The notes below the pieces were generated by a model. The model saw only the letters and a list, made by a program, of their open reading frames with translations. It did no database searches and had not been told where the DNA came from. A DNA stretch of 64,000 nt from Vreelandella populi (lineage in GTDB: Bacteria > Pseudomonadota > Gammaproteobacteria > Pseudomonadales > Halomonadaceae), in NCBI RefSeq assembly GCF_003989825.1, contig NZ_RZHE01000008.1, positions 1 through 64,000 on the forward strand, written 5' to 3'. Shown piece by piece: positions 1 to 64,000 of the stretch. Numbering within the stretch: the first letter of the stretch is position 1; every line of letters begins with the position of its first letter. The translations under genes were made by a program, and so were the position numbers.

Positions 1-62
1 GTTGGGAGAGCACCAGCCTTACAAGCTGGGGGTCACTGGTTCGAACCCAGTACCACCCACCA
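1..62 (+). tRNA. tRNA-Val (anticodon TAC), 5' end cut by the window
   Basis: The anticodon loop reads CTTACAA, giving TAC (valine). The D-arm remnant, variable loop, TTCGAA T-loop and an encoded CCA at 60-62 are all visible. Compared with Escherichia coli tRNA-Val, about 14 nucleotides of the 5' acceptor and D stem lie outside the window. It precedes tRNA-Asp by 44 bases, so the two are probably one transcript. Confidence 0.93.
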
Positions 63-106
63 TTTAAAGTTCTTTTAAATGGTTGTTATAAAAGTGCCTT
101 ATTTGT

Positions 107-183
107 GGACCGGTAGTTCAGTTGGTTAGAATGCCGGCCTGTCACGCCGGAGGTCGCGAGTTCGAGTCTCGTCCGGTCCGCCA
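107..183 (+). tRNA. tRNA-Asp (anticodon GTC)
   Basis: A 77-nt cloverleaf: acceptor GGACCGG pairs with CCGGTCC, the anticodon loop is CTGTCAC with GTC, the T-loop is TTCGAGT, and CCA is encoded at 181-183. It closely resembles the canonical gammaproteobacterial tRNA-Asp. Confidence 0.97.
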
Positions 184-246
184 TTAAGCACTAGCATGTC
201 AAGTACTCGTATTTTAAGTACGCTCGGTTAATACCGAACAAATTCC

Positions 247-278
247 AAAACCCCGGATCGTTGATCCGGGGTTTTTTT
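247..278. terminator. Bidirectional Rho-independent terminator between tRNA-Asp and glcG
   Basis: A perfect 9-bp stem CCCCGGATC/GATCCGGGG (251-259 with 263-271) with a 3-nt loop is followed by seven T and preceded by four A. It can therefore stop the tRNA transcript on the plus strand and the glc operon on the minus strand. Confidence 0.9.
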
Positions 279-300
279 GTATGTGCTTCGTTCACATTCA

Positions 301-702
301 TCAAGCAACGGCGCTAACGCCCGCCTTGGCGATTTGCACATCCTGCTCGGGCTTCACGCCGGAAATACCCACCGCACCAATTACCTGACCGTCTACGATG
401 ACTGGCACGCCGCCTGATAGCAGGCCCTGCAGGGGTGCGGTAACAAATGCTGTGCGCCCGCCATTAATCATTTCTTCAAATACCTGTGTCTCTTTACGTC
501 CCAGCGCTGCACTACGTGCTTTATGGGTGGCCACTTCAGCACTGAAAGGGGCCGCGCCATCCAGGCGGCGAAGCGCCAGCAGGTGGCCGCCATCGTCAGC
601 AACGGCGATGGTGACCGGCCAAGCGTTGCTTTCGGCCTCCTTTTGCGCAGCATCAAGAATTTTGTTGATATCGGCTAGTGCAAGAATCGCTTTGGTTTGC
701 AT
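301..702 (-). CDS. glcG: GlcG/HbpS-family protein of the glycolate operon
   Basis: A 133-residue single-domain protein of the GlcG/HbpS (DUF336) family. Family marks include the segment VADDGGHLLALRRLDGA near residues 34-50 and the Gly-rich GGVPVIVDGQVIGAVGISG stretch near residues 97-115. It is the last gene of glcDEFG, 66 bases after glcF, with an AGGA ribosome site before the ATG. GlcG has no settled enzymatic role; the fold binds haem or small ligands in some relatives. There is no signal peptide, so it should be cytoplasmic. A paralogue lies at 6565-7035. The name rests on family plus operon position. Confidence 0.88.
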   Translation of the reverse strand: MQTKAILALADINKILDAAQKEAESNAWPVTIAVADDGGHLLALRRLDGAAPFSAEVATHKARSAALGRKETQVFEEMINGGRTAFVTAPLQGLLSGGVPVIVDGQVIGAVGISGVKPEQDVQIAKAGVSAVA

Positions 703-768
703 ATTAGTTCCTGTTGTTTGACGGGGTGGTAATGGCCGCGCCTGGTGAGCGTGGCCAAGGTAACGTTA

Positions 769-2001
769 TCAGTTAAGCGCTGCGTCCACGACTTCTACCC
801 AGTGGCGTACTGGCGTGCGGTTAGCGCCAGCCAAGTGCGTTTGGCAGCCAATATTAGCGGTGACAATAAGTTCGGGGTTGCCGACTTCCAGGGCATTGAG
901 CTTATTGTCGCGTAATTGAGTGGCAAGTTCAGGCTGCGTCACCGAATAGGTGCCCGCTGAGCCGCAGCAAAGGTGGGCGTCCTGCACCGGTGTGAGGGTA
1001 AACCCGAGCTTGTTGAGCACGCCTTCCACCGCGCCGTTAAGCTTTTGGGCGTGTTGCAGCGTGCAGGGGCAATGAAAGGCGAGCCGCTGGGTTTCTTTCA
1101 CCCTGAGCGTTTCCAGAGGCTCTTCGCGGAGTATCTCGACAATATCCTTGGCCAGCGCGCTGATCTTTTCTGCCTTTTCCGCGTAGTGGGGGTCATCTCT
1201 GAGCATGTAGCCATACTCTTTGATAAACGCTCCGCAGCCGCTTGCGGTTTGCACGATAGCTTCAGCGCCTTGCTCAATATGTGGCCACCAGGCATCGATA
1301 TTGGCGCGCATACGGGTGCGGCCGTCATCCTGAGCATTGAGGTGAAAATCAATTGCTCCGCAGCAACCCGCTTCTGCCACCGGCGTCAGGCTAATATCCA
1401 GACGATCCAGCAGCCGCGCCGTGGCCGCATTGGTGTTGGGTGAAAGGCCTGGCTGTACACAGCCCTCCAGAATCAGCATTTTCCGGGTATTACGCTTACT
1501 ATCAGGACGCTTGCCCGCATCAACGGGAGCGGCTGGCATCTTGTTGCGCAGCTTGCTCGGCACCAGCGGCCTGAAGGTTTGGCCCAGTTTTAAGAGCGCC
1601 TGAAAACGCTTGGGCTCGACCATCATTTTGCGCAGCGCATAGCGCTGCGCACGGTCGGCTGGCGGGCGCGGTACGCGGCGCTCGATTTCCGCGCGGCCGA
1701 TATTCAAAAGCTTGTGATACTCGACACCTGATGGGCAAGTAGTTTCGCAGTTCTGGCAGGTCAGGCAGCGGTCCAGGTGCAGTCTGGTTTCAGCGGTAAC
1801 CTGATCATCGTCGTCGCGGCTTTCCAGCAGCTCCTTCATCAGGTAGATGCGCCCGCGCGGGCCGTCACGCTCATCACCCAACAGCTGATAAGTGGGGCAG
1901 GTAGCGTTACAGAAACCGCAATGGACGCAGGTGCGTAAAATGCGCTCCGCTTCCTGAATATGCGGCTTTTGGCGATCTGCGTCAGTGAAATGCGTTTGCA
2001 T
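769..2001 (-). CDS. glcF: Glycolate oxidase iron-sulfur subunit GlcF
   Basis: A 410-residue protein (E. coli GlcF is about 407). Two ferredoxin-type clusters are visible near the N-terminus: CVHCGFCNATCP (Cys25, 28, 31, 35) and CLTCQNCETTCP (Cys80, 83, 86, 90). They are followed by two CCG domains, seen as AGCCGAIDFH and HLCCGSAGTYS. As in known GlcDEF, it should carry electrons from the FAD subunits towards the respiratory quinone pool at the inner membrane face. It starts 14 bases after the glcE stop with a GGAGAG ribosome site, so translation is probably coupled. Confidence 0.96.
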   Translation of the reverse strand: MQTHFTDADRQKPHIQEAERILRTCVHCGFCNATCPTYQLLGDERDGPRGRIYLMKELLESRDDDDQVTAETRLHLDRCLTCQNCETTCPSGVEYHKLLNIGRAEIERRVPRPPADRAQRYALRKMMVEPKRFQALLKLGQTFRPLVPSKLRNKMPAAPVDAGKRPDSKRNTRKMLILEGCVQPGLSPNTNAATARLLDRLDISLTPVAEAGCCGAIDFHLNAQDDGRTRMRANIDAWWPHIEQGAEAIVQTASGCGAFIKEYGYMLRDDPHYAEKAEKISALAKDIVEILREEPLETLRVKETQRLAFHCPCTLQHAQKLNGAVEGVLNKLGFTLTPVQDAHLCCGSAGTYSVTQPELATQLRDNKLNALEVGNPELIVTANIGCQTHLAGANRTPVRHWVEVVDAALN

Positions 2002-2015
2002 ATCAGCTCTCCTGA

Positions 2016-3116
2016 TTAAAACGCCGCGTAAAGACGGCCAGGATTAAAAATACCGTGGGCGTCCAGCTGTGTTTTTAGATTGCGATGATACTTCTCGAGC
2101 ACGGCGTTCAGCGGTGTGAAAGGCTCGGACGCGCCGCCCTGGGCATTTGGGGTGTAGCAGGTGGCATGCCCGCCTGCCGCCTGGCAGGCAGCGCGCAGGG
2201 TTTGCGCATCAAGCGCGGTTTTTACCCAGCGCTGGCTGCCGCCCCAGTCGTAGAAGATATCGGTTTCGGGAATATCCAGCGCAAGCGGTGCCGTGTTGGG
2301 AGGCAGCGACAGGCGCCACAGTGCTTGCCCTTCGTTGACATTGAAGAAGTCATGGGTGTGATCGCGCAGAGAGGCCCAGAAACTGGCCTCCAGCGGCTCG
2401 CCACCGAGGGACTCCTGCGTCGCTTTTACCGAGCTTGTCCCGCCTTCCAGGCGAATAAACAGCTCGCCTGCGTGCCAGGCGGCAGCGGTGATAGGTAACG
2501 GCTGACGGCCAAGTTTTGCGAGTGTGCCTAACGCGTCATCTAGGCTCATGGAAAGGCGCAGGCAGTGACTTGCCGTCGGGATGGGCAGCACCTTGAATGA
2601 GATATCGGCAAGCACGCCAAGTGTGCCCTGGGCGCCGGTCATCAGACGGGAAAGATCATAGCCCGCCACGTTCTTCATCACTTCACCGCCAAAGCGCAGC
2701 AGCTTGCCTTCCTGAGTGATCACCCGGGTGCCGAGTACAAAGTCACGCGCCGCGCCCGCCCAGGGGCGACGGGGGCCTGATAGGCCGGTCGCCACCGCGC
2801 CACCAATGGTGCTGTCCTCACCAAAGCTGGGTGGTTCAAAGGGGAGCATCTGGTGGTGTTCGGCAAGCGCTGCCTGAAGCGCGCTCAAGCGCGTGCCGGC
2901 ACGCACGGTGACCACAAGCTCCACCGGGTCGTAGGAGACGATACCGTTGTGTTCTGCCATGGAAAGCGGCTGGCCTTCCACCGGGCGGCCATAAAACGCG
3001 CGGGTATCGCCGCCCACAATACGTAGCGGCGTGCGTGTTTCGTAAGCTGTACGCACTTGGTCGCACAGGCGCTTGGAAATATCGCAGTCAGCGGCGTGAA
3101 TCGCTAAATCGGTCAT
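2016..3116 (-). CDS. glcE: Glycolate oxidase FAD-binding subunit GlcE
   Basis: A protein of about 366 residues with an N-terminal FAD-binding PCMH-type domain; FGEDSTIGGAVATGLSGPRR and the segment ending in VLGTRVIT are recognisable. It is shorter than GlcD, as in other glc operons. I place the start at the ATG giving MTDLAIHAAD, because AAGGA sits 7 bases upstream. An ATG 21 bases earlier in frame overlaps the end of glcD and lacks a better ribosome site. With GlcD and GlcF it forms the membrane-associated oxidase that turns glycolate (and often D-lactate) into the 2-oxo acid. Confidence 0.95.
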   Translation of the reverse strand: MTDLAIHAADCDISKRLCDQVRTAYETRTPLRIVGGDTRAFYGRPVEGQPLSMAEHNGIVSYDPVELVVTVRAGTRLSALQAALAEHHQMLPFEPPSFGEDSTIGGAVATGLSGPRRPWAGAARDFVLGTRVITQEGKLLRFGGEVMKNVAGYDLSRLMTGAQGTLGVLADISFKVLPIPTASHCLRLSMSLDDALGTLAKLGRQPLPITAAAWHAGELFIRLEGGTSSVKATQESLGGEPLEASFWASLRDHTHDFFNVNEGQALWRLSLPPNTAPLALDIPETDIFYDWGGSQRWVKTALDAQTLRAACQAAGGHATCYTPNAQGGASEPFTPLNAVLEKYHRNLKTQLDAHGIFNPGRLYAAF

Positions 3117-3133
3117 GAGTGTTCCTTGTGCCA

Positions 3134-4633
3134 TCAAAAGCGCGGTAGCTCAGGATGCGGTAATTCATTGTTATGCACATGCATGGCGCCAAACTCGGCG
3201 CAGCGGGCCAGGGTTGGAATGTTTTTTCCCGGATTGAGCAGGCGTTTCGGGTCAAAGGCCGCTTTTAGCGCATGAAAAACGCTGATCTCATCCGCCTGGA
3301 ACTGGCTGCACATCTGGTTGATCTTTTCACGCCCTACGCCATGCTCGCCGGTGATCGAGCCACCAGCCGCCACACAGAGTTCCAGAATCTTGCCGCCCAC
3401 GTCTTCGGCCAGCGCCAGCTCGCCCTCTTTATTGGCATCAAACAAAATCAATGGATGCATATTGCCGTCACCCGCGTGAAAGACGTTAGCCACCGCCAGG
3501 CCGCTCTGTTCAGAAAGCGCTGCTATACCTTTAAGCACTCGGGGCAGTTCGCGGCGGGGGATGGTGCCGTCCATGCAGTAGTAGTCCGGCGACATGCGGC
3601 CCACTGCCGGGAAGGCGTTTTTACGCCCGGCCCAGAACTTGGCCCGCTCGGCTTCATCGCGGGCTTGCTGAATCTGCGTGGCGCCGGCTTTTTCAAGTAC
3701 CCGGCGTACCGTTTCGCAGTCGTCATCCACATCCGCTTCAACGCCATCAAGCTCGCAAAGCAAGATCGCCTCGGCGTCCAGCGGGTAGCCTGCTTTGACA
3801 AAATCTTCAGCCGCCTTGATGGCAAGCTTATCCATCATTTCCAGGCCGCCTGGAATAATACCCGCAGCAATAATATCGCCCACCGCACGGCCGGCTTTTT
3901 CCACGTCGTCAAAGCTTGCCATCAACACTTTGGCGGTTTCGGGTTTGGGCAGTAGATTGACGGTGATTTCGGTGACCACGCCCAGCATGCCTTCTGAACC
4001 GTTCATCAGCGCGAGCAGATCGAAGCCCGGGGCATCCAGCGATTCAGCGCCCAGCGTCATGTGTTCACCCTCAATGGTCAGCACATCAACGCGCAGTACG
4101 TTGTGTACGGTCAAACCGTACTTCAGGCAGTGTACGCCGCCGGCGTTTTCTGCCACGTTGCCACCAATCGAGCAAGCAATTTGCGATGACGGGTCGGGGG
4201 CGTAATAAAGCCCGTAGGGGGCTGCCGCCTCGGAAATGGCCAGATTGCGCACCCCAGGCTGCACGCGTGCCAGACGCGCATCAGGGTCAACGCTCAGTAT
4301 CTTGTTAAACCGCGACATCACAAGCAGTACGCCCTGCTCAAGCGGCAATGCACCGCCAGAAAGGCCGGTACCTGCGCCTCGCGTCACCACTGGTACGTCT
4401 AATGCGTGACAGCGTTTTAACAGGGCTTCGACCTGTTCAAGGTTTTCAGGCAGCGCTACCAGCATGGGCAATACCCGGTAAGCGGCCAGGCCATCGCACT
4501 CGAAGGGGCGCAGATCCTCTTCCCGGTGGAGCAGAGTCAGGGTAGGCACGGCCTGCTGTATATCGGTTAAAACCTCGGCTTTATCACGGCGTGCAAGCTC
4601 GCCATCGAGGCGCTCATCAAAGAGGATATTCAT
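3134..4633 (-). CDS. glcD: Glycolate oxidase catalytic FAD subunit GlcD
   Basis: Starting at the ATG giving MNILFDERLDG, the protein is 499 residues, the length I recall for E. coli GlcD, and it is nearly colinear with it. The FAD-binding motif PVVTRGAGTGLSGGALPL is at about residues 81-98. The C-terminal FAD-oxidase domain contains GDGNMHPL and GEHGVGREK. It oxidises glycolate to glyoxylate, passing electrons via GlcE/GlcF. A longer frame opens 60 bases upstream, but its extra residues do not resemble the family. It is the first gene of glcDEFG, and its promoter region carries the GlcC-type operators at 4734 and 4798. Confidence 0.97.
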   Translation of the reverse strand: MNILFDERLDGELARRDKAEVLTDIQQAVPTLTLLHREEDLRPFECDGLAAYRVLPMLVALPENLEQVEALLKRCHALDVPVVTRGAGTGLSGGALPLEQGVLLVMSRFNKILSVDPDARLARVQPGVRNLAISEAAAPYGLYYAPDPSSQIACSIGGNVAENAGGVHCLKYGLTVHNVLRVDVLTIEGEHMTLGAESLDAPGFDLLALMNGSEGMLGVVTEITVNLLPKPETAKVLMASFDDVEKAGRAVGDIIAAGIIPGGLEMMDKLAIKAAEDFVKAGYPLDAEAILLCELDGVEADVDDDCETVRRVLEKAGATQIQQARDEAERAKFWAGRKNAFPAVGRMSPDYYCMDGTIPRRELPRVLKGIAALSEQSGLAVANVFHAGDGNMHPLILFDANKEGELALAEDVGGKILELCVAAGGSITGEHGVGREKINQMCSQFQADEISVFHALKAAFDPKRLLNPGKNIPTLARCAEFGAMHVHNNELPHPELPRF

Positions 4634-4733
4634 CACGACATCCCAATTCTTATCGTTAAAAGTAAACGCACGGTCGGTAGGGCATGGCGTCAATCTGAGC
4701 TTTTTTTGTGTGCCTGTCTAGAGTGTGGTGCAA

Positions 4734-4744
4734 TGGTCAGACCA
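4734..4744. promoter_or_regulatory. Putative GlcC operator 1 (TGGT-N3-ACCA)
   Basis: TGGTCAGACCA is a perfect inverted repeat in the divergent glcD/glcC intergenic region, 101 bases upstream of the glcD start. TGGT-N3-ACCA is the arrangement known for FadR-family regulators of hydroxyacid genes such as LldR. Assignment to GlcC is inferred from position. Confidence 0.7.
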
Positions 4745-4797
4745 GTAATTAGTCGACTGTCAAGCCTGCCAGTACGTGGTTAGTGATAATCGAGATA

Positions 4798-4808
4798 TGG
4801 TCTTACCA
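4798..4808. promoter_or_regulatory. Putative GlcC operator 2 (TGGT-N3-ACCA)
   Basis: TGGTCTTACCA is a second perfect TGGT-N3-ACCA inverted repeat, 64 bases from operator 1 start to start and 52 bases before the glcC ATG. The identical 11-mer recurs at 19031 upstream of the permease gene. Confidence 0.7.
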
Positions 4809-4859
4809 CTGCCTTGCAGAGAGGGCCATATAAAGATATAGGGGCTGAAGGAGTGAACC

Positions 4860-5636
4860 ATGACATTGCTCAGCGAAGAGAGGGTGGCAGGGCAGCGCAC
4901 GCCGGAAAATGTGGCGGCAAGGCTCGAGCGTTTGATCCTGGACGGTGTGTTTCGCCCCGGCCAGTTACTGCCTTCTGAAAGACGGTTATGCGAACGCCTC
5001 AAGGTATCGCGGGCCTCGCTGCGTGAGGGCTTAAGGATTTTACGCAGCAAGCAGATTATCGAAACCCGCCAAGGACATGGCTCAACTGTGGCGTCGCTTT
5101 TACCCATGCACCAGCAAAGCCCGTTGATGCACTTGTTCAACGACCATCCGCGCACCCTGTTTGATCTACTGGAGGTCCGGGCGCTGCTGGAAGGGGAGTC
5201 GGCGTTTCTGGCTGCCAGGCGGGGCACATCGATGGACCGCGTGCTGATTACCCGGCGCTACCGGGAAATGGCGGACTACGCGGAGCATTCAGAAAGCATT
5301 GATGTAGAGCGTCTGGCACGGCTGGATCACGCCTTTCATTTGGCGGTTTCCCAGGCCTCACACAATCCGGTGCTGGTTCACACACTACAGAGCCTGACCG
5401 ACCTGCTGTTAAGTTCGGTGTTTGCCTCCGTCAAGCACCTTTATCATCGCGAGGGCCCGCGCGAGATGATCAACCGTCAGCATGCCAGGCTTCATGATGC
5501 CGTTGTCGCAGGCGATGCCGAGCAGGCGCGCCATGTGGCGCTTGAACATCTCACCAGTATTACCGAGCTGTTGCGGGAACTAGAGGCAGAAAGCGAGCGC
5601 CTGGAGCGCTCTGCGATGCGTATGGAACCCTGGTAG
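4860..5636 (+). CDS. glcC: GlcC, FadR-family regulator of glycolate use
   Basis: A 258-residue GntR/FadR-type regulator. The winged helix spans about residues 15-80, with the recognition segment LPSERRLCERLKVSRASLRE and the wing TRQGHGSTV. A helical FCD ligand-binding domain follows. E. coli GlcC is about 254 residues and is likewise divergent from glcD. The known family role is glycolate-responsive control of glcDEFG. Two palindromes between the genes fit autoregulation plus operon control. The 3' end converges on the next regulator gene with only 5 bases between the stop codons. Confidence 0.92.
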   Translation: MTLLSEERVAGQRTPENVAARLERLILDGVFRPGQLLPSERRLCERLKVSRASLREGLRILRSKQIIETRQGHGSTVASLLPMHQQSPLMHLFNDHPRTLFDLLEVRALLEGESAFLAARRGTSMDRVLITRRYREMADYAEHSESIDVERLARLDHAFHLAVSQASHNPVLVHTLQSLTDLLLSSVFASVKHLYHREGPREMINRQHARLHDAVVAGDAEQARHVALEHLTSITELLRELEAESERLERSAMRMEPW

Positions 5637-5641
5637 TAAGC

Positions 5642-6334
5642 TTAAGCGTTAACAACGCTATGCTCTTCGTCAGGCGCGTCATCTTCGATCACCCCAGCTA
5701 ACGTCGCTACTTCAAGCTTATTGCACAGGTGGTCGCGCAGAATCTGGCCGAGCAGTTGGCTATCGCGCTTTTCCAAGGCGTTGATCATGTTTTCGTGATC
5801 CTTGACCGCCTGATCCCAGAACGCTTGGGTCATTTTTTTCGAGTAGCGCACGCGTTTTACGCGCTGGCTGAGATTGTTGTACATCTCCTGGAGTACCTCG
5901 TTTTGCGAGGCGGCCAGTATGCTTTCATGAATCTGCCGGTTGAGTTCGAAATACGCTTTTAAATCATGCTGGTGATAGTGATCAAGCATGCTGTTATGCA
6001 GCGTACGAATGGCGGCAATTTCTTTGTCGGTGATATGTTTACAGGCCAGCTCACCGGATAAACCTTCCAGCGCCGCCATAAGATCGTAAGTGTCCTTGAC
6101 CTTTTTAAAGGTTAGGCGAACCACCCGAGCGCCACGATTGGGCAGCAGCTCAATCAAACCTTCGGTCGCCAGCACCTTAAGAGCCTCTCTTAAGGGGGTG
6201 CGTGAAACGCCGAATTTTTCACACAGCTGTTTTTCTGAGATTCGCTCACCAGGCGACAGCTCGCCGTGTTCGATAAGATCGCCGATACGGTCGGCGACTT
6301 CGCGGTATAAGTTGCGCTGAAGTATCTTCGTCAT
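5642..6334 (-). CDS. GntR-family (FCD) transcriptional regulator of the adjacent catabolic cluster
   Basis: A 230-residue regulator with an N-terminal winged helix (residues 8-75; ISEKQLCEKFGVSRTPLREA) and an FCD domain. Acidic/His residues such as the DLMAALEG and HDLKAYFELNRQIHE segments fit the metal-containing effector pocket of this family. A good AAGGAAGGG ribosome site precedes the ATG. It is divergent from the HbpS-like gene and the TRAP/CoA-transferase operon. TGAATTCA palindromes at 6459, 7199 and 12283 lie before three successive transcription units and may be its operators. The effector is unknown. Confidence 0.85.
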   Translation of the reverse strand: MTKILQRNLYREVADRIGDLIEHGELSPGERISEKQLCEKFGVSRTPLREALKVLATEGLIELLPNRGARVVRLTFKKVKDTYDLMAALEGLSGELACKHITDKEIAAIRTLHNSMLDHYHQHDLKAYFELNRQIHESILAASQNEVLQEMYNNLSQRVKRVRYSKKMTQAFWDQAVKDHENMINALEKRDSQLLGQILRDHLCNKLEVATLAGVIEDDAPDEEHSVVNA

Positions 6335-6458
6335 GGTTCCCTTCCTTCTCGGTCATCCACCTGGCGATCCTACCAAGCTGTCCACTCTGCTAACGGAATG
6401 TAGCCAACTATTCGCTTGGTATAGTGGCGAGTCTGCGTATGATCTGCAAAAGTAATTA

Positions 6459-6466
6459 TGAATTCA
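6459..6466. promoter_or_regulatory. TGAATTCA palindrome, candidate operator A
   Basis: TGAATTCA lies in the 230-bp divergent region between the FCD regulator and the HbpS-like gene. The same octamer recurs upstream of the next two units of the cluster (7199 and 12283). This is a pattern seen in the sequence; the regulator assignment is inferred. Confidence 0.5.
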
Positions 6467-6564
6467 ATATTAACAGGCTTATTCAAAGCCTCGTGCCCAA
6501 GTGGTGATTCTTCTCCTAAAGCTAGGGGAATTTAGCAGTTAACAACGATAACAAGGAGCAAGCA

Positions 6565-7035
6565 ATGGCGAGTAACGTGTATCACGCGAAGGTAGTGCTT
6601 ACCCGAGCGCAAGCTAAAGCGATTCTGGAAGGGGCTACCGCCCAAGCGCGGGAGGCTGATCTTCCACCTTTAACCTTAGTTGTTCTGGATGGGGGCGGTC
6701 ATCTGGTCGCGGCGGAACGTGAGGATGGATGCGCGCCTTTACGTTTCCCCGTGGCTCAGGGAAAAGCCTATGCCGCTTTAGGTATTGGTATTGCAAGCGG
6801 TGTCGTGGGGGAGCGAAATAGCGAGCGCTCCGCCTTTCTGGCTAGCGTGGCCGCCGCTTCCCAAGGCCATTTTGTGCCGGTAGCGGGTGGCGTTCCTATC
6901 CTGGATAACGATAACTGCGTGATTGGCGCCGTGGGGGTAAGCGGGGCATCGTCCAATGAGGACCAGCAGGCAGCTATTGCCGGTATTGAGGCGGCCGGAC
7001 TCGTTTGGGGGCTTGAGCCCATTACTGATGAGTAG
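6565..7035 (+). CDS. GlcG/HbpS-family protein, cluster paralogue
   Basis: A 156-residue DUF336 (GlcG/HbpS) protein. It shares with GlcG a VVLDGGGHLVAAEREDG segment and a Gly-rich C-terminal core (GGVPILDNDNCVIGAVGVSG). It has a strong AAGGAG ribosome site, no signal peptide, and its own terminator at 7061, so it is probably monocistronic. Such genes often accompany operons for small hydroxyacid or aldehyde metabolism, but the biochemical function is not established. It is clearly distinct from the glc copy at 301-702. Confidence 0.82.
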   Translation: MASNVYHAKVVLTRAQAKAILEGATAQAREADLPPLTLVVLDGGGHLVAAEREDGCAPLRFPVAQGKAYAALGIGIASGVVGERNSERSAFLASVAAASQGHFVPVAGGVPILDNDNCVIGAVGVSGASSNEDQQAAIAGIEAAGLVWGLEPITDE

Positions 7036-7060
7036 TGAAAAATTCCGCCATCGTTTAACC

Positions 7061-7088
7061 AACAGCGCTTTCAAAAGCGCTGTTTTTT
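7061..7088 (+). terminator. Rho-independent terminator after the HbpS-like gene
   Basis: The stem AACAGCGCTT/AAGCGCTGTT (10 bp, 4-nt loop TCAA) runs directly into a T-rich tract. It separates the HbpS-like gene from the TRAP operon. Confidence 0.88.
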
Positions 7089-7338
7089 ATTTTTTAGAAG
7101 GTTTTTTCGCCTAGTGATCCTTGCGGATCGCTTAAAAATCAAGCTGCTGCAAAAGACCAGCGGCAGCCGATACGAAAGTTTAATACCTAATTTTGAATTT
7201 TGAATTCAAATTGAATGAGTGCACAGGAGCGGTGTTCGCGCTGCAGGGAAGCGACAACTTAATGAGCGTGCAAGGTTCGCCGGGCGTTGCCCCCGGTGGT
7301 GGCGATCCAACAACAATAAGTTCCTCTTGGAGTGCTCT
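7089..7338. other. Intergenic region before the TRAP operon
   Basis: About 250 bases without a supported gene. It holds the perfect 12-bp palindrome at 7199-7210 and must contain the promoter of the TRAP/CoA-transferase operon. A frame open from 7219 runs into the binding-protein gene but encodes Arg-rich sequence without family resemblance, so I treat it as leader. Confidence 0.55.
7199..7210. promoter_or_regulatory. TTTGAATTCAAA palindrome, candidate operator B
   Basis: A perfect 12-bp palindrome containing the same TGAATTCA core as 6459 and 12283. It is 129 bases upstream of the TRAP binding-protein start, in AT-rich DNA that is a plausible promoter. Confidence 0.55.
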
Positions 7339-8316
7339 ATGAAATTCCTCAAAACAACGCTTTTGACCATTGCGGTGGCTGTGGGTATTCAAGCTTCAGT
7401 CGCAAGTGCTAATACAGAGGTGCGTCTTGGTCATGTGGGTGGCCCAGGCTCGCTTTTTGAAATTACCGCCAACCGGTTTGCCGAACTTGCCAATGAACGC
7501 CTTGAAGGCGTGGCAGAAGTAAATGTGTATGGCAATAGCCAGCTAGGTGGCGATGAATCGATGATGCGTCGCTTAAGGCTTGGCTCGCTGGATCTTTCTA
7601 TCCCTTCTACGGTAATGAGCTCAGAGTCCAATCAGTTTGCTCTATTTGAAATGCCCTACCTGATTAAAGACCGTGAGCACATGAAGCGGGTTCGTGATGA
7701 AGTCGTTCGTGGGCCGCTTTATGAAGCAGCTGAGGCGCGCGGTTTCAAGATTATCGGCGTATGGGAAAACGGTTTCCGTCAGATCACCAATAACGTTCGT
7801 CCCATTGTTAAACCCGAAGATTTAAGTGGTATCAAACTGCGCACGCCAAGCGGCGTATGGCGTATTGAGATGTTTAGAAGCTACGGTGCCGCTCCTTCAC
7901 CAATGTCGCTTTCTGAAGTGTTCGTGGCCCTGCAAACCGGTGCAATGGATGGCCAGGAAAACCCCCTTATTCAGACCTACTCTTCACGGTTTCAGGAAGT
8001 TCAGGACTATCTCTCCTTATCCAATCACGTCTATACCCCGGCGTATCTGACCGCAGGGGCCAGCTGGAACCGCCTGCCCGAGGAAGTACGTACGGTACTC
8101 GAGGAAGTCGCCATGGAAATGGAAGACTTCGCCCTAGAAGAGGGGCTGCGCCTGGATGAAGAAACCTTGGCGAAAATGCGTGACGAAGGCATGGAAGTAA
8201 ATGAAGTCGACTTCGATGCCTTTGTTGAAGCCTCCCAGACCATTTATGACAAGTTTGCCGAAGAAGTCGATGGCGGTCAGGAATTAATCGATACGGTAGC
8301 CAGCCTGCGCGAATAA
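7339..8316 (+). CDS. dctP: TRAP transporter solute-binding protein (DctP family)
   Basis: A 325-residue periplasmic receptor. A Sec signal peptide (KFLKTTLLTIAVAVGIQASV, cleaved near SVASA) precedes a DctP domain. The family core is seen in IKLRTPSGVWRIEMFR, which contains the Arg that normally salt-bridges the carboxylate of the ligand, and in QTGAMDGQENPL. I chose the start by the GGAG ribosome site 7 bases before the ATG. The ligand is unknown but should be an organic acid. It leads an operon of transporter, CoA-dependent enzymes, aminotransferase and dehydrogenase. A stem-loop follows its stop. Confidence 0.92.
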   Translation: MKFLKTTLLTIAVAVGIQASVASANTEVRLGHVGGPGSLFEITANRFAELANERLEGVAEVNVYGNSQLGGDESMMRRLRLGSLDLSIPSTVMSSESNQFALFEMPYLIKDREHMKRVRDEVVRGPLYEAAEARGFKIIGVWENGFRQITNNVRPIVKPEDLSGIKLRTPSGVWRIEMFRSYGAAPSPMSLSEVFVALQTGAMDGQENPLIQTYSSRFQEVQDYLSLSNHVYTPAYLTAGASWNRLPEEVRTVLEEVAMEMEDFALEEGLRLDEETLAKMRDEGMEVNEVDFDAFVEASQTIYDKFAEEVDGGQELIDTVASLRE

Positions 8317-8336
8317 GCCCGGCAACGGTCTCTTCG

Positions 8337-8365
8337 AGGCGCATTGCCTGACGCAGGGTGCGCCT
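8337..8365 (+). other. Intercistronic stem-loop between dctP and dctQ
   Basis: An interrupted hairpin: AGGCGCA (8337-8343) pairs with TGCGCCT (8359-8365), with an inner CCTG/CAGG stem. No T tract follows, so it is not a classic terminator. It resembles the 3' stabilising hairpins that raise binding-protein mRNA over permease mRNA. Three similar elements occur at the same position in other operons here. Confidence 0.6.
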
Positions 8366-8384
8366 TATTGCTCTGGAGGTTTCA

Positions 8385-8945
8385 ATGAGTGCTTATACCA
8401 AGTTCAAGAACGCCTATTTCTCATTTCTTGAGGGGATTGTGGTGGTCTTGGTTATTGCCCTGGCAGGCGTTGTCACTATCGGGTTCGTTACGCGCTATCT
8501 CGGCTTCCCATTGAGCTGGTATGACGAGCTGGCGGCCGTGCTGCTGGCATGGGTGACGTACTACGGAACGGCCCTGGCGGCCGCAAGAGGGGCACATATT
8601 ACCTGCCCCAGCATATTGAATATGTGCCCGCCGTCGATTCGGGTGCCGATCGCATTGCTGGCAGAGGCCATCACCATCGGCTTTTTCGTATTTCTTGGCC
8701 TGGCCAGCTACCAGGTGATGCTGATTCTTGAAGGCGTCAATATGGTCAGCCTGCCGTCCATCTCCATGCAGCTTACCCAGTCGGCTATTCCCGTGGCTTC
8801 CGTACTGTTCATTATCGCTGAACTGCTGCGCTTACCCGATGTGCTGAAAAGCGCGCGTGGCAAAGGGTTTATCGATCATGAACTGGAAGAAGCCGGTATC
8901 GATGCCGAAGAAGTCGAAGCCGTCAGCACTCAACAGCGAGGGTAA
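8385..8945 (+). CDS. dctQ: TRAP transporter small permease subunit (DctQ family)
   Basis: A 186-residue inner-membrane protein with four hydrophobic segments (approx. residues 14-36, 48-66, 88-108, 130-152). It carries the DctQ-type WYDELAAVLLAWVTYYG motif in the second segment. The C-terminal tail is acidic. The start follows a GGAGG site at 8375-8379. It is the scaffold subunit that pairs with DctM. Confidence 0.9.
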   Translation: MSAYTKFKNAYFSFLEGIVVVLVIALAGVVTIGFVTRYLGFPLSWYDELAAVLLAWVTYYGTALAAARGAHITCPSILNMCPPSIRVPIALLAEAITIGFFVFLGLASYQVMLILEGVNMVSLPSISMQLTQSAIPVASVLFIIAELLRLPDVLKSARGKGFIDHELEEAGIDAEEVEAVSTQQRG

Positions 8946-8954
8946 GTAGCCAGC

Positions 8955-10238
8955 ATGACCATACTGTATATCTTCATCGCATTGATCGTGTTGATTATGA
9001 TCAATGTGCCGGTGGCGGTTGCCCTGGCGTTAGTCGGCACCATTGCCACCTTTATGACCTACGGCAGCATGGCAATGCCGACGGTTGGTATGACCATGTT
9101 CGAAGGGGCTACGAACTTTCCCTTGATCGCCATTCCACTGTTTATTCTGGCCGGCGCGATCATGAATGCCTCCAGTATCTCTCGGCGCTTGATCGATCTG
9201 GCCATGGCCATGGTCGGGTTTATCAAGGGTGGGCTTTCCATGGTGACGATTGGGGCCTCGGTGTTTTTCGCCGAAATCTCAGGGTCATCGGTGGCGGGTG
9301 TCTCGGCGATCGGGAGCATCCTGATTCCGGCCATGCGTAAAAAGGGCTACTCGAAAGAGTTTGCCGCTTCCATCTCTTCCTCCGCGGCTAGTCTGGCGAT
9401 CATTTTGCCACCTTCGATTCCCATGATCCTGTACGCGGTTATGTCCGGCGAGTCCGTGGTCCAGATGTTTGTGGCGGGTATTTTTCCGGGTCTTTTAGGC
9501 GCCATGGGGCTAGCCGCCATGTGCTACTACCTTGCCCGAAAATACAACTTTCCTTCTGAAGGGCGTTTTCAGGCATCTGTATTGTGGAAGGCCCTGAAGG
9601 AAGCGGTCTGGGCGCTGCTGATTCCGGTAATTATTCTGGGCGGTATCTTTGGCGGCTTTGTTACGGCAACTGAAGGCGCTGCATTGGCTGTCTGTGTAGC
9701 GATCTTTATCAGCGCGGTGGTGTATCGCGAGTTTACGATCAGAAATTTCATCGACTCGTGCAAAAGTGCGGGTGTGCAAACGGCGGTAGTAATGTTGCTG
9801 GTTGCGGCCTCTGCGGTGGTGGGCAGCTATCTTACCGAGACCCGCGTGCCCCAGGAAATCGCTATGCAGATCAGTGATCTGACGGATAATAAATACGTCA
9901 TTCTCGCCCTGCTCAACATCATCTTCCTCATTCTGGGTATCTTCCTGCACTCGGCAGCGGCCATCATTCTGGTCGTGCCTATCGTGCTGCCGCTTGTTCT
10001 GGAAGTGGGTATCGATCCGCTGCACTTTGGCTTGATTGTTACGCTGAACCTGGCGATTGGTCAGCAGACGCCGCCTGTGGCCAGCGTACTGATTGCCGCG
10101 TGCTCGATTGCCAAATCGGATATCTGGGCGACGTCCAAAACCAACCTGTGGTTTATCGCGGTGTTGTTCACGATCCTGATGATCAATACCTATATCCCCG
10201 CGTTTGCGCTGGCGCTGGTTAACTTTATCTACGGCTAA
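8955..10238 (+). CDS. dctM: TRAP transporter large permease subunit (DctM family)
   Basis: A 427-residue polytopic membrane protein with about twelve hydrophobic segments. Family motifs include FPLIAIPLFILAGAIMNASS near residue 55, the GSSVAGVSAIGSILIPAM loop near residue 110 and a TPPVASVL motif near the C-terminus. It forms the sodium-driven translocation channel with DctQ. It starts 9 bases after dctQ and is followed 11 bases later by the crotonase gene, so transport and catabolism are co-transcribed. Confidence 0.94.
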   Translation: MTILYIFIALIVLIMINVPVAVALALVGTIATFMTYGSMAMPTVGMTMFEGATNFPLIAIPLFILAGAIMNASSISRRLIDLAMAMVGFIKGGLSMVTIGASVFFAEISGSSVAGVSAIGSILIPAMRKKGYSKEFAASISSSAASLAIILPPSIPMILYAVMSGESVVQMFVAGIFPGLLGAMGLAAMCYYLARKYNFPSEGRFQASVLWKALKEAVWALLIPVIILGGIFGGFVTATEGAALAVCVAIFISAVVYREFTIRNFIDSCKSAGVQTAVVMLLVAASAVVGSYLTETRVPQEIAMQISDLTDNKYVILALLNIIFLILGIFLHSAAAIILVVPIVLPLVLEVGIDPLHFGLIVTLNLAIGQQTPPVASVLIAACSIAKSDIWATSKTNLWFIAVLFTILMINTYIPAFALALVNFIYG

Positions 10239-10249
10239 GGGAGTCATCT

Positions 10250-11056
10250 ATGAAAGATTCACATGATTCACCACTAACCGAAAGCGTGCAGTTTGCAATC
10301 CGCGACGGTGTTGCCTGGATCGGTTTTAATCGCCCACAAAGCCGCAATGCGATGACCTGGGAGATGTATAACGCCCTGGAGCACTACTGCGATGTTCTGG
10401 CGGGTGATGACGAAGTTCATGCCGTGGTGCTTCACGGAGTAGGCGGCGAGGCTTTCGTGGCGGGCACGGATATCACGCAGTTTGCCAACTTCTCAGAGCC
10501 TAACGATGCCATCGGCTATGAGCGACGAATCGATCAGGTGGTTGGCAAGCTTGAGCGCTTCCCCAAGCCGACCCTGGCACTCATTGAAGGTGCCTGTGTG
10601 GGCGGGGGTGCGGCGCTTGCTCTGGTATGCGATTTTCGCTACGCCACTTCGACCATGAAGTTTGGGGTGCCTATCGCTAAAACCCTGGGCAATACGCTTT
10701 CGATCAATAACGTATCGCGCCTGATCGACATGGTCGGTGTGGCCCGCACCAAGGAAGTGCTAATGATGGCGCGGCTGTTCGGTGCCGACGAGGCGCACGC
10801 AGCCGGGCTTGTGAACCACATCTTTGCTGCCGACACCATTTACGCTGACGTCGCCAAGCTCGCAGCAGACTTTGCCAAGCGGGCGCCGCTTACCTTGCAG
10901 GCCAGCAAAGCATTGATCAATCGAGCGCTTGAGCAGCGAAGGCTTGAAGCGGATGCCAGCGATGACTGGGTCACTACCTGCTATATGAGCCGCGACTTTG
11001 CCGCTGCCGTGGATAAGTTCGTCAATAAAACGTCGTTTGAGTGGACGGGCCGCTAA
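10250..11056 (+). CDS. Crotonase-superfamily protein lacking both canonical catalytic glutamates
   Basis: A 268-residue crotonase-fold protein annotated at family level as enoyl-CoA hydratase/isomerase. The CoA-binding/oxyanion-hole elements are present (AFVAGTDITQF and GACVGGGAALALVCDFRYA). The two Glu of classical hydratases are replaced: GGGxE reads GGGAA, and the FGxPE segment reads FGVPIAKTLGN. Simple enoyl-CoA hydration by the usual two-Glu mechanism is therefore unlikely. Lyase, isomerase, decarboxylase or thioesterase chemistry on an acyl-CoA is possible. It is coupled to the CaiB-type transferase (19-base gap), which would make its CoA substrate. Confidence 0.88.
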   Translation: MKDSHDSPLTESVQFAIRDGVAWIGFNRPQSRNAMTWEMYNALEHYCDVLAGDDEVHAVVLHGVGGEAFVAGTDITQFANFSEPNDAIGYERRIDQVVGKLERFPKPTLALIEGACVGGGAALALVCDFRYATSTMKFGVPIAKTLGNTLSINNVSRLIDMVGVARTKEVLMMARLFGADEAHAAGLVNHIFAADTIYADVAKLAADFAKRAPLTLQASKALINRALEQRRLEADASDDWVTTCYMSRDFAAAVDKFVNKTSFEWTGR

Positions 11057-11075
11057 ACAAGAAGGAGGAGGGCGC

Positions 11076-12263
11076 ATGCTTCCCTTACAGAATATAAAAG
11101 TACTGGACGTCTCCCAAATCATGGCGGGGCCTTACTGCACCATGGTGCTGGCCGATATGGGCGCTGAAGTCATCAAGGTCGAAAAGCTCAATGGCGGCGA
11201 TGATAGCCGTCAGATGGGGCCTTACGTTAATGGTGAGTCCACCTGCTTTTCCCAGATCAACCGCAACAAAAAAAGCATTTCACTCAACCTCAAAGACGAA
11301 CGGGCAAGGCAGATATTCTATCACCTGGCGAGTGATGCCGATGTCATCGTCGAGAACTACCGGCCAGGCGTTACTAAATCGCTGGCGATCGATTACGACA
11401 CCATCAAAGCCATCAACCCAGGGATCGTTTACTGCTCGATTTCAGGCTATGGCCAGACCGGCCCTTACAGCCATAAAGGCGGTTTTGATCTGGTGGCTCA
11501 AGGCATGACCGGGCTGATGTCGATGACCGGGGAAGAGGGCCGGCGCCCGCTGAAAACCGGGATTGCGGTTTACGATATCGGGGCGGGCATCACCGCGGTC
11601 TACTCAATACTCGCGGCGCATATTCATAAGATGACCACCGGTGAAGGCCAGCATATCGATATTGCGATTACCGAGTGTGGCTTGCCCTGGTTTACCTGGG
11701 AAGCGGCGGCATACTTTGCCGAAGGCACGGTGCCGGGCCCCACGGGATGGCGCCATCGGGTATCGGCACCCTATCAGGCGGTAAAAGCACGCGACGGCTA
11801 TTTGATGCTGGGCTGTGCCAACCAGCGCACCTGGGAGCGGTTTTGCCGTGACGTATTAAAGCGTGACGCCTTGATGGAAGACCCGCGCTTTATCACCAAC
11901 CACGACCGTGGCCAGCACGTTGATGAGCTGGAAGCGCTGCTCGAAGAGCTGATGGCCGAGGCAAGCGTGGAGGAGTGGTTAACGCTTTGCGATAGCGCGG
12001 GCGTGCCTGCCGGACCTATCAATAATTTCGCCGACGCCATGGCCGATGAGCACTATCTGGCACGCGGCATGGTGGAAGAGATGGAGCACCCGGTAATAGG
12101 AAAAATGAAAACCATCGGCTTTCCCAGCAAATTCTCTCTAACACCTTCGACAATACGTAGTGCGGCGCCGCTGTTTGCCCAGCATACCGATGAAGTGCTT
12201 GAAGGGTTGGGCTTTGCTAATGAAGAACTAAGCCACCTGCGGGCTGAAGGCTGCATCAAATAG
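11076..12263 (+). CDS. CaiB/BaiF-family (class III) CoA-transferase
   Basis: A 395-residue class III CoA-transferase. The start at MLPLQNIKVLDVSQIMAGPY follows a near-perfect AAGGAGGAGG site. The family nucleophile Asp is D138 in GGFDLVAQGMTGLM, matching the Asp that forms the acyl anhydride in formyl-CoA transferase. ENYRPG near residue 94 and AAHIHKMTTGEGQHID further on are also typical. It should move CoA between two carboxylic acids, presumably activating the acid imported by the upstream TRAP system. The exact acids cannot be read from the sequence. Confidence 0.92.
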   Translation: MLPLQNIKVLDVSQIMAGPYCTMVLADMGAEVIKVEKLNGGDDSRQMGPYVNGESTCFSQINRNKKSISLNLKDERARQIFYHLASDADVIVENYRPGVTKSLAIDYDTIKAINPGIVYCSISGYGQTGPYSHKGGFDLVAQGMTGLMSMTGEEGRRPLKTGIAVYDIGAGITAVYSILAAHIHKMTTGEGQHIDIAITECGLPWFTWEAAAYFAEGTVPGPTGWRHRVSAPYQAVKARDGYLMLGCANQRTWERFCRDVLKRDALMEDPRFITNHDRGQHVDELEALLEELMAEASVEEWLTLCDSAGVPAGPINNFADAMADEHYLARGMVEEMEHPVIGKMKTIGFPSKFSLTPSTIRSAAPLFAQHTDEVLEGLGFANEELSHLRAEGCIK

Positions 12264-12282
12264 ATTTTTTAAAGCCATTAAT

Positions 12283-12290
12283 TGAATTCA
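12283..12290. promoter_or_regulatory. TGAATTCA palindrome, candidate operator C
   Basis: A third copy of TGAATTCA, in the 77-base gap between the CoA-transferase and aminotransferase genes. It suggests an internal promoter controlled by the same regulator for the aminotransferase/dehydrogenase part of the cluster. Confidence 0.5.
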
Positions 12291-12340
12291 TTATCCATTT
12301 TTCAGGTTTTAATCGGCAACAATAACAAGAGGTAAACACC

Positions 12341-13558
12341 ATGCTGAAACTCGACTTTCACCCATCCGGCCGTCATTTCCTGCAGATCCCTGGCCCCTCA
12401 CCGGTGCCAGATCGCATATTGCGCGCGATGAGTCTACCCACCATTGACCACCGTGGGCCTGAATTTGGTGCCTTGGGATTAGAGCTATTGGCCAAGGTTA
12501 AAAAGGTCTTCAAAACAGAGCACCCGGTGATTATTTATCCGGCCTCGGGTACAGGCGCCTGGGAAGCGGCACTCGCTAACACCATGTCGCCGGGCGATCA
12601 GGTGCTGATGTTCGAGACCGGCCACTTTGCCACGCTTTGGCAGAAAATGGCGCTTCGCCTGAGCCTTGTGCCTGAGTTTATCGGCCTGCCGGGCTATGAG
12701 GGCTGGCGCCAAGGCGTTCAGGCCGACATGATTCAGGAACGCCTCAACAATGACCCCGAACACGCCATTAAAGCGGTGTGTGTGGTGCATAACGAAACCT
12801 CAACCGGGGTGACCAGTGATATTGCGGCGGTGCGTCGCGCCATCGATGCCACCGGGCACCCGGCGCTGTTAATCGTGGACACTATTTCCGGGCTTGCCAG
12901 CGCCGACTACCGCCATGATGAGTGGGGTGTGGATGTCACCGTATCCGGCTCCCAAAAGGGCCTGATGCTGCCGCCGGGGATTAGCTTTAACGCGCTTTCT
13001 CCCAAAGCGATCGAGGTTAGCCAGCACGCCAAACTCCCTAGAAGCTTCTGGGCGTGGGATGAGATTCTGGAAGCCAACCAGCGCGGCTACTGGCCTTATA
13101 CGCCCAGCACCAACCTGCTGTATGGGCTTAATGAAGCCCTCGACATGCTGCTCGATGAGGGCATTGACCATGTGCTGGCGCGTCATCAGCGCTGGGCTGC
13201 TGGCGTTCGCACGGCGGTCGAGGCCTGGGGGCTGGAAGTTCAGTGTCAGGACCCGGCGCTTTATTCCCCTGTACTCACGGGTGTCGTGATGCCTGAGGGA
13301 GTCGATGCCGATGAGATTCGCAAGATTATCTACGAGCGCTTTGATTTGTCGCTAGGCATGGGGCTGGGCAAGGCCAAGGGCAAGATGTTCCGCATCGGCC
13401 ACCTGGGCGATTGTAACGACCTTACCCTGATCGCCACGCTGGGCGGCTGTGAGGCCGGGATGAAGCTTGCAGGCGTCAACTTGCAGGGCAGTGGCGTCAC
13501 CGCCGCCTTGGACTACTTTGCCAACAACCCGCTTAGCACAGGCACTTCAGAGCGTTAA
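12341..13558 (+). CDS. Serine-glyoxylate-type aminotransferase (class V)
   Basis: A 405-residue PLP enzyme of the alanine/serine-glyoxylate aminotransferase group. The N-terminal motif QIPGPSPVPDRILRAM and the TIDHRGPEF segment are typical. Lys206 in SGSQKGLMLPPG is the Schiff-base lysine and Asp180 in LLIVDTISG the PLP-pyridine Asp. The most likely activity is serine + glyoxylate to hydroxypyruvate + glycine. Alternative amino donors (alanine, aspartate as in BhcA, or ureidoglycine as in PucG) cannot be excluded. It ends 16 bases before the FAD/Fe-S dehydrogenase gene. Glyoxylate can come from GlcDEF or AllA encoded nearby. Confidence 0.88.
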   Translation: MLKLDFHPSGRHFLQIPGPSPVPDRILRAMSLPTIDHRGPEFGALGLELLAKVKKVFKTEHPVIIYPASGTGAWEAALANTMSPGDQVLMFETGHFATLWQKMALRLSLVPEFIGLPGYEGWRQGVQADMIQERLNNDPEHAIKAVCVVHNETSTGVTSDIAAVRRAIDATGHPALLIVDTISGLASADYRHDEWGVDVTVSGSQKGLMLPPGISFNALSPKAIEVSQHAKLPRSFWAWDEILEANQRGYWPYTPSTNLLYGLNEALDMLLDEGIDHVLARHQRWAAGVRTAVEAWGLEVQCQDPALYSPVLTGVVMPEGVDADEIRKIIYERFDLSLGMGLGKAKGKMFRIGHLGDCNDLTLIATLGGCEAGMKLAGVNLQGSGVTAALDYFANNPLSTGTSER

Positions 13559-13574
13559 TGATGGGGAGAGTCAC

Positions 13575-16500
13575 ATGACATCACTGACGAAACAGCCCCA
13601 ATTTCGTGACGCCAGAATCAAACCCATCGGGGAGCTGGCGGCGCGCTTAAGCCGGGAAATGGTAGGCGACGTGCTGTTTGATCAGGCAACGCGGGGGCGC
13701 TACGCCACCGATGCCTCGATCTATCAGGTTACCCCGGTGGGCGTGGTGATTCCCCGCCACCAGGAGGATCTCAGGATCGCTCTGGATATCGCCCGTGATG
13801 CCCGTGTGCCGGTGCTGGCGCGCGGTGCGGGCACTAGCCAGTGCGGCCAGACGGTCGGTGAGGCGCTGGTCATCGACACCACGCGCTGGCTCAACCAGAT
13901 CGTCGAATTCGACGCTGACGCGCAGACGGTGGTGGTAGAGCCAGGCATGGTGCTTGATCACCTCAATGCCTGGCTCAAGCCTTACGGGCTCTGGTACCCG
14001 GTGGATGTTTCGACCAGCGCCCAGTGCACCATCGGCGGTATGGCTGGCAATAACTCCTGCGGGTCGCGCTCGATCTATTACGGCAATATGGTGCATAACG
14101 TAATGGGCATCGACGCGATACTCGCTGATGGCTTTGAAGCACGGTTTAGCTTTGTAGATAGCCTTGCCGAAGGCTCGCGGGAGCAGCAGCTCGCCCGGCA
14201 GGTCAAGGCGATTGCCGAGCGCGTCAGCCCTGAGATTCGTGAGCATTTTCCTAAAGTGCTGCGCCGTGTCGGGGGGTATAACCTGGATCTATTCGACTGC
14301 CAGAACCCCATACCTTATGACCCCGAGGGCCGGGTGAATCTAGCCCACCTGCTGATTGGCTCGGAAGGCACGCTTGGGGTAAGTAGCCGCATCAAGCTGC
14401 GGCTTTCCCCGTTACCCAGCCAAAAGGTGCTGGGCGTGGTGAATTTCCCAACCTTCTATCAGGCGATGGATTTAACCCAGCATATCGTCAGGCTCGGCCC
14501 CATGGCGGTCGAGCTGGTCGATAGAACCATGATCGAGCTTGCCCTTGAAAACCCGGCGTTTCGACCAGTGATCGAAAAAGCCCTGATCGGTAAACCTGAA
14601 GCCATTTTGCTGGTGGAGTTTGCAGGTCACGATCACGCTGAGCAACTGGCGGCGCTGAGCGCGCTTAACGAGCTGATGGGCGATTTGGGCCTGCCGGGCA
14701 GCGTGGTGAATATGCCCGAAGCGAAAGAGCAGAAAGCGCTTTGGGATGTGCGCAAGGCGGGGCTCAATATCATGATGAGCATGAAGGGCGACGGCAAGCC
14801 GGTCTCGTTTATTGAAGACTGCGCCGTGCCCCTTGAGCATCTGGCCGAGTACACCAACAAGCTTACCGAGGTGTTCAACCGCTACGGCACCGAAGGGACC
14901 TGGTATGCCCACGCCGGCGTCGGCACGCTGCACGTGCGGCCCATTCTGGACATGCGCCGCGATGGCGCTGAAAAAATGCGCGAGATAGCCGAGCTGGCTT
15001 CCTCGCTGGTGCGTGAATACAAAGGCGCTTACTCCGGTGAACACGGCGACGGCATCTGCCGTGGCGAGTGGGTCGCCTGGCAGTTTGGCGATACCCTTAA
15101 CAACGCCTTTCGCGAGATCAAGCAGCTGTTTGACCCGAATAACCTGCTCAACCCCGGCAAAATCGTCGATACCCCTAAAATGGATGACGAGCGCTATTTC
15201 CGGTTCCCCAAAACGTATCAGACGATTCCGCTGACCCCGGTGTTTGACTGGTCAGCCTGGAACGTAAAGCGCGACCCGTTAACCGGCGAGCAGACGTCAC
15301 CCGGCACCGCAGGCGATCCCACCCACGGGCTCGCCATGGCAGTCGAAATGTGCAACAACAACGGCCACTGCCGCAAGTTTGATGCGGGTACCATGTGCCC
15401 AAGTTTCCGAGCGACCAAAGATGAGCAGCATTTAACCCGGGGGCGGGCCAATACGCTGCGCCTGGTGCTTTCGGGCCAGCTCGGCGATGAGGGGCTTGCT
15501 AGCGACGCTGTTAAAGAAGCGCTCGACTTGTGCGTTTCCTGTAAAGGCTGTAAACGCGAATGCCCGACCGGCGTGGATATGGCCAAGTTCAAGATTGAAG
15601 CGCGGACCGCGCGCGCCAAAGCGAAAGGCCTGTCACTGCGTGATCGCATGGTAGGTGAGATGCCACGCTATGCGCCGTGGGCGAGCCGCTTTTCAGGGTT
15701 GATGGACTATGTGGAGCGCACACCACTTCTGGCTAACCGAATCAAAAAGACGCTCAATTTTGCTCCGGAGCGGGCGCTGCCTGCCTTCAAAGGCAACTTC
15801 CTGGCAGGCAATCAGAACACAAGCAGTAGCGAAGTCGCTGAGCGTGAGGTGCTGCTGTTTGTCGATACCTTCAATAATTATATGGAGGGCGACAACGCCA
15901 AAGCCGCTAAGCGCGTGCTGGAAGCCGCCGGGTATCGGGTTCACCTCAACGTCACCAAGGGCCAGCGGCCGCTGTGTTGCGGGCGTACCTACCTATCATC
16001 CGGCCAGTTCGAGAAAGCCAAGGCGGAAGCCCGGCGTACGCTTGATCACTTGATGCCGTTTGTCGATCGCGGCGTGGCGGTCGTGGGGCTTGAGCCATCG
16101 TGTCTTTTAAGCATGCGCGATGAGTTTCTGCAGTATGGGTTTGGTGAGCAAGCCCGAGCGCTCGCCGAATCGGCGTATTTATTTGAAGAGTTCCTGGTGA
16201 CTGCCCATGAGGCCGGTGAGCTGCCGCTGGCACTCAAGCATTCAGGCTATAAGCAGGCCCTGCTGCATGGCCATTGTCATCAAAAGGCCTTTGATGCGCT
16301 GCGCCCGGTCGAGCAGGTACTACGCTGGGTGCCGGGGCTTGAGGTCAAAACTATCGAGTCTTCCTGCTGCGGTATGGCGGGGAGTTTTGGCTATGAAGCC
16401 GAGCATTACCAAGCCTCGCTTAAAATGGCTGAGCTTTCGCTACTGCCGGCCATTCGTGAAGCTGAAGACGGCACTGTTCTGGTCGCCGACGGTACCAGCT

Positions 16501-16577
16501 GCCGCCACCAGATTAAGGATGGCAGCGGCCGAGAGGCCATTCATGTTGCCCGACTGCTGGAACAGGCGTTAGCCTAA
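13575..16577 (+). CDS. FAD/Fe-S D-2-hydroxyacid dehydrogenase (YdiJ/GlcD-GlcF fusion type)
   Basis: A 1000-residue respiratory dehydrogenase that fuses a GlcD-like FAD half (PVLARGAGTSQCGQTVGEAL near residue 77; GEHGDGICRGEW near 490) to a GlcF-like half. Fe-S cysteines lie in CNNNGHC (from Cys593) and CVSCKGCKRECP (from Cys653). CCG motifs follow (near residue 801, and SSCCGMAGSFGYE near the end). The architecture is that of E. coli YdiJ, a D-2-hydroxyglutarate dehydrogenase, and of some D-lactate dehydrogenases. I set the start at the ATG after GGGGAGAG; an upstream frame overlaps the aminotransferase gene. The in vivo substrate should be a D-2-hydroxyacid made or imported by this cluster. 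Confidence 0.9.
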   Translation: MTSLTKQPQFRDARIKPIGELAARLSREMVGDVLFDQATRGRYATDASIYQVTPVGVVIPRHQEDLRIALDIARDARVPVLARGAGTSQCGQTVGEALVIDTTRWLNQIVEFDADAQTVVVEPGMVLDHLNAWLKPYGLWYPVDVSTSAQCTIGGMAGNNSCGSRSIYYGNMVHNVMGIDAILADGFEARFSFVDSLAEGSREQQLARQVKAIAERVSPEIREHFPKVLRRVGGYNLDLFDCQNPIPYDPEGRVNLAHLLIGSEGTLGVSSRIKLRLSPLPSQKVLGVVNFPTFYQAMDLTQHIVRLGPMAVELVDRTMIELALENPAFRPVIEKALIGKPEAILLVEFAGHDHAEQLAALSALNELMGDLGLPGSVVNMPEAKEQKALWDVRKAGLNIMMSMKGDGKPVSFIEDCAVPLEHLAEYTNKLTEVFNRYGTEGTWYAHAGVGTLHVRPILDMRRDGAEKMREIAELASSLVREYKGAYSGEHGDGICRGEWVAWQFGDTLNNAFREIKQLFDPNNLLNPGKIVDTPKMDDERYFRFPKTYQTIPLTPVFDWSAWNVKRDPLTGEQTSPGTAGDPTHGLAMAVEMCNNNGHCRKFDAGTMCPSFRATKDEQHLTRGRANTLRLVLSGQLGDEGLASDAVKEALDLCVSCKGCKRECPTGVDMAKFKIEARTARAKAKGLSLRDRMVGEMPRYAPWASRFSGLMDYVERTPLLANRIKKTLNFAPERALPAFKGNFLAGNQNTSSSEVAEREVLLFVDTFNNYMEGDNAKAAKRVLEAAGYRVHLNVTKGQRPLCCGRTYLSSGQFEKAKAEARRTLDHLMPFVDRGVAVVGLEPSCLLSMRDEFLQYGFGEQARALAESAYLFEEFLVTAHEAGELPLALKHSGYKQALLHGHCHQKAFDALRPVEQVLRWVPGLEVKTIESSCCGMAGSFGYEAEHYQASLKMAELSLLPAIREAEDGTVLVADGTSCRHQIKDGSGREAIHVARLLEQALA

Positions 16578-16615
16578 CCGAGAAGGCTATCAACAATAAC
16601 GAACAGGAGAGTCAT

Positions 16616-17140
16616 GTGGCCATTTATCAATACGGAGAGCATCGGCCTGCGATACACGAAGACGTGTATGTCGCCGATACGGCGGATGTGATCGGACAAG
16701 TGACCTTAAAAGCGCGTTCAAGCGTCTGGTATCAGGCCGTTTTACGCGGCGATAGCGATCACCTGGAAATAGGTGAAGAAAGCAATATTCAGGATGGCGC
16801 GGTCCTGCATGCCGACCCCGGCTATCCGCTTAAAGTAGGCAATGGTGTCACGGTAGGCCACCAAGCCATGCTGCATGGCTGTACCGTGGGCGATGGTTGC
16901 CTGATCGGCATCCAGGCGGTGGTGCTCAATGGCGCGGTGATTGGTGAAAATAGCCTGGTAGGTGCAGGCGCGTTTATCAAAGAAGGGGCCGTATTCCCAC
17001 CCAACTCCCTGATTGTTGGCTCGCCCGCTCGGGTAGTGCGAGAACTCTCAGCGGATGCCGTAGAAGGCTTAAAGCTGAACGCACAAAGCTACGTTATCCG
17101 CGGTCAGCAGCACTCCAAGGAGTTAAAGCGAATAGATTAG
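16616..17140 (+). CDS. Gamma-carbonic-anhydrase-fold protein (YrdA/CaiE/PaaY family)
   Basis: A 174-residue left-handed beta-helix protein with hexapeptide repeats. The three metal-ligand histidines are in AVLHADPG and TVGHQAMLHG, the H-x(n)-H-x4-H pattern of the family. The start is GTG (reads as AIYQYGEHRP after Met), 6 bases after AGGAGA. PaaY hydrolyses dead-end CoA thioesters and CaiE sits with CaiB in the carnitine operon. Next to a CaiB-type transferase, a CoA-thioesterase or salvage role is therefore as plausible as carbonic anhydrase. It is the last gene before a strong terminator. Confidence 0.88.
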   Translation: MAIYQYGEHRPAIHEDVYVADTADVIGQVTLKARSSVWYQAVLRGDSDHLEIGEESNIQDGAVLHADPGYPLKVGNGVTVGHQAMLHGCTVGDGCLIGIQAVVLNGAVIGENSLVGAGAFIKEGAVFPPNSLIVGSPARVVRELSADAVEGLKLNAQSYVIRGQQHSKELKRID

Positions 17141-17165
17141 CCGTGTGCCATGAACAGGCGCCCAA

Positions 17166-17197
17166 TAAAAACCCCAGACAGTGTCTGGGGTTTTTTT
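17166..17197. terminator. Bidirectional terminator between the catabolic cluster and the permease gene
   Basis: The stem CCCCAGACA/TGTCTGGGG with a short loop is flanked by AAAA on the left and seven T on the right, between two converging genes. Confidence 0.9.
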
Positions 17198-17219
17198 ATG
17201 CCCATAACTAGAGCTAGGG

Positions 17220-18911
17220 TTACATCAACGTGTCGGTAATACCAATCACATAAAAAGCTATTAACGCGATAATGCCGGTAAACACCAGATAGTAGATGGT
17301 CGGGATAATCGTTTTACGAATCGTCGCACCTTCACGGCCAAGCAAACCTACGGTTGCCGAGGCCGCGACCACGTTATGAATAGCGATCATATTACCTGCT
17401 GCCGCACCGACGGCCTGAAGCGCGACCATCATGGCTGTAGACAGCCCCAAGGTTTGAGCAACATTAAACTGGAACTCTGCCAGCATCAGGTTGGAAACCG
17501 TGTTGGAGCCGGCGATAAAGGCGCCCATGGCACCCACGGCCGGGGCAAAGAACGGGTAGATGTCGCCAACGCCGCTGGCCACGGCCTGGGCCATCATCAC
17601 CGGCATGGAGACAAGGTCTGCACCGTTGACGCCGGAGTTGATCAGAATGCGCACCATGGGCACGGTGAACACCAGCACGAAACCGGCGCCGAAAATCGTC
17701 TTGGTGGATTCCGACACTGCCGCGCTGATCTTCTGCGGGTTCATGCGATGCAGGAAGTAGGTAATGATAACGACGGCAATGATAATACCGCCGGGCAGGT
17801 ACAGCGGCTGAACACCACCGCTAACACCTGTTTCACCCAGAATATCGTTCCAGTTCAGGTTGATCGAGGTGAGCGCTACGCGCAGTGGTTCAATAGTACG
17901 TGAAGCGACCAGGAACAGGGCCAGCAACACATAAGGGATCCAGCCTTTCAGGGTCGACATGGGCGCCTTGCCGGCTACATCGTCCAGCTTGATTTGCAGG
18001 TTGCCGATCCACTCATCCGGCCATGAGGTTGACTCAGGAAAATCCCAGGTATCCTTGGGCAGCAAGAAGCCTTTACGCGCCGCAGGGACGACGATCGCCA
18101 GGCCGACCATGGCACCAATCATGGAAGGGAACTCAGGCCCCAATAGCACGCCTACCAGCATGTAGGGCACCACAAAACATACGCCGGTAAAGATGGCGAA
18201 CGGCGTAATCGACAGGCCCTCTTTCCAAGAGCGGTTCGCCCCAAAAAAGCGCACCATCATGACGACCAGTATCAAGGGCATCAGGATACCCACGATGCCG
18301 TGAGTAATAGCGACTTCGCTGGTGATCAATCGAAAAAATTCGTTCCAGGTCGAGCCATTGGCTTCAAGCTGAGCCGTAATGCCAGCGCGGTCCAGGCCGC
18401 TGCCCACCCCAACCACGATGGGCGTGCCCACAGCACCAAACGAAACGGGCGTTGATTGAATCATCATGCCCACGACAACCGCTGCCAGGGCAGGGAAACC
18501 CAGCGCAACCATCAAAGGGGCAGCTACCGCAGCAGGGGTACCAAAACCTGATGCACCTTCAATAAAACAGCCAAACAGCCAGGCCACAATCAGTGCCTGT
18601 ACCCGGCGGTCGGGGCTAATGCCCGAAAAACCGTTGCGAATGGCGGTAATACCGCCTGAGTGTTTAAGCGTATTGAGCAGTAATATCGCGCCGAAAATGA
18701 TCCATAAAAGCCCCGCTGTTTGGATGAGGCCCTGAATCGTGGAAGCTGCGATGCGGGTAAACGACATGTCCCAAGCGGTCAGACCAATAATGGCTGCCGT
18801 TAAAAAGACAATTGGCATGGCTATTTTGGCAGGTATTTTAAACCCAACGAGCAAAATACCTGCCAGCAGCAACGGCAGGAAAGCCAGAAGAGCTAGTGTT
18901 GTTTCGTTCAT
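17220..18911 (-). CDS. lldP: L-lactate/glycolate permease (LctP family; LldP/GlcA type)
   Basis: A 563-residue inner-membrane protein with 12 or more hydrophobic segments. LctP signatures include [20 protein letters not shown] near residue 115 and [15 protein letters not shown] near residue 465. The family imports L-/D-lactate and glycolate with protons or cations. A TGGTCTTACCA site 120 bases upstream is identical to one of the two glcD/glcC operators, so I infer membership of the GlcC regulon and a glycolate (GlcA-like) role. The gene is monocistronic. Lactate as the main substrate remains possible. Confidence 0.93.
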
Positions 18912-19261
18912 AGGTGAAGGCCGCCCCGGTTATTTATTTGGTGTGCTCTGCATCCGTCTAGCGTTTCCAGTGCTAAACGTAACAATGAGCAAGATACGGT
19001 TCGGTTCAAAAAATAACACTAGTGGAAAATTGGTCTTACCATAAAAGTGCTTTGCTAAGGTGCTTGTTTAAACAAAGAAAATGTATATAAGAGTTTGTAT
19101 TCATTGTTTTTTATAGCGTTTATTGGGTGGCGGAACGACAAGCTGCCATTAGACTAAAAGACAGTGTAAGAAGGCCTTTCTTGCTTAGCCAGTGAATTAA
19201 GATCAATGTCTATTGATCAACTTGGTTTTACCTATCTTGCATTAACCGTAAGGATAAAAGG
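18912..19261. other. Divergent regulatory region between the permease and GST genes
   Basis: 350 bases with no supported gene. It contains the GlcC-type site at 19031-19041, a TTGTTTAAACAA palindrome at 19064-19075 and an AT-rich segment around 19080-19130 that could hold promoters in both directions. Confidence 0.6.
19031..19041. promoter_or_regulatory. Putative GlcC operator upstream of the permease gene
   Basis: TGGTCTTACCA is the same 11-mer as at 4798-4808. A perfect TGGT-N3-ACCA repeat upstream of a lactate/glycolate permease is good evidence for shared control, although the protein that binds it is inferred. Confidence 0.68.
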
Positions 19262-19957
19262 ATGACCCGAACGCTTTATGATTTATGTGGCCGCGATGAA
19301 CGTTTGCGCTTCTCCCCGTACTGCTGGCGCGTTCGTATGGCGCTTGCCCATAAAGGGTTGGATTACGATACGGTTGCTTGGCGATTTGAAGATAAGCAGG
19401 CGTTGGCATTCGCCGATTACGACAAGGTGCCGGTACTGCTTGATAACGAGCAGGTGATTACCGACAGTTTCGACATCATGCGCTACCTGGATAAAACCTA
19501 CCCTGAAGCGCCGGTGCTGGGAGAGGGAGCAAGTTATCAGCGTGCGCTGTTCTTTAAGTACTTTGTAGAACGCAGCGTAACCCCCGCTCTTTTTCGCTTG
19601 GTAGCCATGGATCTGTTAGCTGCCATTCACCCTGACGACCGGGATTATTTTCGTAAAACCCGTGAGGCGCGCTTTGGTACCCGCCTGGAAGCGCTACATA
19701 ACCCGGAGCAAGCCAGACAACAGTTGGCAACGCTGCTGGCGCCCGTGCGCGATTTACTGCGCAGTAGCCCCTTTTTGGATGGGGATGCACCCAGCGGCGC
19801 GGATTACCTGTTGTTTGGCAGCTTGATGTGGGCTCATACCGTATCGCTTGAAACGTTAGGTGAAGAAAACGCCCTAGTGGATGAATGGTTCAAGCGTATG
19901 TTGAGCGTGCATGACGGGATTGCAGGTAAGGCGTTCACTATTCGTGATTTGTCATAA
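19262..19957 (+). CDS. Glutathione S-transferase family protein
   Basis: A 231-residue cytosolic GST. The thioredoxin-fold N-domain includes FSPYCWRVRMALAHKGLDYD and the glutathione-contact segment KVPVLLDNEQVITDSFDIMRYL (cis-Pro and the E/D-S motif). An alpha-helical C-domain follows. The ribosome site AAGGATAAAAGG precedes the ATG. It is probably a detoxification or housekeeping enzyme; the substrate cannot be inferred from context. Confidence 0.9.
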   Translation: MTRTLYDLCGRDERLRFSPYCWRVRMALAHKGLDYDTVAWRFEDKQALAFADYDKVPVLLDNEQVITDSFDIMRYLDKTYPEAPVLGEGASYQRALFFKYFVERSVTPALFRLVAMDLLAAIHPDDRDYFRKTREARFGTRLEALHNPEQARQQLATLLAPVRDLLRSSPFLDGDAPSGADYLLFGSLMWAHTVSLETLGEENALVDEWFKRMLSVHDGIAGKAFTIRDLS

Positions 19958-19966
19958 AAGACAGGT

Positions 19967-19991
19967 AACCGGCTGATTAATCTAGCCGGTT
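19967..19991 (+). terminator. Weak hairpin after the GST gene
   Basis: AACCGGCT pairs with AGCCGGTT across a 9-nt loop just downstream of the stop. There is no T tract beyond the two stem T residues, so termination efficiency is uncertain. Confidence 0.45.
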
Positions 19992-20151
19992 TCCGAACAA
20001 GCTAGGCATATAGCATAACGGTTTAAAAAAATCATGTTGCGCTGCACAAAATGCGCTGCTAGCTTGGGTGGAGCAACGGCAAACGCCGACGCATCAGCAT
20101 CGCCTCCATCAGTAACGGGCGGCGATTTGCTAGCTAACCCAAGGAGATGTC

Positions 20152-20577
20152 GTGATGATGAAATCTACAGAGAACAGCACTCAACAGTTTGAGTCTACTT
20201 TTGTATCACCTATGCGTTCTTACACGCAGACAGCACTTGATTACTATCAAAAGCTGATGGGTGCGCAACTTGACGCTGCCCGCGCTTACTCTGATATGAC
20301 AGTTTCACAAGCACGCACATGGCTTGATGTTAAAGATGCCGACAGCTTCAAAAAAGCCATGGAAAGCCAGCAACGCGTTGCTAGCGACTTTATGGAACGC
20401 CTGAAAGGCGACTCTGAAAAGGTGACTTCTATCGGTCAGGGCTTTATGCAGGAAAGCCAGAAAATGACCGAAGAAAACACTCAGAAGGCAGCCGATAATA
20501 CTCAGAAAGCCGCTGACAACATTCAGCAAAAAGCTTCTGACAATATTCAAAAGTCAGCAGATGCCGCGAAGCGCTAA
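20152..20577 (+). CDS. Phasin family protein
   Basis: A 141-residue, helix-rich protein of the phasin family, which coats polyhydroxyalkanoate granules. The core around residues 15-95 (PMRSYTQTALDYYQKLMGAQ and SDMTVSQARTWLDVKD) fits the family. The C-terminal 40 residues are a degenerate repeat of TQKAADN/NIQQKASD units, probably an amphipathic or coiled-coil tail. The AAGGAGATG ribosome site precedes two consecutive ATGs, and either could start it. No PHA synthase is in the window. A terminator follows. Confidence 0.85.
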   Translation: MMMKSTENSTQQFESTFVSPMRSYTQTALDYYQKLMGAQLDAARAYSDMTVSQARTWLDVKDADSFKKAMESQQRVASDFMERLKGDSEKVTSIGQGFMQESQKMTEENTQKAADNTQKAADNIQQKASDNIQKSADAAKR

Positions 20578-20607
20578 ACCCCTTTTAAACCGCTAACCCC
20601 TGGCGGT

Positions 20608-20642
20608 GAAAAGCGCTGTGCCCTTTGGGCGCGGCGCTTTTT
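20608..20642 (+). terminator. Terminator after the phasin gene
   Basis: AAAAGCGC pairs with GCGCTTTT, with inner GCCC/GGGC pairing in the loop, followed by T residues. It is placed to end the phasin transcript and, in the other direction, uraD. Confidence 0.75.
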
Positions 20643-20669
20643 TATGTGTTCTAAACGTGGTTGGGCGGC

Positions 20670-21212
20670 TTACTCGCCCATGGCTCGCGCTGTTAAACGA
20701 AAGCGTGCGATACGGATAATTTGCTCAATGGCCGTTTCGCGCTCTGTCACCGCTTCATTATCCAGGCGCTTTTCAAACGCCGCCAAAATGGCATGTCGAT
20801 CAAGCCCTTTAACGGCGATCACAAAGGGAAAGCCAAACCTCTTCTTGTAGGCGCCATTTAACGCTTCAAAGCGTGCAAATTCTTCTGGTGAGCATTGGTC
20901 AAGCCTGGCGGCTGCCTGTTCGCGCGTGGAATCCTGGGTGAGCTTACCGGCCATGGCGGCTTTACCGGCCAGGTCGGGGTGAGCCTGGATAACGGCTATC
21001 TGTTGCTCGCTTGGCGCTTGCTGAAGAATATGGCCCATTTTTACGGCCAGTGCTTCCGGGGCATCATGCGCCTCATTCAAACCTTGCTGCCAGGCGGTTG
21101 CGGCGACCCACGGTGAGTGCTCATAGATATCCCCGTAGTGAGCTACAAACGCATCCTGCGAAAGCTGGCTAGGACGTGGATCAAGAAGCAGTTGCGCGGT
21201 ATCCGAAGGCAT
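20670..21212 (-). CDS. uraD: OHCU decarboxylase UraD
   Basis: A 180-residue protein of the 2-oxo-4-hydroxy-4-carboxy-5-ureidoimidazoline decarboxylase family. The catalytic His78 lies in VIQAHPDLAGKAA, followed by the LTQDSTREQ segment and GFPFVIAVKG near residue 126. It makes S-allantoin from OHCU in the third step of uricolysis. It is divergent from uraH with an ATGTATACAA site between them, and has a good AAGGAATC ribosome site. Confidence 0.94.
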   Translation of the reverse strand: MPSDTAQLLLDPRPSQLSQDAFVAHYGDIYEHSPWVAATAWQQGLNEAHDAPEALAVKMGHILQQAPSEQQIAVIQAHPDLAGKAAMAGKLTQDSTREQAAARLDQCSPEEFARFEALNGAYKKRFGFPFVIAVKGLDRHAILAAFEKRLDNEAVTERETAIEQIIRIARFRLTARAMGE

Positions 21213-21247
21213 GATGATTCCTTAACTGACAGGTTAATAGGCTAATC

Positions 21248-21257
21248 ATGTATACAA
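21248..21257. promoter_or_regulatory. TTGTATACAA-like operator between uraD and uraH
   Basis: ATGTATACAA, with an exact TGTATACA core, lies midway in the 111-base divergent uraD/uraH region. The same palindrome occurs three times between hpxA and puuE. The adjacent GntR regulator (21701) is the likely binder. Confidence 0.6.
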
Positions 21258-21323
21258 TATTAAAGGCATAAAGGTAATCTAGACCTGCCTACTTTAATTA
21301 TTCATTAGCAGCAAGGAGCCGCT

Positions 21324-21677
21324 ATGGGACGTTTAACGACTCACGTACTGGATACCGCAAAAGGTCAGCCAGCCCAAGGGATTACCATTGATATCTTTCA
21401 CGTAGCCGCAGGTCATCGTGAGCACGTAGGGGAGGCGGTCACTAACGCCGAAGGCCGTTGTGACGCGCCGCTTCTGGAAGGCGAGGCCTTTACGCCTGGC
21501 GAATATGAGCTGGTGTTTCATGCAGGCGATTACCTACGAGTGCAGGGTGTAGAGGCTGAAGAACCGCGTTTTCTGGATGTAATTCCTCTGCGTTTTGGCG
21601 TTGCTGATGCCGATCAGCACTATCATGTGCCGCTTCTTTTATCCCCGTATGGCTACTCCACCTACCGGGGAAGTTAA
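21324..21677 (+). CDS. uraH: 5-hydroxyisourate hydrolase UraH (transthyretin-like)
   Basis: A 117-residue transthyretin-related hydrolase. It has the N-terminal RLTTHVLDTAKGQPA motif with active-site His7 and ends in the diagnostic C-terminal YRGS tetrapeptide. It opens 5-hydroxyisourate to OHCU, feeding UraD. No signal peptide is present, so it is cytoplasmic. The ribosome site AAGGAG precedes the ATG. The regulator gene follows 23 bases later and is probably co-transcribed. Confidence 0.96.
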   Translation: MGRLTTHVLDTAKGQPAQGITIDIFHVAAGHREHVGEAVTNAEGRCDAPLLEGEAFTPGEYELVFHAGDYLRVQGVEAEEPRFLDVIPLRFGVADADQHYHVPLLLSPYGYSTYRGS

Positions 21678-21700
21678 GCATTAGTCAACAGGAGCGCCAG

Positions 21701-22417
21701 ATGAGTGAGGTGCAGATGGCTGCAAAACGGCACGCCCCTGAAAAAGAGGGCGATGAACGCCATGAGACGATTTATCGGGTGGTAAGCGATGCCATTGTTG
21801 AGCAGCGCTTAAAGCCCGGCGCCCGGCTGCGTGAAGATGCCCTGGCGGAGGTTTTTAATATCAGCCGCACGGGTATACGCAAAATTCTCCAGCGCCTGGC
21901 GCTTGAGCAGTTGGTGACCTTGACGCCGCGGCGTGGAGCGAGCGTCACCCGGCCAACGGCGGAAGAAGCTAAAGATGTGTTTGATGCCCGCCAGCTTATC
22001 GAGTGCGGGCTAATGCCTGATGTGGCAAGGCGAATTGGCGAAAAAGAAGCCGCCGAGCTACGCGACATGGCCCGCCAGGAGCGCCAGGCGCTGCGCAGCG
22101 GTCAACAGAGCATCGCCATTCGTCTATCTGCAGACTTTCATGTGCGCCTAGCCCAGCTATCCGGTAATGCCACACTGGCAGAGTTTGTCGAACGGCTCTG
22201 CTCTCGCTCCTCACTCATTCTGGCGGTATACGGTCATCGTGGTCATTTAGGCTGCGAATCCCACGATCACGATGACTTGATCGGTTATCTGGAAGCCGGC
22301 AACGGCGAGCGCGCCAAAGCCTTTATGAGCCGCCACTTGAAGGCTATTGAGGCGTCGCTTTCCATGGTTGAGGGAGAGGATAACGTACCGGACTTGCAGG
22401 ATATTTTCGGGAGTTAA
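21701..22417 (+). CDS. GntR-family (FCD) regulator of the ureide genes
   Basis: A 238-residue regulator: winged helix at about residues 22-90 (LREDALAEVFNISRTGIRKI, wing TPRRGASVTRP), then an FCD effector domain. It follows uraH in the same direction and is flanked by genes for HIU/OHCU/allantoin processing. The TTGTATACAA palindromes at 21248, 26314, 26435 and 26476 are the natural candidate operators. The effector, perhaps a ureide intermediate, is unknown. HpxS of Klebsiella is a functional analogue by context only. Confidence 0.85.
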   Translation: MSEVQMAAKRHAPEKEGDERHETIYRVVSDAIVEQRLKPGARLREDALAEVFNISRTGIRKILQRLALEQLVTLTPRRGASVTRPTAEEAKDVFDARQLIECGLMPDVARRIGEKEAAELRDMARQERQALRSGQQSIAIRLSADFHVRLAQLSGNATLAEFVERLCSRSSLILAVYGHRGHLGCESHDHDDLIGYLEAGNGERAKAFMSRHLKAIEASLSMVEGEDNVPDLQDIFGS

Positions 22418-22434
22418 CGGCGCTTTAGTTAAAC

Positions 22435-22462
22435 AAACGCCCGGCTTAATGCCGGGCGTTTG
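22435..22462. terminator. Terminator between the GntR gene and the NCS1 permease gene
   Basis: AAACGCCCGGC pairs with GCCGGGCGTTT around a short loop, between converging genes. The A/T flanks make it potentially bidirectional. Confidence 0.82.
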
Positions 22463-22489
22463 GGTTTGGCGGTTGAGGCTGGAATGCGT

Positions 22490-23938
22490 TCAAATCGCCT
22501 TTTCCCGCATCAATCCGTAATAAATCAGCCCGCCCAGACCCGCACCAATCAGCCATCCATAGCCGCCTAAACTCGATAGCGCAGGCACCAGTACGGTAGA
22601 AAGCGAGAACACTGCCGCTACACCAAACGCAATCAGCGCGCGGGTGTTCCAGCCGTTGGTGTAGTAGTAGGTGCTGCCCGGTTTTGATGAGAACAGCGCC
22701 TGGATATCCAGGCGCTGGCGTTTAATCAGGTAATAGTCCACCACGATAATGCCGTAGAACGGGGCGACGATGGCGCCCAGGGCATTTACAAAACCGGGGA
22801 TGCCGATCTGGCTGATAAACGATATCCAGAAGGCGCCGACGAAGAAGGCAATCACCGCAGTGATCAGGCCACCCATCTTGAAGCTGATCTTGCTGGGGAA
22901 CAGGTTGGCCAGGTCATAGGCAGGCGGAATAAAGTTGGCGACCAGATTGATACCCACGGTGGCGGCAAAGAAGGTGAGAGCGGCCACAATAGTGAGCGGC
23001 AGTGAATCCACTCGCTCCACGATATCGGCGGGGTTGGTGAGCGCCTCGCCAAACAGCACCAGCGTGCCAGCGGTAATCATCAGCGCAATAAAGGAAAAGA
23101 ACGCCACGTTAAGCGGCAGGCCCAGCAGGTTGCCCAGCTTCATCTGGCGCTCGGTTTTGACGAAGCGGGTAAAGTCGCCAAAGTTGATCACCACCGCGGC
23201 AAAGTAGGCCACCATGGTGCCTACAATGGCCAGGAACGCGCCAATGGCGGTGCCGTTGGATTCCCCTGAGCCGCTAAAAATCGAGCCAACCGCCGGTAAG
23301 AGCTCATCGCCTGCCTGAACCCAGACAATCACCATCAGCACCAGCATGACGACGTAGACCAGCGGGCCTGCCCAATTGAGGAAGTGCTTGATGCGCTCGA
23401 TACCCTGCCAAAAAATTGCAATCTGAAACAGCCAGACAATCACGAACGACACCCAGGCCACACCCGAAAGCCCCAGGTACGTATTACCGTTACCCCCGCC
23501 AATCAAGGCAGTAATTAAGAGTGTGACGGCGGTGGAAGCAAAGTAGGTCTGCACCCCGTACCAGAAAATACCTACGATCGCACGAAGCATAGCAGGGAAG
23601 TTGGCGCCGCGAACGCCCATGCTTGCGCGCACCATTACCGGAAACGGTATGCCATATTTAACGCTGGGCTTGCCGGTTAAATTGACCAGGAACATCACGA
23701 TAACCCCGGCCAGAATAATCGCCGCCATTACTGCCCAACCGTTCAGTCCGTAGGAGAGAAACAGCGACGCTGCCAGGGTATAGCCAAACAGACTCTGGAT
23801 ATCGTTGGACCAGACGTTGAAAATTTCAAAAGCACCCCAGGTACGATCCTGGGGCTTTACCGGTGCCAAGTCATCGTTATACAACGTCGGGTCAATATGC
23901 CCTATATCCAAGCTACTTGCAGTTTCACGCTCTTTCAT
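22490..23938 (-). CDS. NCS1-family nucleobase/ureide permease (Mhp1/PucI-like)
   Basis: A 482-residue, roughly 12-TM cation symporter of the NCS1 family. The N-terminal NDDLAPVKPQDRTWGAFEIF motif, the KYGIPFPVMVRASMGVRGAN loop and YYLIKRQRLD are typical of the hydantoin/allantoin/uracil branch. Lying beside allantoin racemase and allantoinase genes it most likely imports allantoin or another ureide, or a purine. It ends the minus-strand run hpxA - NCS1 - NCS1, 55 bases after the preceding permease. Confidence 0.88.
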   Translation of the reverse strand: MKERETASSLDIGHIDPTLYNDDLAPVKPQDRTWGAFEIFNVWSNDIQSLFGYTLAASLFLSYGLNGWAVMAAIILAGVIVMFLVNLTGKPSVKYGIPFPVMVRASMGVRGANFPAMLRAIVGIFWYGVQTYFASTAVTLLITALIGGGNGNTYLGLSGVAWVSFVIVWLFQIAIFWQGIERIKHFLNWAGPLVYVVMLVLMVIVWVQAGDELLPAVGSIFSGSGESNGTAIGAFLAIVGTMVAYFAAVVINFGDFTRFVKTERQMKLGNLLGLPLNVAFFSFIALMITAGTLVLFGEALTNPADIVERVDSLPLTIVAALTFFAATVGINLVANFIPPAYDLANLFPSKISFKMGGLITAVIAFFVGAFWISFISQIGIPGFVNALGAIVAPFYGIIVVDYYLIKRQRLDIQALFSSKPGSTYYYTNGWNTRALIAFGVAAVFSLSTVLVPALSSLGGYGWLIGAGLGGLIYYGLMREKAI

Positions 23939-23993
23939 TACGAACTCGCATTTTTATGTTGTGGGTCGTAGGGGGTTGAGGTTAATAAAATCC

Positions 23994-25364
23994 TTATTGA
24001 GCAAAGCGCTGGCAGGGAGCCCAGTGCTTCATCAGCAGGTAATAGGTGACCCCGGCTGGAATCAGGCTGGCATACCAGGAAACCGACGAGAAAGTGAGAG
24101 CGGCGGCAATACCCACGACGGTGGCGATCAGGGCAGCCATATTGATGCCCTGATAGGGGCCGTTGACGTCATACAGCTTGCTGATATCTAAAGTGCGGCG
24201 GCGGATGACGTAGTAATCGACCACCAGAATGGCAAAGATAGGGCCAAGAAATGCCGAGTAGGTTTGCACGAAAAGCTGTAAGCCAGCAGCCGACTCAGGC
24301 TGAACCAGTTTCCAGGGGAAGGTGGCAAAGGCGAGCAGGCCCACGATAACGGTAGCGACCGGGAACTTGATCTTGAATACATCCATCAATACATAGGTGG
24401 GCGGCACAACGTTATTGAGCACGTTGGTGGTCACTTGGGCAAAAGCGATAAACAGCAGGGTAATCATCAAAAGTGGGGTGTTATCCACCGCGTTGGCAAA
24501 TACCTGAATAGGGTCGGCCGTGCCTGTCGCCTCTGACACCATATAACCGATCAGCCCCATAAACAGCGTGCAGGGCAGAATCGACATCGCGTAAATGGTG
24601 GTAAGAAGCCCTTGGCCTGTGCCTTTTTTATGCTCACGGGAGTAGTCGCTGACATTGAGCATCATGGTGCTATAAATGCCCAAAAACAGCATAGTCGCGC
24701 TCCAGAACGGCATACCCCAGGAACCTTCCATGGTCAGCAGGCTGGCGGAGAGCTCATCGCCATAGCGCTGCACCGTGGCGTAGAACATATACATCAGCGA
24801 GCCCAGGATAAACACACTGCCAATGTTTTCCAGCCATTTGATACCCTGAAAACCCATGACAGACAGGCCAATCTGCAAAAGCTGGAAGGTAATAAAGTAG
24901 AACACCAGATTATCAAAGCCGAACAGGGTGGCCGACACCATATTGAGTGCACCCGCGCCAATCCAGCTTTGAAAGCCGTACCACACAACGGCGGGTACCG
25001 CGCGAACCAAACCAGGGATGCGGGTGCCGGTAAACCCAAAGGCGCTGCGCGCCTGCACCATAAACGGGATGCCGTACTTGTAGCCCGCCGCACCGTTGAT
25101 CGCGAGCGCAATGCCAATCACAAAACAGCCAATCGCGATAGCAAGCGTTGCCTGCAACAGGTTTAACGTACCCACCACGCTTGAGCCCATGGCGAAGGTA
25201 CCAATGGATACGCAGCCGCCAAACCACGCCAGAAAATAGGAGCCTCGCCCCATAATTCGGGTGTGTTGCGGAGCCAGGGTTTCCGCCCCCAGGCTTTTTG
25301 TATCCAACCCTGTGTGCACAGTGGATGGGTCTTCTGACGGTTGAGCAGGTGCTGAAATGCTCAT
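23994..25364 (-). CDS. NCS1-family purine/cytosine-type permease (CodB branch)
   Basis: A 456-residue, 12-TM NCS1 protein more like the CodB/purine-cytosine permease branch than its neighbour. Visible marks are the GRGSYFLAWFGGCVSIGTF first helix, YKYGIPFMVQARSAFGFTG and VDYYVIRRRTLDISKLYD. Having two different NCS1 permeases suggests separate import of two compounds, such as allantoin and a nucleobase. It is transcribed with the downstream permease. The substrate is not resolvable from the sequence. Confidence 0.87.
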   Translation of the reverse strand: MSISAPAQPSEDPSTVHTGLDTKSLGAETLAPQHTRIMGRGSYFLAWFGGCVSIGTFAMGSSVVGTLNLLQATLAIAIGCFVIGIALAINGAAGYKYGIPFMVQARSAFGFTGTRIPGLVRAVPAVVWYGFQSWIGAGALNMVSATLFGFDNLVFYFITFQLLQIGLSVMGFQGIKWLENIGSVFILGSLMYMFYATVQRYGDELSASLLTMEGSWGMPFWSATMLFLGIYSTMMLNVSDYSREHKKGTGQGLLTTIYAMSILPCTLFMGLIGYMVSEATGTADPIQVFANAVDNTPLLMITLLFIAFAQVTTNVLNNVVPPTYVLMDVFKIKFPVATVIVGLLAFATFPWKLVQPESAAGLQLFVQTYSAFLGPIFAILVVDYYVIRRRTLDISKLYDVNGPYQGINMAALIATVVGIAAALTFSSVSWYASLIPAGVTYYLLMKHWAPCQRFAQ

Positions 25365-25526
25365 GATGTCGTCCTCGCAAGATTATGAGTATTGTTGGTA
25401 TCCCAGGTTTTTACCTGAAAAACGCTTGCGGCATGGCGTGCTACTGGACGTGCTGGTTCTGTTGCTTTTTATTTTTAATCAATTGTTTAAGTCGTTATAG
25501 AGCTGTCGGGTATTGCAAATAAAACG

Positions 25527-26279
25527 CTATTTAGGCGGTAATTGAAGGTCAGAAAGCGCTGCAAACTGACCGGTAAACGGTTTGGGTCGTGGATAGGCAA
25601 GGTCGCCGTGCTTGCTGGTATAAAGCCCCAGGCCTACCAAGGATTCGGCAAGCTTTAACGCAGCGCTGACGCCTTCAACTACAGGAATGCCCACTTCACG
25701 GCTAATTTCTTGGGTAAGATTTGCCATCCCTCCGCACCCCAAAACAATCGCGCCGATATCATCTTCATCCCGGGCGCGGCAGCACTCTTCCACAATACGT
25801 TTAAAGGCAGCGTCGGGATGATGCTCAAGATCGAGTACCGGAATTTCTGCAGCACGGATACGCCGACAGTGATGGCGAAAGCCGTACTGCTCTAGCAGGT
25901 GTTCGGCAATAATCCCAGTGCGGCTTAGCGTCGTCACAATCGAAAACCGCGTACTGATAAGGGTTGCCAGATGAAAGGCGGCTTCTGCAATACCAATCAC
26001 CGGGGCGCGCGTTAGCTCACGAGCGGCAAGCAGCCCTGGGTCGCCAAAGCAGGCCACGATGTAGGCATCAATGCCTCCTTCGCGTTCGCCTTTTAACACC
26101 TCTTGGGCCACACCTACCGCGCTGACGACTTCATCAAAGTGGCTTTCGATGGAGACAGGGCCAGACTCGGGTTGAGAGGCAGTTATGCGAACCCCTGTTG
26201 AAGCTTGGCACTCAGCAGTACGATGAATGGCTTGAGTCATCGATGCCGTGGTATTGGGATTGATAATATGTATATGCAC
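25527..26279 (-). CDS. hpxA: Allantoin racemase (Asp/Glu/hydantoin racemase family)
   Basis: A 250-residue racemase. The two catalytic cysteines are Cys77 in YIVACFGDPG and Cys182 in IVLGCGGMANL, and the N-terminal IHIINPNT motif is typical of the hydantoin/allantoin racemase branch. It would interconvert allantoin enantiomers so that allantoinase can use both. The start is GTG. It is divergent from puuE with three TTGTATAC-type sites between them. Hydantoin racemase is the alternative, but the context favours allantoin. Confidence 0.88.
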   Translation of the reverse strand: MHIHIINPNTTASMTQAIHRTAECQASTGVRITASQPESGPVSIESHFDEVVSAVGVAQEVLKGEREGGIDAYIVACFGDPGLLAARELTRAPVIGIAEAAFHLATLISTRFSIVTTLSRTGIIAEHLLEQYGFRHHCRRIRAAEIPVLDLEHHPDAAFKRIVEECCRARDEDDIGAIVLGCGGMANLTQEISREVGIPVVEGVSAALKLAESLVGLGLYTSKHGDLAYPRPKPFTGQFAALSDLQLPPK

Positions 26280-26313
26280 GATAAGCGATCCACAGGTAAG
26301 CAGCTAAAACATC

Positions 26314-26323
26314 TTGTATACGA
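26314..26323. promoter_or_regulatory. TTGTATACGA, candidate ureide-regulator site near hpxA
   Basis: This shares the TTGTATAC core with 26435, 26476 and 21248. It is 34 bases before the hpxA start codon. Confidence 0.5.
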
Positions 26324-26434
26324 AAATAGGTTGGTTTATCACCAAGAGCAAGGCCTTTAAGCTTATTAAAAAGGCTAATAATCTTGACCATTCGTTCAGG
26401 TTTGCACGCTTGCTGGCTTTTAAAGCGGGATTCG

Positions 26435-26444
26435 TTGTATACGG
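26435..26444. promoter_or_regulatory. TTGTATACGG, candidate ureide-regulator site in the hpxA/puuE region
   Basis: The TTGTATAC core is again present, 41 bases from the perfect site at 26476 (about four helical turns). This would allow cooperative binding. Confidence 0.5.
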
Positions 26445-26475
26445 TTGTATTGCGGTTAGCTGTGAATATGGCTAC

Positions 26476-26487
26476 TTTGTATACAAA
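26476..26487. promoter_or_regulatory. TTTGTATACAAA perfect palindrome upstream of puuE
   Basis: A perfect 12-bp palindrome 56 bases before the puuE start and the best copy of the TTGTATACAA motif. It is probably the main operator of the regulator at 21701. Confidence 0.65.
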
Positions 26488-26543
26488 TACTGATGGCATT
26501 CTTGGGCTTACACGCTTAGCGATTACCGGTAAGGATCTGCTCT

Positions 26544-27479
26544 ATGAAGTTGACGACTCACTCTCCCTATCCGCGCGACTTAATGGGCTATGGGCGTACG
26601 CCGCCTCACGCCAACTGGCCGGGCAAGGCCAAAATCGCCGTTCAGTTTGTACTTAACTATGAAGAGGGCGGTGAAAATAGCGTACTCCACGGGGATAACG
26701 CTTCAGAGCAATTCTTGTCGGAGATTATTGGCGCTGCCGCCTACCCAGACCGCCATTTAAGCATGGAGTCGATTTATGAGTATGGCTCCCGGGCAGGGGT
26801 ATGGCGGATTTTGCGTGAGTTTGAGCGGCGCGGGCTGCCGTTAACCGTCTTTGGGGTGGCCATGGCACTGGAACGAAACCCTGAAGTCGCCCAGGCGTTC
26901 AAAGAGTTAGGGCATGAAATTGCCTGCCACGGCTATCGTTGGATTCACTATCAGGAAGTGCCCGAACACATTGAGCGTGAGCATCTTCAAAAAGCCGTGG
27001 AGATTTTCCAGCAGCTTTACGGTGAAAAACCAGACGGCTGGTATACCGGGCGCGATAGCCCCAATACCCGGCGGCTACTTCTGGATGAGGGCGGCTTTTT
27101 ATATGACAGCGACTATTACGGCGATGATCTGCCGTTCTGGACCCGAGTAACTGATAGCCAGGGCAGTGAACACCCGCATCTTATCGTGCCTTATACGCTG
27201 GATAGCAACGATATGCGCTTTGCCGCGCCTCAGGGTTTCAACACCGCGGACCACTTCTTCACCTACTTGCGCGACGCCTTTGATGTCCTTTACGAAGAGG
27301 GTGAGGAAGCGCCCAAGATGCTCTCGATTGGCATGCACTGCCGCCTGCTGGGCCGCCCCGGGCGTTTTCGTGCCCTGCAACGCTTTCTCGACTACATCGA
27401 AACCCACGACCGGGTATGGGTGGCGCGCCGGGTGGATATCGCCCGCCACTGGGCGGAGCACCACCCGGCACCTCTTTAA
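26544..27479 (+). CDS. puuE: Allantoinase PuuE (polysaccharide-deacetylase fold)
   Basis: A 311-residue protein matching the cofactor-independent allantoinase PuuE, which belongs to the polysaccharide deacetylase superfamily rather than the metal-dependent AllB family. Marks include YPRDLMGYGRTPPHANWPG at the N-terminus, VQFVLNYEEGGENSVLHGD, and HEIACHGYRWIHY near residue 130. It hydrolyses allantoin to allantoate. AAGGA lies 8 bases before the ATG. No allantoate amidohydrolase gene is present in the window. Confidence 0.95.
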   Translation: MKLTTHSPYPRDLMGYGRTPPHANWPGKAKIAVQFVLNYEEGGENSVLHGDNASEQFLSEIIGAAAYPDRHLSMESIYEYGSRAGVWRILREFERRGLPLTVFGVAMALERNPEVAQAFKELGHEIACHGYRWIHYQEVPEHIEREHLQKAVEIFQQLYGEKPDGWYTGRDSPNTRRLLLDEGGFLYDSDYYGDDLPFWTRVTDSQGSEHPHLIVPYTLDSNDMRFAAPQGFNTADHFFTYLRDAFDVLYEEGEEAPKMLSIGMHCRLLGRPGRFRALQRFLDYIETHDRVWVARRVDIARHWAEHHPAPL

Positions 27480-27491
27480 ATGAGCTAAAGG

Positions 27492-28940
27492 TTAGCCTAC
27501 CCACTGCACCGCTTGGGCGAAGATGAGAAAGCCGAGTGCAATCAGCACCCAGACGCAAAACAGCGGGAAGAAGAACTTGACCCACTTCTGCCAGGAAACG
27601 CCAGCCAGAGCCAGGGTCGCCATAAAGTACCCCGAGGTGGGGTAAAGAATATTGCCCATGCCGTCGCCGAGCTGAAATGCCAGAACGGCGGTTTGGCGGG
27701 TAACGCCGATCATGTCGGATAAGGGGGCCATGATGGGCATGGTCACAAGCGCCTGGCCGCTGCCGGAGGGAATGACAAAGTTGAACAGTAGCTGAGCCAC
27801 GTACATGCCAATGGCAGAGAGAATGGTGGGCAGCCCCCCGACCACGTTGCCGAGCGCGTAAACCAGCGTGTCCATGATCTGGCCTTGCTCGAGAATTACC
27901 GCCACACCGCGGGCAACGCCGGCAATCATGGCGCCAACCAGCACATCTCGAAAGCCCTTGTTGAAGCCTTCGCAGATGTCGTCGGTGCTGAGGCCTGCAA
28001 TCAACCCGACCACCACACCCATGATGATGAATAACCCGGCCATTTCGAGCATGAACCAGCCCTGGCGCAGCACGCCATAAACCAGTACGCCAAAGAAGAT
28101 GAACGTTGCCGCAGCGGCAAGCTTCTGTCGCGTATTGGCCACTCGCGCTGACTCGCTCACGCTATGCTGGTAGCTTGAACGCTTGTCCGCTTCGTCTTCA
28201 TCGTTTTGCATAAGGCTCAAGGCCGGATTCTGATGCACTTTATGGGCGTAGCGCATCACGAAAAAAATCGCCGCACCCAGAATGGCAACAAAGGCGAGCG
28301 CGCGTAACCCAAGCCCCGAATACAGGGGGAGGCCCGATAGCTGCTGGGCAAGCCCGGTATTGATCGGATTCAAAAGGCCGGTGGCAAACCCGGCGGTCGT
28401 GGCGCACAGCGCAACGGCAGCGGCGGTAACAGAATCAAAGCGCAGCGCAATCATCAGCGGCAGAATGACCGGTACATAGACAAGCGCAAGCTCCTGAGTG
28501 CCGATCACGGTGGCGATCACTGCAAACACCGTCATCAACACGGGAATCATCAGGAGGCTCTGGTTGGCAAAGCGACGCGTCAGCTTATCAACGCCAATTT
28601 CAATAATGCCGGTACGGCGCAGTACCATGAACATGCCGCCGATCATGAAGGTGAAGAACACCACTTCGCCTGCACTGATAAGCCCATTGGGAATGGCCAG
28701 CATGAAGTCGGTGAAGCCGGCGGGCGCTGCCTCTACAAACTGGAAAGACGCAGGGTCGATGGTGGTGCGTCCGGCGGGGCCTGGCACTCGTTCGAATTGG
28801 CCTGCCGGTACAAAGTGTGTCGCAATGGCGGCAATGGCAATAAAGATAAATAAAACAACATAGATATCGGGAACCCGGCACCATCCTCGTTTGGGCGTTG
28901 CTTGTGGCGGGGGCATAGAACGTTGAGTGTTAGGGGACAT
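27492..28940 (-). CDS. YfcC-family C4-dicarboxylate-carrier-like permease
   Basis: Starting at MSPNTQRSMP (GAGG 7 bases upstream) this is a 482-residue polytopic membrane protein of the YfcC/DcuC-like superfamily. Hydrophobic segments begin at DIYVVLFIFIAIAAIATHFVPAG, and conserved loops include NPINTGLAQQLSG and PSGSGQALVTMPIMAPLSD. A frame opens 81 bases earlier but adds basic sequence without family resemblance. It lies between puuE and the RpiR regulator in the ureide cluster. I infer import or export of a ureide or organic acid such as allantoate; substrates of this family are poorly defined. Confidence 0.85.
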   Translation of the reverse strand: MSPNTQRSMPPPQATPKRGWCRVPDIYVVLFIFIAIAAIATHFVPAGQFERVPGPAGRTTIDPASFQFVEAAPAGFTDFMLAIPNGLISAGEVVFFTFMIGGMFMVLRRTGIIEIGVDKLTRRFANQSLLMIPVLMTVFAVIATVIGTQELALVYVPVILPLMIALRFDSVTAAAVALCATTAGFATGLLNPINTGLAQQLSGLPLYSGLGLRALAFVAILGAAIFFVMRYAHKVHQNPALSLMQNDEDEADKRSSYQHSVSESARVANTRQKLAAAATFIFFGVLVYGVLRQGWFMLEMAGLFIIMGVVVGLIAGLSTDDICEGFNKGFRDVLVGAMIAGVARGVAVILEQGQIMDTLVYALGNVVGGLPTILSAIGMYVAQLLFNFVIPSGSGQALVTMPIMAPLSDMIGVTRQTAVLAFQLGDGMGNILYPTSGYFMATLALAGVSWQKWVKFFFPLFCVWVLIALGFLIFAQAVQWVG

Positions 28941-29129
28941 AGGTTGCCTCGCATTAATGGACGTTATCGTTATGTGAGTCTGGCGGCCTGACCTGGGCGT
29001 ATGCAGCGCAACCTGGCGCACTCGGTGCGTTAAAACGAACGCAAAGCGCGCTAGTGGCGTGCATCAATACCTTCTGTTTTTATGTTTCTTGTTTTCCGTG
29101 CGTGCACTGCACGCGCTAAGGAGTCTTTC

Positions 29130-29990
29130 TTGGCGATACCGTCCTCCTCTTCGATGCCACATATTGGCCAGCGAATTGCCACACAATTTGTTGAACTGAG
29201 TACCCAGGAGCAGCGTGTAGCCACCTTTATCCTGGATCATTTTGATGACCTGGCGACCTTTAGTGGGGCTGATCTGGCCCGTTTGACCGGGGTGTCCAAG
29301 TCCACCGTCAGTCGTCTGTTTAAAAAACTGGGCTTTGAAAGCTTTCAAGTGGTCAAGCAGCATGCCAGGCAATTGCGTAGCATGGGTGTGCCCCTGGTAA
29401 CAGGCAGCGAGCGGCCCGATGAAGAGCGCTTTAAACGTCACCTGGCGCGGGAGTACGATAACTTGCGGCAGACGTTTGCCAACGTCGATTCGACGAATTT
29501 TGAAGCAGTGATGAACGCGCTCGATCATGCAAACCGTATCGTGCTGATTGGGTTTCGTAACAGTTACCCCCTCGCCGTGCATTTTCGACAGCAACTGGTA
29601 CAGGTGCGTGACAATGTCAGCCTGGCGCCTCAACCTAATCAAAGCCTGGCTGAGGAACTGGTATCGCTGGGTGAAAATGATGTGGTGGTGGTGTTCGGGT
29701 TTCGGCGCCGGCCCGCTTTTTTCAATACGCTGCTGAAAACGCTTGCTGCAAAGGAGTGCCGCGTATTGCTGTTTGGCGACGCAACCGTAAAAAACTATAC
29801 GCGCCACGTAGACTGGTGGCTTGAGTGTCCTCTGGACAGCGTTTCGGCTTTTGACAGTTATGCCAGCGCAATGAGTTTGATCAGCCTGCTCTCGAACAGC
29901 TTGCTGCATCAGCGGCTTGCTGAGGGAAGGGCACGTATCCACGCCATCAGCGAGCTTTATCAGGAACTGGACGAGCTTGAACTTAGCTAG
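29130..29990 (+). CDS. RpiR/MurR-family regulator of ureide genes
   Basis: A regulator of about 286 residues: N-terminal HTH_6 domain (FSGADLARLTGVSKSTVSRL near residues 45-65) and a SIS domain (VLIGFRNSYPLAVHFRQQL; VVVVFGFRRR). I place the start at TTG, because AAGGAG at 29118-29123 sits exactly 6 bases before it and the upstream frame has no ribosome site. It lies between the YfcC-type carrier and allE/allA. RpiR proteins near ureide genes occur in other bacteria. The unusual double-Arg RRR where SIS domains usually carry a Ser-rich sugar-phosphate loop suggests a non-sugar effector. Confidence 0.85.
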   Translation: MAIPSSSSMPHIGQRIATQFVELSTQEQRVATFILDHFDDLATFSGADLARLTGVSKSTVSRLFKKLGFESFQVVKQHARQLRSMGVPLVTGSERPDEERFKRHLAREYDNLRQTFANVDSTNFEAVMNALDHANRIVLIGFRNSYPLAVHFRQQLVQVRDNVSLAPQPNQSLAEELVSLGENDVVVVFGFRRRPAFFNTLLKTLAAKECRVLLFGDATVKNYTRHVDWWLECPLDSVSAFDSYASAMSLISLLSNSLLHQRLAEGRARIHAISELYQELDELELS

Positions 29991-30306
29991 CGTTGAATAA
30001 AGCGACTCGTGCCATGTGGCTGTTCTTCTAGGAGCATTAACAGATGCCATTTCTCGTCTATTTTTTAGATTTTTGAAACGAAGGTTTCTAGAGACGTTAC
30101 TATTGGTATTAATGTTTCACAAGCGTATTGTCTACTAAACTGCTTAATAACCGCGCAAACCAAGTGGTGATAAAACCCAAAAGTGGCGTGAAACCTTTGA
30201 GTAACGTTAAGTGTTTTTATAAATATCAATTATTTGATTTATTCATTTAAGAATGCCGTGATCATGTGTGAATGGTGACAGCAAGCAACAATGAAGAGGA
30301 AAAACA
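29991..30306. other. AT-rich regulatory region upstream of allE
   Basis: 316 bases without a supported gene. It holds a perfect GAAAC-N4-GTTTC repeat (30075-30088) and a more distant GTTTCAC (30114-30120) / GTGAAAC (30188-30194) inverted pair. An AT-rich tract just before allE could be the promoter. Confidence 0.6.
30075..30088. promoter_or_regulatory. GAAAC-N4-GTTTC inverted repeat, candidate RpiR operator
   Basis: A perfect 5-bp inverted repeat with a 4-base spacer. RpiR-family operators are often GAAA...TTTC type, and the RpiR gene ends 85 bases upstream. The binding assignment is an inference. Confidence 0.5.
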
Positions 30307-31146
30307 ATGCCAACGAACAATCTACCCAATTACTACGCCCCCACCGGCGGACATCCGCCGCAGACTCAGCTAACCGCTGACCGGGCGGTATTTACCGAAG
30401 CGTATGCGCTGATTCCCAAGGGCGTGATGCGTGATATCGTGACTAGCAACCTGCCGTTTTGGAATGGCACCCGCGCATGGATATTGGCGCGACCGTTATC
30501 AGGCTTTGCCGAGACGTTTTCCCAGTACATCATGGAAGTGCAGCCGGGCGGGGGAAGCGACAAGCCCGAACCGGAGGCTGATGCCGAGGGCGTGCTGTTC
30601 GTTGTCGAAGGCGAGCTTACCCTGACTATCGACGGGGTGCGCCATACCCTGGTACCGGGCGGCTATGCGTTCATTCCACCGGGGGTTCAGTGGCGTGTGC
30701 GCAACGACGCGCAGGCGCCGGTGCGTTTCCACTGGATCCGCAAGGCCTTCGAGTATGTGGACGGCCTTGAGGTGCCTGAGGCTTTCGTTACCAACGAACA
30801 GGCGATCACCCCCAACGAAATGCCCGGTACTGAAGGCCGCTGGTCGACCACCCGCTTTGTTGACCCCAACGACGTGCGCCACGATATGCACGTCACTATC
30901 GTCAATTTCCAGCCGGGCGGCGTGATTCCGTTTGATGAAACCCACGTGATGGAGCATGGCCTCTACGTGCTGGAAGGCAAAGCGGTGTATCACCTGAACC
31001 AGCAGTGGGTCGAGGTAGAAGCGGGCGATTTCATGTGGCTGCGCGCCTTCTGCCCTCAAGCCTGCTACGCCGGTGGGCCAGGGCCGTTTCGCTATCTGCT
31101 GTACAAGGACGTCAACCGCCACGCCTCTCTTAAACTCTTCCGCTAG
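30307..31146 (+). CDS. allE: (S)-ureidoglycine aminohydrolase AllE (bicupin)
   Basis: A 279-residue protein of two cupin domains (about residues 60-130 and 195-265), as in AllE/YlbA and plant UGLYAH. The manganese-binding C-terminal cupin includes FDETHVMEHGLYVLEGKA, and the N-terminal cupin includes EGVLFVVEGELTLTIDG. It converts S-ureidoglycine to S-ureidoglycolate plus ammonia. The next gene, allA, takes that product. The ribosome site AAGAGGAAA precedes the ATG. Confidence 0.94.
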   Translation: MPTNNLPNYYAPTGGHPPQTQLTADRAVFTEAYALIPKGVMRDIVTSNLPFWNGTRAWILARPLSGFAETFSQYIMEVQPGGGSDKPEPEADAEGVLFVVEGELTLTIDGVRHTLVPGGYAFIPPGVQWRVRNDAQAPVRFHWIRKAFEYVDGLEVPEAFVTNEQAITPNEMPGTEGRWSTTRFVDPNDVRHDMHVTIVNFQPGGVIPFDETHVMEHGLYVLEGKAVYHLNQQWVEVEAGDFMWLRAFCPQACYAGGPGPFRYLLYKDVNRHASLKLFR

Positions 31147-31170
31147 TTTCGCAAAGGAGTAGGAGTCACG

Positions 31171-31662
31171 ATGCTGAACCTGACCGCCGTTCCGTTAACG
31201 CCGGAAGCCTTTACGCCTTTCGGCGATGTGATCGACGCGCGCAGCAGCGCGGCGTTCCCTATCAATGCCGGGCGCACCCAGCGTCATCACGACCTCGCCC
31301 GGGTGGAAACGCTTGGCGAGTGCGCCCATACGCTGATCAATATCTTTGTCAGCCAGCCGATCTCGCTGCCGCTGGAGCTTACCTTTCTGGAGCGCCACCC
31401 GCTGGGCAGTCAGACATTCATGCCGCTGCATCAGGAGCGCTTTATTGTGGTGGTTGCCCCGCTCGGTGAGGCCATCAACCCCGATGATGTGCGCGCGTTC
31501 GTCACCGACGGCCGCCAAGGCGTGAACTACCGTGCCGGTACTTGGCACGCGATTCAGTCGGTGCTGGAGCGCGAGGGCGAGTTCCTGGTGGTGGACCGCG
31601 GCGGCGAGGGCAACAACTGCGAAGAGTACCCGTTAAAAATCACGGTCACTCTGGGCGAATAA
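31171..31662 (+). CDS. allA: Ureidoglycolate lyase AllA
   Basis: A 163-residue protein (E. coli AllA is about 160) of the ureidoglycolate lyase family. Recognisable are LTPEAFTPFGDVI near the N-terminus, LERHPLGSQTFMPL near residue 75, NYRAGTWHAIQSVL near residue 116 and VDRGGEGNNCEEYPL near the C-terminus. It splits ureidoglycolate into glyoxylate and urea. It is 24 bases after allE and surely co-transcribed. Its glyoxylate product connects this cluster to the aminotransferase at 12341. Confidence 0.95.
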   Translation: MLNLTAVPLTPEAFTPFGDVIDARSSAAFPINAGRTQRHHDLARVETLGECAHTLINIFVSQPISLPLELTFLERHPLGSQTFMPLHQERFIVVVAPLGEAINPDDVRAFVTDGRQGVNYRAGTWHAIQSVLEREGEFLVVDRGGEGNNCEEYPLKITVTLGE

Positions 31663-31758
31663 CTTGTCTCCACGGCTTATGGTTGTCATCTTGGTCGTCT
31701 TATACTGCTAAGCTAATGACACATCTCGCGATTGTTCAGGAAATTGTTTAGGAAAATT

Positions 31759-33219
31759 ATGAATCCACAGACGCATGTTCCGCTTCGCCGTACCAAGATT
31801 GTCGCCACTCTTGGCCCCGCCAGTGACCGTGAGGGGGTTCTGGAGGCAATGCTGAAAGCGGGGGTGGATGTCGTACGTTTGAACTTCTCCCACGGTACGC
31901 CCGACGATCATCGCAAGCGCCTGATGCGGGTGCGCGAAATAGCCGCCCAGCTTGGCCGTAGCGTGGCCGCGCTGGGCGACCTTCAGGGTCCGAAAATCCG
32001 TATCGCCCGGTTCAAGGAGGGTGCGGTGACTCTGAAGGAGGGTCAGGCGTTCGTGCTGGACATGGCGCTGGACCGCGATGCCGGCGATGCCGAGCAGGTA
32101 GGCTGCGATTACAAGACACTGGCCCAGGACGTTGGCGCCGGCGACCGACTGCTGCTGGATGACGGCCGCGTGGTACTGGACGTTACCCGCGTGGATGGCC
32201 AGCAGGTGCACACCCAGGTAGTGGTGGGCGGCAAGCTCTCTAACCATAAGGGCATCAACAAGCAGGGTGGTGGTCTTTCGGCGCCGGCACTGACGGAAAA
32301 AGATAAGGAAGATTTAAAAACCGCCGTCGAGATTGGCGTTGACTACTTGGCCATTTCGTTTCCCCGCCATGCCGAAGACATGCTTGAAGCGCGTCGACTG
32401 CTGGGCGAAGAGGGCAAGGAGATTGGCCTGGTCGCCAAGGTGGAGCGCGCCGAGGCGGTGGCGGATGACGCAACGCTTGATGGCATTATCGAAGCGTCGG
32501 AAGCGGTCATGGTCGCCCGGGGTGATTTGGGCGTGGAAATTGGTGATGCCAAGCTGGTAGGCGTTCAGAAGCGCATGATCAAGCGTGCCCGCTCGCTCAA
32601 CCGCGCGGTGATTACCGCCACGCAAATGATGGAGAGCATGATCTCCGCGCCGTTGCCTACCCGCGCTGAAGTATTTGACGTGGCCAATGCCGTGCTGGAC
32701 AGCAGCGATGCGGTGATGCTCTCGGCGGAAACTGCCGCCGGCGACTACCCGGTGGAAACCGTGGAAGCCATGGCGCGCATCTGCCTTGGGGCTGAGCGTG
32801 AAAAGCTAGTTCAGGAGTCGGGCCACCGTATCCATGAAGGTTTTACCCGCCCGGATGAAACCATCGCGCTTTCCGCCATGTACGCCGCTAACCATATGAC
32901 CGGTGTAGCCGCGATTGCCTGCATGACCGCCTCTGGCTATACCCCGCTGATTGCCTCGCGCATTCGTTCGGGATTGCCTATCGTCGGGCTTGCCCATAAC
33001 CCGATTGCCCAGCGGCGCATGGCACTCTATCGTGGCGTGGTGTCACTGCCCTTTGATACATCCGAAATGAGCGCCACCGAACTTAACGATCGGGCGCTTG
33101 AGCTGCTGGTGCAGCATGGCCTTGCCGAGCCGGGCGATCATGTCATTCTTACCCGGGGCGATCACATGAATGCCCATGGCGGTACCAATACCATGAAAGT
33201 CATGACCATCGCCGAATAG
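31759..33219 (+). CDS. pyk: Pyruvate kinase (PykA type)
   Basis: A 486-residue pyruvate kinase starting at [20 protein letters not shown], with TAGGAAAA as ribosome site; a frame 27 bases longer is unlikely. Catalytic-domain motifs include [24 protein letters not shown] and the segment around [19 protein letters not shown]. The GDAKLVG form matches E. coli PykA rather than PykF. It catalyses phosphoenolpyruvate + ADP to pyruvate + ATP. It lies 96 bases after allA in the same direction, with no clear terminator between them, but a separate promoter is likely. Confidence 0.96.
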
Positions 33220-33244
33220 CAGACCGATTAAAGGAGGCGTCTTT

Positions 33245-33793
33245 ATGAACCCGACTCGTCGACTCGTGCTGAAAGCGGCATTAGGTTTGCCGCTGGCGGC
33301 ACTACTCCCCGGTACGCTCTGGGGGGCGCTCGCTTGGGCAGATAACGCTGATGAACGTAGTGATGCCGAGGGCGGCGAACTGCTGGCACTGGCCATCCAT
33401 AGTGATGGCGGCCCGCACCGCCTGGAAGTTGAAGTAGCCCAAACCGCGGCGCAGCGTCAGCAGGGGTTGATGGGGCGGGAATCTTTGCCTGAAGACCGCG
33501 GTATGCTGTTTCGCTTTGAGCAGGAGCAATCTGCGGGCAACGCCTTTTGGATGTACCGCACGTTAATCCCGCTGGATATCGCGTTTATCGATCAAGAAGG
33601 GCGTATTGTAGCCATCAATACCATGCCGCCCTGTGAATCCAGCGCGCCCACCGAGTGCCCTGCCTACCCGGCAGGAGCTGCTTATCGGGCGGCCCTTGAA
33701 GTGAATGGCGGCTACTTCGCCGAACGCGGTATCAAGGTGGGTGACTGTATCTCGATTCCGGACCAGGCAGGCTTCTGCCAGCCCATCGATTAA
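33245..33793 (+). CDS. DUF192 family exported protein
   Basis: A 182-residue protein with a signal sequence whose TRRLVLKAALGLPLAALLPG start has a twin-arginine-like motif, followed by the DUF192 domain (QQGLMGRESLPEDRGMLFRF and FWMYRTLIPLDIAFID). It is probably periplasmic. The family function is not established. It starts 25 bases after the pyruvate kinase stop with a strong AAAGGAGG site, so it is probably in the same operon. Three Cys in the C-terminal part could form a disulfide. Confidence 0.88.
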   Translation: MNPTRRLVLKAALGLPLAALLPGTLWGALAWADNADERSDAEGGELLALAIHSDGGPHRLEVEVAQTAAQRQQGLMGRESLPEDRGMLFRFEQEQSAGNAFWMYRTLIPLDIAFIDQEGRIVAINTMPPCESSAPTECPAYPAGAAYRAALEVNGGYFAERGIKVGDCISIPDQAGFCQPID

Positions 33794-33802
33794 CAGGAAA
33801 AC

Positions 33803-34693
33803 TTAAAGCGCTGGGCGGCGCTTGCGAAAACGGATCAGGATCAAGCCGATACCTGCCACTACCAGGCCGCCGCCCATCAGCTTATGAAGCCCCAGACTGT
33901 CGTCCATCAATAGTGCGCCCAGACCAACGGCCAGCACGGGTACCAAAAGCGTCATCGGGACCACCCGGTTAACCGGATGACGGCGCAGCAGGGCGTACCA
34001 TATGCCGTAGGCGACAATTGACGACATCACCGCCGTATAGAAGACCGCTCCCCAGCCTACCCACCCCGCCTCTTTGATTGCCTGCCACTGCCCACTTTCA
34101 AACAACCAGGAGCCAACGGCTACCTGTGGCACCGCCAGTAGCGCTACCCAGCCAGCCAGTGCCAGCGGCGCAATGGCCGGGCCGCGCTTGATCAATAACT
34201 GTGATACCGCCCAGCCCAAAGCACACAGCAGTAAAATACTCAGCGGCAGCGGTGAAGGAAGCGTTGGCCCACCCGCTAGTACGATTACCCCAGCAAACGA
34301 AAGTAACAGCCCGATTAGACGCTTAGGGCCCAGTTTCTCTTTAAGAAAGATGACTGCAAGCAGCGTGGCAAAGGGCGTTCCCATTTGCACTAAAAGCGCT
34401 CCTGTGCCCGCTTCGGCCTGGCTCAAACCGATAAATAGCAGGGCGAAATGCAGCGTGCCGAAGGTGAATGAAAGGAGTAAAAGAAAGGGCAATTGAGAAC
34501 GGGATACCGGGAAGAAAGGCACCAGTAAAAGAGAAACCAGCATAAAGCGGAGCGTCGTCATAAGCAGAGGCGGTAATTCTGCGACACCAACTTTAATAAC
34601 AATAACGTTTAATGCCCAGATGGCGATTACCAACAGGCCAAGCAATAGATCGCGTAACGGCATAACGTATCCGGTCAATGAAAGGTCTTTCAT
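33803..34693 (-). CDS. EamA-family (DMT) transporter
   Basis: A 296-residue membrane protein with ten hydrophobic segments in two repeated EamA halves, typical of RhtA/YdcZ-like metabolite exporters. The second half contains FYTAVMSSIVAYGIWYALLR. It converges on the DUF192 gene with 9 bases between stops. The start is uncertain: an in-frame Met 30 bases later is equally possible because neither has a good ribosome site. The exported metabolite is unknown. Confidence 0.88.
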   Translation of the reverse strand: MKDLSLTGYVMPLRDLLLGLLVIAIWALNVIVIKVGVAELPPLLMTTLRFMLVSLLLVPFFPVSRSQLPFLLLLSFTFGTLHFALLFIGLSQAEAGTGALLVQMGTPFATLLAVIFLKEKLGPKRLIGLLLSFAGVIVLAGGPTLPSPLPLSILLLCALGWAVSQLLIKRGPAIAPLALAGWVALLAVPQVAVGSWLFESGQWQAIKEAGWVGWGAVFYTAVMSSIVAYGIWYALLRRHPVNRVVPMTLLVPVLAVGLGALLMDDSLGLHKLMGGGLVVAGIGLILIRFRKRRPAL

Positions 34694-34819
34694 AGCATAT
34701 CAGCAAAGGCATCTTCCCTTCGCCTTCTAAGTGCCTACAATGGGGCTGGGCATCGCGCCCGGCAGCACACAGAGGCTGCTCACAACCCTATAAAAATCGA
34801 TAAAAAAGGAATCATCATA

Positions 34820-35827
34820 ATGCTGACACGCCATATGAGTTACATGACTAAGGGCCTCACCGGAGCGGTGCTTATTACGCTTGCTTTTTCAGCCCAAGCC
34901 CGCGAGCTTTCTGTCTCTACCGTTTTGTCCGATGCCTTCCCTTGGGGGCAGGCGGCTGAAAAGTGGGCCGAGCTGGTCGAAGAACGCAGCGGCGGTGAAT
35001 TAACCCTGCGCGTCTACCCTAATTCCCAGCTGGTATCCGGCGATCAGACCCGCGAGTTTTCCGCCATGCGCTCGGGGCTGATTGACGCCGCCGTCGGCTC
35101 AACCATCAACTGGTCGCCCCAGGTGCCGGAGCTTAATCTGTTCTCGTTACCCTTCTTTATTCCTGACGAAACCGCGGTTGACGCCATTACTGGCGGTGAG
35201 GCGGGCGCTATGGTCTTTGAGGCGATTGAGTCACGTGGCGTGATTCCGCTTGCCTGGGGGGAGAACGGTTTTCGACAGGTATCCAACTCGCGCGGAGCTA
35301 TCACCGAGCCCGATGATCTGGACGGTCTGAAAATCCGCGTGGTGGGGTCGCCGCTGTTCCAGGATACGTTTAATGCACTCGGCGCTGATCCTACACAAAT
35401 GAGCTGGACCGATGCCCAACCTGCGCTTACCACCGGCGCTGTGGATGGCCAGGAAAATCCGCTTTCCGTATTTGACGTGGCGCGTATTGATCAAGTGGGC
35501 CAGCAGCATCTGACGCTTTGGAACTACATGAACGACCCGCTGATTTTTGCGGTGAACCAGCAGGTTTGGCAGACGTTAAGCGAAGAGCAGCAAACCCTGC
35601 TGCGTGAAACAGCGCTTGAAGCGGGTGAGTGGGAAACGGCCATGACCCGCGAGCAGGAAAGCGAGCGTTTGGCCGCCATTCAAGAGCGTGGCGTAACAGT
35701 GACCGAACTCACTGATGAGCAGTACCAGACCTTTGTAGACGCCACCCAGTCAGTTTACGAAAAGTGGGCGCCGCGCATTGGCGAATCGCTGGTTGAGGCG
35801 GCCCAGATAGCTATCGATGGGCGTTAA
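34820..35827 (+). CDS. dctP: TRAP transporter solute-binding protein (DctP family), second system
   Basis: A 335-residue periplasmic receptor with a Sec signal peptide (hydrophobic GAVLITLAFSA, cleavage near AQA/RE). The DctP domain has ENGFRQVSNSRGAI and LKIRVVGSPLFQDTF, with its carboxylate-binding Arg. The later TGAVDGQENPL motif parallels the first system (TGAMDGQENPL). AAAGGAA precedes the ATG. It heads a compact dctPQM operon with no adjoining enzyme genes or regulator, so the substrate is open. A perfect hairpin follows the gene. Confidence 0.92.
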   Translation: MLTRHMSYMTKGLTGAVLITLAFSAQARELSVSTVLSDAFPWGQAAEKWAELVEERSGGELTLRVYPNSQLVSGDQTREFSAMRSGLIDAAVGSTINWSPQVPELNLFSLPFFIPDETAVDAITGGEAGAMVFEAIESRGVIPLAWGENGFRQVSNSRGAITEPDDLDGLKIRVVGSPLFQDTFNALGADPTQMSWTDAQPALTTGAVDGQENPLSVFDVARIDQVGQQHLTLWNYMNDPLIFAVNQQVWQTLSEEQQTLLRETALEAGEWETAMTREQESERLAAIQERGVTVTELTDEQYQTFVDATQSVYEKWAPRIGESLVEAAQIAIDGR

Positions 35828-35848
35828 CCGCTTCTTTTGATGTACTCG

Positions 35849-35871
35849 CTACCGGCCCTTGTGGCCGGTAG
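35849..35871 (+). other. Intercistronic stem-loop between dctP and dctQ (second system)
   Basis: CTACCGGCC pairs perfectly with GGCCGGTAG (9 bp) around CTTGT. No T tract follows. It matches in position the elements at 8337, 39035 and 48648. Confidence 0.75.
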
Positions 35872-35893
35872 ATTTGGTTGTGATGAGGCTTTT

Positions 35894-36373
35894 ATGAAAG
35901 GCTTTCCTGATGCGCGCCCTGAGCGCTGGATAGGCGCGATTGCGCTTATTGTGATATCGCTGATTAGCTTGGGTAACGTAGTGACACGCTATATCACCGG
36001 CGGCTCGTTTTCGTTTACCGAAGAGTTTTCGGTCTTCTTGCTGGTGGTACTGACCTTTGCCGGTGCGTCGGTTGCGCTGCGCCGCAATCGGCATATTCGC
36101 ATTGGTTTTTTAGAGCGAGCGCTCCCGCCACGCTTTCGCCAGGCCTTGATCATCTTTCAGGCATTATGCGGCATTACGGTGTTAGGGCTGATTACCTGGT
36201 ACGGGGGCAAGCTTGCCTGGCAGGAGTATCAGTGGGAGTCGCTCTCGCCCGGGCTTGGCCTGCCGCAATGGTGGTATCTGGTCTGGCTGCCGGTGCTCAC
36301 CCTTGCCATGCTGTGGCGGCTACTGCAGCAAACCCGCGCGCGGTTAACCGGGGAGCTTTCTGATGACGCCTGA
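35894..36373 (+). CDS. dctQ: TRAP transporter small permease subunit (DctQ family), second system
   Basis: Starting at MKGFPDARPERW this is a 159-residue protein with four hydrophobic segments and the FTEEFSVFLLVVLTFAGASVALRR-type DctQ core. A longer in-frame start at 35837 would place the 35849 hairpin inside the gene and adds residues unlike the family, so I prefer 35894 (GAGG 6 bases upstream). Its last 11 bases overlap dctM. Confidence 0.87.
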   Translation: MKGFPDARPERWIGAIALIVISLISLGNVVTRYITGGSFSFTEEFSVFLLVVLTFAGASVALRRNRHIRIGFLERALPPRFRQALIIFQALCGITVLGLITWYGGKLAWQEYQWESLSPGLGLPQWWYLVWLPVLTLAMLWRLLQQTRARLTGELSDDA

Positions 36374-37667
36374 CGTATGGATGATTCTCGCCTTTGGCGG
36401 GTTACTGATTGCAGGCGTGCCGGTTGCTTTTTCGCTGGCGCTTTCCGGAGCTGTGGGCATCGTGCTTGGCCTATCACCCGATATGCTGGCAACGCTGGGT
36501 ACCAATACCTATAACAGCATTGCCAAATACCCTCTGATTGCGATTCCGCTGTTTATTCTTACCGGGCTGATTTTTGAACGCTCGGGCGTCGCCCTGCGGC
36601 TGGTACGTTTTGCTCAGGCGATGATTGGCCCGCGTCACGGTGGCCTGGCGCTGGTGGCGGTACTGGTGTGCATGATCATGGGCGGGATGAGCGGTTCAGG
36701 CCCCGCCGACGCGGCCGCTGTGGCCATGGTAATGCTGCCCAGCATGACGAAGGCAGGCTATCCCAAGCCGTTTTCGGCCACGTTAATTGCCGCCTCCGCC
36801 TCGACCGCTATTCTGATTCCGCCTTCGGTGGCGTTAATTCTGTATTCCATTGTGGTGCCAGGGGTCGATCTGCGTGCGCTATTTGCAGCCGGCCTGTTTC
36901 CCGGCATTTTGGCAGGGCTGGCGCTGTTAGTACCTGCGCTGATTTTTGCCAAACGCAACGGCTGGGAAGGTGGCACGCTCACGGCAGATAACCCGCGCCT
37001 GAGCGTTCGGGCCACGTTTAAAGAGGCATTGCCAGCGCTGTTTGCGCCCATTTTGATTCTAGGCGGGCTGCGCTCGGGATTATTTACACCTACCGAAGCA
37101 GCGGTGGTGGCCGTCGCCTACGGCACGCTGGTGGGACTTTTTCTGACGCGCGAGCTCTCGCTACGCGATTTATGGGAGCTTCTGGGCGAGGCTGCGATTA
37201 TCTCGGGCGTGGTGATGCTCATCATCGCCCTGGCCGGTATTTTTGCCTGGGCGGGCACCATGCTGGGTACCTTCCGCCATTTGGCTGAATGGATCATTGG
37301 GCTGACGGATAACGGGGTTTTACTACTGATCCTGGTAATGCTTGCCGTGCTGGTGGCAGGCATGCTGCTCGATGCAATTTCCATCTATTTGATTATGATG
37401 CCTATTTTGATTCCAGTGATGCAGCATTTTGAATGGAATCCGGTCTGGTTTGGGATATTGCTGGCGATGAATATCGCGATAGGCCAGTTTACGCCGCCCG
37501 TTGCGGTCAATTTAATGGTCACCACGGAAGTCGCCAAGATTCGCCTTGAGCACACGCTTGGTTGGGCGCTGGTATTTGTGGTCGCGATGGGCTGTGCGCT
37601 TGCCCTGGTGGCTATATTTCCCGAGATTGCGCTTTGGCTTCCACGCCTGCTGGGCTACAACGTGTAA
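36363..37667 (+). CDS. dctM: TRAP transporter large permease subunit (DctM family), second system
   Basis: A 434-residue, 12-TM-type DctM protein. Family loops are YPLIAIPLFILTGLIFERSG near residue 58, MGGMSGSGPADAAAVAMVML near residue 110 and FTPPVAVNLMVT near the C-terminus. The start overlaps the end of dctQ by 11 bases and has GGGAG upstream, so the two are translationally coupled. No strong terminator is visible downstream. Confidence 0.93.
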   Translation: MTPDVWMILAFGGLLIAGVPVAFSLALSGAVGIVLGLSPDMLATLGTNTYNSIAKYPLIAIPLFILTGLIFERSGVALRLVRFAQAMIGPRHGGLALVAVLVCMIMGGMSGSGPADAAAVAMVMLPSMTKAGYPKPFSATLIAASASTAILIPPSVALILYSIVVPGVDLRALFAAGLFPGILAGLALLVPALIFAKRNGWEGGTLTADNPRLSVRATFKEALPALFAPILILGGLRSGLFTPTEAAVVAVAYGTLVGLFLTRELSLRDLWELLGEAAIISGVVMLIIALAGIFAWAGTMLGTFRHLAEWIIGLTDNGVLLLILVMLAVLVAGMLLDAISIYLIMMPILIPVMQHFEWNPVWFGILLAMNIAIGQFTPPVAVNLMVTTEVAKIRLEHTLGWALVFVVAMGCALALVAIFPEIALWLPRLLGYNV

Positions 37668-38001
37668 GTAGTAAAAAAGTTAAATGACGCTAATATAAGA
37701 TAGATCGTCTAATGCTTTGCTAATAACAACCCATGCAAAATTTGCATAGCCATTAACGGTGACTAAACGTTACGTGCGGTCAAACTCGTGTTTCAATAGG
37801 CTGCGCAAGGCGCGCCCGTTGCCATCATGGTTTCGCCAAGCAGGTATTTTTTCGCTAAAGTAGTGATGGTTGGCACAACCGGGTGCCGGGTTATAACAGT
37901 TTGTCTTGAAAACGTTTTGGAAGAAGATTCACCTAAGGGAACAGGCTAATGGGTGGTTCCAAAACGCATAACGCTCACAACATCAAGATAGAGGTGTGTT
38001 A
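37668..38001. other. Intergenic region before the TAXI-TRAP operon
   Basis: 334 bases without a supported gene. It contains the 15-bp palindrome at 37733-37747 and an AAAACGTTTT palindrome at 37909-37918, and should hold the promoter of the TAXI operon. Confidence 0.55.
37733..37747. promoter_or_regulatory. ATGCAAAATTTGCAT palindrome
   Basis: A perfect 7-bp inverted repeat with one central base, 255 bases upstream of the TAXI receptor gene. It has the form of a dimeric regulator site. No regulator gene lies next to it, so the binder is unknown. Confidence 0.4.
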
Positions 38002-38982
38002 ATGAAACGCCATGTATTTTCTACTGCTGCCTTTTCAGGCGCGTTAATCGCTGCCGCGACGTTTGCCGCGCCAGCAGTTGCTCAAGAGCGCTATATCACT
38101 ATCGGTACTGGCGGCCAAACCGGTGTTTACTACGTCGTGGGCCAGTCGGTCTGCCGCATGGTCAACCGCGGTAGCGAAGAGCACAACATTCGCTGTAATG
38201 CGCCTTCTACCGGCGGCTCGGTTGCCAACGTTAACGGCATGAAGAGTGGTGAGCTGGACATGGGTGTTGTTCAGTCTGACGTTCAGTACCGTGCTTATAA
38301 CGGCGAAGCCAACTTTGAAGAAGAAGGCCCGTGGGAAGACATGCGCGCCGTATTCACCATGCACGGCGAGCCTCTGACTGTTGTTGCACGTGCCGATTCC
38401 GGTATCGAGAACATCAGCGACTTCCCGGGCAAACGCGTCAATATCGGTAACCCGGGCTCTGGCCAGCGCAACACCATGGATGTAGTCATGGACGCGTTCG
38501 GTTGGGACGAAGGCACCTTCTCCCTGGCCTCGCAGCTGGATGCCGCCGAGCAGGCCTCTGCGCTGTCTGACAACAACATCGACGCTATGGTGTATGTGGT
38601 AGGCCATCCCAATGGTTCTATCCAGGAAGCGACCACCACTATCGATGCGCGCCTGGTCTCTGTCACCGGTGACGAGATCGATTCACTGATCGAAGAGTAC
38701 CCGTACTACACCCGTTCCGTGATCCCGGGTGGCCTTTATCGCGGTAACAACGAAGATGTTGAAACCTTCGGTGTAGCGGCAACTTTCGTTTCATCTACAG
38801 CTGTGGATGAGGACGTTATTTACGAAACGGTTAAATCCGTATTCGAAAACTTTGATCGCTTCAAGCGCCTGCACCCGGCGTTTGAAAACCTCAAAGAAGA
38901 AGACATGATTGCTGATGGTTTAACCGCACCGCTGCACGACGGTGCTGCGCGTTACTACCGTGAGCGTGGCTGGATCGAATAA
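38002..38982 (+). CDS. TAXI-family TRAP solute receptor
   Basis: A 326-residue TAXI-type receptor with a Sec signal peptide ending in APAVAQE. Family features: YITIGTGGQTGVYYVVGQ at the mature N-terminus, APSTGGSVANVNGMKSGELD, VNIGNPGSGQRN, and a Cys-rich CRMVNRGSEEHNIRC segment. Start chosen at ATG 38002 after GAGG, rather than the GTG six bases earlier. TAXI receptors bind glutamate/glutamine or small carboxylates in the few studied cases; the ligand here is unknown. The downstream fused permease and UspA protein complete the operon. Confidence 0.93.
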   Translation: MKRHVFSTAAFSGALIAAATFAAPAVAQERYITIGTGGQTGVYYVVGQSVCRMVNRGSEEHNIRCNAPSTGGSVANVNGMKSGELDMGVVQSDVQYRAYNGEANFEEEGPWEDMRAVFTMHGEPLTVVARADSGIENISDFPGKRVNIGNPGSGQRNTMDVVMDAFGWDEGTFSLASQLDAAEQASALSDNNIDAMVYVVGHPNGSIQEATTTIDARLVSVTGDEIDSLIEEYPYYTRSVIPGGLYRGNNEDVETFGVAATFVSSTAVDEDVIYETVKSVFENFDRFKRLHPAFENLKEEDMIADGLTAPLHDGAARYYRERGWIE

Positions 38983-39034
38983 GGCTAGCGTCACGCTATT
39001 AGCCAAGACCGATAGCGATCGCTTTTGAAGTGCA

Positions 39035-39063
39035 AAGCGCGGGCACCTGGGGTGTCCGCGCTT
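39035..39063 (+). other. Intercistronic stem-loop between TAXI receptor and fused permease
   Basis: AAGCGCGGGCACC pairs with GGTGTCCGCGCTT (13 pairs including one G-T wobble) around TGG. There is little T tract after it. It is the strongest of the four hairpins that follow solute-binding-protein genes here. Confidence 0.78.
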
Positions 39064-39113
39064 CTTGTTGAAAGCGCTGATTGCCAGCGCTGACCATTAG
39101 GCAGGACAAGCGT

Positions 39114-41714
39114 ATGCGTGATGACAAACAACCCTCGGCAGGCACTGGAAACGACCTGGATGATATGGTCGCCTCCAGTGACACAGGGGCAAGGAAGCCT
39201 CACGGCGTACCCGGTAAGCTGCTGGTAAGCATTGCAGCTGTTTGGTCGCTGTTTCAGCTATGGATTGCATCGCCACTTCCTTATATTGTCGGCTTCGGCG
39301 TTTTTAGTGCCACCGAAGCACGCTCCATTCATTTAGCGTTTGCGCTCTTTTTGGCCTTTATGGCCTATCCGGCGTTAAAACGCTCCCCGCGTGATCGCAT
39401 CCCTTTGCAAGACTGGGCGTTTGCAGCGATCGCCGCGTTCTGCGGTGCGTATCTGTTTATTTTTTATTCGGACCTGGCGCAACGCCCGGGGCGGCCCATT
39501 ACCCAGGATATTGTGATCGGGATACTGGGCATTGTGATGCTGCTAGAAGCCACGCGTCGCGCACTCGGTCCGCCGTTGACGATCGTTGCCGCCATTTTCA
39601 TTGGCTACTCTCTGTTTGGCCCCTACATGCCGGGCATTCTCGCCCATCGTGGGGTTAGCCTGGGTGGCTTAATCAACCACCAGTGGCTGGGCACACAAGG
39701 GGTCTTCGGTATTGCGCTGGGCGTATCCACAAGCTTTGTATTTCTATTTGTACTGTTTGGCGCACTGCTCGATAAAGCGGGGGCGGGTAACTATTTTATT
39801 AAAGTCGCATTCTCAATGCTGGGTCACCTTAAAGGCGGGCCCGCGAAGGCGGCGGTCGTTGCGTCGGGAATGACCGGTTTAATCTCAGGTTCCTCGATTG
39901 CCAACACGGTGACCACCGGTACGTTTACCATTCCCATGATGAAGCGGGTGGGTTTTAGCTCTGAAAAAGCCGGGGCGGTTGAAGTATCTTCATCGGTTAA
40001 CGGGCAGATCATGCCGCCGGTCATGGGTGCTGCAGCGTTTTTAATGGTTGAGTATGTTGGTATTCCCTATGTGGAAGTCATCAAGCACGCTTTCTTGCCC
40101 GCGATTATTTCGTATATCGCCCTCATCTATATCGTTCACCTGGAAGCGCTAAAAGCCAATATGAAGGGGCTGCCTTCGAGTAACCCAGCGCGTCCGCTGC
40201 TTAATAAAGTGATTGGCTTTTTGACTGGCTTACTGCTGCTAATGGGGCTTTCGGTAGCGGTCTACTACGGCTTGGGCTGGCTAAAACCGGTGCTGGGTGA
40301 GGCAACACCCTGGGTAGTCTCGGTTGGCTTAGTCATCATCTATGTTGGGTTATTAAAAATTAGCGCCAACTACCCTGAGCTGGAAATGGATGACCCGACA
40401 TCCAAGATCATTACACTGCCGCAAACGCGGCCCACTGTGATGGTCGGCTTGCACTATATCCTGCCGGTTGTCGTATTGGTGTGGTGTTTAATGGTCGAGC
40501 GCCTTTCGCCTGGGCTTTCGGCGTTTTGGGCGACCATGTTCATGATTTTTATCATGGTCACACAGCGTCCAATTATCGCTATCTTCCGTGGGCGCAGCAA
40601 AATGGCGGCCGACGTTAAAGAGGGCTTTGTAGACCTATGGGACGGCTTGGTAACCGGTGCTCGCAATATGATTGGTATCGGGATCGCCACCGCCACGGCG
40701 GGTATCATTGTCGGTGCCGTATCACAAACCGGCGTAGGTCTGGTGCTGGCGGATGTCGTTGAGATTTTGTCAGGCGGTAACCTGATGATGATCCTGCTGC
40801 TTACTGCGCTGCTGAGTTTGATTTTAGGTATGGGTCTGCCGACGACGGCCAACTACATCGTGGTATCAGCATTGATGGCGCCGGTGATCGTGATGTTGGG
40901 CCAGCAAAACGGGTTGATTGTGCCGCTGATCGCTGTGCACCTGTTCGTCTTCTACTTCGGCATCATGGCGGATGTTACCCCACCGGTGGGTCTGGCTTCC
41001 TTTGCCGCCGCGGCGATCTCGGGAGGCGACCCGTTACGCACAGGCTTCCAGGCGTTCTACTACAGCCTGCGTACGGCAGCGCTGCCGTTCTTGTTCATCT
41101 TTAACACGGATCTTCTGTTAATCGATGTCACGGTGATGCAGGGCGTGGTGGTGTTTATTGTCGCGACAATTGCCATGCTGATCTTCGCGGCGGGCACCCA
41201 GGGCTTTATGTTGACGCGTAACCGCTGGTACGAATCGGTGCTGTTACTGCTGGTCGCCTTTACGCTTTTCCGCCCCGGCTTCTGGATGGATCAGATTCAT
41301 GACCCTTATGAGTCGGTACCTCCCGCCCAGCTTGCCGAAGCGTTAGGGCGTGTGGACGATGGCAGCAGCCTGCGTGTGCAGATTGCCGGTGAGGATGCTT
41401 TTGGCGCCCCTATGTCGACTTACCTTCTAGTGCCGGTACCCAGCGGTGAAACCGGCGAAGAACGCCTGGAAAATCTGGGTATAGAGCTTTATGTCGATGG
41501 TGATCAAACGCTGGTCGATTTTGTTCAGTTTGGTAGCCCGGCAGCCGAATTGGGCTTTGATTTCGACCAGGAAATTACCCAAGTTCTCGCGCCCGTTAAC
41601 CGCTGGACAAAAGAGTGGATGTGGTTGCCTGCATTAGCGCTCTTCGGCTTAGTGGTCCTCATGCAGCGCCGTCGGCGTCGTCAAGAACCTGATGACACCA
41701 TGGCCAAAGCATAA
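39114..41714 (+). CDS. TRAP transporter fused permease (DctQ-DctM fusion, TAXI type)
   Basis: An 866-residue permease fusing the small 4-TM and large 12-TM subunits, as is typical for TAXI systems. I chose ATG 39114 (AGGACA upstream; follows the hairpin). DctM-type motifs: SGSSIANTVTTGTFTIPMMK near residue 265 and GMGLPTTANYIVVSALMAP near residue 575. A soluble stretch of about 100 residues before the last helix (YESVPPAQLAEAL to QVLAPVNRW) is unusual for TRAP permeases and ends in a C-terminal TM plus RRRRRQE tail. It works with the upstream receptor. Confidence 0.92.
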   Translation: MRDDKQPSAGTGNDLDDMVASSDTGARKPHGVPGKLLVSIAAVWSLFQLWIASPLPYIVGFGVFSATEARSIHLAFALFLAFMAYPALKRSPRDRIPLQDWAFAAIAAFCGAYLFIFYSDLAQRPGRPITQDIVIGILGIVMLLEATRRALGPPLTIVAAIFIGYSLFGPYMPGILAHRGVSLGGLINHQWLGTQGVFGIALGVSTSFVFLFVLFGALLDKAGAGNYFIKVAFSMLGHLKGGPAKAAVVASGMTGLISGSSIANTVTTGTFTIPMMKRVGFSSEKAGAVEVSSSVNGQIMPPVMGAAAFLMVEYVGIPYVEVIKHAFLPAIISYIALIYIVHLEALKANMKGLPSSNPARPLLNKVIGFLTGLLLLMGLSVAVYYGLGWLKPVLGEATPWVVSVGLVIIYVGLLKISANYPELEMDDPTSKIITLPQTRPTVMVGLHYILPVVVLVWCLMVERLSPGLSAFWATMFMIFIMVTQRPIIAIFRGRSKMAADVKEGFVDLWDGLVTGARNMIGIGIATATAGIIVGAVSQTGVGLVLADVVEILSGGNLMMILLLTALLSLILGMGLPTTANYIVVSALMAPVIVMLGQQNGLIVPLIAVHLFVFYFGIMADVTPPVGLASFAAAAISGGDPLRTGFQAFYYSLRTAALPFLFIFNTDLLLIDVTVMQGVVVFIVATIAMLIFAAGTQGFMLTRNRWYESVLLLLVAFTLFRPGFWMDQIHDPYESVPPAQLAEALGRVDDGSSLRVQIAGEDAFGAPMSTYLLVPVPSGETGEERLENLGIELYVDGDQTLVDFVQFGSPAAELGFDFDQEITQVLAPVNRWTKEWMWLPALALFGLVVLMQRRRRRQEPDDTMAKA

Positions 41715-41725
41715 CGGAGGTTGCT

Positions 41726-42154
41726 ATGTACCAGAAAGTACTGCTACCTGTGGATTTGAACGAAGAGGCTTCCTGGAAAAAAGCGTTACCCACGGCGGTA
41801 ACGCTTTGCCAGACCTTTGGTGCATCGCTGCATATCGTCAGCGTGCTACCGGAATTCAAGATGCCCATGGTGGGCGCTTATTTTCCTAAGAATTTTTCAG
41901 AAAAGGCGAATGCGGCCATGAAGGAAGCGCAGCAAACGTTTATTCAAGAAAATGTACCGAAGGACATTAAAACCCAGAGCATCATTGTGGATGGATCACC
42001 CTGGGAAGCGATTATTAAGGTGGGTAAACAAGTGAATGCCGACCTTATCGTGATGGCTTCGCACACCAAGCATAAGTTTGTGGACTATGTGCTGGGGCCT
42101 AATGCCGAGCATGTGGTTCATCATGCTAAGGTTTCGGTTATGATTGTGCGTTAG
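41726..42154 (+). CDS. Universal stress protein (UspA family)
   Basis: A 142-residue UspA-fold protein, 11 bases after the permease gene with a CGGAGG site. It ends in the family C-terminal strand (HAKVSVMIVR). The nucleotide-binding G2xG9xG(S/T) motif is degenerate: ASHTKHKF replaces GSHG and LGPNAE replaces LGS. Halomonas elongata TeaD is a UspA protein encoded with the TeaABC ectoine TRAP transporter and tunes its activity. The present gene has the same position in a TAXI-TRAP operon, so a transport-regulating role is inferred. Confidence 0.88.
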   Translation: MYQKVLLPVDLNEEASWKKALPTAVTLCQTFGASLHIVSVLPEFKMPMVGAYFPKNFSEKANAAMKEAQQTFIQENVPKDIKTQSIIVDGSPWEAIIKVGKQVNADLIVMASHTKHKFVDYVLGPNAEHVVHHAKVSVMIVR

Positions 42155-42174
42155 CGCCTCCTTGGGTAGCGCTG

Positions 42175-42207
42175 AAAACTCCAGCTCAGACGAGCTGGAG
42201 TTTTTTA
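42175..42207 (+). terminator. Terminator of the TAXI-TRAP-Usp operon
   Basis: AAAACTCCAGCTC pairs with GAGCTGGAGTTTT around AGAC, running into T residues. A strong Rho-independent terminator. Confidence 0.92.
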
Positions 42208-42344
42208 TAGGGCGCCATATAGCGATAGGATATAAAATTCGATTTGAAGAATCCTGATGTCAGTTCACGTGTGAGGTTTAAAAACGTGGTCTGACCTAAG
42301 CGGTGAGATCTCGTACTCTGCCTGTCACTTATTGATAGTTTTGA

Positions 42345-42899
42345 ATGAGAAGCGGTAAAGCAATGCGTTATGAGGAAATGATTGTGAAAACGTTATTATC
42401 AGCCTGGGTCCTGCTGGTGCTTGGTATATCCCCGGCTGTACTGGCCAACCCCTCCGCGGCATTAGACGCGCCTACCGGTGCGGTTGTGCTGGAAGTAAAA
42501 GGTAATATCGACCGTCAGAATGTCGAGTCAGAAGCACACTTTGATTTTGAGATGTTAAAAGCGCTTCCGCAGCACGGATTTGATACAGGCACGCCGTGGA
42601 CAAGTGGGGTAAGTCATTACTCTGGCCCGTTAATGCGCGATTTATTGGGGTATGTCGGCGCTACAGGTAGCACCGTAAAGGTATCTGCGCTCAATGGCTA
42701 TGAAGCCGAAATCCCGGTTGATGATTTTTACGATCATGATGTAATACTGGCGCTTGAGCGAAACAACCGGCCAATGCCTATTCGTGAGTACGGACCTCTA
42801 TGGGTGCTGTATCCGTTCGATGAGGACGATGTACTGTTAAATGAAAAAATCCGTTTTAGAGCCGTTTGGCAAGTGATGCGCATTGATGCGCTTGAGTAG
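42345..42899 (+). CDS. Periplasmic oxidoreductase-molybdopterin-fold protein without cofactor cysteine
   Basis: A small protein (184 residues from the first ATG; in-frame Met at residues 7 and 12 are possible starts) with a Sec signal ([18 protein letters not shown]) and a domain resembling the sulfite-oxidase/molybdopterin fold: [35 protein letters not shown] and [13 protein letters not shown]. It contains no cysteine at all, so it cannot supply the Mo-coordinating thiolate of YedY/sulfite oxidase and is probably not an enzyme. The gene overlaps the hybrid kinase gene by 14 bases, suggesting a ligand sensor for that kinase. Confidence 0.75.
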
Positions 42900-45129
42900 C
42901 TCTGCAACGCAGCCCCCTAGCCTGCTGCGCTATCCTCGTCGCCTGAAGCTGCTAGCCATTATTACCGTGCTGCTGTTTGCCGCAGCACTTGTAGTGGCTG
43001 CACTTGCTTCCTGGCGCCAGGAAAACCTGACGCAGAGTCTACGTGAAGATACCGCCTGGGTAGTTTACAAGCTTGATCGGGATGCCGTGCAGCTTCTTAA
43101 CCACCTGCTGTCAGCCGTGCGAACACCGCCGAGTCCGGCGGCGCAGGATGAGCTGAACCTGCGCTTTGAACTCCTGTATAGCCGTTTAACGCTACTCCAG
43201 GAAGGAGAGGTTAATACGCTGTTCCAAGCGGCTAATGGGGCAAGCGAACTGATGGGCCAGATACAGCAGCAGATGGAAAAGCTGGACCCCATGATTGAGC
43301 TCCAAAATATGCGTGACGGGCTGCCGGTTGTTCCTCTTGAAACAGAGCTTATCAGGCTAACGCAGTTAACCGAACGGTTCGTCATTACCATTAACGGATA
43401 CTTGGCTGAGTCTGCTACGGAAGAGCGAATTTTATTAAGCACGCTCTATAAACTTCTAATGACGCTGCTGGTAGGGATGAGCCTGGCGGTTCTGCTGGTA
43501 ATTGCCTTTCTGGTACGCGAAATGCGTGAAAGTGCAGCCGCCAGGCGGGAACAGGAGCTGTTAAGCCAGCAGTTGGAAGTAACGGCCGAGCAGGCGCAGG
43601 CCGCCAATCATGCCAAGTCAGATTTTCTGGCCATGGTCAGTCATGAGATTCGAACGCCTCTCAACGGGGTAATCGGTATGAGTGAGCTGTTGCGCGAACC
43701 GGCAAGTCCTGCCCAGGTAGAGGACTATGCGCGCACTATCCATGACAGTGCTAATCAGCTCTTGGCCATGATCAATGAAATTCTCGATTTTTCAAAAATT
43801 GAAGCGGGCCATCTAACGCTTGAAACGTCGCCCACCGCGCTCAAGCCTTTGATAGATAGCATTGTGGCGCTATTTGAGCCACGTGCTCAAGTGAAGGGCC
43901 TGTTATTGAAGGTCGATATCGACTCATCGTTGCCGGCGTGGGTGATGCTGGACGCCGGACGCCTCAGGCAGATCCTGCTCAATCTGGTCGCCAATGCGAT
44001 CAAGTTTACCGACTATGGTGAGGTTAGCATTCGTGCCTCTTCAAAGATTGACCACCTACTGCTGGAAGTAACCGACACCGGGTGCGGTCTTAGTGAAGAG
44101 CAGCAGGCAAGCCTGTTTGAACCCTTCCAGCAAGCCGATGCGTCAGTGGCGCGGCGGTACGGTGGTACGGGCTTGGGGCTTGCCATTTCCAAACGCTTAA
44201 GTGAGGCCATGCAGGGCCGCTTGAGCGTGAAAAGTCAGCCAGGGCGAGGTAGTACGTTTAGCTGCGAATTGCCGCTGGTCAAAGCCCAGCCAGCGGCTGC
44301 TCTACTTCCCAAGGAACCGGGTCGCGACTTTACCGGCACCTCATTGCTGCTGGTGGAAGATAACGCCGTCAATCGCAAGGTGGCGATAGGGCTCTTATCG
44401 CGCTTAGGGTGCGACGTTGTCTGTGCAGAGAACGGTCAGGAGGCGTTGAGCATGGCGGGCGCTCAGCAGGTTCATCTGATCTTTATGGATATTCAGCTAC
44501 CGGATATGGATGGCTTGATGGTAACACAGCGCCTGCGTGAGCAGGGCGGCTGGCTGGCCAAGGTCCCCATCGTTGCCATGACCGCCGGGGGAAATGACCG
44601 TCAGCGCTGTCTGAGTGCCGGTATGAATGACTATATTACCAAGCCGTTATCTTTATTGGCGCTGAGTAACGTGCTGGCATTGCATTTACGACCATCGGGT
44701 CACCGTGACCTCACTGCTTCACTGGAGCACGTGCATAGCGATGCAGTACAGCAGGAGCTGTTGAACTTCGACACGTTGCGAATGCTCAAGGAGAGCTTGG
44801 GAGAGGAGCGTCTGGTACATTTGGTTCTTCTCTATCACCAGCAGGTGAGCGACTATCTATCTCAGCTGTCGGCCTATCTTGTCGCATCAGAAGGGCTTTT
44901 TGACGAGCAGGCACATCAGGTGGCGAGACTGGCGCATCAGCTGCGCGGCGAGTCGCTGAGCATGGGCGGCGAACAGCTGGCTGCCTATGCCAGGCACCTG
45001 GAACTACTCGCTCACGATAACACCGCCACGCCTTGCCAGTTAGATGCTGCGTTTAGCTCCATACGCCACGCCGCCACACGTACACATGCAGCTCTTGAAA
45101 GGTGGCGACGTGACTTTTTGCTCAATTAA
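42886..45129 (+). CDS. Hybrid sensor histidine kinase with receiver and HPt-like tail
   Basis: A 747-residue membrane kinase from the ATG at 42886. Two TM helices (about residues 22-42 and 190-211) enclose a helical periplasmic domain. HisKA follows with His253 in [20 protein letters not shown], then HATPase ([27 protein letters not shown]) and a receiver with phospho-Asp at about residue 535 ([12 protein letters not shown]). A C-terminal HPt-like helical domain has [18 protein letters not shown] complete phosphorelay except the output regulator, which is not encoded nearby. Partner of the overlapping periplasmic protein. Confidence 0.9.
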
Positions 45130-45361
45130 TATAACGAGTTACGTGCTTTACAAACCTGCCGTTTGCTTTTTCTGACCCGACGGCCACCCATGGTCAGTTT
45201 GATCAATAGGACTGATTACCTATGCCGGTATTATGTGGGCGGGTGGTTATCTTCTACCAAGGGATGAGGGCTAATCCTGGCATCGTGCTATATCGTCATA
45301 GGCAATAATAAACAATACTGTCAAAGCACCTTTAATAATCATAATACTCAGGAGCTTTAAA
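45130..45361. other. Upstream region of the aldehyde dehydrogenase gene
   Basis: 232 bases with no supported gene. No clear terminator for the kinase gene and no obvious operator palindrome were noticed. The AT-rich stretch before the start could be the promoter. Confidence 0.5.
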
Positions 45362-46882
45362 ATGATCTACGCCAATCCGGGTGATGCCAATGCCGTGGTG
45401 TCATTTGAAAAACGCTATGGAAATTATATTGGTGGCGAATTTGTGCCGCCGGTAAACGGCCAGTATTTCGACAATATCAGCCCGGTCAATGGAGAGGTAT
45501 TTTGCGAAATTCCTCGCTCCAGCGCTGAAGATATCGATAAAGCACTGGACGCCGCCCACAAGGCTGCCCCGGCCTGGGGCAAGACCTCCGCCGCTGAGCG
45601 CAGCAATATCCTGCTTAAAATGGCCGACCGTATAGAGCAGAATCTGGAGATTCTGGCGGTTGCCGAAACCTGGGATAACGGCAAGGCCGTTCGCGAAACC
45701 CTGAATGCCGATATACCGCTGGCGGTGGATCACTTCCGCTACTTTGCAGGCTGTCTTCGTGCTCAGGAGGGTACGGCGGCCGATATTGATGCCAACACGG
45801 TGTCTTACCATTTTCATGAGCCGTTGGGTGTGGTGGGCCAGATCATTCCCTGGAACTTCCCCATTCTGATGGCCGTCTGGAAGCTGGCGCCGGCACTGGC
45901 CGCAGGCAACTGTGTGGTTCTCAAGCCCGCCGAGCAAACGCCCGCGTCTGTTCTGGAACTGATGAAAATCATCGGCGACCTGCCGCCGCCGGGCGTGGTC
46001 AATATCGTCAACGGCTTTGGCGCTGAAGCAGGCCAGGCGCTGGCCAGCAGCAAGCGCATCGCCAAGATTGCCTTTACCGGCTCTACCCCTGTGGGGTCGC
46101 ATATTCTCAAGTGCGCCGCTGAAAACATTATTCCCTCCACCGTGGAGCTGGGCGGCAAGTCCCCTAATATCTACTTTGCCGACATCATGAACGCCGAACC
46201 GACGTTTATCGATAAAGCGGTAGAGGGCTTGGTACTGGCCTTCTTTAATCAGGGTGAAGTGTGTACCTGCCCGTCGCGTGCACTTATTCAAGAGAGCATG
46301 TACGACGAATTCATGGCCAAGGTGCTTGAGCGCACTCAGACCATCAAGCGTGGTAACCCCTTGGATACCGACGTACAGGTAGGTGCCCAGGCCTCTCAGG
46401 AGCAGTACGACAAAATCATGTCGTATATGGATATCGCCCGTGAGGAGGGCGCTGAATTCCTGACCGGCGGCAACAAGGAGAGTTTCGACCCGAGTTTTGA
46501 TAAGGGCTACTACATCCAGCCAACGCTTTTGAAAGGCGACAACAAGATGCGCGTCTTTCAGGAGGAGATCTTTGGCCCGGTGGTGGCGGTCACTACCTTC
46601 AAGGATGAAGAGGAAGCGCTGGCGATTGCCAACGACACCGAGTTTGGCCTGGGCGCAGGCGTATGGAGCCGAGATATCAACGTGGCATTTCGTATGGGGC
46701 GGGGCATTCAGGCCGGCCGCGTATGGACTAACTGCTACCATCAGTATCCGGCGCATGCCGCCTTTGGCGGCTACAAGAAGTCCGGCGTTGGCCGTGAAAC
46801 CCATAAGGTCGCCCTTGAGCACTACCAGCAAACCAAAAACCTGCTGATCAGCTATGACATCAATCCGCTAGGTTTCTTCTAA
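45362..46882 (+). CDS. NAD-dependent aldehyde dehydrogenase (ExaC/AldB-like)
   Basis: A 506-residue ALDH of the acetaldehyde dehydrogenase branch. The catalytic Cys is Cys301 in [13 protein letters not shown], the general-base Glu is in VELGGKSPN, and [20 protein letters not shown] is the NAD-side motif. The C-terminal [20 protein letters not shown] and the final NPLGFF are typical of ExaC/AldB. It oxidises acetaldehyde or similar short aldehydes. It is monocistronic with its own terminator, and no alcohol dehydrogenase or regulator gene is adjacent. Confidence 0.94.
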
Positions 46883-46903
46883 CTGTATAACCTGGTATTG
46901 ACA

Positions 46904-46934
46904 TAAAAACGCCCGGCATAAGCCGGGCGTTTTT
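46904..46934. terminator. Terminator between the aldehyde dehydrogenase and Spy-like genes
   Basis: AAAAACGCCCGGC/GCCGGGCGTTTTT with a 4-nt loop lies between converging genes and works in both directions. Confidence 0.92.
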
Positions 46935-46959
46935 ATAGGATATAGCGGTAAACAAGCGC

Positions 46960-47373
46960 TTAATCGCTAGCGGCTTCCGCAGCGTCTTCATGCTGATCGC
47001 GCGGGCCGTGCCTGCCGTGGCCTTTACCCTCGCCCCGGTGCTCGTTGTGCACTTCTTTCATGGCGTTTTTAAGGGCTTCGCGCTCTTCTTCAGACAGAAT
47101 ATCCGCTACTTTTTCCTGATGCTCTTCACGCAGAGCCTGCATGGCTTGGTAATGCTCAGCGTTAAGTTCGTTAAGAGCCGTTTGCTGCTCCTCGCTTAAT
47201 CCAGCACGGTCGTACACTTCCTGGCGACGCTCTTCCATGCGCTGGTGGAAGGCTTCACGATCAACGTCTGAACCATGATCTTCATGCTGGTTCGCCTGCG
47301 CTGCAAAAGCGAGTGGTGTTAGCGCGAAAGCAAGCAAAGCTGGAGCGAAAACCTGGCGTAATGACATTTTCAT
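46960..47373 (-). CDS. Spy/CpxP-like periplasmic protein
   Basis: A 137-residue exported protein. After a Sec signal (LLAFALTPLAFAAQA) comes a highly charged helical domain with LSEEQQTALNELNAEHYQAM and ILSEEEREALKNAM, the paired LTxxQ-like helices of the Spy/CpxP/Zra group. It ends in a His- and Asp-rich tail (HGRHGPRDQHEDAAEA) that may bind metal. It is probably a periplasmic chaperone or envelope-stress/metal protein. AGGAGG precedes the ATG. No Cpx-type two-component genes adjoin it. Confidence 0.8.
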   Translation of the reverse strand: MKMSLRQVFAPALLAFALTPLAFAAQANQHEDHGSDVDREAFHQRMEERRQEVYDRAGLSEEQQTALNELNAEHYQAMQALREEHQEKVADILSEEEREALKNAMKEVHNEHRGEGKGHGRHGPRDQHEDAAEAASD

Positions 47374-47618
47374 AACGTACCTCCTGGTAAGTTGACAATG
47401 TCAGTATCGGGCGGGGGAGTGCAAACCGTATGCACAGAGTGTGCAATAACGGTGATGATGCAGGCCGGGGATATCTGCCGTGTAGCAGTTATATGGTTAG
47501 ACTTTAGTTGGCTTTTAGCGCCATGCAAGGTTGGTGAAAGGTTTGTGGGATAGCTTTGTCCTCCGCAGGCAATAGCCTGCTTGAAGACTTTATAATTCTA
47601 TAAAAAAGAGAACACGCT
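47374..47618. other. Divergent region between the Spy-like gene and tctC
   Basis: 245 bases with no supported gene. It contains a perfect GCAGGC/GCCTGC hairpin at 47565-47580 followed by AT-rich sequence before tctC. It should carry promoters for both genes; a TctD site is expected here but not identifiable by eye. Confidence 0.5.
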
Positions 47619-48635
47619 ATGCCCAAGAAAACATTTGCTCCGTTTAGCTTCAATATGAAATCGCTACTCGCTGGTGCCACGGTTGTTGCAGCGTCACTCG
47701 CGTTAGTCATGCCTACCGCTGCGGCAGATGATTATCCTGAGCGCCCGATCAATATGGTGGTCGGCTTTGGTACCGGCGGTAGCGCCGATCGTTTGGCACG
47801 TATTATGTCAGGCTACATCGCTGAAGAGATCGGCGTGCCTGTTCAAGTGACCAACCGCCCAGGTGCTGGGACTCAGGTGGCTTCTAATTACGTGCTGAAC
47901 ATGCCGGATGACGGCTATACCACCTACGCCTCAACCTTTGCCCCTTATTTGGCCAATTCGATCCTGACCGGTGGCGCCAACTTCAGTGTTGATGATTTTT
48001 CGTATATCAACTTTCAGTGGTTCGACCTAGATCTGATTGCCGCCAATAAAGATAGCGGATACGAAGATCTGCCTTCATTGCTGGAAGCGATTCGCGAAGA
48101 GCGCGGCCAGGTGCGTGGCGCGGTAGTTCAAGGTTCAGCCGGTCACCTGATGATTCGTCTGCTGCTGGAAGAGGCCGGTATTCCTCAAGAAAATCTTAAC
48201 CTTGTGACGTACAACAGCGGCGGTGAAGCCCGCTCAGCGGTTGCCGGTGGTCAGGTGGATTTCGTTTCTATCAGTGCCCAGGGCAGTGAGGGAATTCGTG
48301 AGTTTTTGACGCCGCTTGCCATTGTAAGTGACGAGCGCATTGACCAGTGGGATGCCCCGCCGATCAATGAAGCGCTGGCACCAATGGATCTGGACGTACC
48401 GGTGCTGCAGGGCTCGATGCGCGGTTTCGCAGTAACCAGCGAAGTTGAGCTTCAGCATCCTGAGCGCTTTGAAGCACTCGCTGCAGCCATCCAGAGCGCG
48501 CTGGCCCGTAAAGACGTTCAAGAACACCTTGAGCGTAATGAAATGGGCGGTGTCTGGATTGGACCTGAGCGTGCCAACGAGCTGATGCGCGAAAACTACG
48601 CTGTATTTGAAAAATACGCCCACCTGCTTAACTGA
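47619..48635 (+). CDS. tctC: TctC-type solute-binding protein (Bug family)
   Basis: A 338-residue periplasmic receptor of the tripartite tricarboxylate transporter family. The signal peptide (KSLLAGATVVAASLALVM) ends before ADDYPERPINMVVGFGTGGS, the Bug-type start of the mature protein, and VTNRPGAGTQVASNYV is the second family motif. The known TctC ligand is citrate; Bug proteins as a group bind many carboxylates. It heads tctCBA-abrB and converges with tctDE. A 10-bp hairpin follows the stop. Confidence 0.92.
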   Translation: MPKKTFAPFSFNMKSLLAGATVVAASLALVMPTAAADDYPERPINMVVGFGTGGSADRLARIMSGYIAEEIGVPVQVTNRPGAGTQVASNYVLNMPDDGYTTYASTFAPYLANSILTGGANFSVDDFSYINFQWFDLDLIAANKDSGYEDLPSLLEAIREERGQVRGAVVQGSAGHLMIRLLLEEAGIPQENLNLVTYNSGGEARSAVAGGQVDFVSISAQGSEGIREFLTPLAIVSDERIDQWDAPPINEALAPMDLDVPVLQGSMRGFAVTSEVELQHPERFEALAAAIQSALARKDVQEHLERNEMGGVWIGPERANELMRENYAVFEKYAHLLN

Positions 48636-48647
48636 TCTTCCTGTCAT

Positions 48648-48674
48648 GGCTGGCCACCCTGCATGTGGCCAGCC
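48648..48674 (+). other. Intercistronic stem-loop between tctC and tctB
   Basis: GGCTGGCCAC pairs perfectly with GTGGCCAGCC (10 bp) around CCTGCAT, with no T tract. Same position and type as the hairpins after the three TRAP binding-protein genes. Confidence 0.78.
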
Positions 48675-48686
48675 TGGAGTTGAACC

Positions 48687-49139
48687 ATGCCTGCACAGAA
48701 ACGCGACTATGGGGACTTTTTAGTTCTCATCGGTCTGGCTTCCTTTACGCTGTGGTATTTGCTGGACGCGATCAGCGTCTCGGCACAACCCCAGAATTTA
48801 CTCCTGATACTGCCGCTTTCAGTCATTGTCCTGTCGATTATTGCCATCGAGCTGGTGCTACGCCTAAAGCAAGGGACGTTATTCAGCATCGCTGCCGACG
48901 AGGAACCGTTACACCAAACGCTGCCCGTCGTAGTTCTATTCGGCGCTTATGTGTTATCGCTTGAAACGCTCGGTTTTGATGTGGCGACCGTGCTGTTCAT
49001 TGCGCTCTTTTTGATCCTCAAAGGTGAGCGTAACTGGTTAGCGGTGGTGGGCTTTAGCGCAGCGTTTGGGTTGGCCGTGGCGTTCTTTTTCTCCCAGATG
49101 CTGCCCTATCCCATGACGCTGCTACTGCTACCCAGTTAA
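48687..49139 (+). CDS. tctB: TctB small membrane subunit
   Basis: A 150-residue protein with four hydrophobic segments, as expected for TctB: GDFLVLIGLASFTLWYLLDA, LLLILPLSVIVLSIIAIEL, LPVVVLFGAYVLSLETLGF and the C-terminal AFGLAVAFFFSQMLPYPM. It is poorly conserved in sequence but fixed by position between tctC and tctA (9-base gap). Confidence 0.9.
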   Translation: MPAQKRDYGDFLVLIGLASFTLWYLLDAISVSAQPQNLLLILPLSVIVLSIIAIELVLRLKQGTLFSIAADEEPLHQTLPVVVLFGAYVLSLETLGFDVATVLFIALFLILKGERNWLAVVGFSAAFGLAVAFFFSQMLPYPMTLLLLPS

Positions 49140-49148
49140 GGAGGCAAT

Positions 49149-50657
49149 ATGATCGATTTTGGCGCAGTACAGCAGGGTCTGGATCTGCTCTTTTCTAATT
49201 TTGGCCCCTGGCTCGTGGTGATACCTGGCATTGTGCTGGGGCTGATCTTCGGCGCAACGCCGGGGCTGCAAATTTCCATGGCCATGGCAATCTTCCTGCC
49301 TATGACCATGTACATGGATTTCATTCAGGCCATGCTGTTCTTAACCGCGATTTTTACCGGCGGTTCGTTCGGCGCGGGTATTCCTGCCATTCTGATGAAT
49401 ATCCCGGGCACCTCATCGGCCATTGCCACTGCCTTTGATGGCTACCCGATGGCGCGCAAGGGGCAGCATAACCAGGCGCTGGGCGTGGCGCTGGCGGCCT
49501 CTGTGGTAGGCGCGTTGATGGGTTATCTCGTGCTGTTTTTCATGATTCAGCCGCTCTCCTATCTGGTGCTGAGGCTTGGCCCTTCCGAAATGTTTGTGGT
49601 CATCCTATGGGGCATGACGCTGATTGCCAGCCTGAAGGGCGAGCAGGTACTTAAAGGTCTGGTGGCGGGTTTTGTCGGCCTTCTAGTGGGTACCATCGGG
49701 TTTAGTGAAATTGGCCTGGCGCGCGGCACCATGGGGCAAACGTATCTGCTTGATGGTATTCCGGTAATTCCGGCCATGATGGGCATGTTTGCCGCCTCTG
49801 AGCTTTTCAAGCTCGCCAATAAAGGCTTTATTGTTGAATCCGCCGATTCACGTAAAGTGAAAGTCAGCGAGATTTTTGAAGGTTGCAAGATGGCGATGCG
49901 CTATCCGGTTGTCATGCTGCGCGGTGGTTTGATCGGCGTGCTGGTCGGGGCCGTACCCGGCGTGGGTTCCTCGGTTTCCAACCTGCTTTCCTATATTGAA
50001 ACCAAGCGCCGTGATAAAGATCCTGACTCGTTTGGCAAGGGTAACCCGAAGGGCGTGGTGGCATCTGAAGCGGCCAACAGCAGCTCTGAAGGCGGCTCAA
50101 TGGCTACTCTGCTGGCGCTCGGCATTCCCGGCGGTGGAGCAACTGCAGTAATGCTGGCCGCATTTGCCATGCATAACATTACCGGCGGGCCGCAGTTTAT
50201 TCGTCAGCAAACCGACGTGGTCTACGCGATTATTTTTGCCAACTTTGCCCAGGTGTTTCTGCTGGTGATAGTGGGTCTGTTGTTTATCCCGCTGTTGGCC
50301 AATATTGTCAAAGTGCCCATGCGCTACCTGATTCCCTCGGTACTGGTACTCGCGGTTATGGGGTCGTTTGGCTTGACCGGCAATATGACCGGACCCGCCA
50401 CCGTGCTGGTATTTGCGGTAATTGGCTGGATATTCCGCCATTACGGCTACTCGGTGCCTGCCGCCGTGATTGGCATGTTGTTAGGTTCTCTGGCCGAGAA
50501 ATCACTGCTGCACTCCTATCAAATCAGTGGTGGAGAGATCAGCTACGTCTTTGAGCGCCCGGTGACACTGGGGATTCTCGCGCTCTTGCTGTTCTCACTA
50601 TTTAGCCAGCCGTTAATGGCGCGCTTCAGTACTTGGCGCGCGGCCAAACAGGCGTAA
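49149..50657 (+). CDS. tctA: TctA large membrane subunit
   Basis: A 502-residue, roughly 12-TM permease of the TctA family. Signature loops: IPGIVLGLIFGATPGLQISM near residue 25, AGIPAILMNIPGTSSAIATA near residue 80, GLVAGFVGLLVGTIG and LALGIPGGGATAVMLAAF near residue 325. The PGxxG repeats are characteristic. AAGGAGG precedes the ATG. It forms the translocation pathway with TctB. Confidence 0.95.
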   Translation: MIDFGAVQQGLDLLFSNFGPWLVVIPGIVLGLIFGATPGLQISMAMAIFLPMTMYMDFIQAMLFLTAIFTGGSFGAGIPAILMNIPGTSSAIATAFDGYPMARKGQHNQALGVALAASVVGALMGYLVLFFMIQPLSYLVLRLGPSEMFVVILWGMTLIASLKGEQVLKGLVAGFVGLLVGTIGFSEIGLARGTMGQTYLLDGIPVIPAMMGMFAASELFKLANKGFIVESADSRKVKVSEIFEGCKMAMRYPVVMLRGGLIGVLVGAVPGVGSSVSNLLSYIETKRRDKDPDSFGKGNPKGVVASEAANSSSEGGSMATLLALGIPGGGATAVMLAAFAMHNITGGPQFIRQQTDVVYAIIFANFAQVFLLVIVGLLFIPLLANIVKVPMRYLIPSVLVLAVMGSFGLTGNMTGPATVLVFAVIGWIFRHYGYSVPAAVIGMLLGSLAEKSLLHSYQISGGEISYVFERPVTLGILALLLFSLFSQPLMARFSTWRAAKQA

Positions 50658-50661
50658 CGTA

Positions 50662-51672
50662 ATGGCAAAAAGAACGCTGAAAACATTAGTCTTGGGTTGC
50701 TTGGGTGGCGTTATCGCCACCCTTTTTTCATTACCCCTGGCCTGGATGCTGGGCGCACTTTTTATGGTGATGGCGGTATCGCTTGGCGGTGTTAAAACCG
50801 GCGTTGATAAGCGCTTGCATCGTGTAGCAATTGCTCTGCTGGGACTTTTTATCGGAAGTCGCATTCAGGCCAGTGAACTGGTCAGTCTGGTGCAGTGGTA
50901 CCCAAGCGTACTGGCGATGCTGGTCTATATGGGGCTCATGCTGGTGGGCGGGTACTTTATCTTTATCCGCGCCAACGTAGGGCCAATGGACGCGATGTTT
51001 TGTGCCTACCCTGGGAGCATGAATTCGGCTCTGGTGCTTGCCGAGCGCGCCAATGGCGATGTGCGCTGGATCGCTATTTCGCACTCGCTGCGTCTGGTCA
51101 CCGTGGTATCTGGAGCGGCGCTGATGGCAAGCTTCTTTGTGGATGATGTCACGCTGCAAAGCTCGCCTGTATCGCTTTCTCTGTTGGATGGGCTGCCGTT
51201 GTTATTGGCTCCGCTTTGCTGGTGGCTCGCCCGTTTGCTGCGCATTCCCATTCCGGAGTTTTTAGGCCCGATGGCCGCAGGCGCCATCATCGCTAATCTG
51301 GGCATGGATTACTCACTGCCCACCTGGGTGGTGTTCATGGCCTTTTTGGTGCTGGGCTCTTCGGTCGGCGCGCGCTTCTCGGGGACCCATTGGTCTCAGG
51401 TCGTCACCGTGGGGCGGTTTGGGATTGTATATGCACTGTTTGCCCTGATTGTCGCGGCACTCATGGCCTGGCTGGTCGCAAGCATAACCCAGCTTTCCTT
51501 TGCGGCGGTGTTGCTGGCACTGATTCCCGGCGGTGTGGGGGAGATGGCCGTCATCGCCATGGTGATGGATATCGATCCGGTGTATGTGGTGTCACACCAT
51601 GTCCTGCGCCTGTTACTGCTGATCTTTATGACCCCGCTGGTCATTCGTATTGCTAAGCAAGCGGCTGCATAG
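50662..51672 (+). CDS. AbrB-family membrane protein (pfam05145 type)
   Basis: A 336-residue membrane protein with nine to eleven hydrophobic segments in a two-fold repeat. Typical motifs: LPLAWMLGALFMVMAVSLGG, AYPGSMNSALVLAERANGD and the second copy ALIPGGVGEMAVIAMVMD. The family is often labelled ammonia monooxygenase or regulator, but neither is supported; a transport role is likely. It is only 4 bases after tctA and so belongs to the tct operon. Its 3' end overlaps the convergent tctE gene by 20 bases. Confidence 0.88.
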   Translation: MAKRTLKTLVLGCLGGVIATLFSLPLAWMLGALFMVMAVSLGGVKTGVDKRLHRVAIALLGLFIGSRIQASELVSLVQWYPSVLAMLVYMGLMLVGGYFIFIRANVGPMDAMFCAYPGSMNSALVLAERANGDVRWIAISHSLRLVTVVSGAALMASFFVDDVTLQSSPVSLSLLDGLPLLLAPLCWWLARLLRIPIPEFLGPMAAGAIIANLGMDYSLPTWVVFMAFLVLGSSVGARFSGTHWSQVVTVGRFGIVYALFALIVAALMAWLVASITQLSFAAVLLALIPGGVGEMAVIAMVMDIDPVYVVSHHVLRLLLLIFMTPLVIRIAKQAAA

Positions 51673-53044
51673 CGGGAAACGCCACCGTGACAGCGAAGCC
51701 CCCTTCTGGCCTGTTGCTAAACGAGAGGAGGGCGGAGTGCGCGGTGGCAATCTGTTCCACAATGGCTAAGCCTAAACCGCTACCGGGGGCGTGCGGATTG
51801 TGGCGGAAAAAACGCTCGGTCAGCTTGCCAAGCTGTGCCTCTTCCACGCCAGTCCCCTGGTCACTTATTGTCAACATTACCTGTTGCTGTTGTATCGTTA
51901 GGGCGATATCGATTGGGCCTTGATAAGCCTCAACACCCCCTGCGTGCAGGCTGGCGTTCTCAATCAGGTTAATCACCAGCCACAGTAGCATGATTGGGTC
52001 GCCCAGCACCCTGGGAATGGCATGGGGCTGATCGAACGACAGCTCCTGGCCTTTTTGATAGATGCTGGTGGCGGTTTGCGCGCAGGCGTCCTGGCATATT
52101 GCCACCAGATCGACAGCTTCAAGATGGGTCTCATCCACCAGCTCGCTGCGGGTCTTTGCATATTTCAAAAGTTGTTGGACCGTATGACTGGCATGCTCTG
52201 AAATATGCTGTATTTCGATAAGATTGGCCCGAGTAGCCGGTTCCTGGGTCGCTTTCAGCGAGATTTCGGTTAGCGCACGTATTTCAGAAATGGGCGTTCG
52301 CAACTGATGGGACACATCGGCATTTAATTGCTGTGTGTTTTCAATGCTGCGTCGGATACGCAGCATCAGCTGATTAATACTGATAATCAGCGGATGAATC
52401 TCTTTCGGGGCCCCATCTTCGAGCGGCTGAAGATCATGCGGTGAACGGCGGCGCAGCGCTTGGCTTACGCTATTAAGCGGTGCCAAGCCGTGGTAGATCG
52501 CAAGCCATGCGATGGTGATGGCAAGAATCCCGGCAATTACCGCTAACCCGGTGAGCGTCACCATGAAGTCATGGATCAGCGTGTAGCGCGCCTCTTTGGA
52601 CTCCGCAACGATCACTTCAATATTGACGTTTTCACGGCCCCGGCTAAACGGAAAAATCAGGGCGACGGCGCGTAGCTCATTGCCCGCGTACGTTACGTCA
52701 TAAAATACCGGCTCTGAAAGGTCCTCAGGTGGGTCGCCCAGTCCCTGAAAACCGGCAATCATCCCGCCGCCTACTTCCCGCATACGATAGAATATTTTAC
52801 CCTCACCGCGACTACCCAGGGTGCTGATGCTGAAGTAGTGCATGTTAATGCGCAGCGCGCCGTCTACCGTATAGATACGCCTTTCCAAGCGCTCGGCGGC
52901 ATTGAGCAGCATATCGTCAAAGGTTTCGTTAATTTGGCGTGTCAGCAGCAGGTAGCTTGAAAGAAGTGCCAGACAGGCCAGCACAGTAAACGGCAAACCA
53001 ATCCATAGCAGCAGGCGGCTTTTTATTGACTTGATAGCAGGCAT
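51653..53044 (-). CDS. tctE: TctE-type sensor histidine kinase
   Basis: A 463-residue kinase: TM helices at about residues 10-34 and 162-184 flank a periplasmic 2CSK_N-type domain. HAMP-like linker, HisKA with His246 in NADVSHQLRTPISEIR, and HATPase motifs VINLIENASLHAG and GSGLGLAIV follow. In TctDE systems it senses the tricarboxylate and controls tctCBA. It starts 1 base after the tctD stop. Its TAG stop is inside the convergent abrB-family gene. Confidence 0.9.
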   Translation of the reverse strand: MPAIKSIKSRLLLWIGLPFTVLACLALLSSYLLLTRQINETFDDMLLNAAERLERRIYTVDGALRINMHYFSISTLGSRGEGKIFYRMREVGGGMIAGFQGLGDPPEDLSEPVFYDVTYAGNELRAVALIFPFSRGRENVNIEVIVAESKEARYTLIHDFMVTLTGLAVIAGILAITIAWLAIYHGLAPLNSVSQALRRRSPHDLQPLEDGAPKEIHPLIISINQLMLRIRRSIENTQQLNADVSHQLRTPISEIRALTEISLKATQEPATRANLIEIQHISEHASHTVQQLLKYAKTRSELVDETHLEAVDLVAICQDACAQTATSIYQKGQELSFDQPHAIPRVLGDPIMLLWLVINLIENASLHAGGVEAYQGPIDIALTIQQQQVMLTISDQGTGVEEAQLGKLTERFFRHNPHAPGSGLGLAIVEQIATAHSALLSFSNRPEGGFAVTVAFPAMQPLA

Positions 53045-53045
53045 A

Positions 53046-53735
53046 TCAGGCGTCGGGTTCTAGATTGGCGGCTTCTTTGGGGGCCAGGTAGTAGCCTAAA
53101 CCGCGGACCGTTTTCAAGCCGAAGTCATAGCCGATTTTCTTGCGAATACGCGAAATATAGGTCTCCACTGCCGCATAGCTGACTGGCTCATCCGTGGTGG
53201 AAAGCCGATCAATAATCTGGTCCTTACTGACCAAGCGGTTTTGGTTAATCATCAGGTATTCGATTACTTCAAGCTCGCGGCGGTGCAGCGTTACAGGCTG
53301 CCCATCGACTCTTAGTTCCATGGCATCCGGTAAAAACTCCAGGCGGCCACAGCTAAGCGTTTCGTTGCCAAAATGCTTGGCACGCCGCACCAGAGCCCGG
53401 GCGCGGGCCACCACTTCATCCAGTGAGAAAGGCTTGCAAAGGTAGTCGTCGGCGCCTTCTTCAAGCCCCAGAATGCGTTGGTCCAGCGTGTCTCGAGCGG
53501 AAATGATCAGCACCGGGATGGTATTCTGCTGGTGACGTAGTTTGCGCAGAAGGCTAATACCATCCATTTCAGGCAGCCCCAGATCCAGCACCAGCAGATC
53601 GAAGCCGCCCTGTACAAGCAGGGGGAGCGCTTTTGCGCCGTCATTGGTGACGGTGATGCTAAACCCCGCCTCGCTGAGTGTTGTGGACATCGAACGCGCT
53701 AGATTGTCGTTATCTTCTACTATAAGCGCCTTCAT
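53046..53735 (-). CDS. tctD: TctD-type response regulator (OmpR family)
   Basis: A 229-residue regulator: receiver with phospho-Asp51 in LLVLDLGLPEMDG and Lys in CKPFSLDE, then a winged-helix DNA-binding domain (ETYISRIRKKIGYDFGLKTVRGLGYYL). It is the cognate partner of TctE and probably activates tctCBA. Only 14 bases separate it from baeR upstream, so it may be partly transcribed from the RND operon promoter. Confidence 0.9.
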   Translation of the reverse strand: MKALIVEDNDNLARSMSTTLSEAGFSITVTNDGAKALPLLVQGGFDLLVLDLGLPEMDGISLLRKLRHQQNTIPVLIISARDTLDQRILGLEEGADDYLCKPFSLDEVVARARALVRRAKHFGNETLSCGRLEFLPDAMELRVDGQPVTLHRRELEVIEYLMINQNRLVSKDQIIDRLSTTDEPVSYAAVETYISRIRKKIGYDFGLKTVRGLGYYLAPKEAANLEPDA

Positions 53736-53749
53736 AGTGAATCCTGCAG

Positions 53750-54460
53750 TTAGCCCTCTGGCTGGTACTTATATCCTACCCCATACACTGAGCGAATGAT
53801 CTCCTGCTCGGGGAGGGCTTCGGTGATTTTTTTGCGCAATTTTTTAATATGACTATCCACGGTGCGTTCAGAAACAATGCGGTTATCGCGGTACATATGA
53901 TCCATCAGCTGCTCACGGCTAAAGATTCGCCCTGGTGACTGCATCATCACTCGCAGCAGCTGAAATTCAACCGCAGTGAGGCCTAGATCATGACCATTGG
54001 CCAACGCCTGCCAGCCATCTTCGTTAAGCGTCACCGGGCTTGAGGCCACGGCATCGGGCGTTTGGGTCAGGGCCTGTTCAGCAATGGCCTGGCTGCGACG
54101 CAGTACCGCTTTCACCCTAGCCACCACTTCGCGGGGGCTGAACGGTTTGCAGATGTAGTCATCGGCGCCCAGTTCCAGTCCCAGCAGTCGGTCAACTTCC
54201 TCTACTTTGGCAGTCACCATGATAATCGCGATAGCGGGCCATGCCTGACGTATTTCCCGGCAGAGCGTCAGGCCATCCTTGCCGGGCAGCATGACATCTA
54301 AAAGTACCAGCGGCGTGGGGTGTTGCTGCAGCCAGGGCAGAACATCATCGCCATGACTCAGCGTTGCAACGTTATAGCCATGGGAAGTGAGATAGTCATC
54401 CATGAGACGGGCAATCTTGGGCTCGTCCTCAACAATCAGTAGCGGGGCATCTTGAGACAT
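53750..54460 (-). CDS. baeR: BaeR-like response regulator
   Basis: A 236-residue OmpR-family regulator strongly resembling E. coli BaeR: PLLIVEDEPKIARLMDDYL, phospho-Asp55 in LVLLDVMLPGKDGLTLCREI, VTAKVEEVDRLLGLELGADD and CKPFSPREVVARVK. The winged helix follows (RTVDSHIKKLRKKI). It is 16 bases after baeS. BaeR normally activates multidrug efflux genes under envelope stress, which fits the RND pump in the same operon. Confidence 0.92.
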   Translation of the reverse strand: MSQDAPLLIVEDEPKIARLMDDYLTSHGYNVATLSHGDDVLPWLQQHPTPLVLLDVMLPGKDGLTLCREIRQAWPAIAIIMVTAKVEEVDRLLGLELGADDYICKPFSPREVVARVKAVLRRSQAIAEQALTQTPDAVASSPVTLNEDGWQALANGHDLGLTAVEFQLLRVMMQSPGRIFSREQLMDHMYRDNRIVSERTVDSHIKKLRKKITEALPEQEIIRSVYGVGYKYQPEG

Positions 54461-54476
54461 GAGGGCTCGCTTGTCA

Positions 54477-55877
54477 TTAATGGGAAGTCAGTAACGGAAA
54501 ACGCAAGGTCCAGCAAAGCCCGCCTAGCGGCGCATTTGAAGCCTCAAGCGTTGCACCATGTGCGCTCACCAAGGCGCTTGCAATGGATAGCCCCAGGCCA
54601 CTGCCGCCGCTGGCCCGGTTGCGTGATCCTTCAACGCGGTAAAGGCGCTCGGTAAGTCGGGGCAGCTCGCTTTCAGGCACGCCCGGCGCGCTATCCTGCC
54701 AGGTAATCACCGCGTATTGCTGCTCAATACCCAGGGTTACCTGAAGCCTGCCGGGGGCATCGGTATAGGCGCAGCTGTTATCCAAAAGGTTATTCCACAG
54801 CTGGTGCAGGCGCTGGGCGTCCCCGCGAATCATTACGTCTGGGGCAATGTGCGTAGTGAGGGCAAGGCCACTTTCATTGAGCCAGCGGTCAGCGTCCTCA
54901 AGGCGGCAGGCTAGGCTATCGCTAAGGTTCATAGGGGCCAGATGAATGTCGAGAGCGCCGGCATCGCTTTGCGAAAGCAGGCGTAAGTCGGCCACCAGGT
55001 GCTCAAGCTGGGCGACTTCCTGGGCCAGCGAGCTGAGGTTCTCCTGATTCAGCGGACGAATGCCGTCCTGCATGGCCTCGATTTCACCGCGCAGCACGGC
55101 GAGCGGCGTGCGCAGTTCGTGAGCGGTATCGGAGACCCAGCGTGCTCGGGCGTCCCGGTTAGCTTCAAGGGTTGCGGCCAGTACGTTGAAATCCCGCGCC
55201 AGTCGCGCAAGCTCATCCCGGCCACCCTCGGGCAGGCGAGTATGGTAGTTGCCTTCCGTAAGACGCCGGGTGGCAACGGCCAGTGCCCGCGTGCGTCGGC
55301 TTAACCACCAGGAAAGCCCTGCTGCCAGCAGCAGCGACGCCAGCCCAATCGAGATAACAATAATCACCAGGTTACGCTGCTGAAGTTCCAGAAAGCGATT
55401 CTCCATGCGCTCCATCATCTGCTGAGGAGGGCGAAACCCCAGCGAGCCAATCGCTTCACTGTTGCTGTAGAGCGTGAGCCAGCGCCAGTCGCCAGGGCCC
55501 ATACGGCCATTCATGGGCGGAATCACAAACTCGCCATTGGGCGCGCGCAGGGCGAAATCCTGCGCTTCGCCTAGAGGCGAGGGGCGCTCGCGGTGCTCCT
55601 GACCGAGCTCAAAGCGTACGATATGCGGCCAGCGCTCCGGGTGTTGCTCAAGCCAACGCCAATCTCCCTGCGTTTCCCAGCGGGTAATCAAACCATCAGC
55701 CAGGAGCATGGCGCGGCGTTCCTGGGCCTGATTTAAGTAGTCGATAAACCCCCGGTCAATACTGTAGGAGACAGCCATGAACATGCTGGCGGAAATGGCC
55801 ACATTCACGCTTAATATGGCCACAAAAAGCTTCAGTCCCAACCGGGAGGGCCGCCAGGAAGACAGGGGAATCGCCAT
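54477..55877 (-). CDS. baeS: BaeS-like sensor histidine kinase
   Basis: A 466-residue membrane kinase: TM1 about residues 14-38, periplasmic domain, TM2 about 169-190, HAMP linker, then HisKA with His253 in VSDTAHELRTPLAVLRGE and the HATPase G-box GGSGLGLSIASALV. Architecture and partner identify it as BaeS-like. Its ATG overlaps the stop of the RND permease gene by one base (TGATG), so the pump and its sensor are translationally coupled. Confidence 0.9.
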   Translation of the reverse strand: MAIPLSSWRPSRLGLKLFVAILSVNVAISASMFMAVSYSIDRGFIDYLNQAQERRAMLLADGLITRWETQGDWRWLEQHPERWPHIVRFELGQEHRERPSPLGEAQDFALRAPNGEFVIPPMNGRMGPGDWRWLTLYSNSEAIGSLGFRPPQQMMERMENRFLELQQRNLVIIVISIGLASLLLAAGLSWWLSRRTRALAVATRRLTEGNYHTRLPEGGRDELARLARDFNVLAATLEANRDARARWVSDTAHELRTPLAVLRGEIEAMQDGIRPLNQENLSSLAQEVAQLEHLVADLRLLSQSDAGALDIHLAPMNLSDSLACRLEDADRWLNESGLALTTHIAPDVMIRGDAQRLHQLWNNLLDNSCAYTDAPGRLQVTLGIEQQYAVITWQDSAPGVPESELPRLTERLYRVEGSRNRASGGSGLGLSIASALVSAHGATLEASNAPLGGLCWTLRFPLLTSH

Positions 55878-58800
55878 CAGTGCGCGCCCTCCTGACTGGG
55901 CTGGCGGGGCATGCTTAGCCGCTCGCGCCAGTTTTCCATTCCCAGGTAAAGGCAGGGTACCAGTATCAGCAGAATAGCGGTCGCAAAGATCATTCCGAAG
56001 CCCAGCGAGATGGCCATGGGAATCATAAAGCGCGCCTGACGCGAGGTTTCCAGAATCATGGGTGCCAAGCCCAGAAAGGTGGTTAGCGTGGTCATCATGA
56101 TGGGCCGCAGGCGACGGGTGGCGGCGGCAACAATGGCCGCACGGGGTGCCATGCCCTCGCGCCGCTTACGGTTGGCGTAATCAATCAGCACCAGCGCATC
56201 GTTAATCACCACCCCCGATAGCGCCAGCATGCCAAGCAGGCTGATAATCGAAAGCCCAAACCCCATGATCATGTGGCCCACTACGGCACCGACAATACCA
56301 AACGGAATGGCAGCAAGTACTAGTAAAGGTTGCAAATAACTTCTGAACGGAATGGCCAGCAGCGCGTACAGGGCGGCGAGCATCAGCCACATGGCGGTGC
56401 GCAGGGCGGCCAGGTTGTCAGCGGTATCCTGCTGGCGGCCACCCAGGCTGACTTCAAGCCCGGGCCAGGTATTGGTCAGCGTCGGGAACACGTCTTCCTG
56501 AAGGGTTGCCAGCACTTGGTTGATCGTCTGGTCGCCTTCTGAATCCGCCGTGACGGTAATAATGCGCCTTCCATCAATGCGCTGCAGGCTGCTGGACGCC
56601 TGGCTCAAGGTAATGTCGGCTACACGTGAGAGCGGCACGCTCAAACCATCCGGCGTGCGTACCGGCATGCGGTAAAGCTCGTTTAAGCTATCGCGGTCGG
56701 CTTCGGGAAGGCGAACCTCCACGCTGATCTCACTGCGCCCCACAAACTGCTCAACGGCAGTGGCACCCTGCAAGGGCCCACGCAGTGCCTGGGCCAGGTC
56801 GCTGCCGGTCAGGCCCAGCGCGCGGCCCTCTGCGGAAAGGCGCATTTCAAGCTGGGGTTTGCCGTCTCCAATTCCGCTGTCGATATCGGTCAGCCCATAC
56901 TCGCCCAGCACCTCGGCTAACCGGGCTGCGGCGGCTTCCAGCACCTGGGTATCGGGATGGGATAAGCGCAGGCTAAGCGCGGCCCCGCTGCCGGGGCCGC
57001 CGAAGTCTGACTCAAAGCGCACTGACTGCGCGCCCACCAGGTCACCGGCAACCTCGCGCCATTCACGTGCAATGCGCGAAGGGGCCCACGCCTCCAGGCT
57101 TTCGCTGGCGATATCCAGGCGGACTTCAAGGTTCTCTCCATCCAGGCGGCTGCGCGTGCTGCTAAAGGCCAGCGTGTCTTCACGTTCGCTCAACTGTTGG
57201 GCGGCCGCCAGCAGCTGCTGGCTAAGCTCGCGGCTAACGCTAATATTGGTGCCAATCGGTAGCGTCACCGTTGCCTGGACCTGGTCTGACTCCGCACGGG
57301 GCATGAGTGAAAACCCCATCCGGCCACTCATTGACCACGCCAGCACCACAACCAGCACCGCAACCCCTATGGAAATACTCAATAAGCGTTGATTAAGGGC
57401 GCGCTGAAGAAAGGGCTCAAACTGGTGATAGGTAAAGTGATGCAGACCGCCCTGAAGGCGCTGACGCAGCGCTTCCAGCGGCCGCTGCCAGGCAGGCGTT
57501 TCACGCGGTTTACGACTATGGGCCAGGTGAGCGGGGAGTATAAACAGCGCTTCTGCCCAGGAAACCAAAAACACGGTGATGACCACAACAGGCAGGGTGG
57601 CAAACAGCATGCCCAGAAAGCCGGGTAAAAACAGCAGGGGCAAGAACGCCACGATATTCGACAAAATGGCAAAGGTAAGCGGCACGGCAATTTCGCCCGC
57701 GCCTTTTACCGCCGCATCGCGCAGCGAATAGCCTTCTTCACGGTAGCTGTAGATGTTTTCGCCCACCATGATTGCATCATCGACCACAATCCCTAGCGCG
57801 ATGATGAAGGCAAACATCGACATCATGTTCAGCGATACGCCGATCCAGGGGAGAAACAGCATGGCGCCCAGAAACGCCGTGGGAATACCCAGCGTGACCC
57901 AAAAGGCCAGCCGTGCTTCAAGAAACAGCGCCATGAGAATCATCACCAGCGCCAGACCCATCCAGGCGTTTTTCAACAGCAGGCTTAACCGGTCTTCGTA
58001 GACCTCTGAGCTGTCGCGTGAGACATCCAGGCTAACGCCCGGGGGCAGTCCCGCTCTCAGGCGCTCCAGCTCGCCGTATACCGCCTCGGAAATGCTGGTC
58101 GGGGTCTGGTGGCCGATCTGATAAATATTGACCGATAGACCCGGTTCGCCGTTATAGAACTCTTCGCGATCAGTTTCGGCGAAGCCGTTACTCACGCGGG
58201 CGATATCCCCCAGCACAATGGGCGACCCCTGAGCGGTGGTAAGAATCGGTAGGTCGGCAAACTCGGCCGCGCTGTTGCGACGTCCCTGATAGCGAATCAG
58301 CCATTCGCCTTCGGCGGTGGTTAGCTGGCCGCTCGCCAAGTCCAGCGCTTCAGCACCAATACGGCTGGCAAGCTGCTGGTGATCAAGCCCGTAGCGTTCA
58401 ATGGCTTCTTCATCCAAATGGATCTGAATCTCCCGCTCGCGGTTGCCCGAAAGCTCGGCGCGCGAAATACCCTCGGCGGCCTGCAGCTCAGCGCGGACAT
58501 CCTCGGCGGCATCGTGAAGAGCTGCAAGTCCAACCGAGCCGTAAACCTGAAGGCTTACCACGCTGCGTGAACGGCCAGCCAAGGTGAAGCGCGGCGGGTC
58601 GGCGGCGCTGGGCAGGGTGGTAATCGCATTGACCGCCTGCTGAATGTCCTGATAAACGCGCATTACATCAACGCCGTCGATCAGCGTGGCGCTGACCATG
58701 CCGCTGCCTTCACCTGCGCTGGACGTCAGCTCATCAATGCCTTCCACATTCGATACCGCCGCCTCAACGGGGAGAAGCAGACTCTGCTCGACATCTTCTG

Positions 58801-58972
58801 GTGTGGCGCCGGGGTAGCTGATGCTGACCTGAACGATTTCAATTTCAAACTCAGGGAATACCTCTTTTTTTATCGCGAGTGATGCCATAAGGCCCCCCAC
58901 GATAAACAGCAGCATCAGCAGATTAGGCGCAACACCATGGTCGATCATCCAGGCAAGCGGGCCACGGCGCAT
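55877..58972 (-). CDS. RND efflux permease (AcrB/MdtB-like superfamily)
   Basis: A 1031-residue inner-membrane RND protein, the usual length, with 12 TM helices and two large periplasmic loops. The proton-relay Asp pair is in IALGIVVDDAIMVGENIYS near residue 400. FPEFEIEIVQVSISYPGATPEDVE near residue 38 and GVVINDALVLIDYANRKRREG near residue 930 are family-typical. It exports drugs or other amphiphiles with the adaptor encoded just upstream; metal export is less likely given the loops. No outer-membrane channel gene is present. The start overlaps the adaptor stop by one base. Confidence 0.93.
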   Translation of the reverse strand: MRRGPLAWMIDHGVAPNLLMLLFIVGGLMASLAIKKEVFPEFEIEIVQVSISYPGATPEDVEQSLLLPVEAAVSNVEGIDELTSSAGEGSGMVSATLIDGVDVMRVYQDIQQAVNAITTLPSAADPPRFTLAGRSRSVVSLQVYGSVGLAALHDAAEDVRAELQAAEGISRAELSGNREREIQIHLDEEAIERYGLDHQQLASRIGAEALDLASGQLTTAEGEWLIRYQGRRNSAAEFADLPILTTAQGSPIVLGDIARVSNGFAETDREEFYNGEPGLSVNIYQIGHQTPTSISEAVYGELERLRAGLPPGVSLDVSRDSSEVYEDRLSLLLKNAWMGLALVMILMALFLEARLAFWVTLGIPTAFLGAMLFLPWIGVSLNMMSMFAFIIALGIVVDDAIMVGENIYSYREEGYSLRDAAVKGAGEIAVPLTFAILSNIVAFLPLLFLPGFLGMLFATLPVVVITVFLVSWAEALFILPAHLAHSRKPRETPAWQRPLEALRQRLQGGLHHFTYHQFEPFLQRALNQRLLSISIGVAVLVVVLAWSMSGRMGFSLMPRAESDQVQATVTLPIGTNISVSRELSQQLLAAAQQLSEREDTLAFSSTRSRLDGENLEVRLDIASESLEAWAPSRIAREWREVAGDLVGAQSVRFESDFGGPGSGAALSLRLSHPDTQVLEAAAARLAEVLGEYGLTDIDSGIGDGKPQLEMRLSAEGRALGLTGSDLAQALRGPLQGATAVEQFVGRSEISVEVRLPEADRDSLNELYRMPVRTPDGLSVPLSRVADITLSQASSSLQRIDGRRIITVTADSEGDQTINQVLATLQEDVFPTLTNTWPGLEVSLGGRQQDTADNLAALRTAMWLMLAALYALLAIPFRSYLQPLLVLAAIPFGIVGAVVGHMIMGFGLSIISLLGMLALSGVVINDALVLIDYANRKRREGMAPRAAIVAAATRRLRPIMMTTLTTFLGLAPMILETSRQARFMIPMAISLGFGMIFATAILLILVPCLYLGMENWRERLSMPRQPSQEGAH

Positions 58973-60243
58973 TAGATATTCTCCCTATCGCTTGCAGGAG
59001 TATCGCCACGCGAGCGAACGCGCACCTGCTGCCCTTCACGGGGTTGGGCAAGCCCTGAGATCACGACGCGCTGGCCAGCTTCTAGACCACTACGCACCAG
59101 CGCTTCCTCTTCACCCCGGTAGGCAAGTGACACCGTTGTGCTGCGCAGGCGGTCCTCATCATCCACCCACCAGACGCGCTCGCCCGGGCGCAGCGCCGCC
59201 GAGGGCAGAGCGATCAGGCCTTCCTGCGCCTGAGTCTGAAATGCAACCCGCATGACATCGCCCAAGCGTAGCGCCGGGCCATCGGTTTCCAGCGCCAGCG
59301 GGTCATTCACCGCAATCAATAGCTGCGCCTGAAGTCCGCTCTCTTCCAGGTTGGGTAAAATGGATACCAACGTGCCGTCCCTCGTGGCCCCTTCCGGCCA
59401 GCCTCGGCTGGTAAGCATGACCTGGCTACCCGGGGCCAGCCATTCAAGCGCATCGCCGGGTAGCGAGGCGCGCACCCAAAATTGCTCAATGCCGACCAGG
59501 TTCAGGATCTCGGTTCCTTGGCTTAGCAAGCTGCCAGCGCCCACCAAGCGCTCTTGCACCATGGCCTTCCAGGGCGCGGTCAGCGTTGCCCGCTCCAGAT
59601 TGAGCGCTGCCTGGTCACGTACCACGCGCGCCTGGGTAAGCTGGGCCTGGGCCTGACGAAGCTGGGGCTCGCGCAGCACCAGGGAACGCCGCTCGGCGGA
59701 GAGTTGGCGTCCAAATGACTCATACTCACTGCGGGCACGCTGCTGCTCGGCATTTTCCAGCGCCAGCTGCGCCTGGGCATTACTGAGCTGAGCTTCGGCG
59801 TCTTCCAGCGCAAGGCGCAAATCGGCCTGGTCGATGTAGGCAACCGGCGCGCCATCCTCGACCACTCGGCCGGGTAGAACGCCTTCCCCAAAGCGCTCCA
59901 ACTGACCCGCCACACGGCTGGCAAGCATAGCTGTCTGCTCTGCTTCCACGCGGCCAAAGCCGCTAAGCAGCGGCGACTGGGGGCTTTGAACGACCGTCAT
60001 GACGTTTACTACGGGCGGTGTGGGAGGCGGTGGAGGACGTCGCTCAATACGCGGTGGCTGGCTGATAATCCACCAGGCGCAGGCCAGGCCGACGGCAAAC
60101 ACCAACAGGGCCATCAAGGCGCCCAAATGGACACGGCCCTGTTGCGTCGAGGAGAAAGAGTCATGAGGTTTTATCAACACGGGGTACCCGTAGTAAGAGC
60201 GAAAATTCCGGTAAAAGAAGCGTATCATGCTAGCATCGCGCAT
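58972..60243 (-). CDS. RND periplasmic adaptor (membrane fusion protein)
   Basis: A 423-residue adaptor anchored by one N-terminal TM helix (LGALMALLVFAVGLACAWWI, about residues 41-60), followed by a Pro-rich RRPPPPPTPPVVN linker. The lipoyl/hairpin region has an alpha-helical coiled coil around residues 145-215, rich in Ala, Gln and Arg, and a beta-barrel domain follows. First gene of the operon adaptor-RND-baeS-baeR. An alternative start six residues in (MIRFFYRNF) is possible. Confidence 0.9.
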   Translation of the reverse strand: MRDASMIRFFYRNFRSYYGYPVLIKPHDSFSSTQQGRVHLGALMALLVFAVGLACAWWIISQPPRIERRPPPPPTPPVVNVMTVVQSPQSPLLSGFGRVEAEQTAMLASRVAGQLERFGEGVLPGRVVEDGAPVAYIDQADLRLALEDAEAQLSNAQAQLALENAEQQRARSEYESFGRQLSAERRSLVLREPQLRQAQAQLTQARVVRDQAALNLERATLTAPWKAMVQERLVGAGSLLSQGTEILNLVGIEQFWVRASLPGDALEWLAPGSQVMLTSRGWPEGATRDGTLVSILPNLEESGLQAQLLIAVNDPLALETDGPALRLGDVMRVAFQTQAQEGLIALPSAALRPGERVWWVDDEDRLRSTTVSLAYRGEEEALVRSGLEAGQRVVISGLAQPREGQQVRVRSRGDTPASDRENI

Positions 60244-60376
60244 TGGCTCGCAGCGATTGGGTAAGCATTATGAAAATAGCGTGTAACTCTTCGCTAACCC
60301 TTGATGCCTGCGACTTTTTATAGCGTGATCTATCCATCATGAAATAACGGCCGGCCGATGAGTCTTGTGCAAGCGT
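60244..60376. other. Divergent region between the RND operon and the TetR gene
   Basis: 133 bases with no gene. It contains a perfect CGGCCGGCCG palindrome at 60348-60357, 19 bases before the TetR start, which could be an operator. Promoters for both directions must lie here. Confidence 0.5.
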
Positions 60377-60970
60377 ATGAAAAACACCGCCACTCGCGAT
60401 AAGTTAATTGATACTGGTGCCGAGCTGATTACCCAGCAAGGGTATAACGCAACGGGCATCAATGCCGTACTTAAAGCATGCGGCGTACCTAAGGGATCGT
60501 TTTACCATTACTTTTCCAGCAAGGAAGATTTTGGCCTGGCGGTGATCGAGCACTTTGCCAACGACTACGAGGCAAGTCTAGTCGCATTGCTTGAAGATCC
60601 GATGACGCCTCCACTGGAACGCTTGCGGCACTACTTTGCCGTTGGCCGGGCCTATATGAGCGAGCATGACCATGCGACCGGCTGCTTGATCGGTAATCTG
60701 GGCCAGGAACTCGCCGGCCAAAGCGTTCGTTTTCGCGAGGCGCTTAACCATGCATTCCAGCGTTGGGAGGCCCGCTTTGCCCACTGCCTGCAGGCCGCTC
60801 AGTCCCAGGGGGCGCTCACGTCAGGTCTTGATCCTCATCAACTGGCAAGCTTTATCCTTTCCGGCTGGGAAGGGGCTATTCTGCGGGCCAAAACGCTGAA
60901 GTCGGACGCCCCCATGGAAGTGTTTGAGACCTTGTTGTTCGAACAGGTGCTTACCCCGCCTGCTGGCTGA
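60377..60970 (+). CDS. TetR/AcrR-family regulator (NemR/AcuR-like)
   Basis: A 197-residue regulator with an N-terminal TetR helix-turn-helix (TGINAVLKACGVPKGSFYHYF, residues 24-44) and a C-terminal domain with ATGCLIGNLGQELAG, the pattern of the NemR/AcuR subgroup, whose members sense reactive electrophiles or acrylate through cysteines. The start is the ATG at 60377; the ribosome site is weak. It may control the divergent RND operon, the hydrolase gene 66 bases downstream, or both. Confidence 0.85.
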   Translation: MKNTATRDKLIDTGAELITQQGYNATGINAVLKACGVPKGSFYHYFSSKEDFGLAVIEHFANDYEASLVALLEDPMTPPLERLRHYFAVGRAYMSEHDHATGCLIGNLGQELAGQSVRFREALNHAFQRWEARFAHCLQAAQSQGALTSGLDPHQLASFILSGWEGAILRAKTLKSDAPMEVFETLLFEQVLTPPAG

Positions 60971-61036
60971 GTGGCTAGCCTGGAAATGTCGTAAACTGCT
61001 CGCTTGCGCTTACCCATTCCAGGACAGGAGCCCGCC

Positions 61037-61921
61037 ATGTTTACCGGCTATGAAAAACATACCCGTCAGGTCAACGGTGTCGAAATCGCTTTTCGTCGGG
61101 GTGGCAGTGGCCCCGCGCTTCTGCTGTTGCATGGCCATCCGCAAACCCACGTGATTTGGCATAAGGTAGCTGAGGAACTTGCCCAGCACTTCACCGTGAT
61201 CGCGGCGGACCTGCGCGGCTACGGCGATAGCGGCAAACCCGACGATGATGCCGAACATATCAATTACTCCAAGCGCACCATGGCGGCCGATATGGCCGAA
61301 CTGATGAGTAATCTGGGATTCGAGCGTTTTAAGGTCCTGGCCCACGACCGGGGCGCGCGGGTGGCTCATCGTTTGGGCATGGATCATGCCGACCGGGTCG
61401 AACGCATGGTATTTCTGGATATTGCCCCCACCCTTGCCATGTACCGCGGCACTAATGAGGCGTTTGCGCGCAGCTACTGGCACTGGTTCTTCCTGATTCG
61501 TCCCCAGCCGCTGCCCGAAATGCTCATTCAGGCCGATCCGACTCAATACCTGAAAAGCGTGATGGGCGCGCGCAGTGCAGGTATGGCGCCTTTCTCTTCA
61601 GAAGCGCTCGCTGAATACGAGCGGTGCCTGGCACTGCCCGGCACCGCCACCGGTATATGCGGCGATTACCGCGCCAGCGCCACGATTGACCTAGTTCATG
61701 ATCAGACGGATATCGAGTCAGGGGTTAAGCTTACCTGCCCGCTAAAAGTGATGTGGGGCGCTGAAGGTGCGATTGAGGCCTGTTTCAATGCCTTGAGTGA
61801 GTGGCGCAAGGTGGCCACTCAGGTTGAAGGCAAGGCGCTGCCCTGCGGCCACTATATAGCCGAAGAGATCCCGGAGATTCTTTTAGACGAGGCCTTAGCA
61901 TTTCTACTAGGTAGTGAATAA
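61037..61921 (+). CDS. Alpha/beta hydrolase resembling haloacetate (fluoroacetate) dehalogenase
   Basis: A 294-residue alpha/beta hydrolase very like fluoroacetate dehalogenases. Nucleophile Asp104 with Arg105 and Arg108 in LAHDRGARVAHRLG, acid Asp128 in FLDIAPT, base His272 in CGHYIAEE, and halide-site His149, Trp150 (SYWHWFFL) and Tyr211 (GDYRASA) are all present. The oxyanion motif is LLHGHPQTHVIWH. The AGGACAGGAG site sets the start at 61037. The expected reaction is haloacetate to glycolate plus halide, though soluble epoxide hydrolases share the fold. The Asp nucleophile excludes serine esterases. Confidence 0.82.
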   Translation: MFTGYEKHTRQVNGVEIAFRRGGSGPALLLLHGHPQTHVIWHKVAEELAQHFTVIAADLRGYGDSGKPDDDAEHINYSKRTMAADMAELMSNLGFERFKVLAHDRGARVAHRLGMDHADRVERMVFLDIAPTLAMYRGTNEAFARSYWHWFFLIRPQPLPEMLIQADPTQYLKSVMGARSAGMAPFSSEALAEYERCLALPGTATGICGDYRASATIDLVHDQTDIESGVKLTCPLKVMWGAEGAIEACFNALSEWRKVATQVEGKALPCGHYIAEEIPEILLDEALAFLLGSE

Positions 61922-62037
61922 GCGCTTAACGAGACTTACCAAGACGAAGCGGGTCAAAAACTGGATAATGGGTGGCAATTCGCCGACGGCTCTGTGTTCA
62001 ACAGCCCAGGCACACTCATTGCTCCGGATGCCCGCTC

Positions 62038-64000
62038 ATGGAAATCAAAGTCAACTATCTCGACAACCTCCGCCTGGAGGCCAAATTCGACGACTTCACC
62101 GTTATTTCAGACCAGCCGATTCGCTACAAGGGCGACGGCTCGGCGCCTGGTCCGTTCGACTACTTCCTGGCGTCATCCGCCATGTGCGCCGCCTACTTTG
62201 TGAAGGTGTACTGCAACGCTCGGGATATTCCCACCGAGAATATTCGCCTTTCCCAAAACAATATCGTCGACCCGGAAGATCGCTATAAGCAGATCTTCAA
62301 GATTCAGGTCGAGCTACCCGAAGATATTTCTGAAAAGGATCGCCAGGGTATTCTGCGCTCGATTGATCGCTGTACGGTCAAGAAAGTCGTTCAAACCGGG
62401 CCTGAGTTTCAGATCGAAGTCGTCGAGAATATCGACGAGGACTCCCAGGCGCTTTTGATGGGCGCGCCGGAAGGCGGCGAGCGTACCTACATTGAGGGTA
62501 AGGATTTACCCCTTGAAGAGACCATCGCCAATATGAGTGCGCTTCTTGCGGATCTGGGCATGAAAATCGAGATCGCTTCCTGGCGCAATATCGTGCCTCA
62601 CGTGTGGTCGCTGCATATTCGCGATGCGGCATCGCCCATGTGCTTTACCAATGGCAAGGGCGCGACCAAGGAGAGCGCGCTGTGCTCGGCACTGGGCGAG
62701 TTTATCGAGCGCTTGAGCTGTAACTTCTTCTATAACGACCAGTTCTTTGGTGAAGAGATTGCCAATAGCGACTTCGTGCATTACCCCAATGAGAAGTGGT
62801 TCAAGCCGGGTCCAAACGACGAACTGCCCGAGGAAATCCTCGATGAACACTGCCTGGCGATCTACAACCCCGAAGGCGAGCTTTGCGGCTCGAACCTGAT
62901 CGATACCAACTCCGGGCGTGAAGACCGCGGCATCGTTTCGCTGCCCTTTGTGCGCCAATCTGACGGTGAGACGGTTTACTTCCCCTCTAATCTGATTGAA
63001 AACCTGTTCTTGAGCAACGGCATGAGTGCGGGCAACACGCTGGTGGAAGCCCAAGTGCAGTGTCTGTCGGAAATATTTGAGCGGGCCGTTAAACGGGAAA
63101 TTCTGGAGCAGGAGCTCACCCTGCCGGACGTGCCACAGGACGTGTTAGCCAAGTACCCAAGTATCGTCGAAGGTATCAAGGCGCTGGAAGCCCAAGGCTT
63201 CCCGGTGTTGGTAAAAGATGCCTCCATGGGCGGGCAGTTCCCGGTGATGTGCGTGACCTTGATGAACCCGCGCACCGGCGGCGTGTTTGCCTCCTTCGGC
63301 GCGCATCCAAGCTTTGAAGTGGCGCTCGAGCGCAGCCTGACCGAACTTTTACAGGGGCGCAGTTTCGAAGGATTGAACGATCTGCCTCTGCCCACCTTCA
63401 ACTCGCAGACGGTGTCCGAGCCCAACAACTTCGTCGAGCACTTCATCGACTCGGTGGGCGTGGTGTCCTGGCGCTTCTTTAGCGCGAAGCCTGACTTTGA
63501 GTTTAGCGAGTGGGATTTTTCCGGCACCAATGAAGAAGAGGCTGCTACACTTTTCAGTATTTTTGAAGAGCTGGATGCCGAAGTGTATATGGCGGTCCAC
63601 GAAGATCTGGGCGCGCCGGTCTGCCGTATTCTGGTGCCGGGCTACTCCGAGGTGTACCCGATTGAAGACCTGATCTGGGACAACACCAATAAGGCGCTGG
63701 ATTACCGCGAGGATATTCTCAATCTGCACCAGCTGGATGATGATCAACTGCTTGGTCTGGTCGAGCGGCTGGAAGAGAGCCAGATGGATGATCACGCCGA
63801 TATCATCACGCTGATCGGCATTGAGTTCGATGAGAACACGGTGTGGGGCCAACTGACGATTCTGGAGCTCAAGCTTTTGATCTACCTGGCGCTTGGCCGC
63901 CATGAAGAGGCGCTGGACTGCGTACAGATGTTCCTGCAGTACAACGACAACACCGTTGAGCGCGGACTGTTCTACCAGGCGGTGAACGCGGTGCTGGAAA
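62038..64000 (+). CDS. OsmC-YcaO fusion protein (3' end beyond the window)
   Basis: An open frame of 654 codons from ATG 62038 to the window end. Residues 1-140 form an OsmC-like domain with both peroxidatic cysteines (Cys50 in SSAMCAAYF, Cys112 in IDRCTVKK). From about residue 150 it is colinear with E. coli YcaO: YIEGKDLPLEETIA, CFTNGKGATKESALCSALGE, LLQGRSFEGLNDL and HFIDSVGVVSW. YcaO proteins are ATP-dependent cyclodehydratase relatives, and E. coli YcaO is implicated in beta-methylthiolation of ribosomal protein S12. The fusion adds a thiol-peroxidase-like domain. The start has only a weak ribosome site. Confidence 0.93.
   Translation, partial: MEIKVNYLDNLRLEAKFDDFTVISDQPIRYKGDGSAPGPFDYFLASSAMCAAYFVKVYCNARDIPTENIRLSQNNIVDPEDRYKQIFKIQVELPEDISEKDRQGILRSIDRCTVKKVVQTGPEFQIEVVENIDEDSQALLMGAPEGGERTYIEGKDLPLEETIANMSALLADLGMKIEIASWRNIVPHVWSLHIRDAASPMCFTNGKGATKESALCSALGEFIERLSCNFFYNDQFFGEEIANSDFVHYPNEKWFKPGPNDELPEEILDEHCLAIYNPEGELCGSNLIDTNSGREDRGIVSLPFVRQSDGETVYFPSNLIENLFLSNGMSAGNTLVEAQVQCLSEIFERAVKREILEQELTLPDVPQDVLAKYPSIVEGIKALEAQGFPVLVKDASMGGQFPVMCVTLMNPRTGGVFASFGAHPSFEVALERSLTELLQGRSFEGLNDLPLPTFNSQTVSEPNNFVEHFIDSVGVVSWRFFSAKPDFEFSEWDFSGTNEEEAATLFSIFEELDAEVYMAVHEDLGAPVCRILVPGYSEVYPIEDLIWDNTNKALDYREDILNLHQLDDDQLLGLVERLEESQMDDHADIITLIGIEFDENTVWGQLTILELKLLIYLALGRHEEALDCVQMFLQYNDNTVERGLFYQAVNAVLE

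Follow-up and report, generated by a model that had tools for sequence, protein, structure and literature searches.

A stretch of 64,000 nucleotides from Vreelandella populi (the window) carries a cluster of genes that looks like one regulon under shared predicted operator sites (Table 1). Its gene set, its shared operator-like sites, the co-occurrence of its genes, its module structure and the loss of the hydratase glutamates from its crotonase are well supported. In the reading that we favor, to which we assign a probability of roughly 0.4, one regulon under GntR control serves to take up a short 2-hydroxy dicarboxylic acid, the likeliest being a tartrate-type C4 2,3-dihydroxy-diacid, and two branches lead from it to glyoxylate, glycine and glycolate. 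The first-pass annotation, made from the letters of the window, could match the full set to no known pathway. This agrees with the literature, in which we found neither a description of this gene set nor an established substrate for the aminotransferase clade or the crotonase; coverage of subscription journals was thin, so that publication is not excluded.

Table 1. Features of the cluster and its flanks, with positions in the window. The names glcF, glcE, glcD and glcC follow similarity to genes so annotated in Caballeronia (locus L222).
Feature	Position	Strand	Remarks
Flanking glycolate-oxidase-type glcGFED	301-4693	-	ORFs and similarity; associated, not core
GlcC-type regulator, flanking	4860-5636	+	Similarity; associated, not core
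GntR/FCD-family regulator	5642..6334	-	Pfam FCD and GntR; divergent, just beyond 6459-17140
Operator-like palindrome 1	6455..6470		Between GntR and HbpS; core TGAATTCA at 6459-6466
HbpS/GlcG-like protein	6565..7035	+	PF03928; PRK09732 weak, 54.6 bits vs 246
Operator-like palindrome 2	7197..7212		Before DctP
DctP, TRAP solute-binding protein	7339..8316	+	PF03480; TIGR00787 over cut-off
DctQ, TRAP small permease	8358..8945	+	PF04290
DctM, TRAP large permease	8955..10238	+	PF06808; TIGR00786 over cut-off
Atypical crotonase	10250..11056	+	PF00378; NCBIfam subfamily PRK06144 over cut-off
Family III CaiB-type CoA-transferase	11076..12263	+	PF02515, 431.7 bits; catalytic Asp
Operator-like palindrome 3	12279..12294		Before aminotransferase
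Class V aminotransferase, BhcA / serine-glyoxylate aminotransferase type	12341..13558	+	BhcA nearest equivalog; PLP Lys206
YdiJ-type FAD and 4Fe-4S D-2-hydroxyacid dehydrogenase	13572..16577	+	GlcD-like part fused to GlcF/GlpC-like part
Gamma-carbonic-anhydrase/PaaY/CaiE-type hexapeptide protein (gamma-CA)	16616..17140	+	PF00132; 186 bits vs cut-off 250
Flanking lactate/glycolate-permease-type gene	17220..18911	-	ORF, named by look of sequence; associated, not core

The genes for DctPQM, crotonase, CaiB, aminotransferase, YdiJ, gamma-CA and HbpS are present on one strand, with the divergent FCD regulator at their head, as the first-pass annotation had described. We take GlcG to be a name for the HbpS/GlcG-like protein. 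DctP, DctQ and DctM, with the Arg/Arg/Asn carboxylate site, form a TRAP importer of the DctP type. The intergenic gaps from DctP to gamma-CA measure 9-77 bases, some starts having been picked inside longer ORFs. The divergent GntR/FCD protein is probably the regulator of the cluster; a GntR match is present in 57 of 60 Halomonadaceae stretches around the aminotransferase, and most of the 60 have a match to the permease-type gene downstream. A uraD-like gene, named by its look, lies at position 20670 of the window.

A palindrome with the core TGNATNCA precedes HbpS, DctPQM-crotonase-CaiB and aminotransferase-YdiJ, and the other gaps are without it. The first copy was discovered by a motif search over 161 GntR upstream regions; position 6459, where the stretch picked out by the first-pass annotation begins, is the first base of its TGAATTCA core. 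The Halomonadaceae regions between GntR and HbpS score at least 13/16 in 39 of 42 cases and at least 12/16 in all 42, and shuffled regions have a mean best score of 9.2 and a largest of 13. Further, TGNATNCA occurs in 36/43 HbpS-DctP gaps of relatives (at least 12/16 in 41/43, and in 0.01 of shuffles) and in 43/43 CaiB-aminotransferase gaps (at least 12/16 in 27/43, and in 0.06 of shuffles), and in seven other gap types only 2 of 232 contain it. When the window was shuffled 100 times, three copies of TGAATTCA were reached in 9 of the shuffles. A genome-wide search for the exact pattern WTTWTGNATNCAWWAW is not evidence by itself, since it returned one match (palindrome 1) and the reversed control pattern two.

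Outside Halomonadaceae, 12 of 21 regions between GntR and the aminotransferase score at least 12/16, as do two of the three at crotonase loci. This score was reached in one of ten such regions of Salinicola-type genomes and in none of seven GntR-YdiJ regions outside Halomonadaceae, and none of five DctM-aminotransferase gaps in variants without an intervening crotonase had an operator match; these results speak against our reading. From the positions of the three palindromes, the cluster is probably transcribed as three units that answer to a single regulator, not as one. Sites resembling TGNATNCA may be used by a number of FCD regulators. The operator-like site, the CoA module (crotonase and CaiB) and the amino module (aminotransferase and YdiJ) recur across proteobacteria, and the modules are also found in Acidobacteria.

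The aminotransferase and the crotonase occur together in 69 of 201 Halomonadaceae genomes; the crotonase occurs alone in 10, the aminotransferase alone in none, and 122 have neither (Fisher p 2e-43, kinship ignored; this set overlaps the genome-contig set, and neither was thinned). The linkage of the cluster genes is far beyond chance. The first-pass annotation had viewed the genes as one catabolic system, and both the shared operator-like sites and this co-occurrence support it; the comparison of neighborhoods that it had proposed as a check on conserved linkage was run and passed. The long stretches omit 11 of the 69 primary Halomonadaceae aminotransferase loci, the source genome's own among them. 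Genes between YdiJ and gamma-CA in relatives were identified by marker searches, shadow ORFs being misleading to a longest-ORF reading. Among the sampled genomes of the phylum, the aminotransferase clade is present in 46 of 398 and the crotonase in 34 of 349.

Aminotransferase and YdiJ form a module of their own. A search for the YdiJ-type gene took in 35 of the 42 aminotransferase genomes outside Halomonadaceae and left out seven; exactly one gene was found in 30, lying within 6 kb of the aminotransferase in 29 and on another contig in one, and a YdiJ of the cluster type was absent from five. Other classes of the phylum have this module too, paired with many transporters; outside Halomonadaceae the aminotransferase is often adjoined by its own importer. 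Crotonase and CaiB accompany it in only seven of 39 stretches outside Halomonadaceae and are missing from 32, so that the two modules are separable and aminotransferase-YdiJ does not have to be the last part of a linear CoA route. It is therefore more likely that the imported acid is itself the D-2-hydroxyacid than that the latter is a product of the CoA pathway. Within Halomonadaceae, by contrast, the aminotransferase was never found without the crotonase (69/69). Salinicola-type genomes have a separate GntR for each module, and in acidobacterial loci crotonase and CaiB lie on opposite strands. The gamma-CA gene also adjoins crotonase and CaiB in stretches that lack the aminotransferase (L132, L135, L138, L142, L143, L144 and L256).

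The crotonase belongs to its superfamily by PF00378 and by a predicted crotonase fold (mean pLDDT 95; TM 0.87-0.92 to crotonases including 3pea and 6n92). When aligned with 5zai and 7eum, it has Ala122 and Ile142 at the two catalytic Glu positions, which we take to be rat 144 and 164. Neither position carries an acidic residue in any of 170 crotonases, that is, the window protein and 169 homologues (>33% identity, >100 bits, 231-319 residues; near-identical copies kept). AcuK and CaiD are hydratase/dehydratase-type crotonases, and the first-pass annotation had drawn an analogy to them. The window protein is not a two-Glu enoyl-CoA hydratase/dehydratase of this kind, and the absence of both glutamates from all 170 sequences makes the analogy unlikely; on this ground we rejected a plain hydratase or AcuK-like role. 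The crotonase must work without the usual catalytic groups. Its structure did not select a reaction, the fold search returning many crotonases with none singled out. Type I MenB, in which bicarbonate is bound at the base position, likewise has a crotonase fold that lacks the usual carboxylate base, but its motifs and substrate differ, and the window crotonase is linked to a gamma-CA homologue.

The CaiB-type protein is a family III CoA-transferase, and its catalytic Asp is kept in 145/145 aligned sequences, in support of the CoA-transferase step of the first-pass annotation. Its nearest model, succinate-glutarate CoA-transferase, is matched below cut-off, and the L-carnitine CoA-transferase model far below (129 bits vs 413); the nearest models describe enzymes for dicarboxylates or oxalate. 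The caiB-caiD-caiE (carnitine) and AcuN/AcuK (acrylate/3-hydroxypropionate) gene sets also combine a family III CoA-transferase with a crotonase, and the former includes a gamma-CA-type protein as the window does. The window cluster differs from both in lacking the catalytic glutamates and in its partners, namely aminotransferase, YdiJ, TRAP and aldolases. The AcuN/AcuK pathway has the acryloyl-CoA reductase AcuI or 3-hydroxypropionate genes alongside, and none of these was found among the ten genes scanned or, by look, in the flanking ORFs.

The aminotransferase falls outside BhcA proper (449.7 bits vs a cut-off of 650 for NF045640). With the BhcA of L216 it has 43% identity and a common DHR motif, in place of the DYR of 6pk1; this motif does not fix the substrate. 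A PucG/ureidoglycine aminotransferase assignment was rejected (135.5 bits vs 371.6 for the serine-glyoxylate aminotransferase 6pk1). The beta-hydroxyaspartate cycle (BhcABCD, Paracoccus denitrificans type) resembles the cluster in this related aminotransferase and in its glyoxylate/glycine/3-hydroxyaspartate chemistry. However, the cluster adds YdiJ, CaiB, crotonase and TRAP genes, and encodes no such cycle: BhcB, BhcC and BhcD are absent from the ten cluster genes, and no BhcC exceeds the cut-off in the genome (best 84 bits vs 690). The YdiJ-type protein has the same fused FAD and Fe-S architecture as the D-2-hydroxyglutarate dehydrogenase YdiJ, but it reaches 510.5 bits against a cut-off of 1350 (NF049975), which places it outside that family, and it is tied to the aminotransferase. 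The gamma-CA-type protein has His65, 82 and 87, putative counterparts of the three His ligands of a gamma-carbonic anhydrase. By eye on alignments, DctP keeps the Arg/Arg/Asn triad (GFR..KLRT..DGQENP), described in one study as the carboxylate-binding site of TRAP binding proteins (PMC11668362). According to the same study, a set overlapping the DctP matches (4P47, 4PFR, 7BBR, 4N8Y, 4X8R, 4NN3) is largely pantoate- or erythronate-bound (PMC11668362). The closest solved structures are too distant for a substrate to be taken from DctP.

Neighboring genes in relatives offer clues to the substrate. A low-specificity L-threonine aldolase lies at most 200 bases from YdiJ in 18 of 60 Halomonadaceae stretches, and that of L120 is over its LtaE cut-off; outside Halomonadaceae, one is near the aminotransferase in two of 39 stretches (any aldolase, three). 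A BhcC-like aldolase, non-homologous to threonine aldolase, lies inside the cluster in L212 (361 bits vs the BhcC cut-off of 690) and L262, and beta-hydroxyaspartate-cycle genes stand beside the aminotransferase and YdiJ in L216 (annotated) and L081 (matches). Tartrate dehydrogenase (TtuC, TIGR02089) is over cut-off in L222 and L169 and lies beside crotonase or CaiB in Caballeronia L222, L294 (annotated), L240 (another class) and four acidobacterial loci; it was found at 1/34 crotonase loci outside Halomonadaceae and 4/80 in the genome-contig set. It is tied to the crotonase and not to the aminotransferase, because none of the 60 Halomonadaceae or 39 outside aminotransferase stretches has it. 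Unlike in those pathways, the window locus has no such enzyme, and the source genome carries its copy elsewhere, on contig C12. D-malate, too, can be a substrate of TIGR02089 enzymes.

Further, a D-erythronate dehydrogenase is over cut-off near gamma-CA and crotonase-CaiB in L142, a PdxA-like gene is present in seven stretches of the type GntR, crotonase-CaiB-TctCBA, and L152 has a MatC-type dicarboxylate carrier. TctCBA and MatC carriers usually take di- or tricarboxylates. A glcD match of at least 60% identity is present in 40/60 Halomonadaceae stretches and in 0/39 aminotransferase stretches outside, and in Caballeronia L222 glcFED adjoins tartrate dehydrogenase-crotonase. The source genome has malate synthase G; glyoxylate carboligase was rejected as a glyoxylate sink, none being over cut-off in this genome.

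From these neighborhoods we infer the tartrate-type substrate. In the favored reading, YdiJ would oxidize the (R)-2-hydroxy group, giving a 2-oxo-3-hydroxy-diacid (oxaloglycolate in the case of tartrate), the aminotransferase would exchange amino groups with the glycine/glyoxylate pair to give a beta-hydroxy-alpha-amino acid (3-hydroxyaspartate), and a threonine-type aldolase, LtaE-like or BhcC-like and present at the locus in some relatives, would yield glycine and glyoxylate. In the other branch, CaiB would put CoA on the diacid, the glutamate-less crotonase would act on that thioester, a retro-aldol split into glyoxylate and glycolyl-CoA being one possibility, and glycolate freed by CoA transfer would pass to the neighboring glycolate oxidase. 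Several observations stand against this reading: tartrate dehydrogenase is missing from the aminotransferase stretches and rare at crotonase loci, an aldolase is present in only a minority of stretches, the two modules are separable outside Halomonadaceae, glcD was not found in the stretches there, five aminotransferase genomes lack the YdiJ-type gene, acidobacterial loci have crotonase and CaiB on opposite strands, and in some bacteria the aminotransferase has amidase, FAH-type, racemase-type, hydantoinase or purine genes for neighbors. The order of these steps, the crotonase reaction and the roles of HbpS and gamma-CA are likewise putative. It is quite doubtful that all parts hold jointly, with tartryl-CoA made by CaiB, a retro-aldol cleavage to glyoxylate and glycolyl-CoA that possibly uses bicarbonate from the linked gamma-CA as base in the manner of type I MenB, and a parallel passage through oxaloglycolate and 3-hydroxyaspartate to glycine and glyoxylate, such that a single C4 acid supplies the glycolate/glyoxylate pool along two routes. 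An imported acid and glyoxylate/glycine chemistry, both claimed by the first-pass annotation, find support here. A positive test would mean a further catabolic route leading into glyoxylate/glycine metabolism and a reaction new to crotonases, and names given by family, among them enoyl-CoA hydratase, formyl-CoA transferase, serine-glyoxylate aminotransferase and D-2-hydroxyglutarate dehydrogenase, would have to be corrected.

The first-pass annotation had instead proposed a linear pathway, in which CaiB activates the imported acid, the crotonase rearranges or cleaves it, and YdiJ and the aminotransferase handle only the products, a D-2-hydroxy acid and glyoxylate. The constant company of the crotonase in Halomonadaceae, the reverse failing in 10 genomes, and the operator-like sites common to all modules speak for this part of its proposal. 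It is nevertheless unlikely: outside the family the aminotransferase mostly stands without crotonase-CaiB, often with its own importer, so that an imported acid can probably serve as a direct substrate of aminotransferase-YdiJ, and the two modules have separate GntR genes in Salinicola-type genomes. Rather less likely is a sugar acid of C4 or shorter (erythronate, threonate, 2,3-dihydroxybutyrate), from which YdiJ and the aminotransferase would make 4-hydroxythreonine or threonine, threonine aldolase would release glycine and glycolaldehyde or acetaldehyde, and glycolate oxidase would finish. The LtaE over cut-off in one relative, the erythronate dehydrogenase near the crotonase in L142, otnK with an aldolase in L222 and the pantoate/erythronate-bound binding proteins fit such an acid, but the dicarboxylate or oxalate enzymes nearest CaiB and the TctCBA and MatC carriers do not, and aldehyde-dehydrogenase matches were found at 0/60 Halomonadaceae and 2/39 outside aminotransferase loci.

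D-malate or a malate-type acid is somewhat less probable again. YdiJ would convert D-malate to oxaloacetate, the aminotransferase would act as an aspartate/glyoxylate enzyme as BhcA does, and CaiB-crotonase would form malyl-CoA and cleave it to acetyl-CoA and glyoxylate. BhcA as nearest equivalog, the shared DHR motif and the succinyl-CoA transferases for C5 diacids nearest CaiB agree with this, but two non-homologous aldolases for beta-hydroxy amino acids would be left unexplained, and D-malate needs no CoA step. Glycolate/glyoxylate housekeeping, with YdiJ as a one-chain glycolate or D-lactate dehydrogenase, the aminotransferase turning glyoxylate to glycine and CaiB-crotonase as passengers, would account for the adjoining glycolate-oxidase operon, the GlcD-GlcF-like fusion and the HbpS/GlcG-like partner. 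We consider it improbable, since GlcDEF is already next door, the shared operator-like sites extend to crotonase-CaiB, and with the aminotransferase of Halomonadaceae the crotonase is always present. Very improbable is a racemization of the CaiBDE type, in which CaiB and crotonase would invert a hydroxyl center by taking water from a CoA thioester and adding it back, and gamma-CA would take the part of CaiE: the caiB-caiD-caiE trio has the same families and gamma-CA also accompanies crotonase-CaiB without the aminotransferase, but both hydration glutamates are missing throughout. Least probable of all is a ureido or amide compound derived from the degradation of purines or pyrimidines, with an aminotransferase of ureidoglycine- or oxaloacid-glyoxylate type; PucG is the much weaker match, and amidase matches occur in two of 60 Halomonadaceae stretches and in none of the ten genes scanned. 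The uraD-like gene would suit such a compound, as would loci of some bacteria (L211, L215, L218 and L270) in which the aminotransferase lies among amidase, FAH-type, Asp/Glu-racemase-type, hydantoinase or purine genes.

The ORFs of the window and their family-profile matches confirmed the gene content that the first-pass annotation had given for the catabolic cluster. A curated NCBIfam cut-off was passed only by DctP, DctM and the crotonase, in all three cases that of a subfamily model. CaiB, the class V aminotransferase (AT), the YdiJ-type dehydrogenase (YdiJ) and the gamma-carbonic-anhydrase-type protein (gamma-CA) each failed to reach the cut-off of the nearest equivalog and therefore a function was assigned to none of them. 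That annotation had seen a real cluster and, rightly in our judgement, had found it to fit no pathway known to it. The system, an acid-catabolic regulon, combines known families in a new way, and the chemistry of one of its enzymes probably differs from the annotation.

Genes of the cluster and operator-like palindromes in the window
Feature	Position	Strand	NCBIfam match
GntR/FCD regulator	5642-6334	divergent to cluster	
HbpS/GlcG-like gene	6565-7035	+	
DctP	7339-8316	+	over curated cut-off (subfamily model)
DctQ	8358-8945	+	
DctM	8955-10238	+	over curated cut-off (subfamily model)
Crotonase	10250-11056	+	over curated cut-off (subfamily model)
CaiB-type CoA-transferase	11076-12263	+	below nearest equivalog's cut-off
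Class V aminotransferase (AT)	12341-13558	+	below nearest equivalog's cut-off
YdiJ-type FAD/Fe-S dehydrogenase	13572-16577	+	below nearest equivalog's cut-off
Gamma-carbonic-anhydrase-type protein	16616-17140	+	below nearest equivalog's cut-off
Operator-like palindromes	6455-6470; 7197-7212; 12279-12294		

AT was detected in 69 of the 201 Halomonadaceae genomes. We fetched 60 stretches (L-numbers denote such stretches around homologous loci), comprising 58 primary AT loci of these genomes and two second copies (L081, L082). YdiJ adjoined AT in all 58 primary loci. Among the 60 stretches, crotonase and CaiB were present in 46, a DctM match in 48, a gamma-CA match in 34, glcD at 60% identity or more in 40 and, no more than 200 bases from YdiJ, a threonine aldolase in 18. 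Genomes whose AT locus was without crotonase and CaiB (Salinicola type, or L066 and L084) carried the crotonase elsewhere. Further, the crotonase occurred in 79 of the 201 genomes, including every AT genome (69/69); ten genomes possessed the crotonase without AT and 122 neither (Fisher p = 2e-43, kinship ignored). The cluster is very probably one regulon (probability about 0.95).

In Salinicola-type L068, L069, L071 and L074-L080 and Salinicola L136, L137, L139-L141 and L145, the cluster is split into HbpS|GntR-TRAP-crotonase-CaiB and GntR|AT-YdiJ-SSS, with a separate GntR paralogue in each half; the halves lie approximately 12 kb apart in some genomes, and approximately 40 kb apart or on other contigs in others.

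A motif search of 161 GntR upstream regions revealed TGAATTCA inside ATTATGAATTCATAAT-like palindromes. Scored against the 16-base palindrome, the GntR|HbpS regions of the family (n = 42) reached at least 13/16 in 39 and at least 12/16 in all 42 (shuffled: mean best 9.2, largest 13). The motif was then sought in gaps that had played no part in its discovery, in which counts from related genomes are not independent of each other. TGNATNCA was present in 36 of 43 HbpS-DctP gaps (at least 12/16 in 41) and in 43 of 43 CaiB-AT gaps (at least 12/16 in 27), and in only 2 of 48 DctP-DctQ gaps, none of which reached 12/16. It was absent from the DctM-crotonase (0/41), crotonase-CaiB (0/46), AT-YdiJ (0/56), YdiJ-gamma-CA (0/20), YdiJ-LTA (threonine aldolase; 0/16) and DctM-AT (0/5) gaps, again with none at 12/16 or more; these gaps and the DctP-DctQ gaps are mostly shorter (median 40-106 bases versus 303 for HbpS-DctP and 84 for CaiB-AT). 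Across the 64 kb, TGAATTCA occurs three times, always within the three palindromes of the cluster (expected 1.06; three or more in 9 of 100 shuffles). Because there are three predicted operator sites, one regulator probably governs three transcription units, namely HbpS, DctPQM-crotonase-CaiB and AT-YdiJ-gamma-CA. Outside the family, related palindromes preceded AT in 12 of 21 cases (at least 12/16) and crotonase-CaiB-TctCBA-PdxA operons in 6 of 7, which is weaker evidence because similar sites are common to FCD regulators.

The YdiJ search covered 35 of the 42 AT-bearing genomes outside the family. Exactly one YdiJ of this type was found in 30 of the 35, within 6 kb of AT in 29 and on another contig in one; none was found in the other five. 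Thus, AT and YdiJ travel together outside the family. The importer at AT loci varies (TRAP, TctCBA or MFS; SSS in Salinicola-type genomes; a bile acid:sodium-symporter-family gene in Acidiphilium). Outside the family, crotonase and CaiB stood together in 22 of 34 stretches; in a second set of crotonase loci (genome_contigs), which overlaps the family set, they did so in 73 of 80. This module accompanies AT in Limimaricola L214, Acidiphilium L213, Marinobacter L122, Pseudomonas/Stutzerimonas L123, L124 and L126-L130, Acidobacteria L156 and L166 and several further genomes, and occurs without AT in the same stretch in other lineages.

DctPQM of two broad types occupies the same cluster position in different relatives, with DctP about 80% or more identical to that of the window in one type and about 55-70% in the other. 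In Acidobacteria L149, L152 and L155, YdiJ, crotonase and CaiB are present, AT is absent from the stretch, and a class I aminotransferase family recurs.

The nearest solved relatives of the crotonase are ordinary crotonases. Alignments placed Ala122 and Ile142 at the positions of the hydratase-mechanism glutamates, and none of 170 aligned crotonase sequences had an acidic residue at either position; Y90, E91, T145, N148 and S151 were invariant or nearly so. The usual mechanism of hydration or dehydration is therefore unlikely. Enolate chemistry is possible, for example decarboxylation, the reaction of methylmalonyl-CoA decarboxylase, or retro-aldol cleavage, that of feruloyl-CoA hydratase/lyase. 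Passages of PMC3637252 state that bicarbonate stands in for the missing carboxylate in type I MenB crotonases, and that its authors knew in 2013 of no other bicarbonate-using crotonase. With gamma-CA linked, a bicarbonate-dependent crotonase is a candidate here, but nothing firmer.

In the working scheme that we infer, from substrate to crotonase reaction, YdiJ would oxidise a C4 2,3-dihydroxy-diacid such as a tartrate to oxaloglycolate. AT would convert this to 3-hydroxyaspartate by a BhcA-like reaction in the reverse sense, with glycine as donor, and an aldolase would release glycine and glyoxylate; one oxidised diacid would yield two glyoxylate, with glycine catalytic. In a parallel branch, CaiB would form tartryl-CoA, which the crotonase might cleave to glyoxylate and glycolyl-CoA, and glycolate would enter GlcDEF, encoded next door. 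The V. populi genome encodes malate synthase G, a route for glyoxylate, and no glyoxylate carboligase over the cut-off.

Glyoxylate/glycine chemistry is likely. Directly after YdiJ, 18 of the 60 family stretches carry a low-specificity L-threonine aldolase gene (L120: 432.7 bits versus a cut-off of 312), and a BhcC-like aldolase of a different fold lies within the cluster in L212 and L262. Because these two unrelated aldolases for beta-hydroxy-alpha-amino acids occur alongside, AT appears to make or use such an acid. Further, beta-hydroxyaspartate-cycle genes adjoin AT in L216 and L081. In L081, from a genome of the family, the AT is a second copy (60% identical) that lies with TctCBA-type genes and YdiJ (51%), and the cycle genes are one like BhcA, one for a BhcB-like dehydratase and a short stretch resembling BhcC; judged by these genes, it is a predicted beta-hydroxyaspartate cycle joined to the AT/YdiJ system in a relative.

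A 2,3-dihydroxy-diacid as substrate is a tentative reading, somewhat short of even odds, and tartrate itself and retro-aldol cleavage are doubtful. In Caballeronia (L222, L294) and in L240, tartrate dehydrogenase (TIGR02089, over the cut-off in L222 and L169) adjoins the crotonase; in acidobacterial L150, L160, L169 and L170 it adjoins CaiB of a crotonase-CaiB pair. The V. populi genome encodes one on a contig other than the window's. L222 also carries glcFED, glcC, otnK and an aldolase, and L142 a D-erythronate dehydrogenase (430 bits versus 325) and a PdxA-like gene. MatC-type dicarboxylate and oxalate/formate-type MFS carriers occur in L152 and L156, respectively. Tartrate dehydrogenase was found in none of the AT stretches. 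Amidases occur at L066, L084, L156 and L166. In L211, L215, L218 and L270, AT lies among amidase, FAH-type, Asp/Glu-racemase-type or hydantoinase genes, contexts for which tartrate does not account.

The racemase-type gene of L211 has an arylmalonate decarboxylase Pfam, and purine genes lie beside AT in some of these four stretches. L152 carries an acetamidase/formamidase-type gene. A succinate-semialdehyde-dehydrogenase-type ALDH is repeatedly found close to the crotonase, together with a tartronate-semialdehyde-reductase-type gene, in L132, L133, L134, L142, L146, L256 and L294. In the window, a small ORF at 20152-20577 is phasin-like and a gene at 20670-21212 uraD-like by the look of their sequences; TGTATACA-type palindromes nearby (21245-21260, 26311-26326 and 26474-26489) may serve a different FCD regulator as operators, adjacent to purine-type genes.
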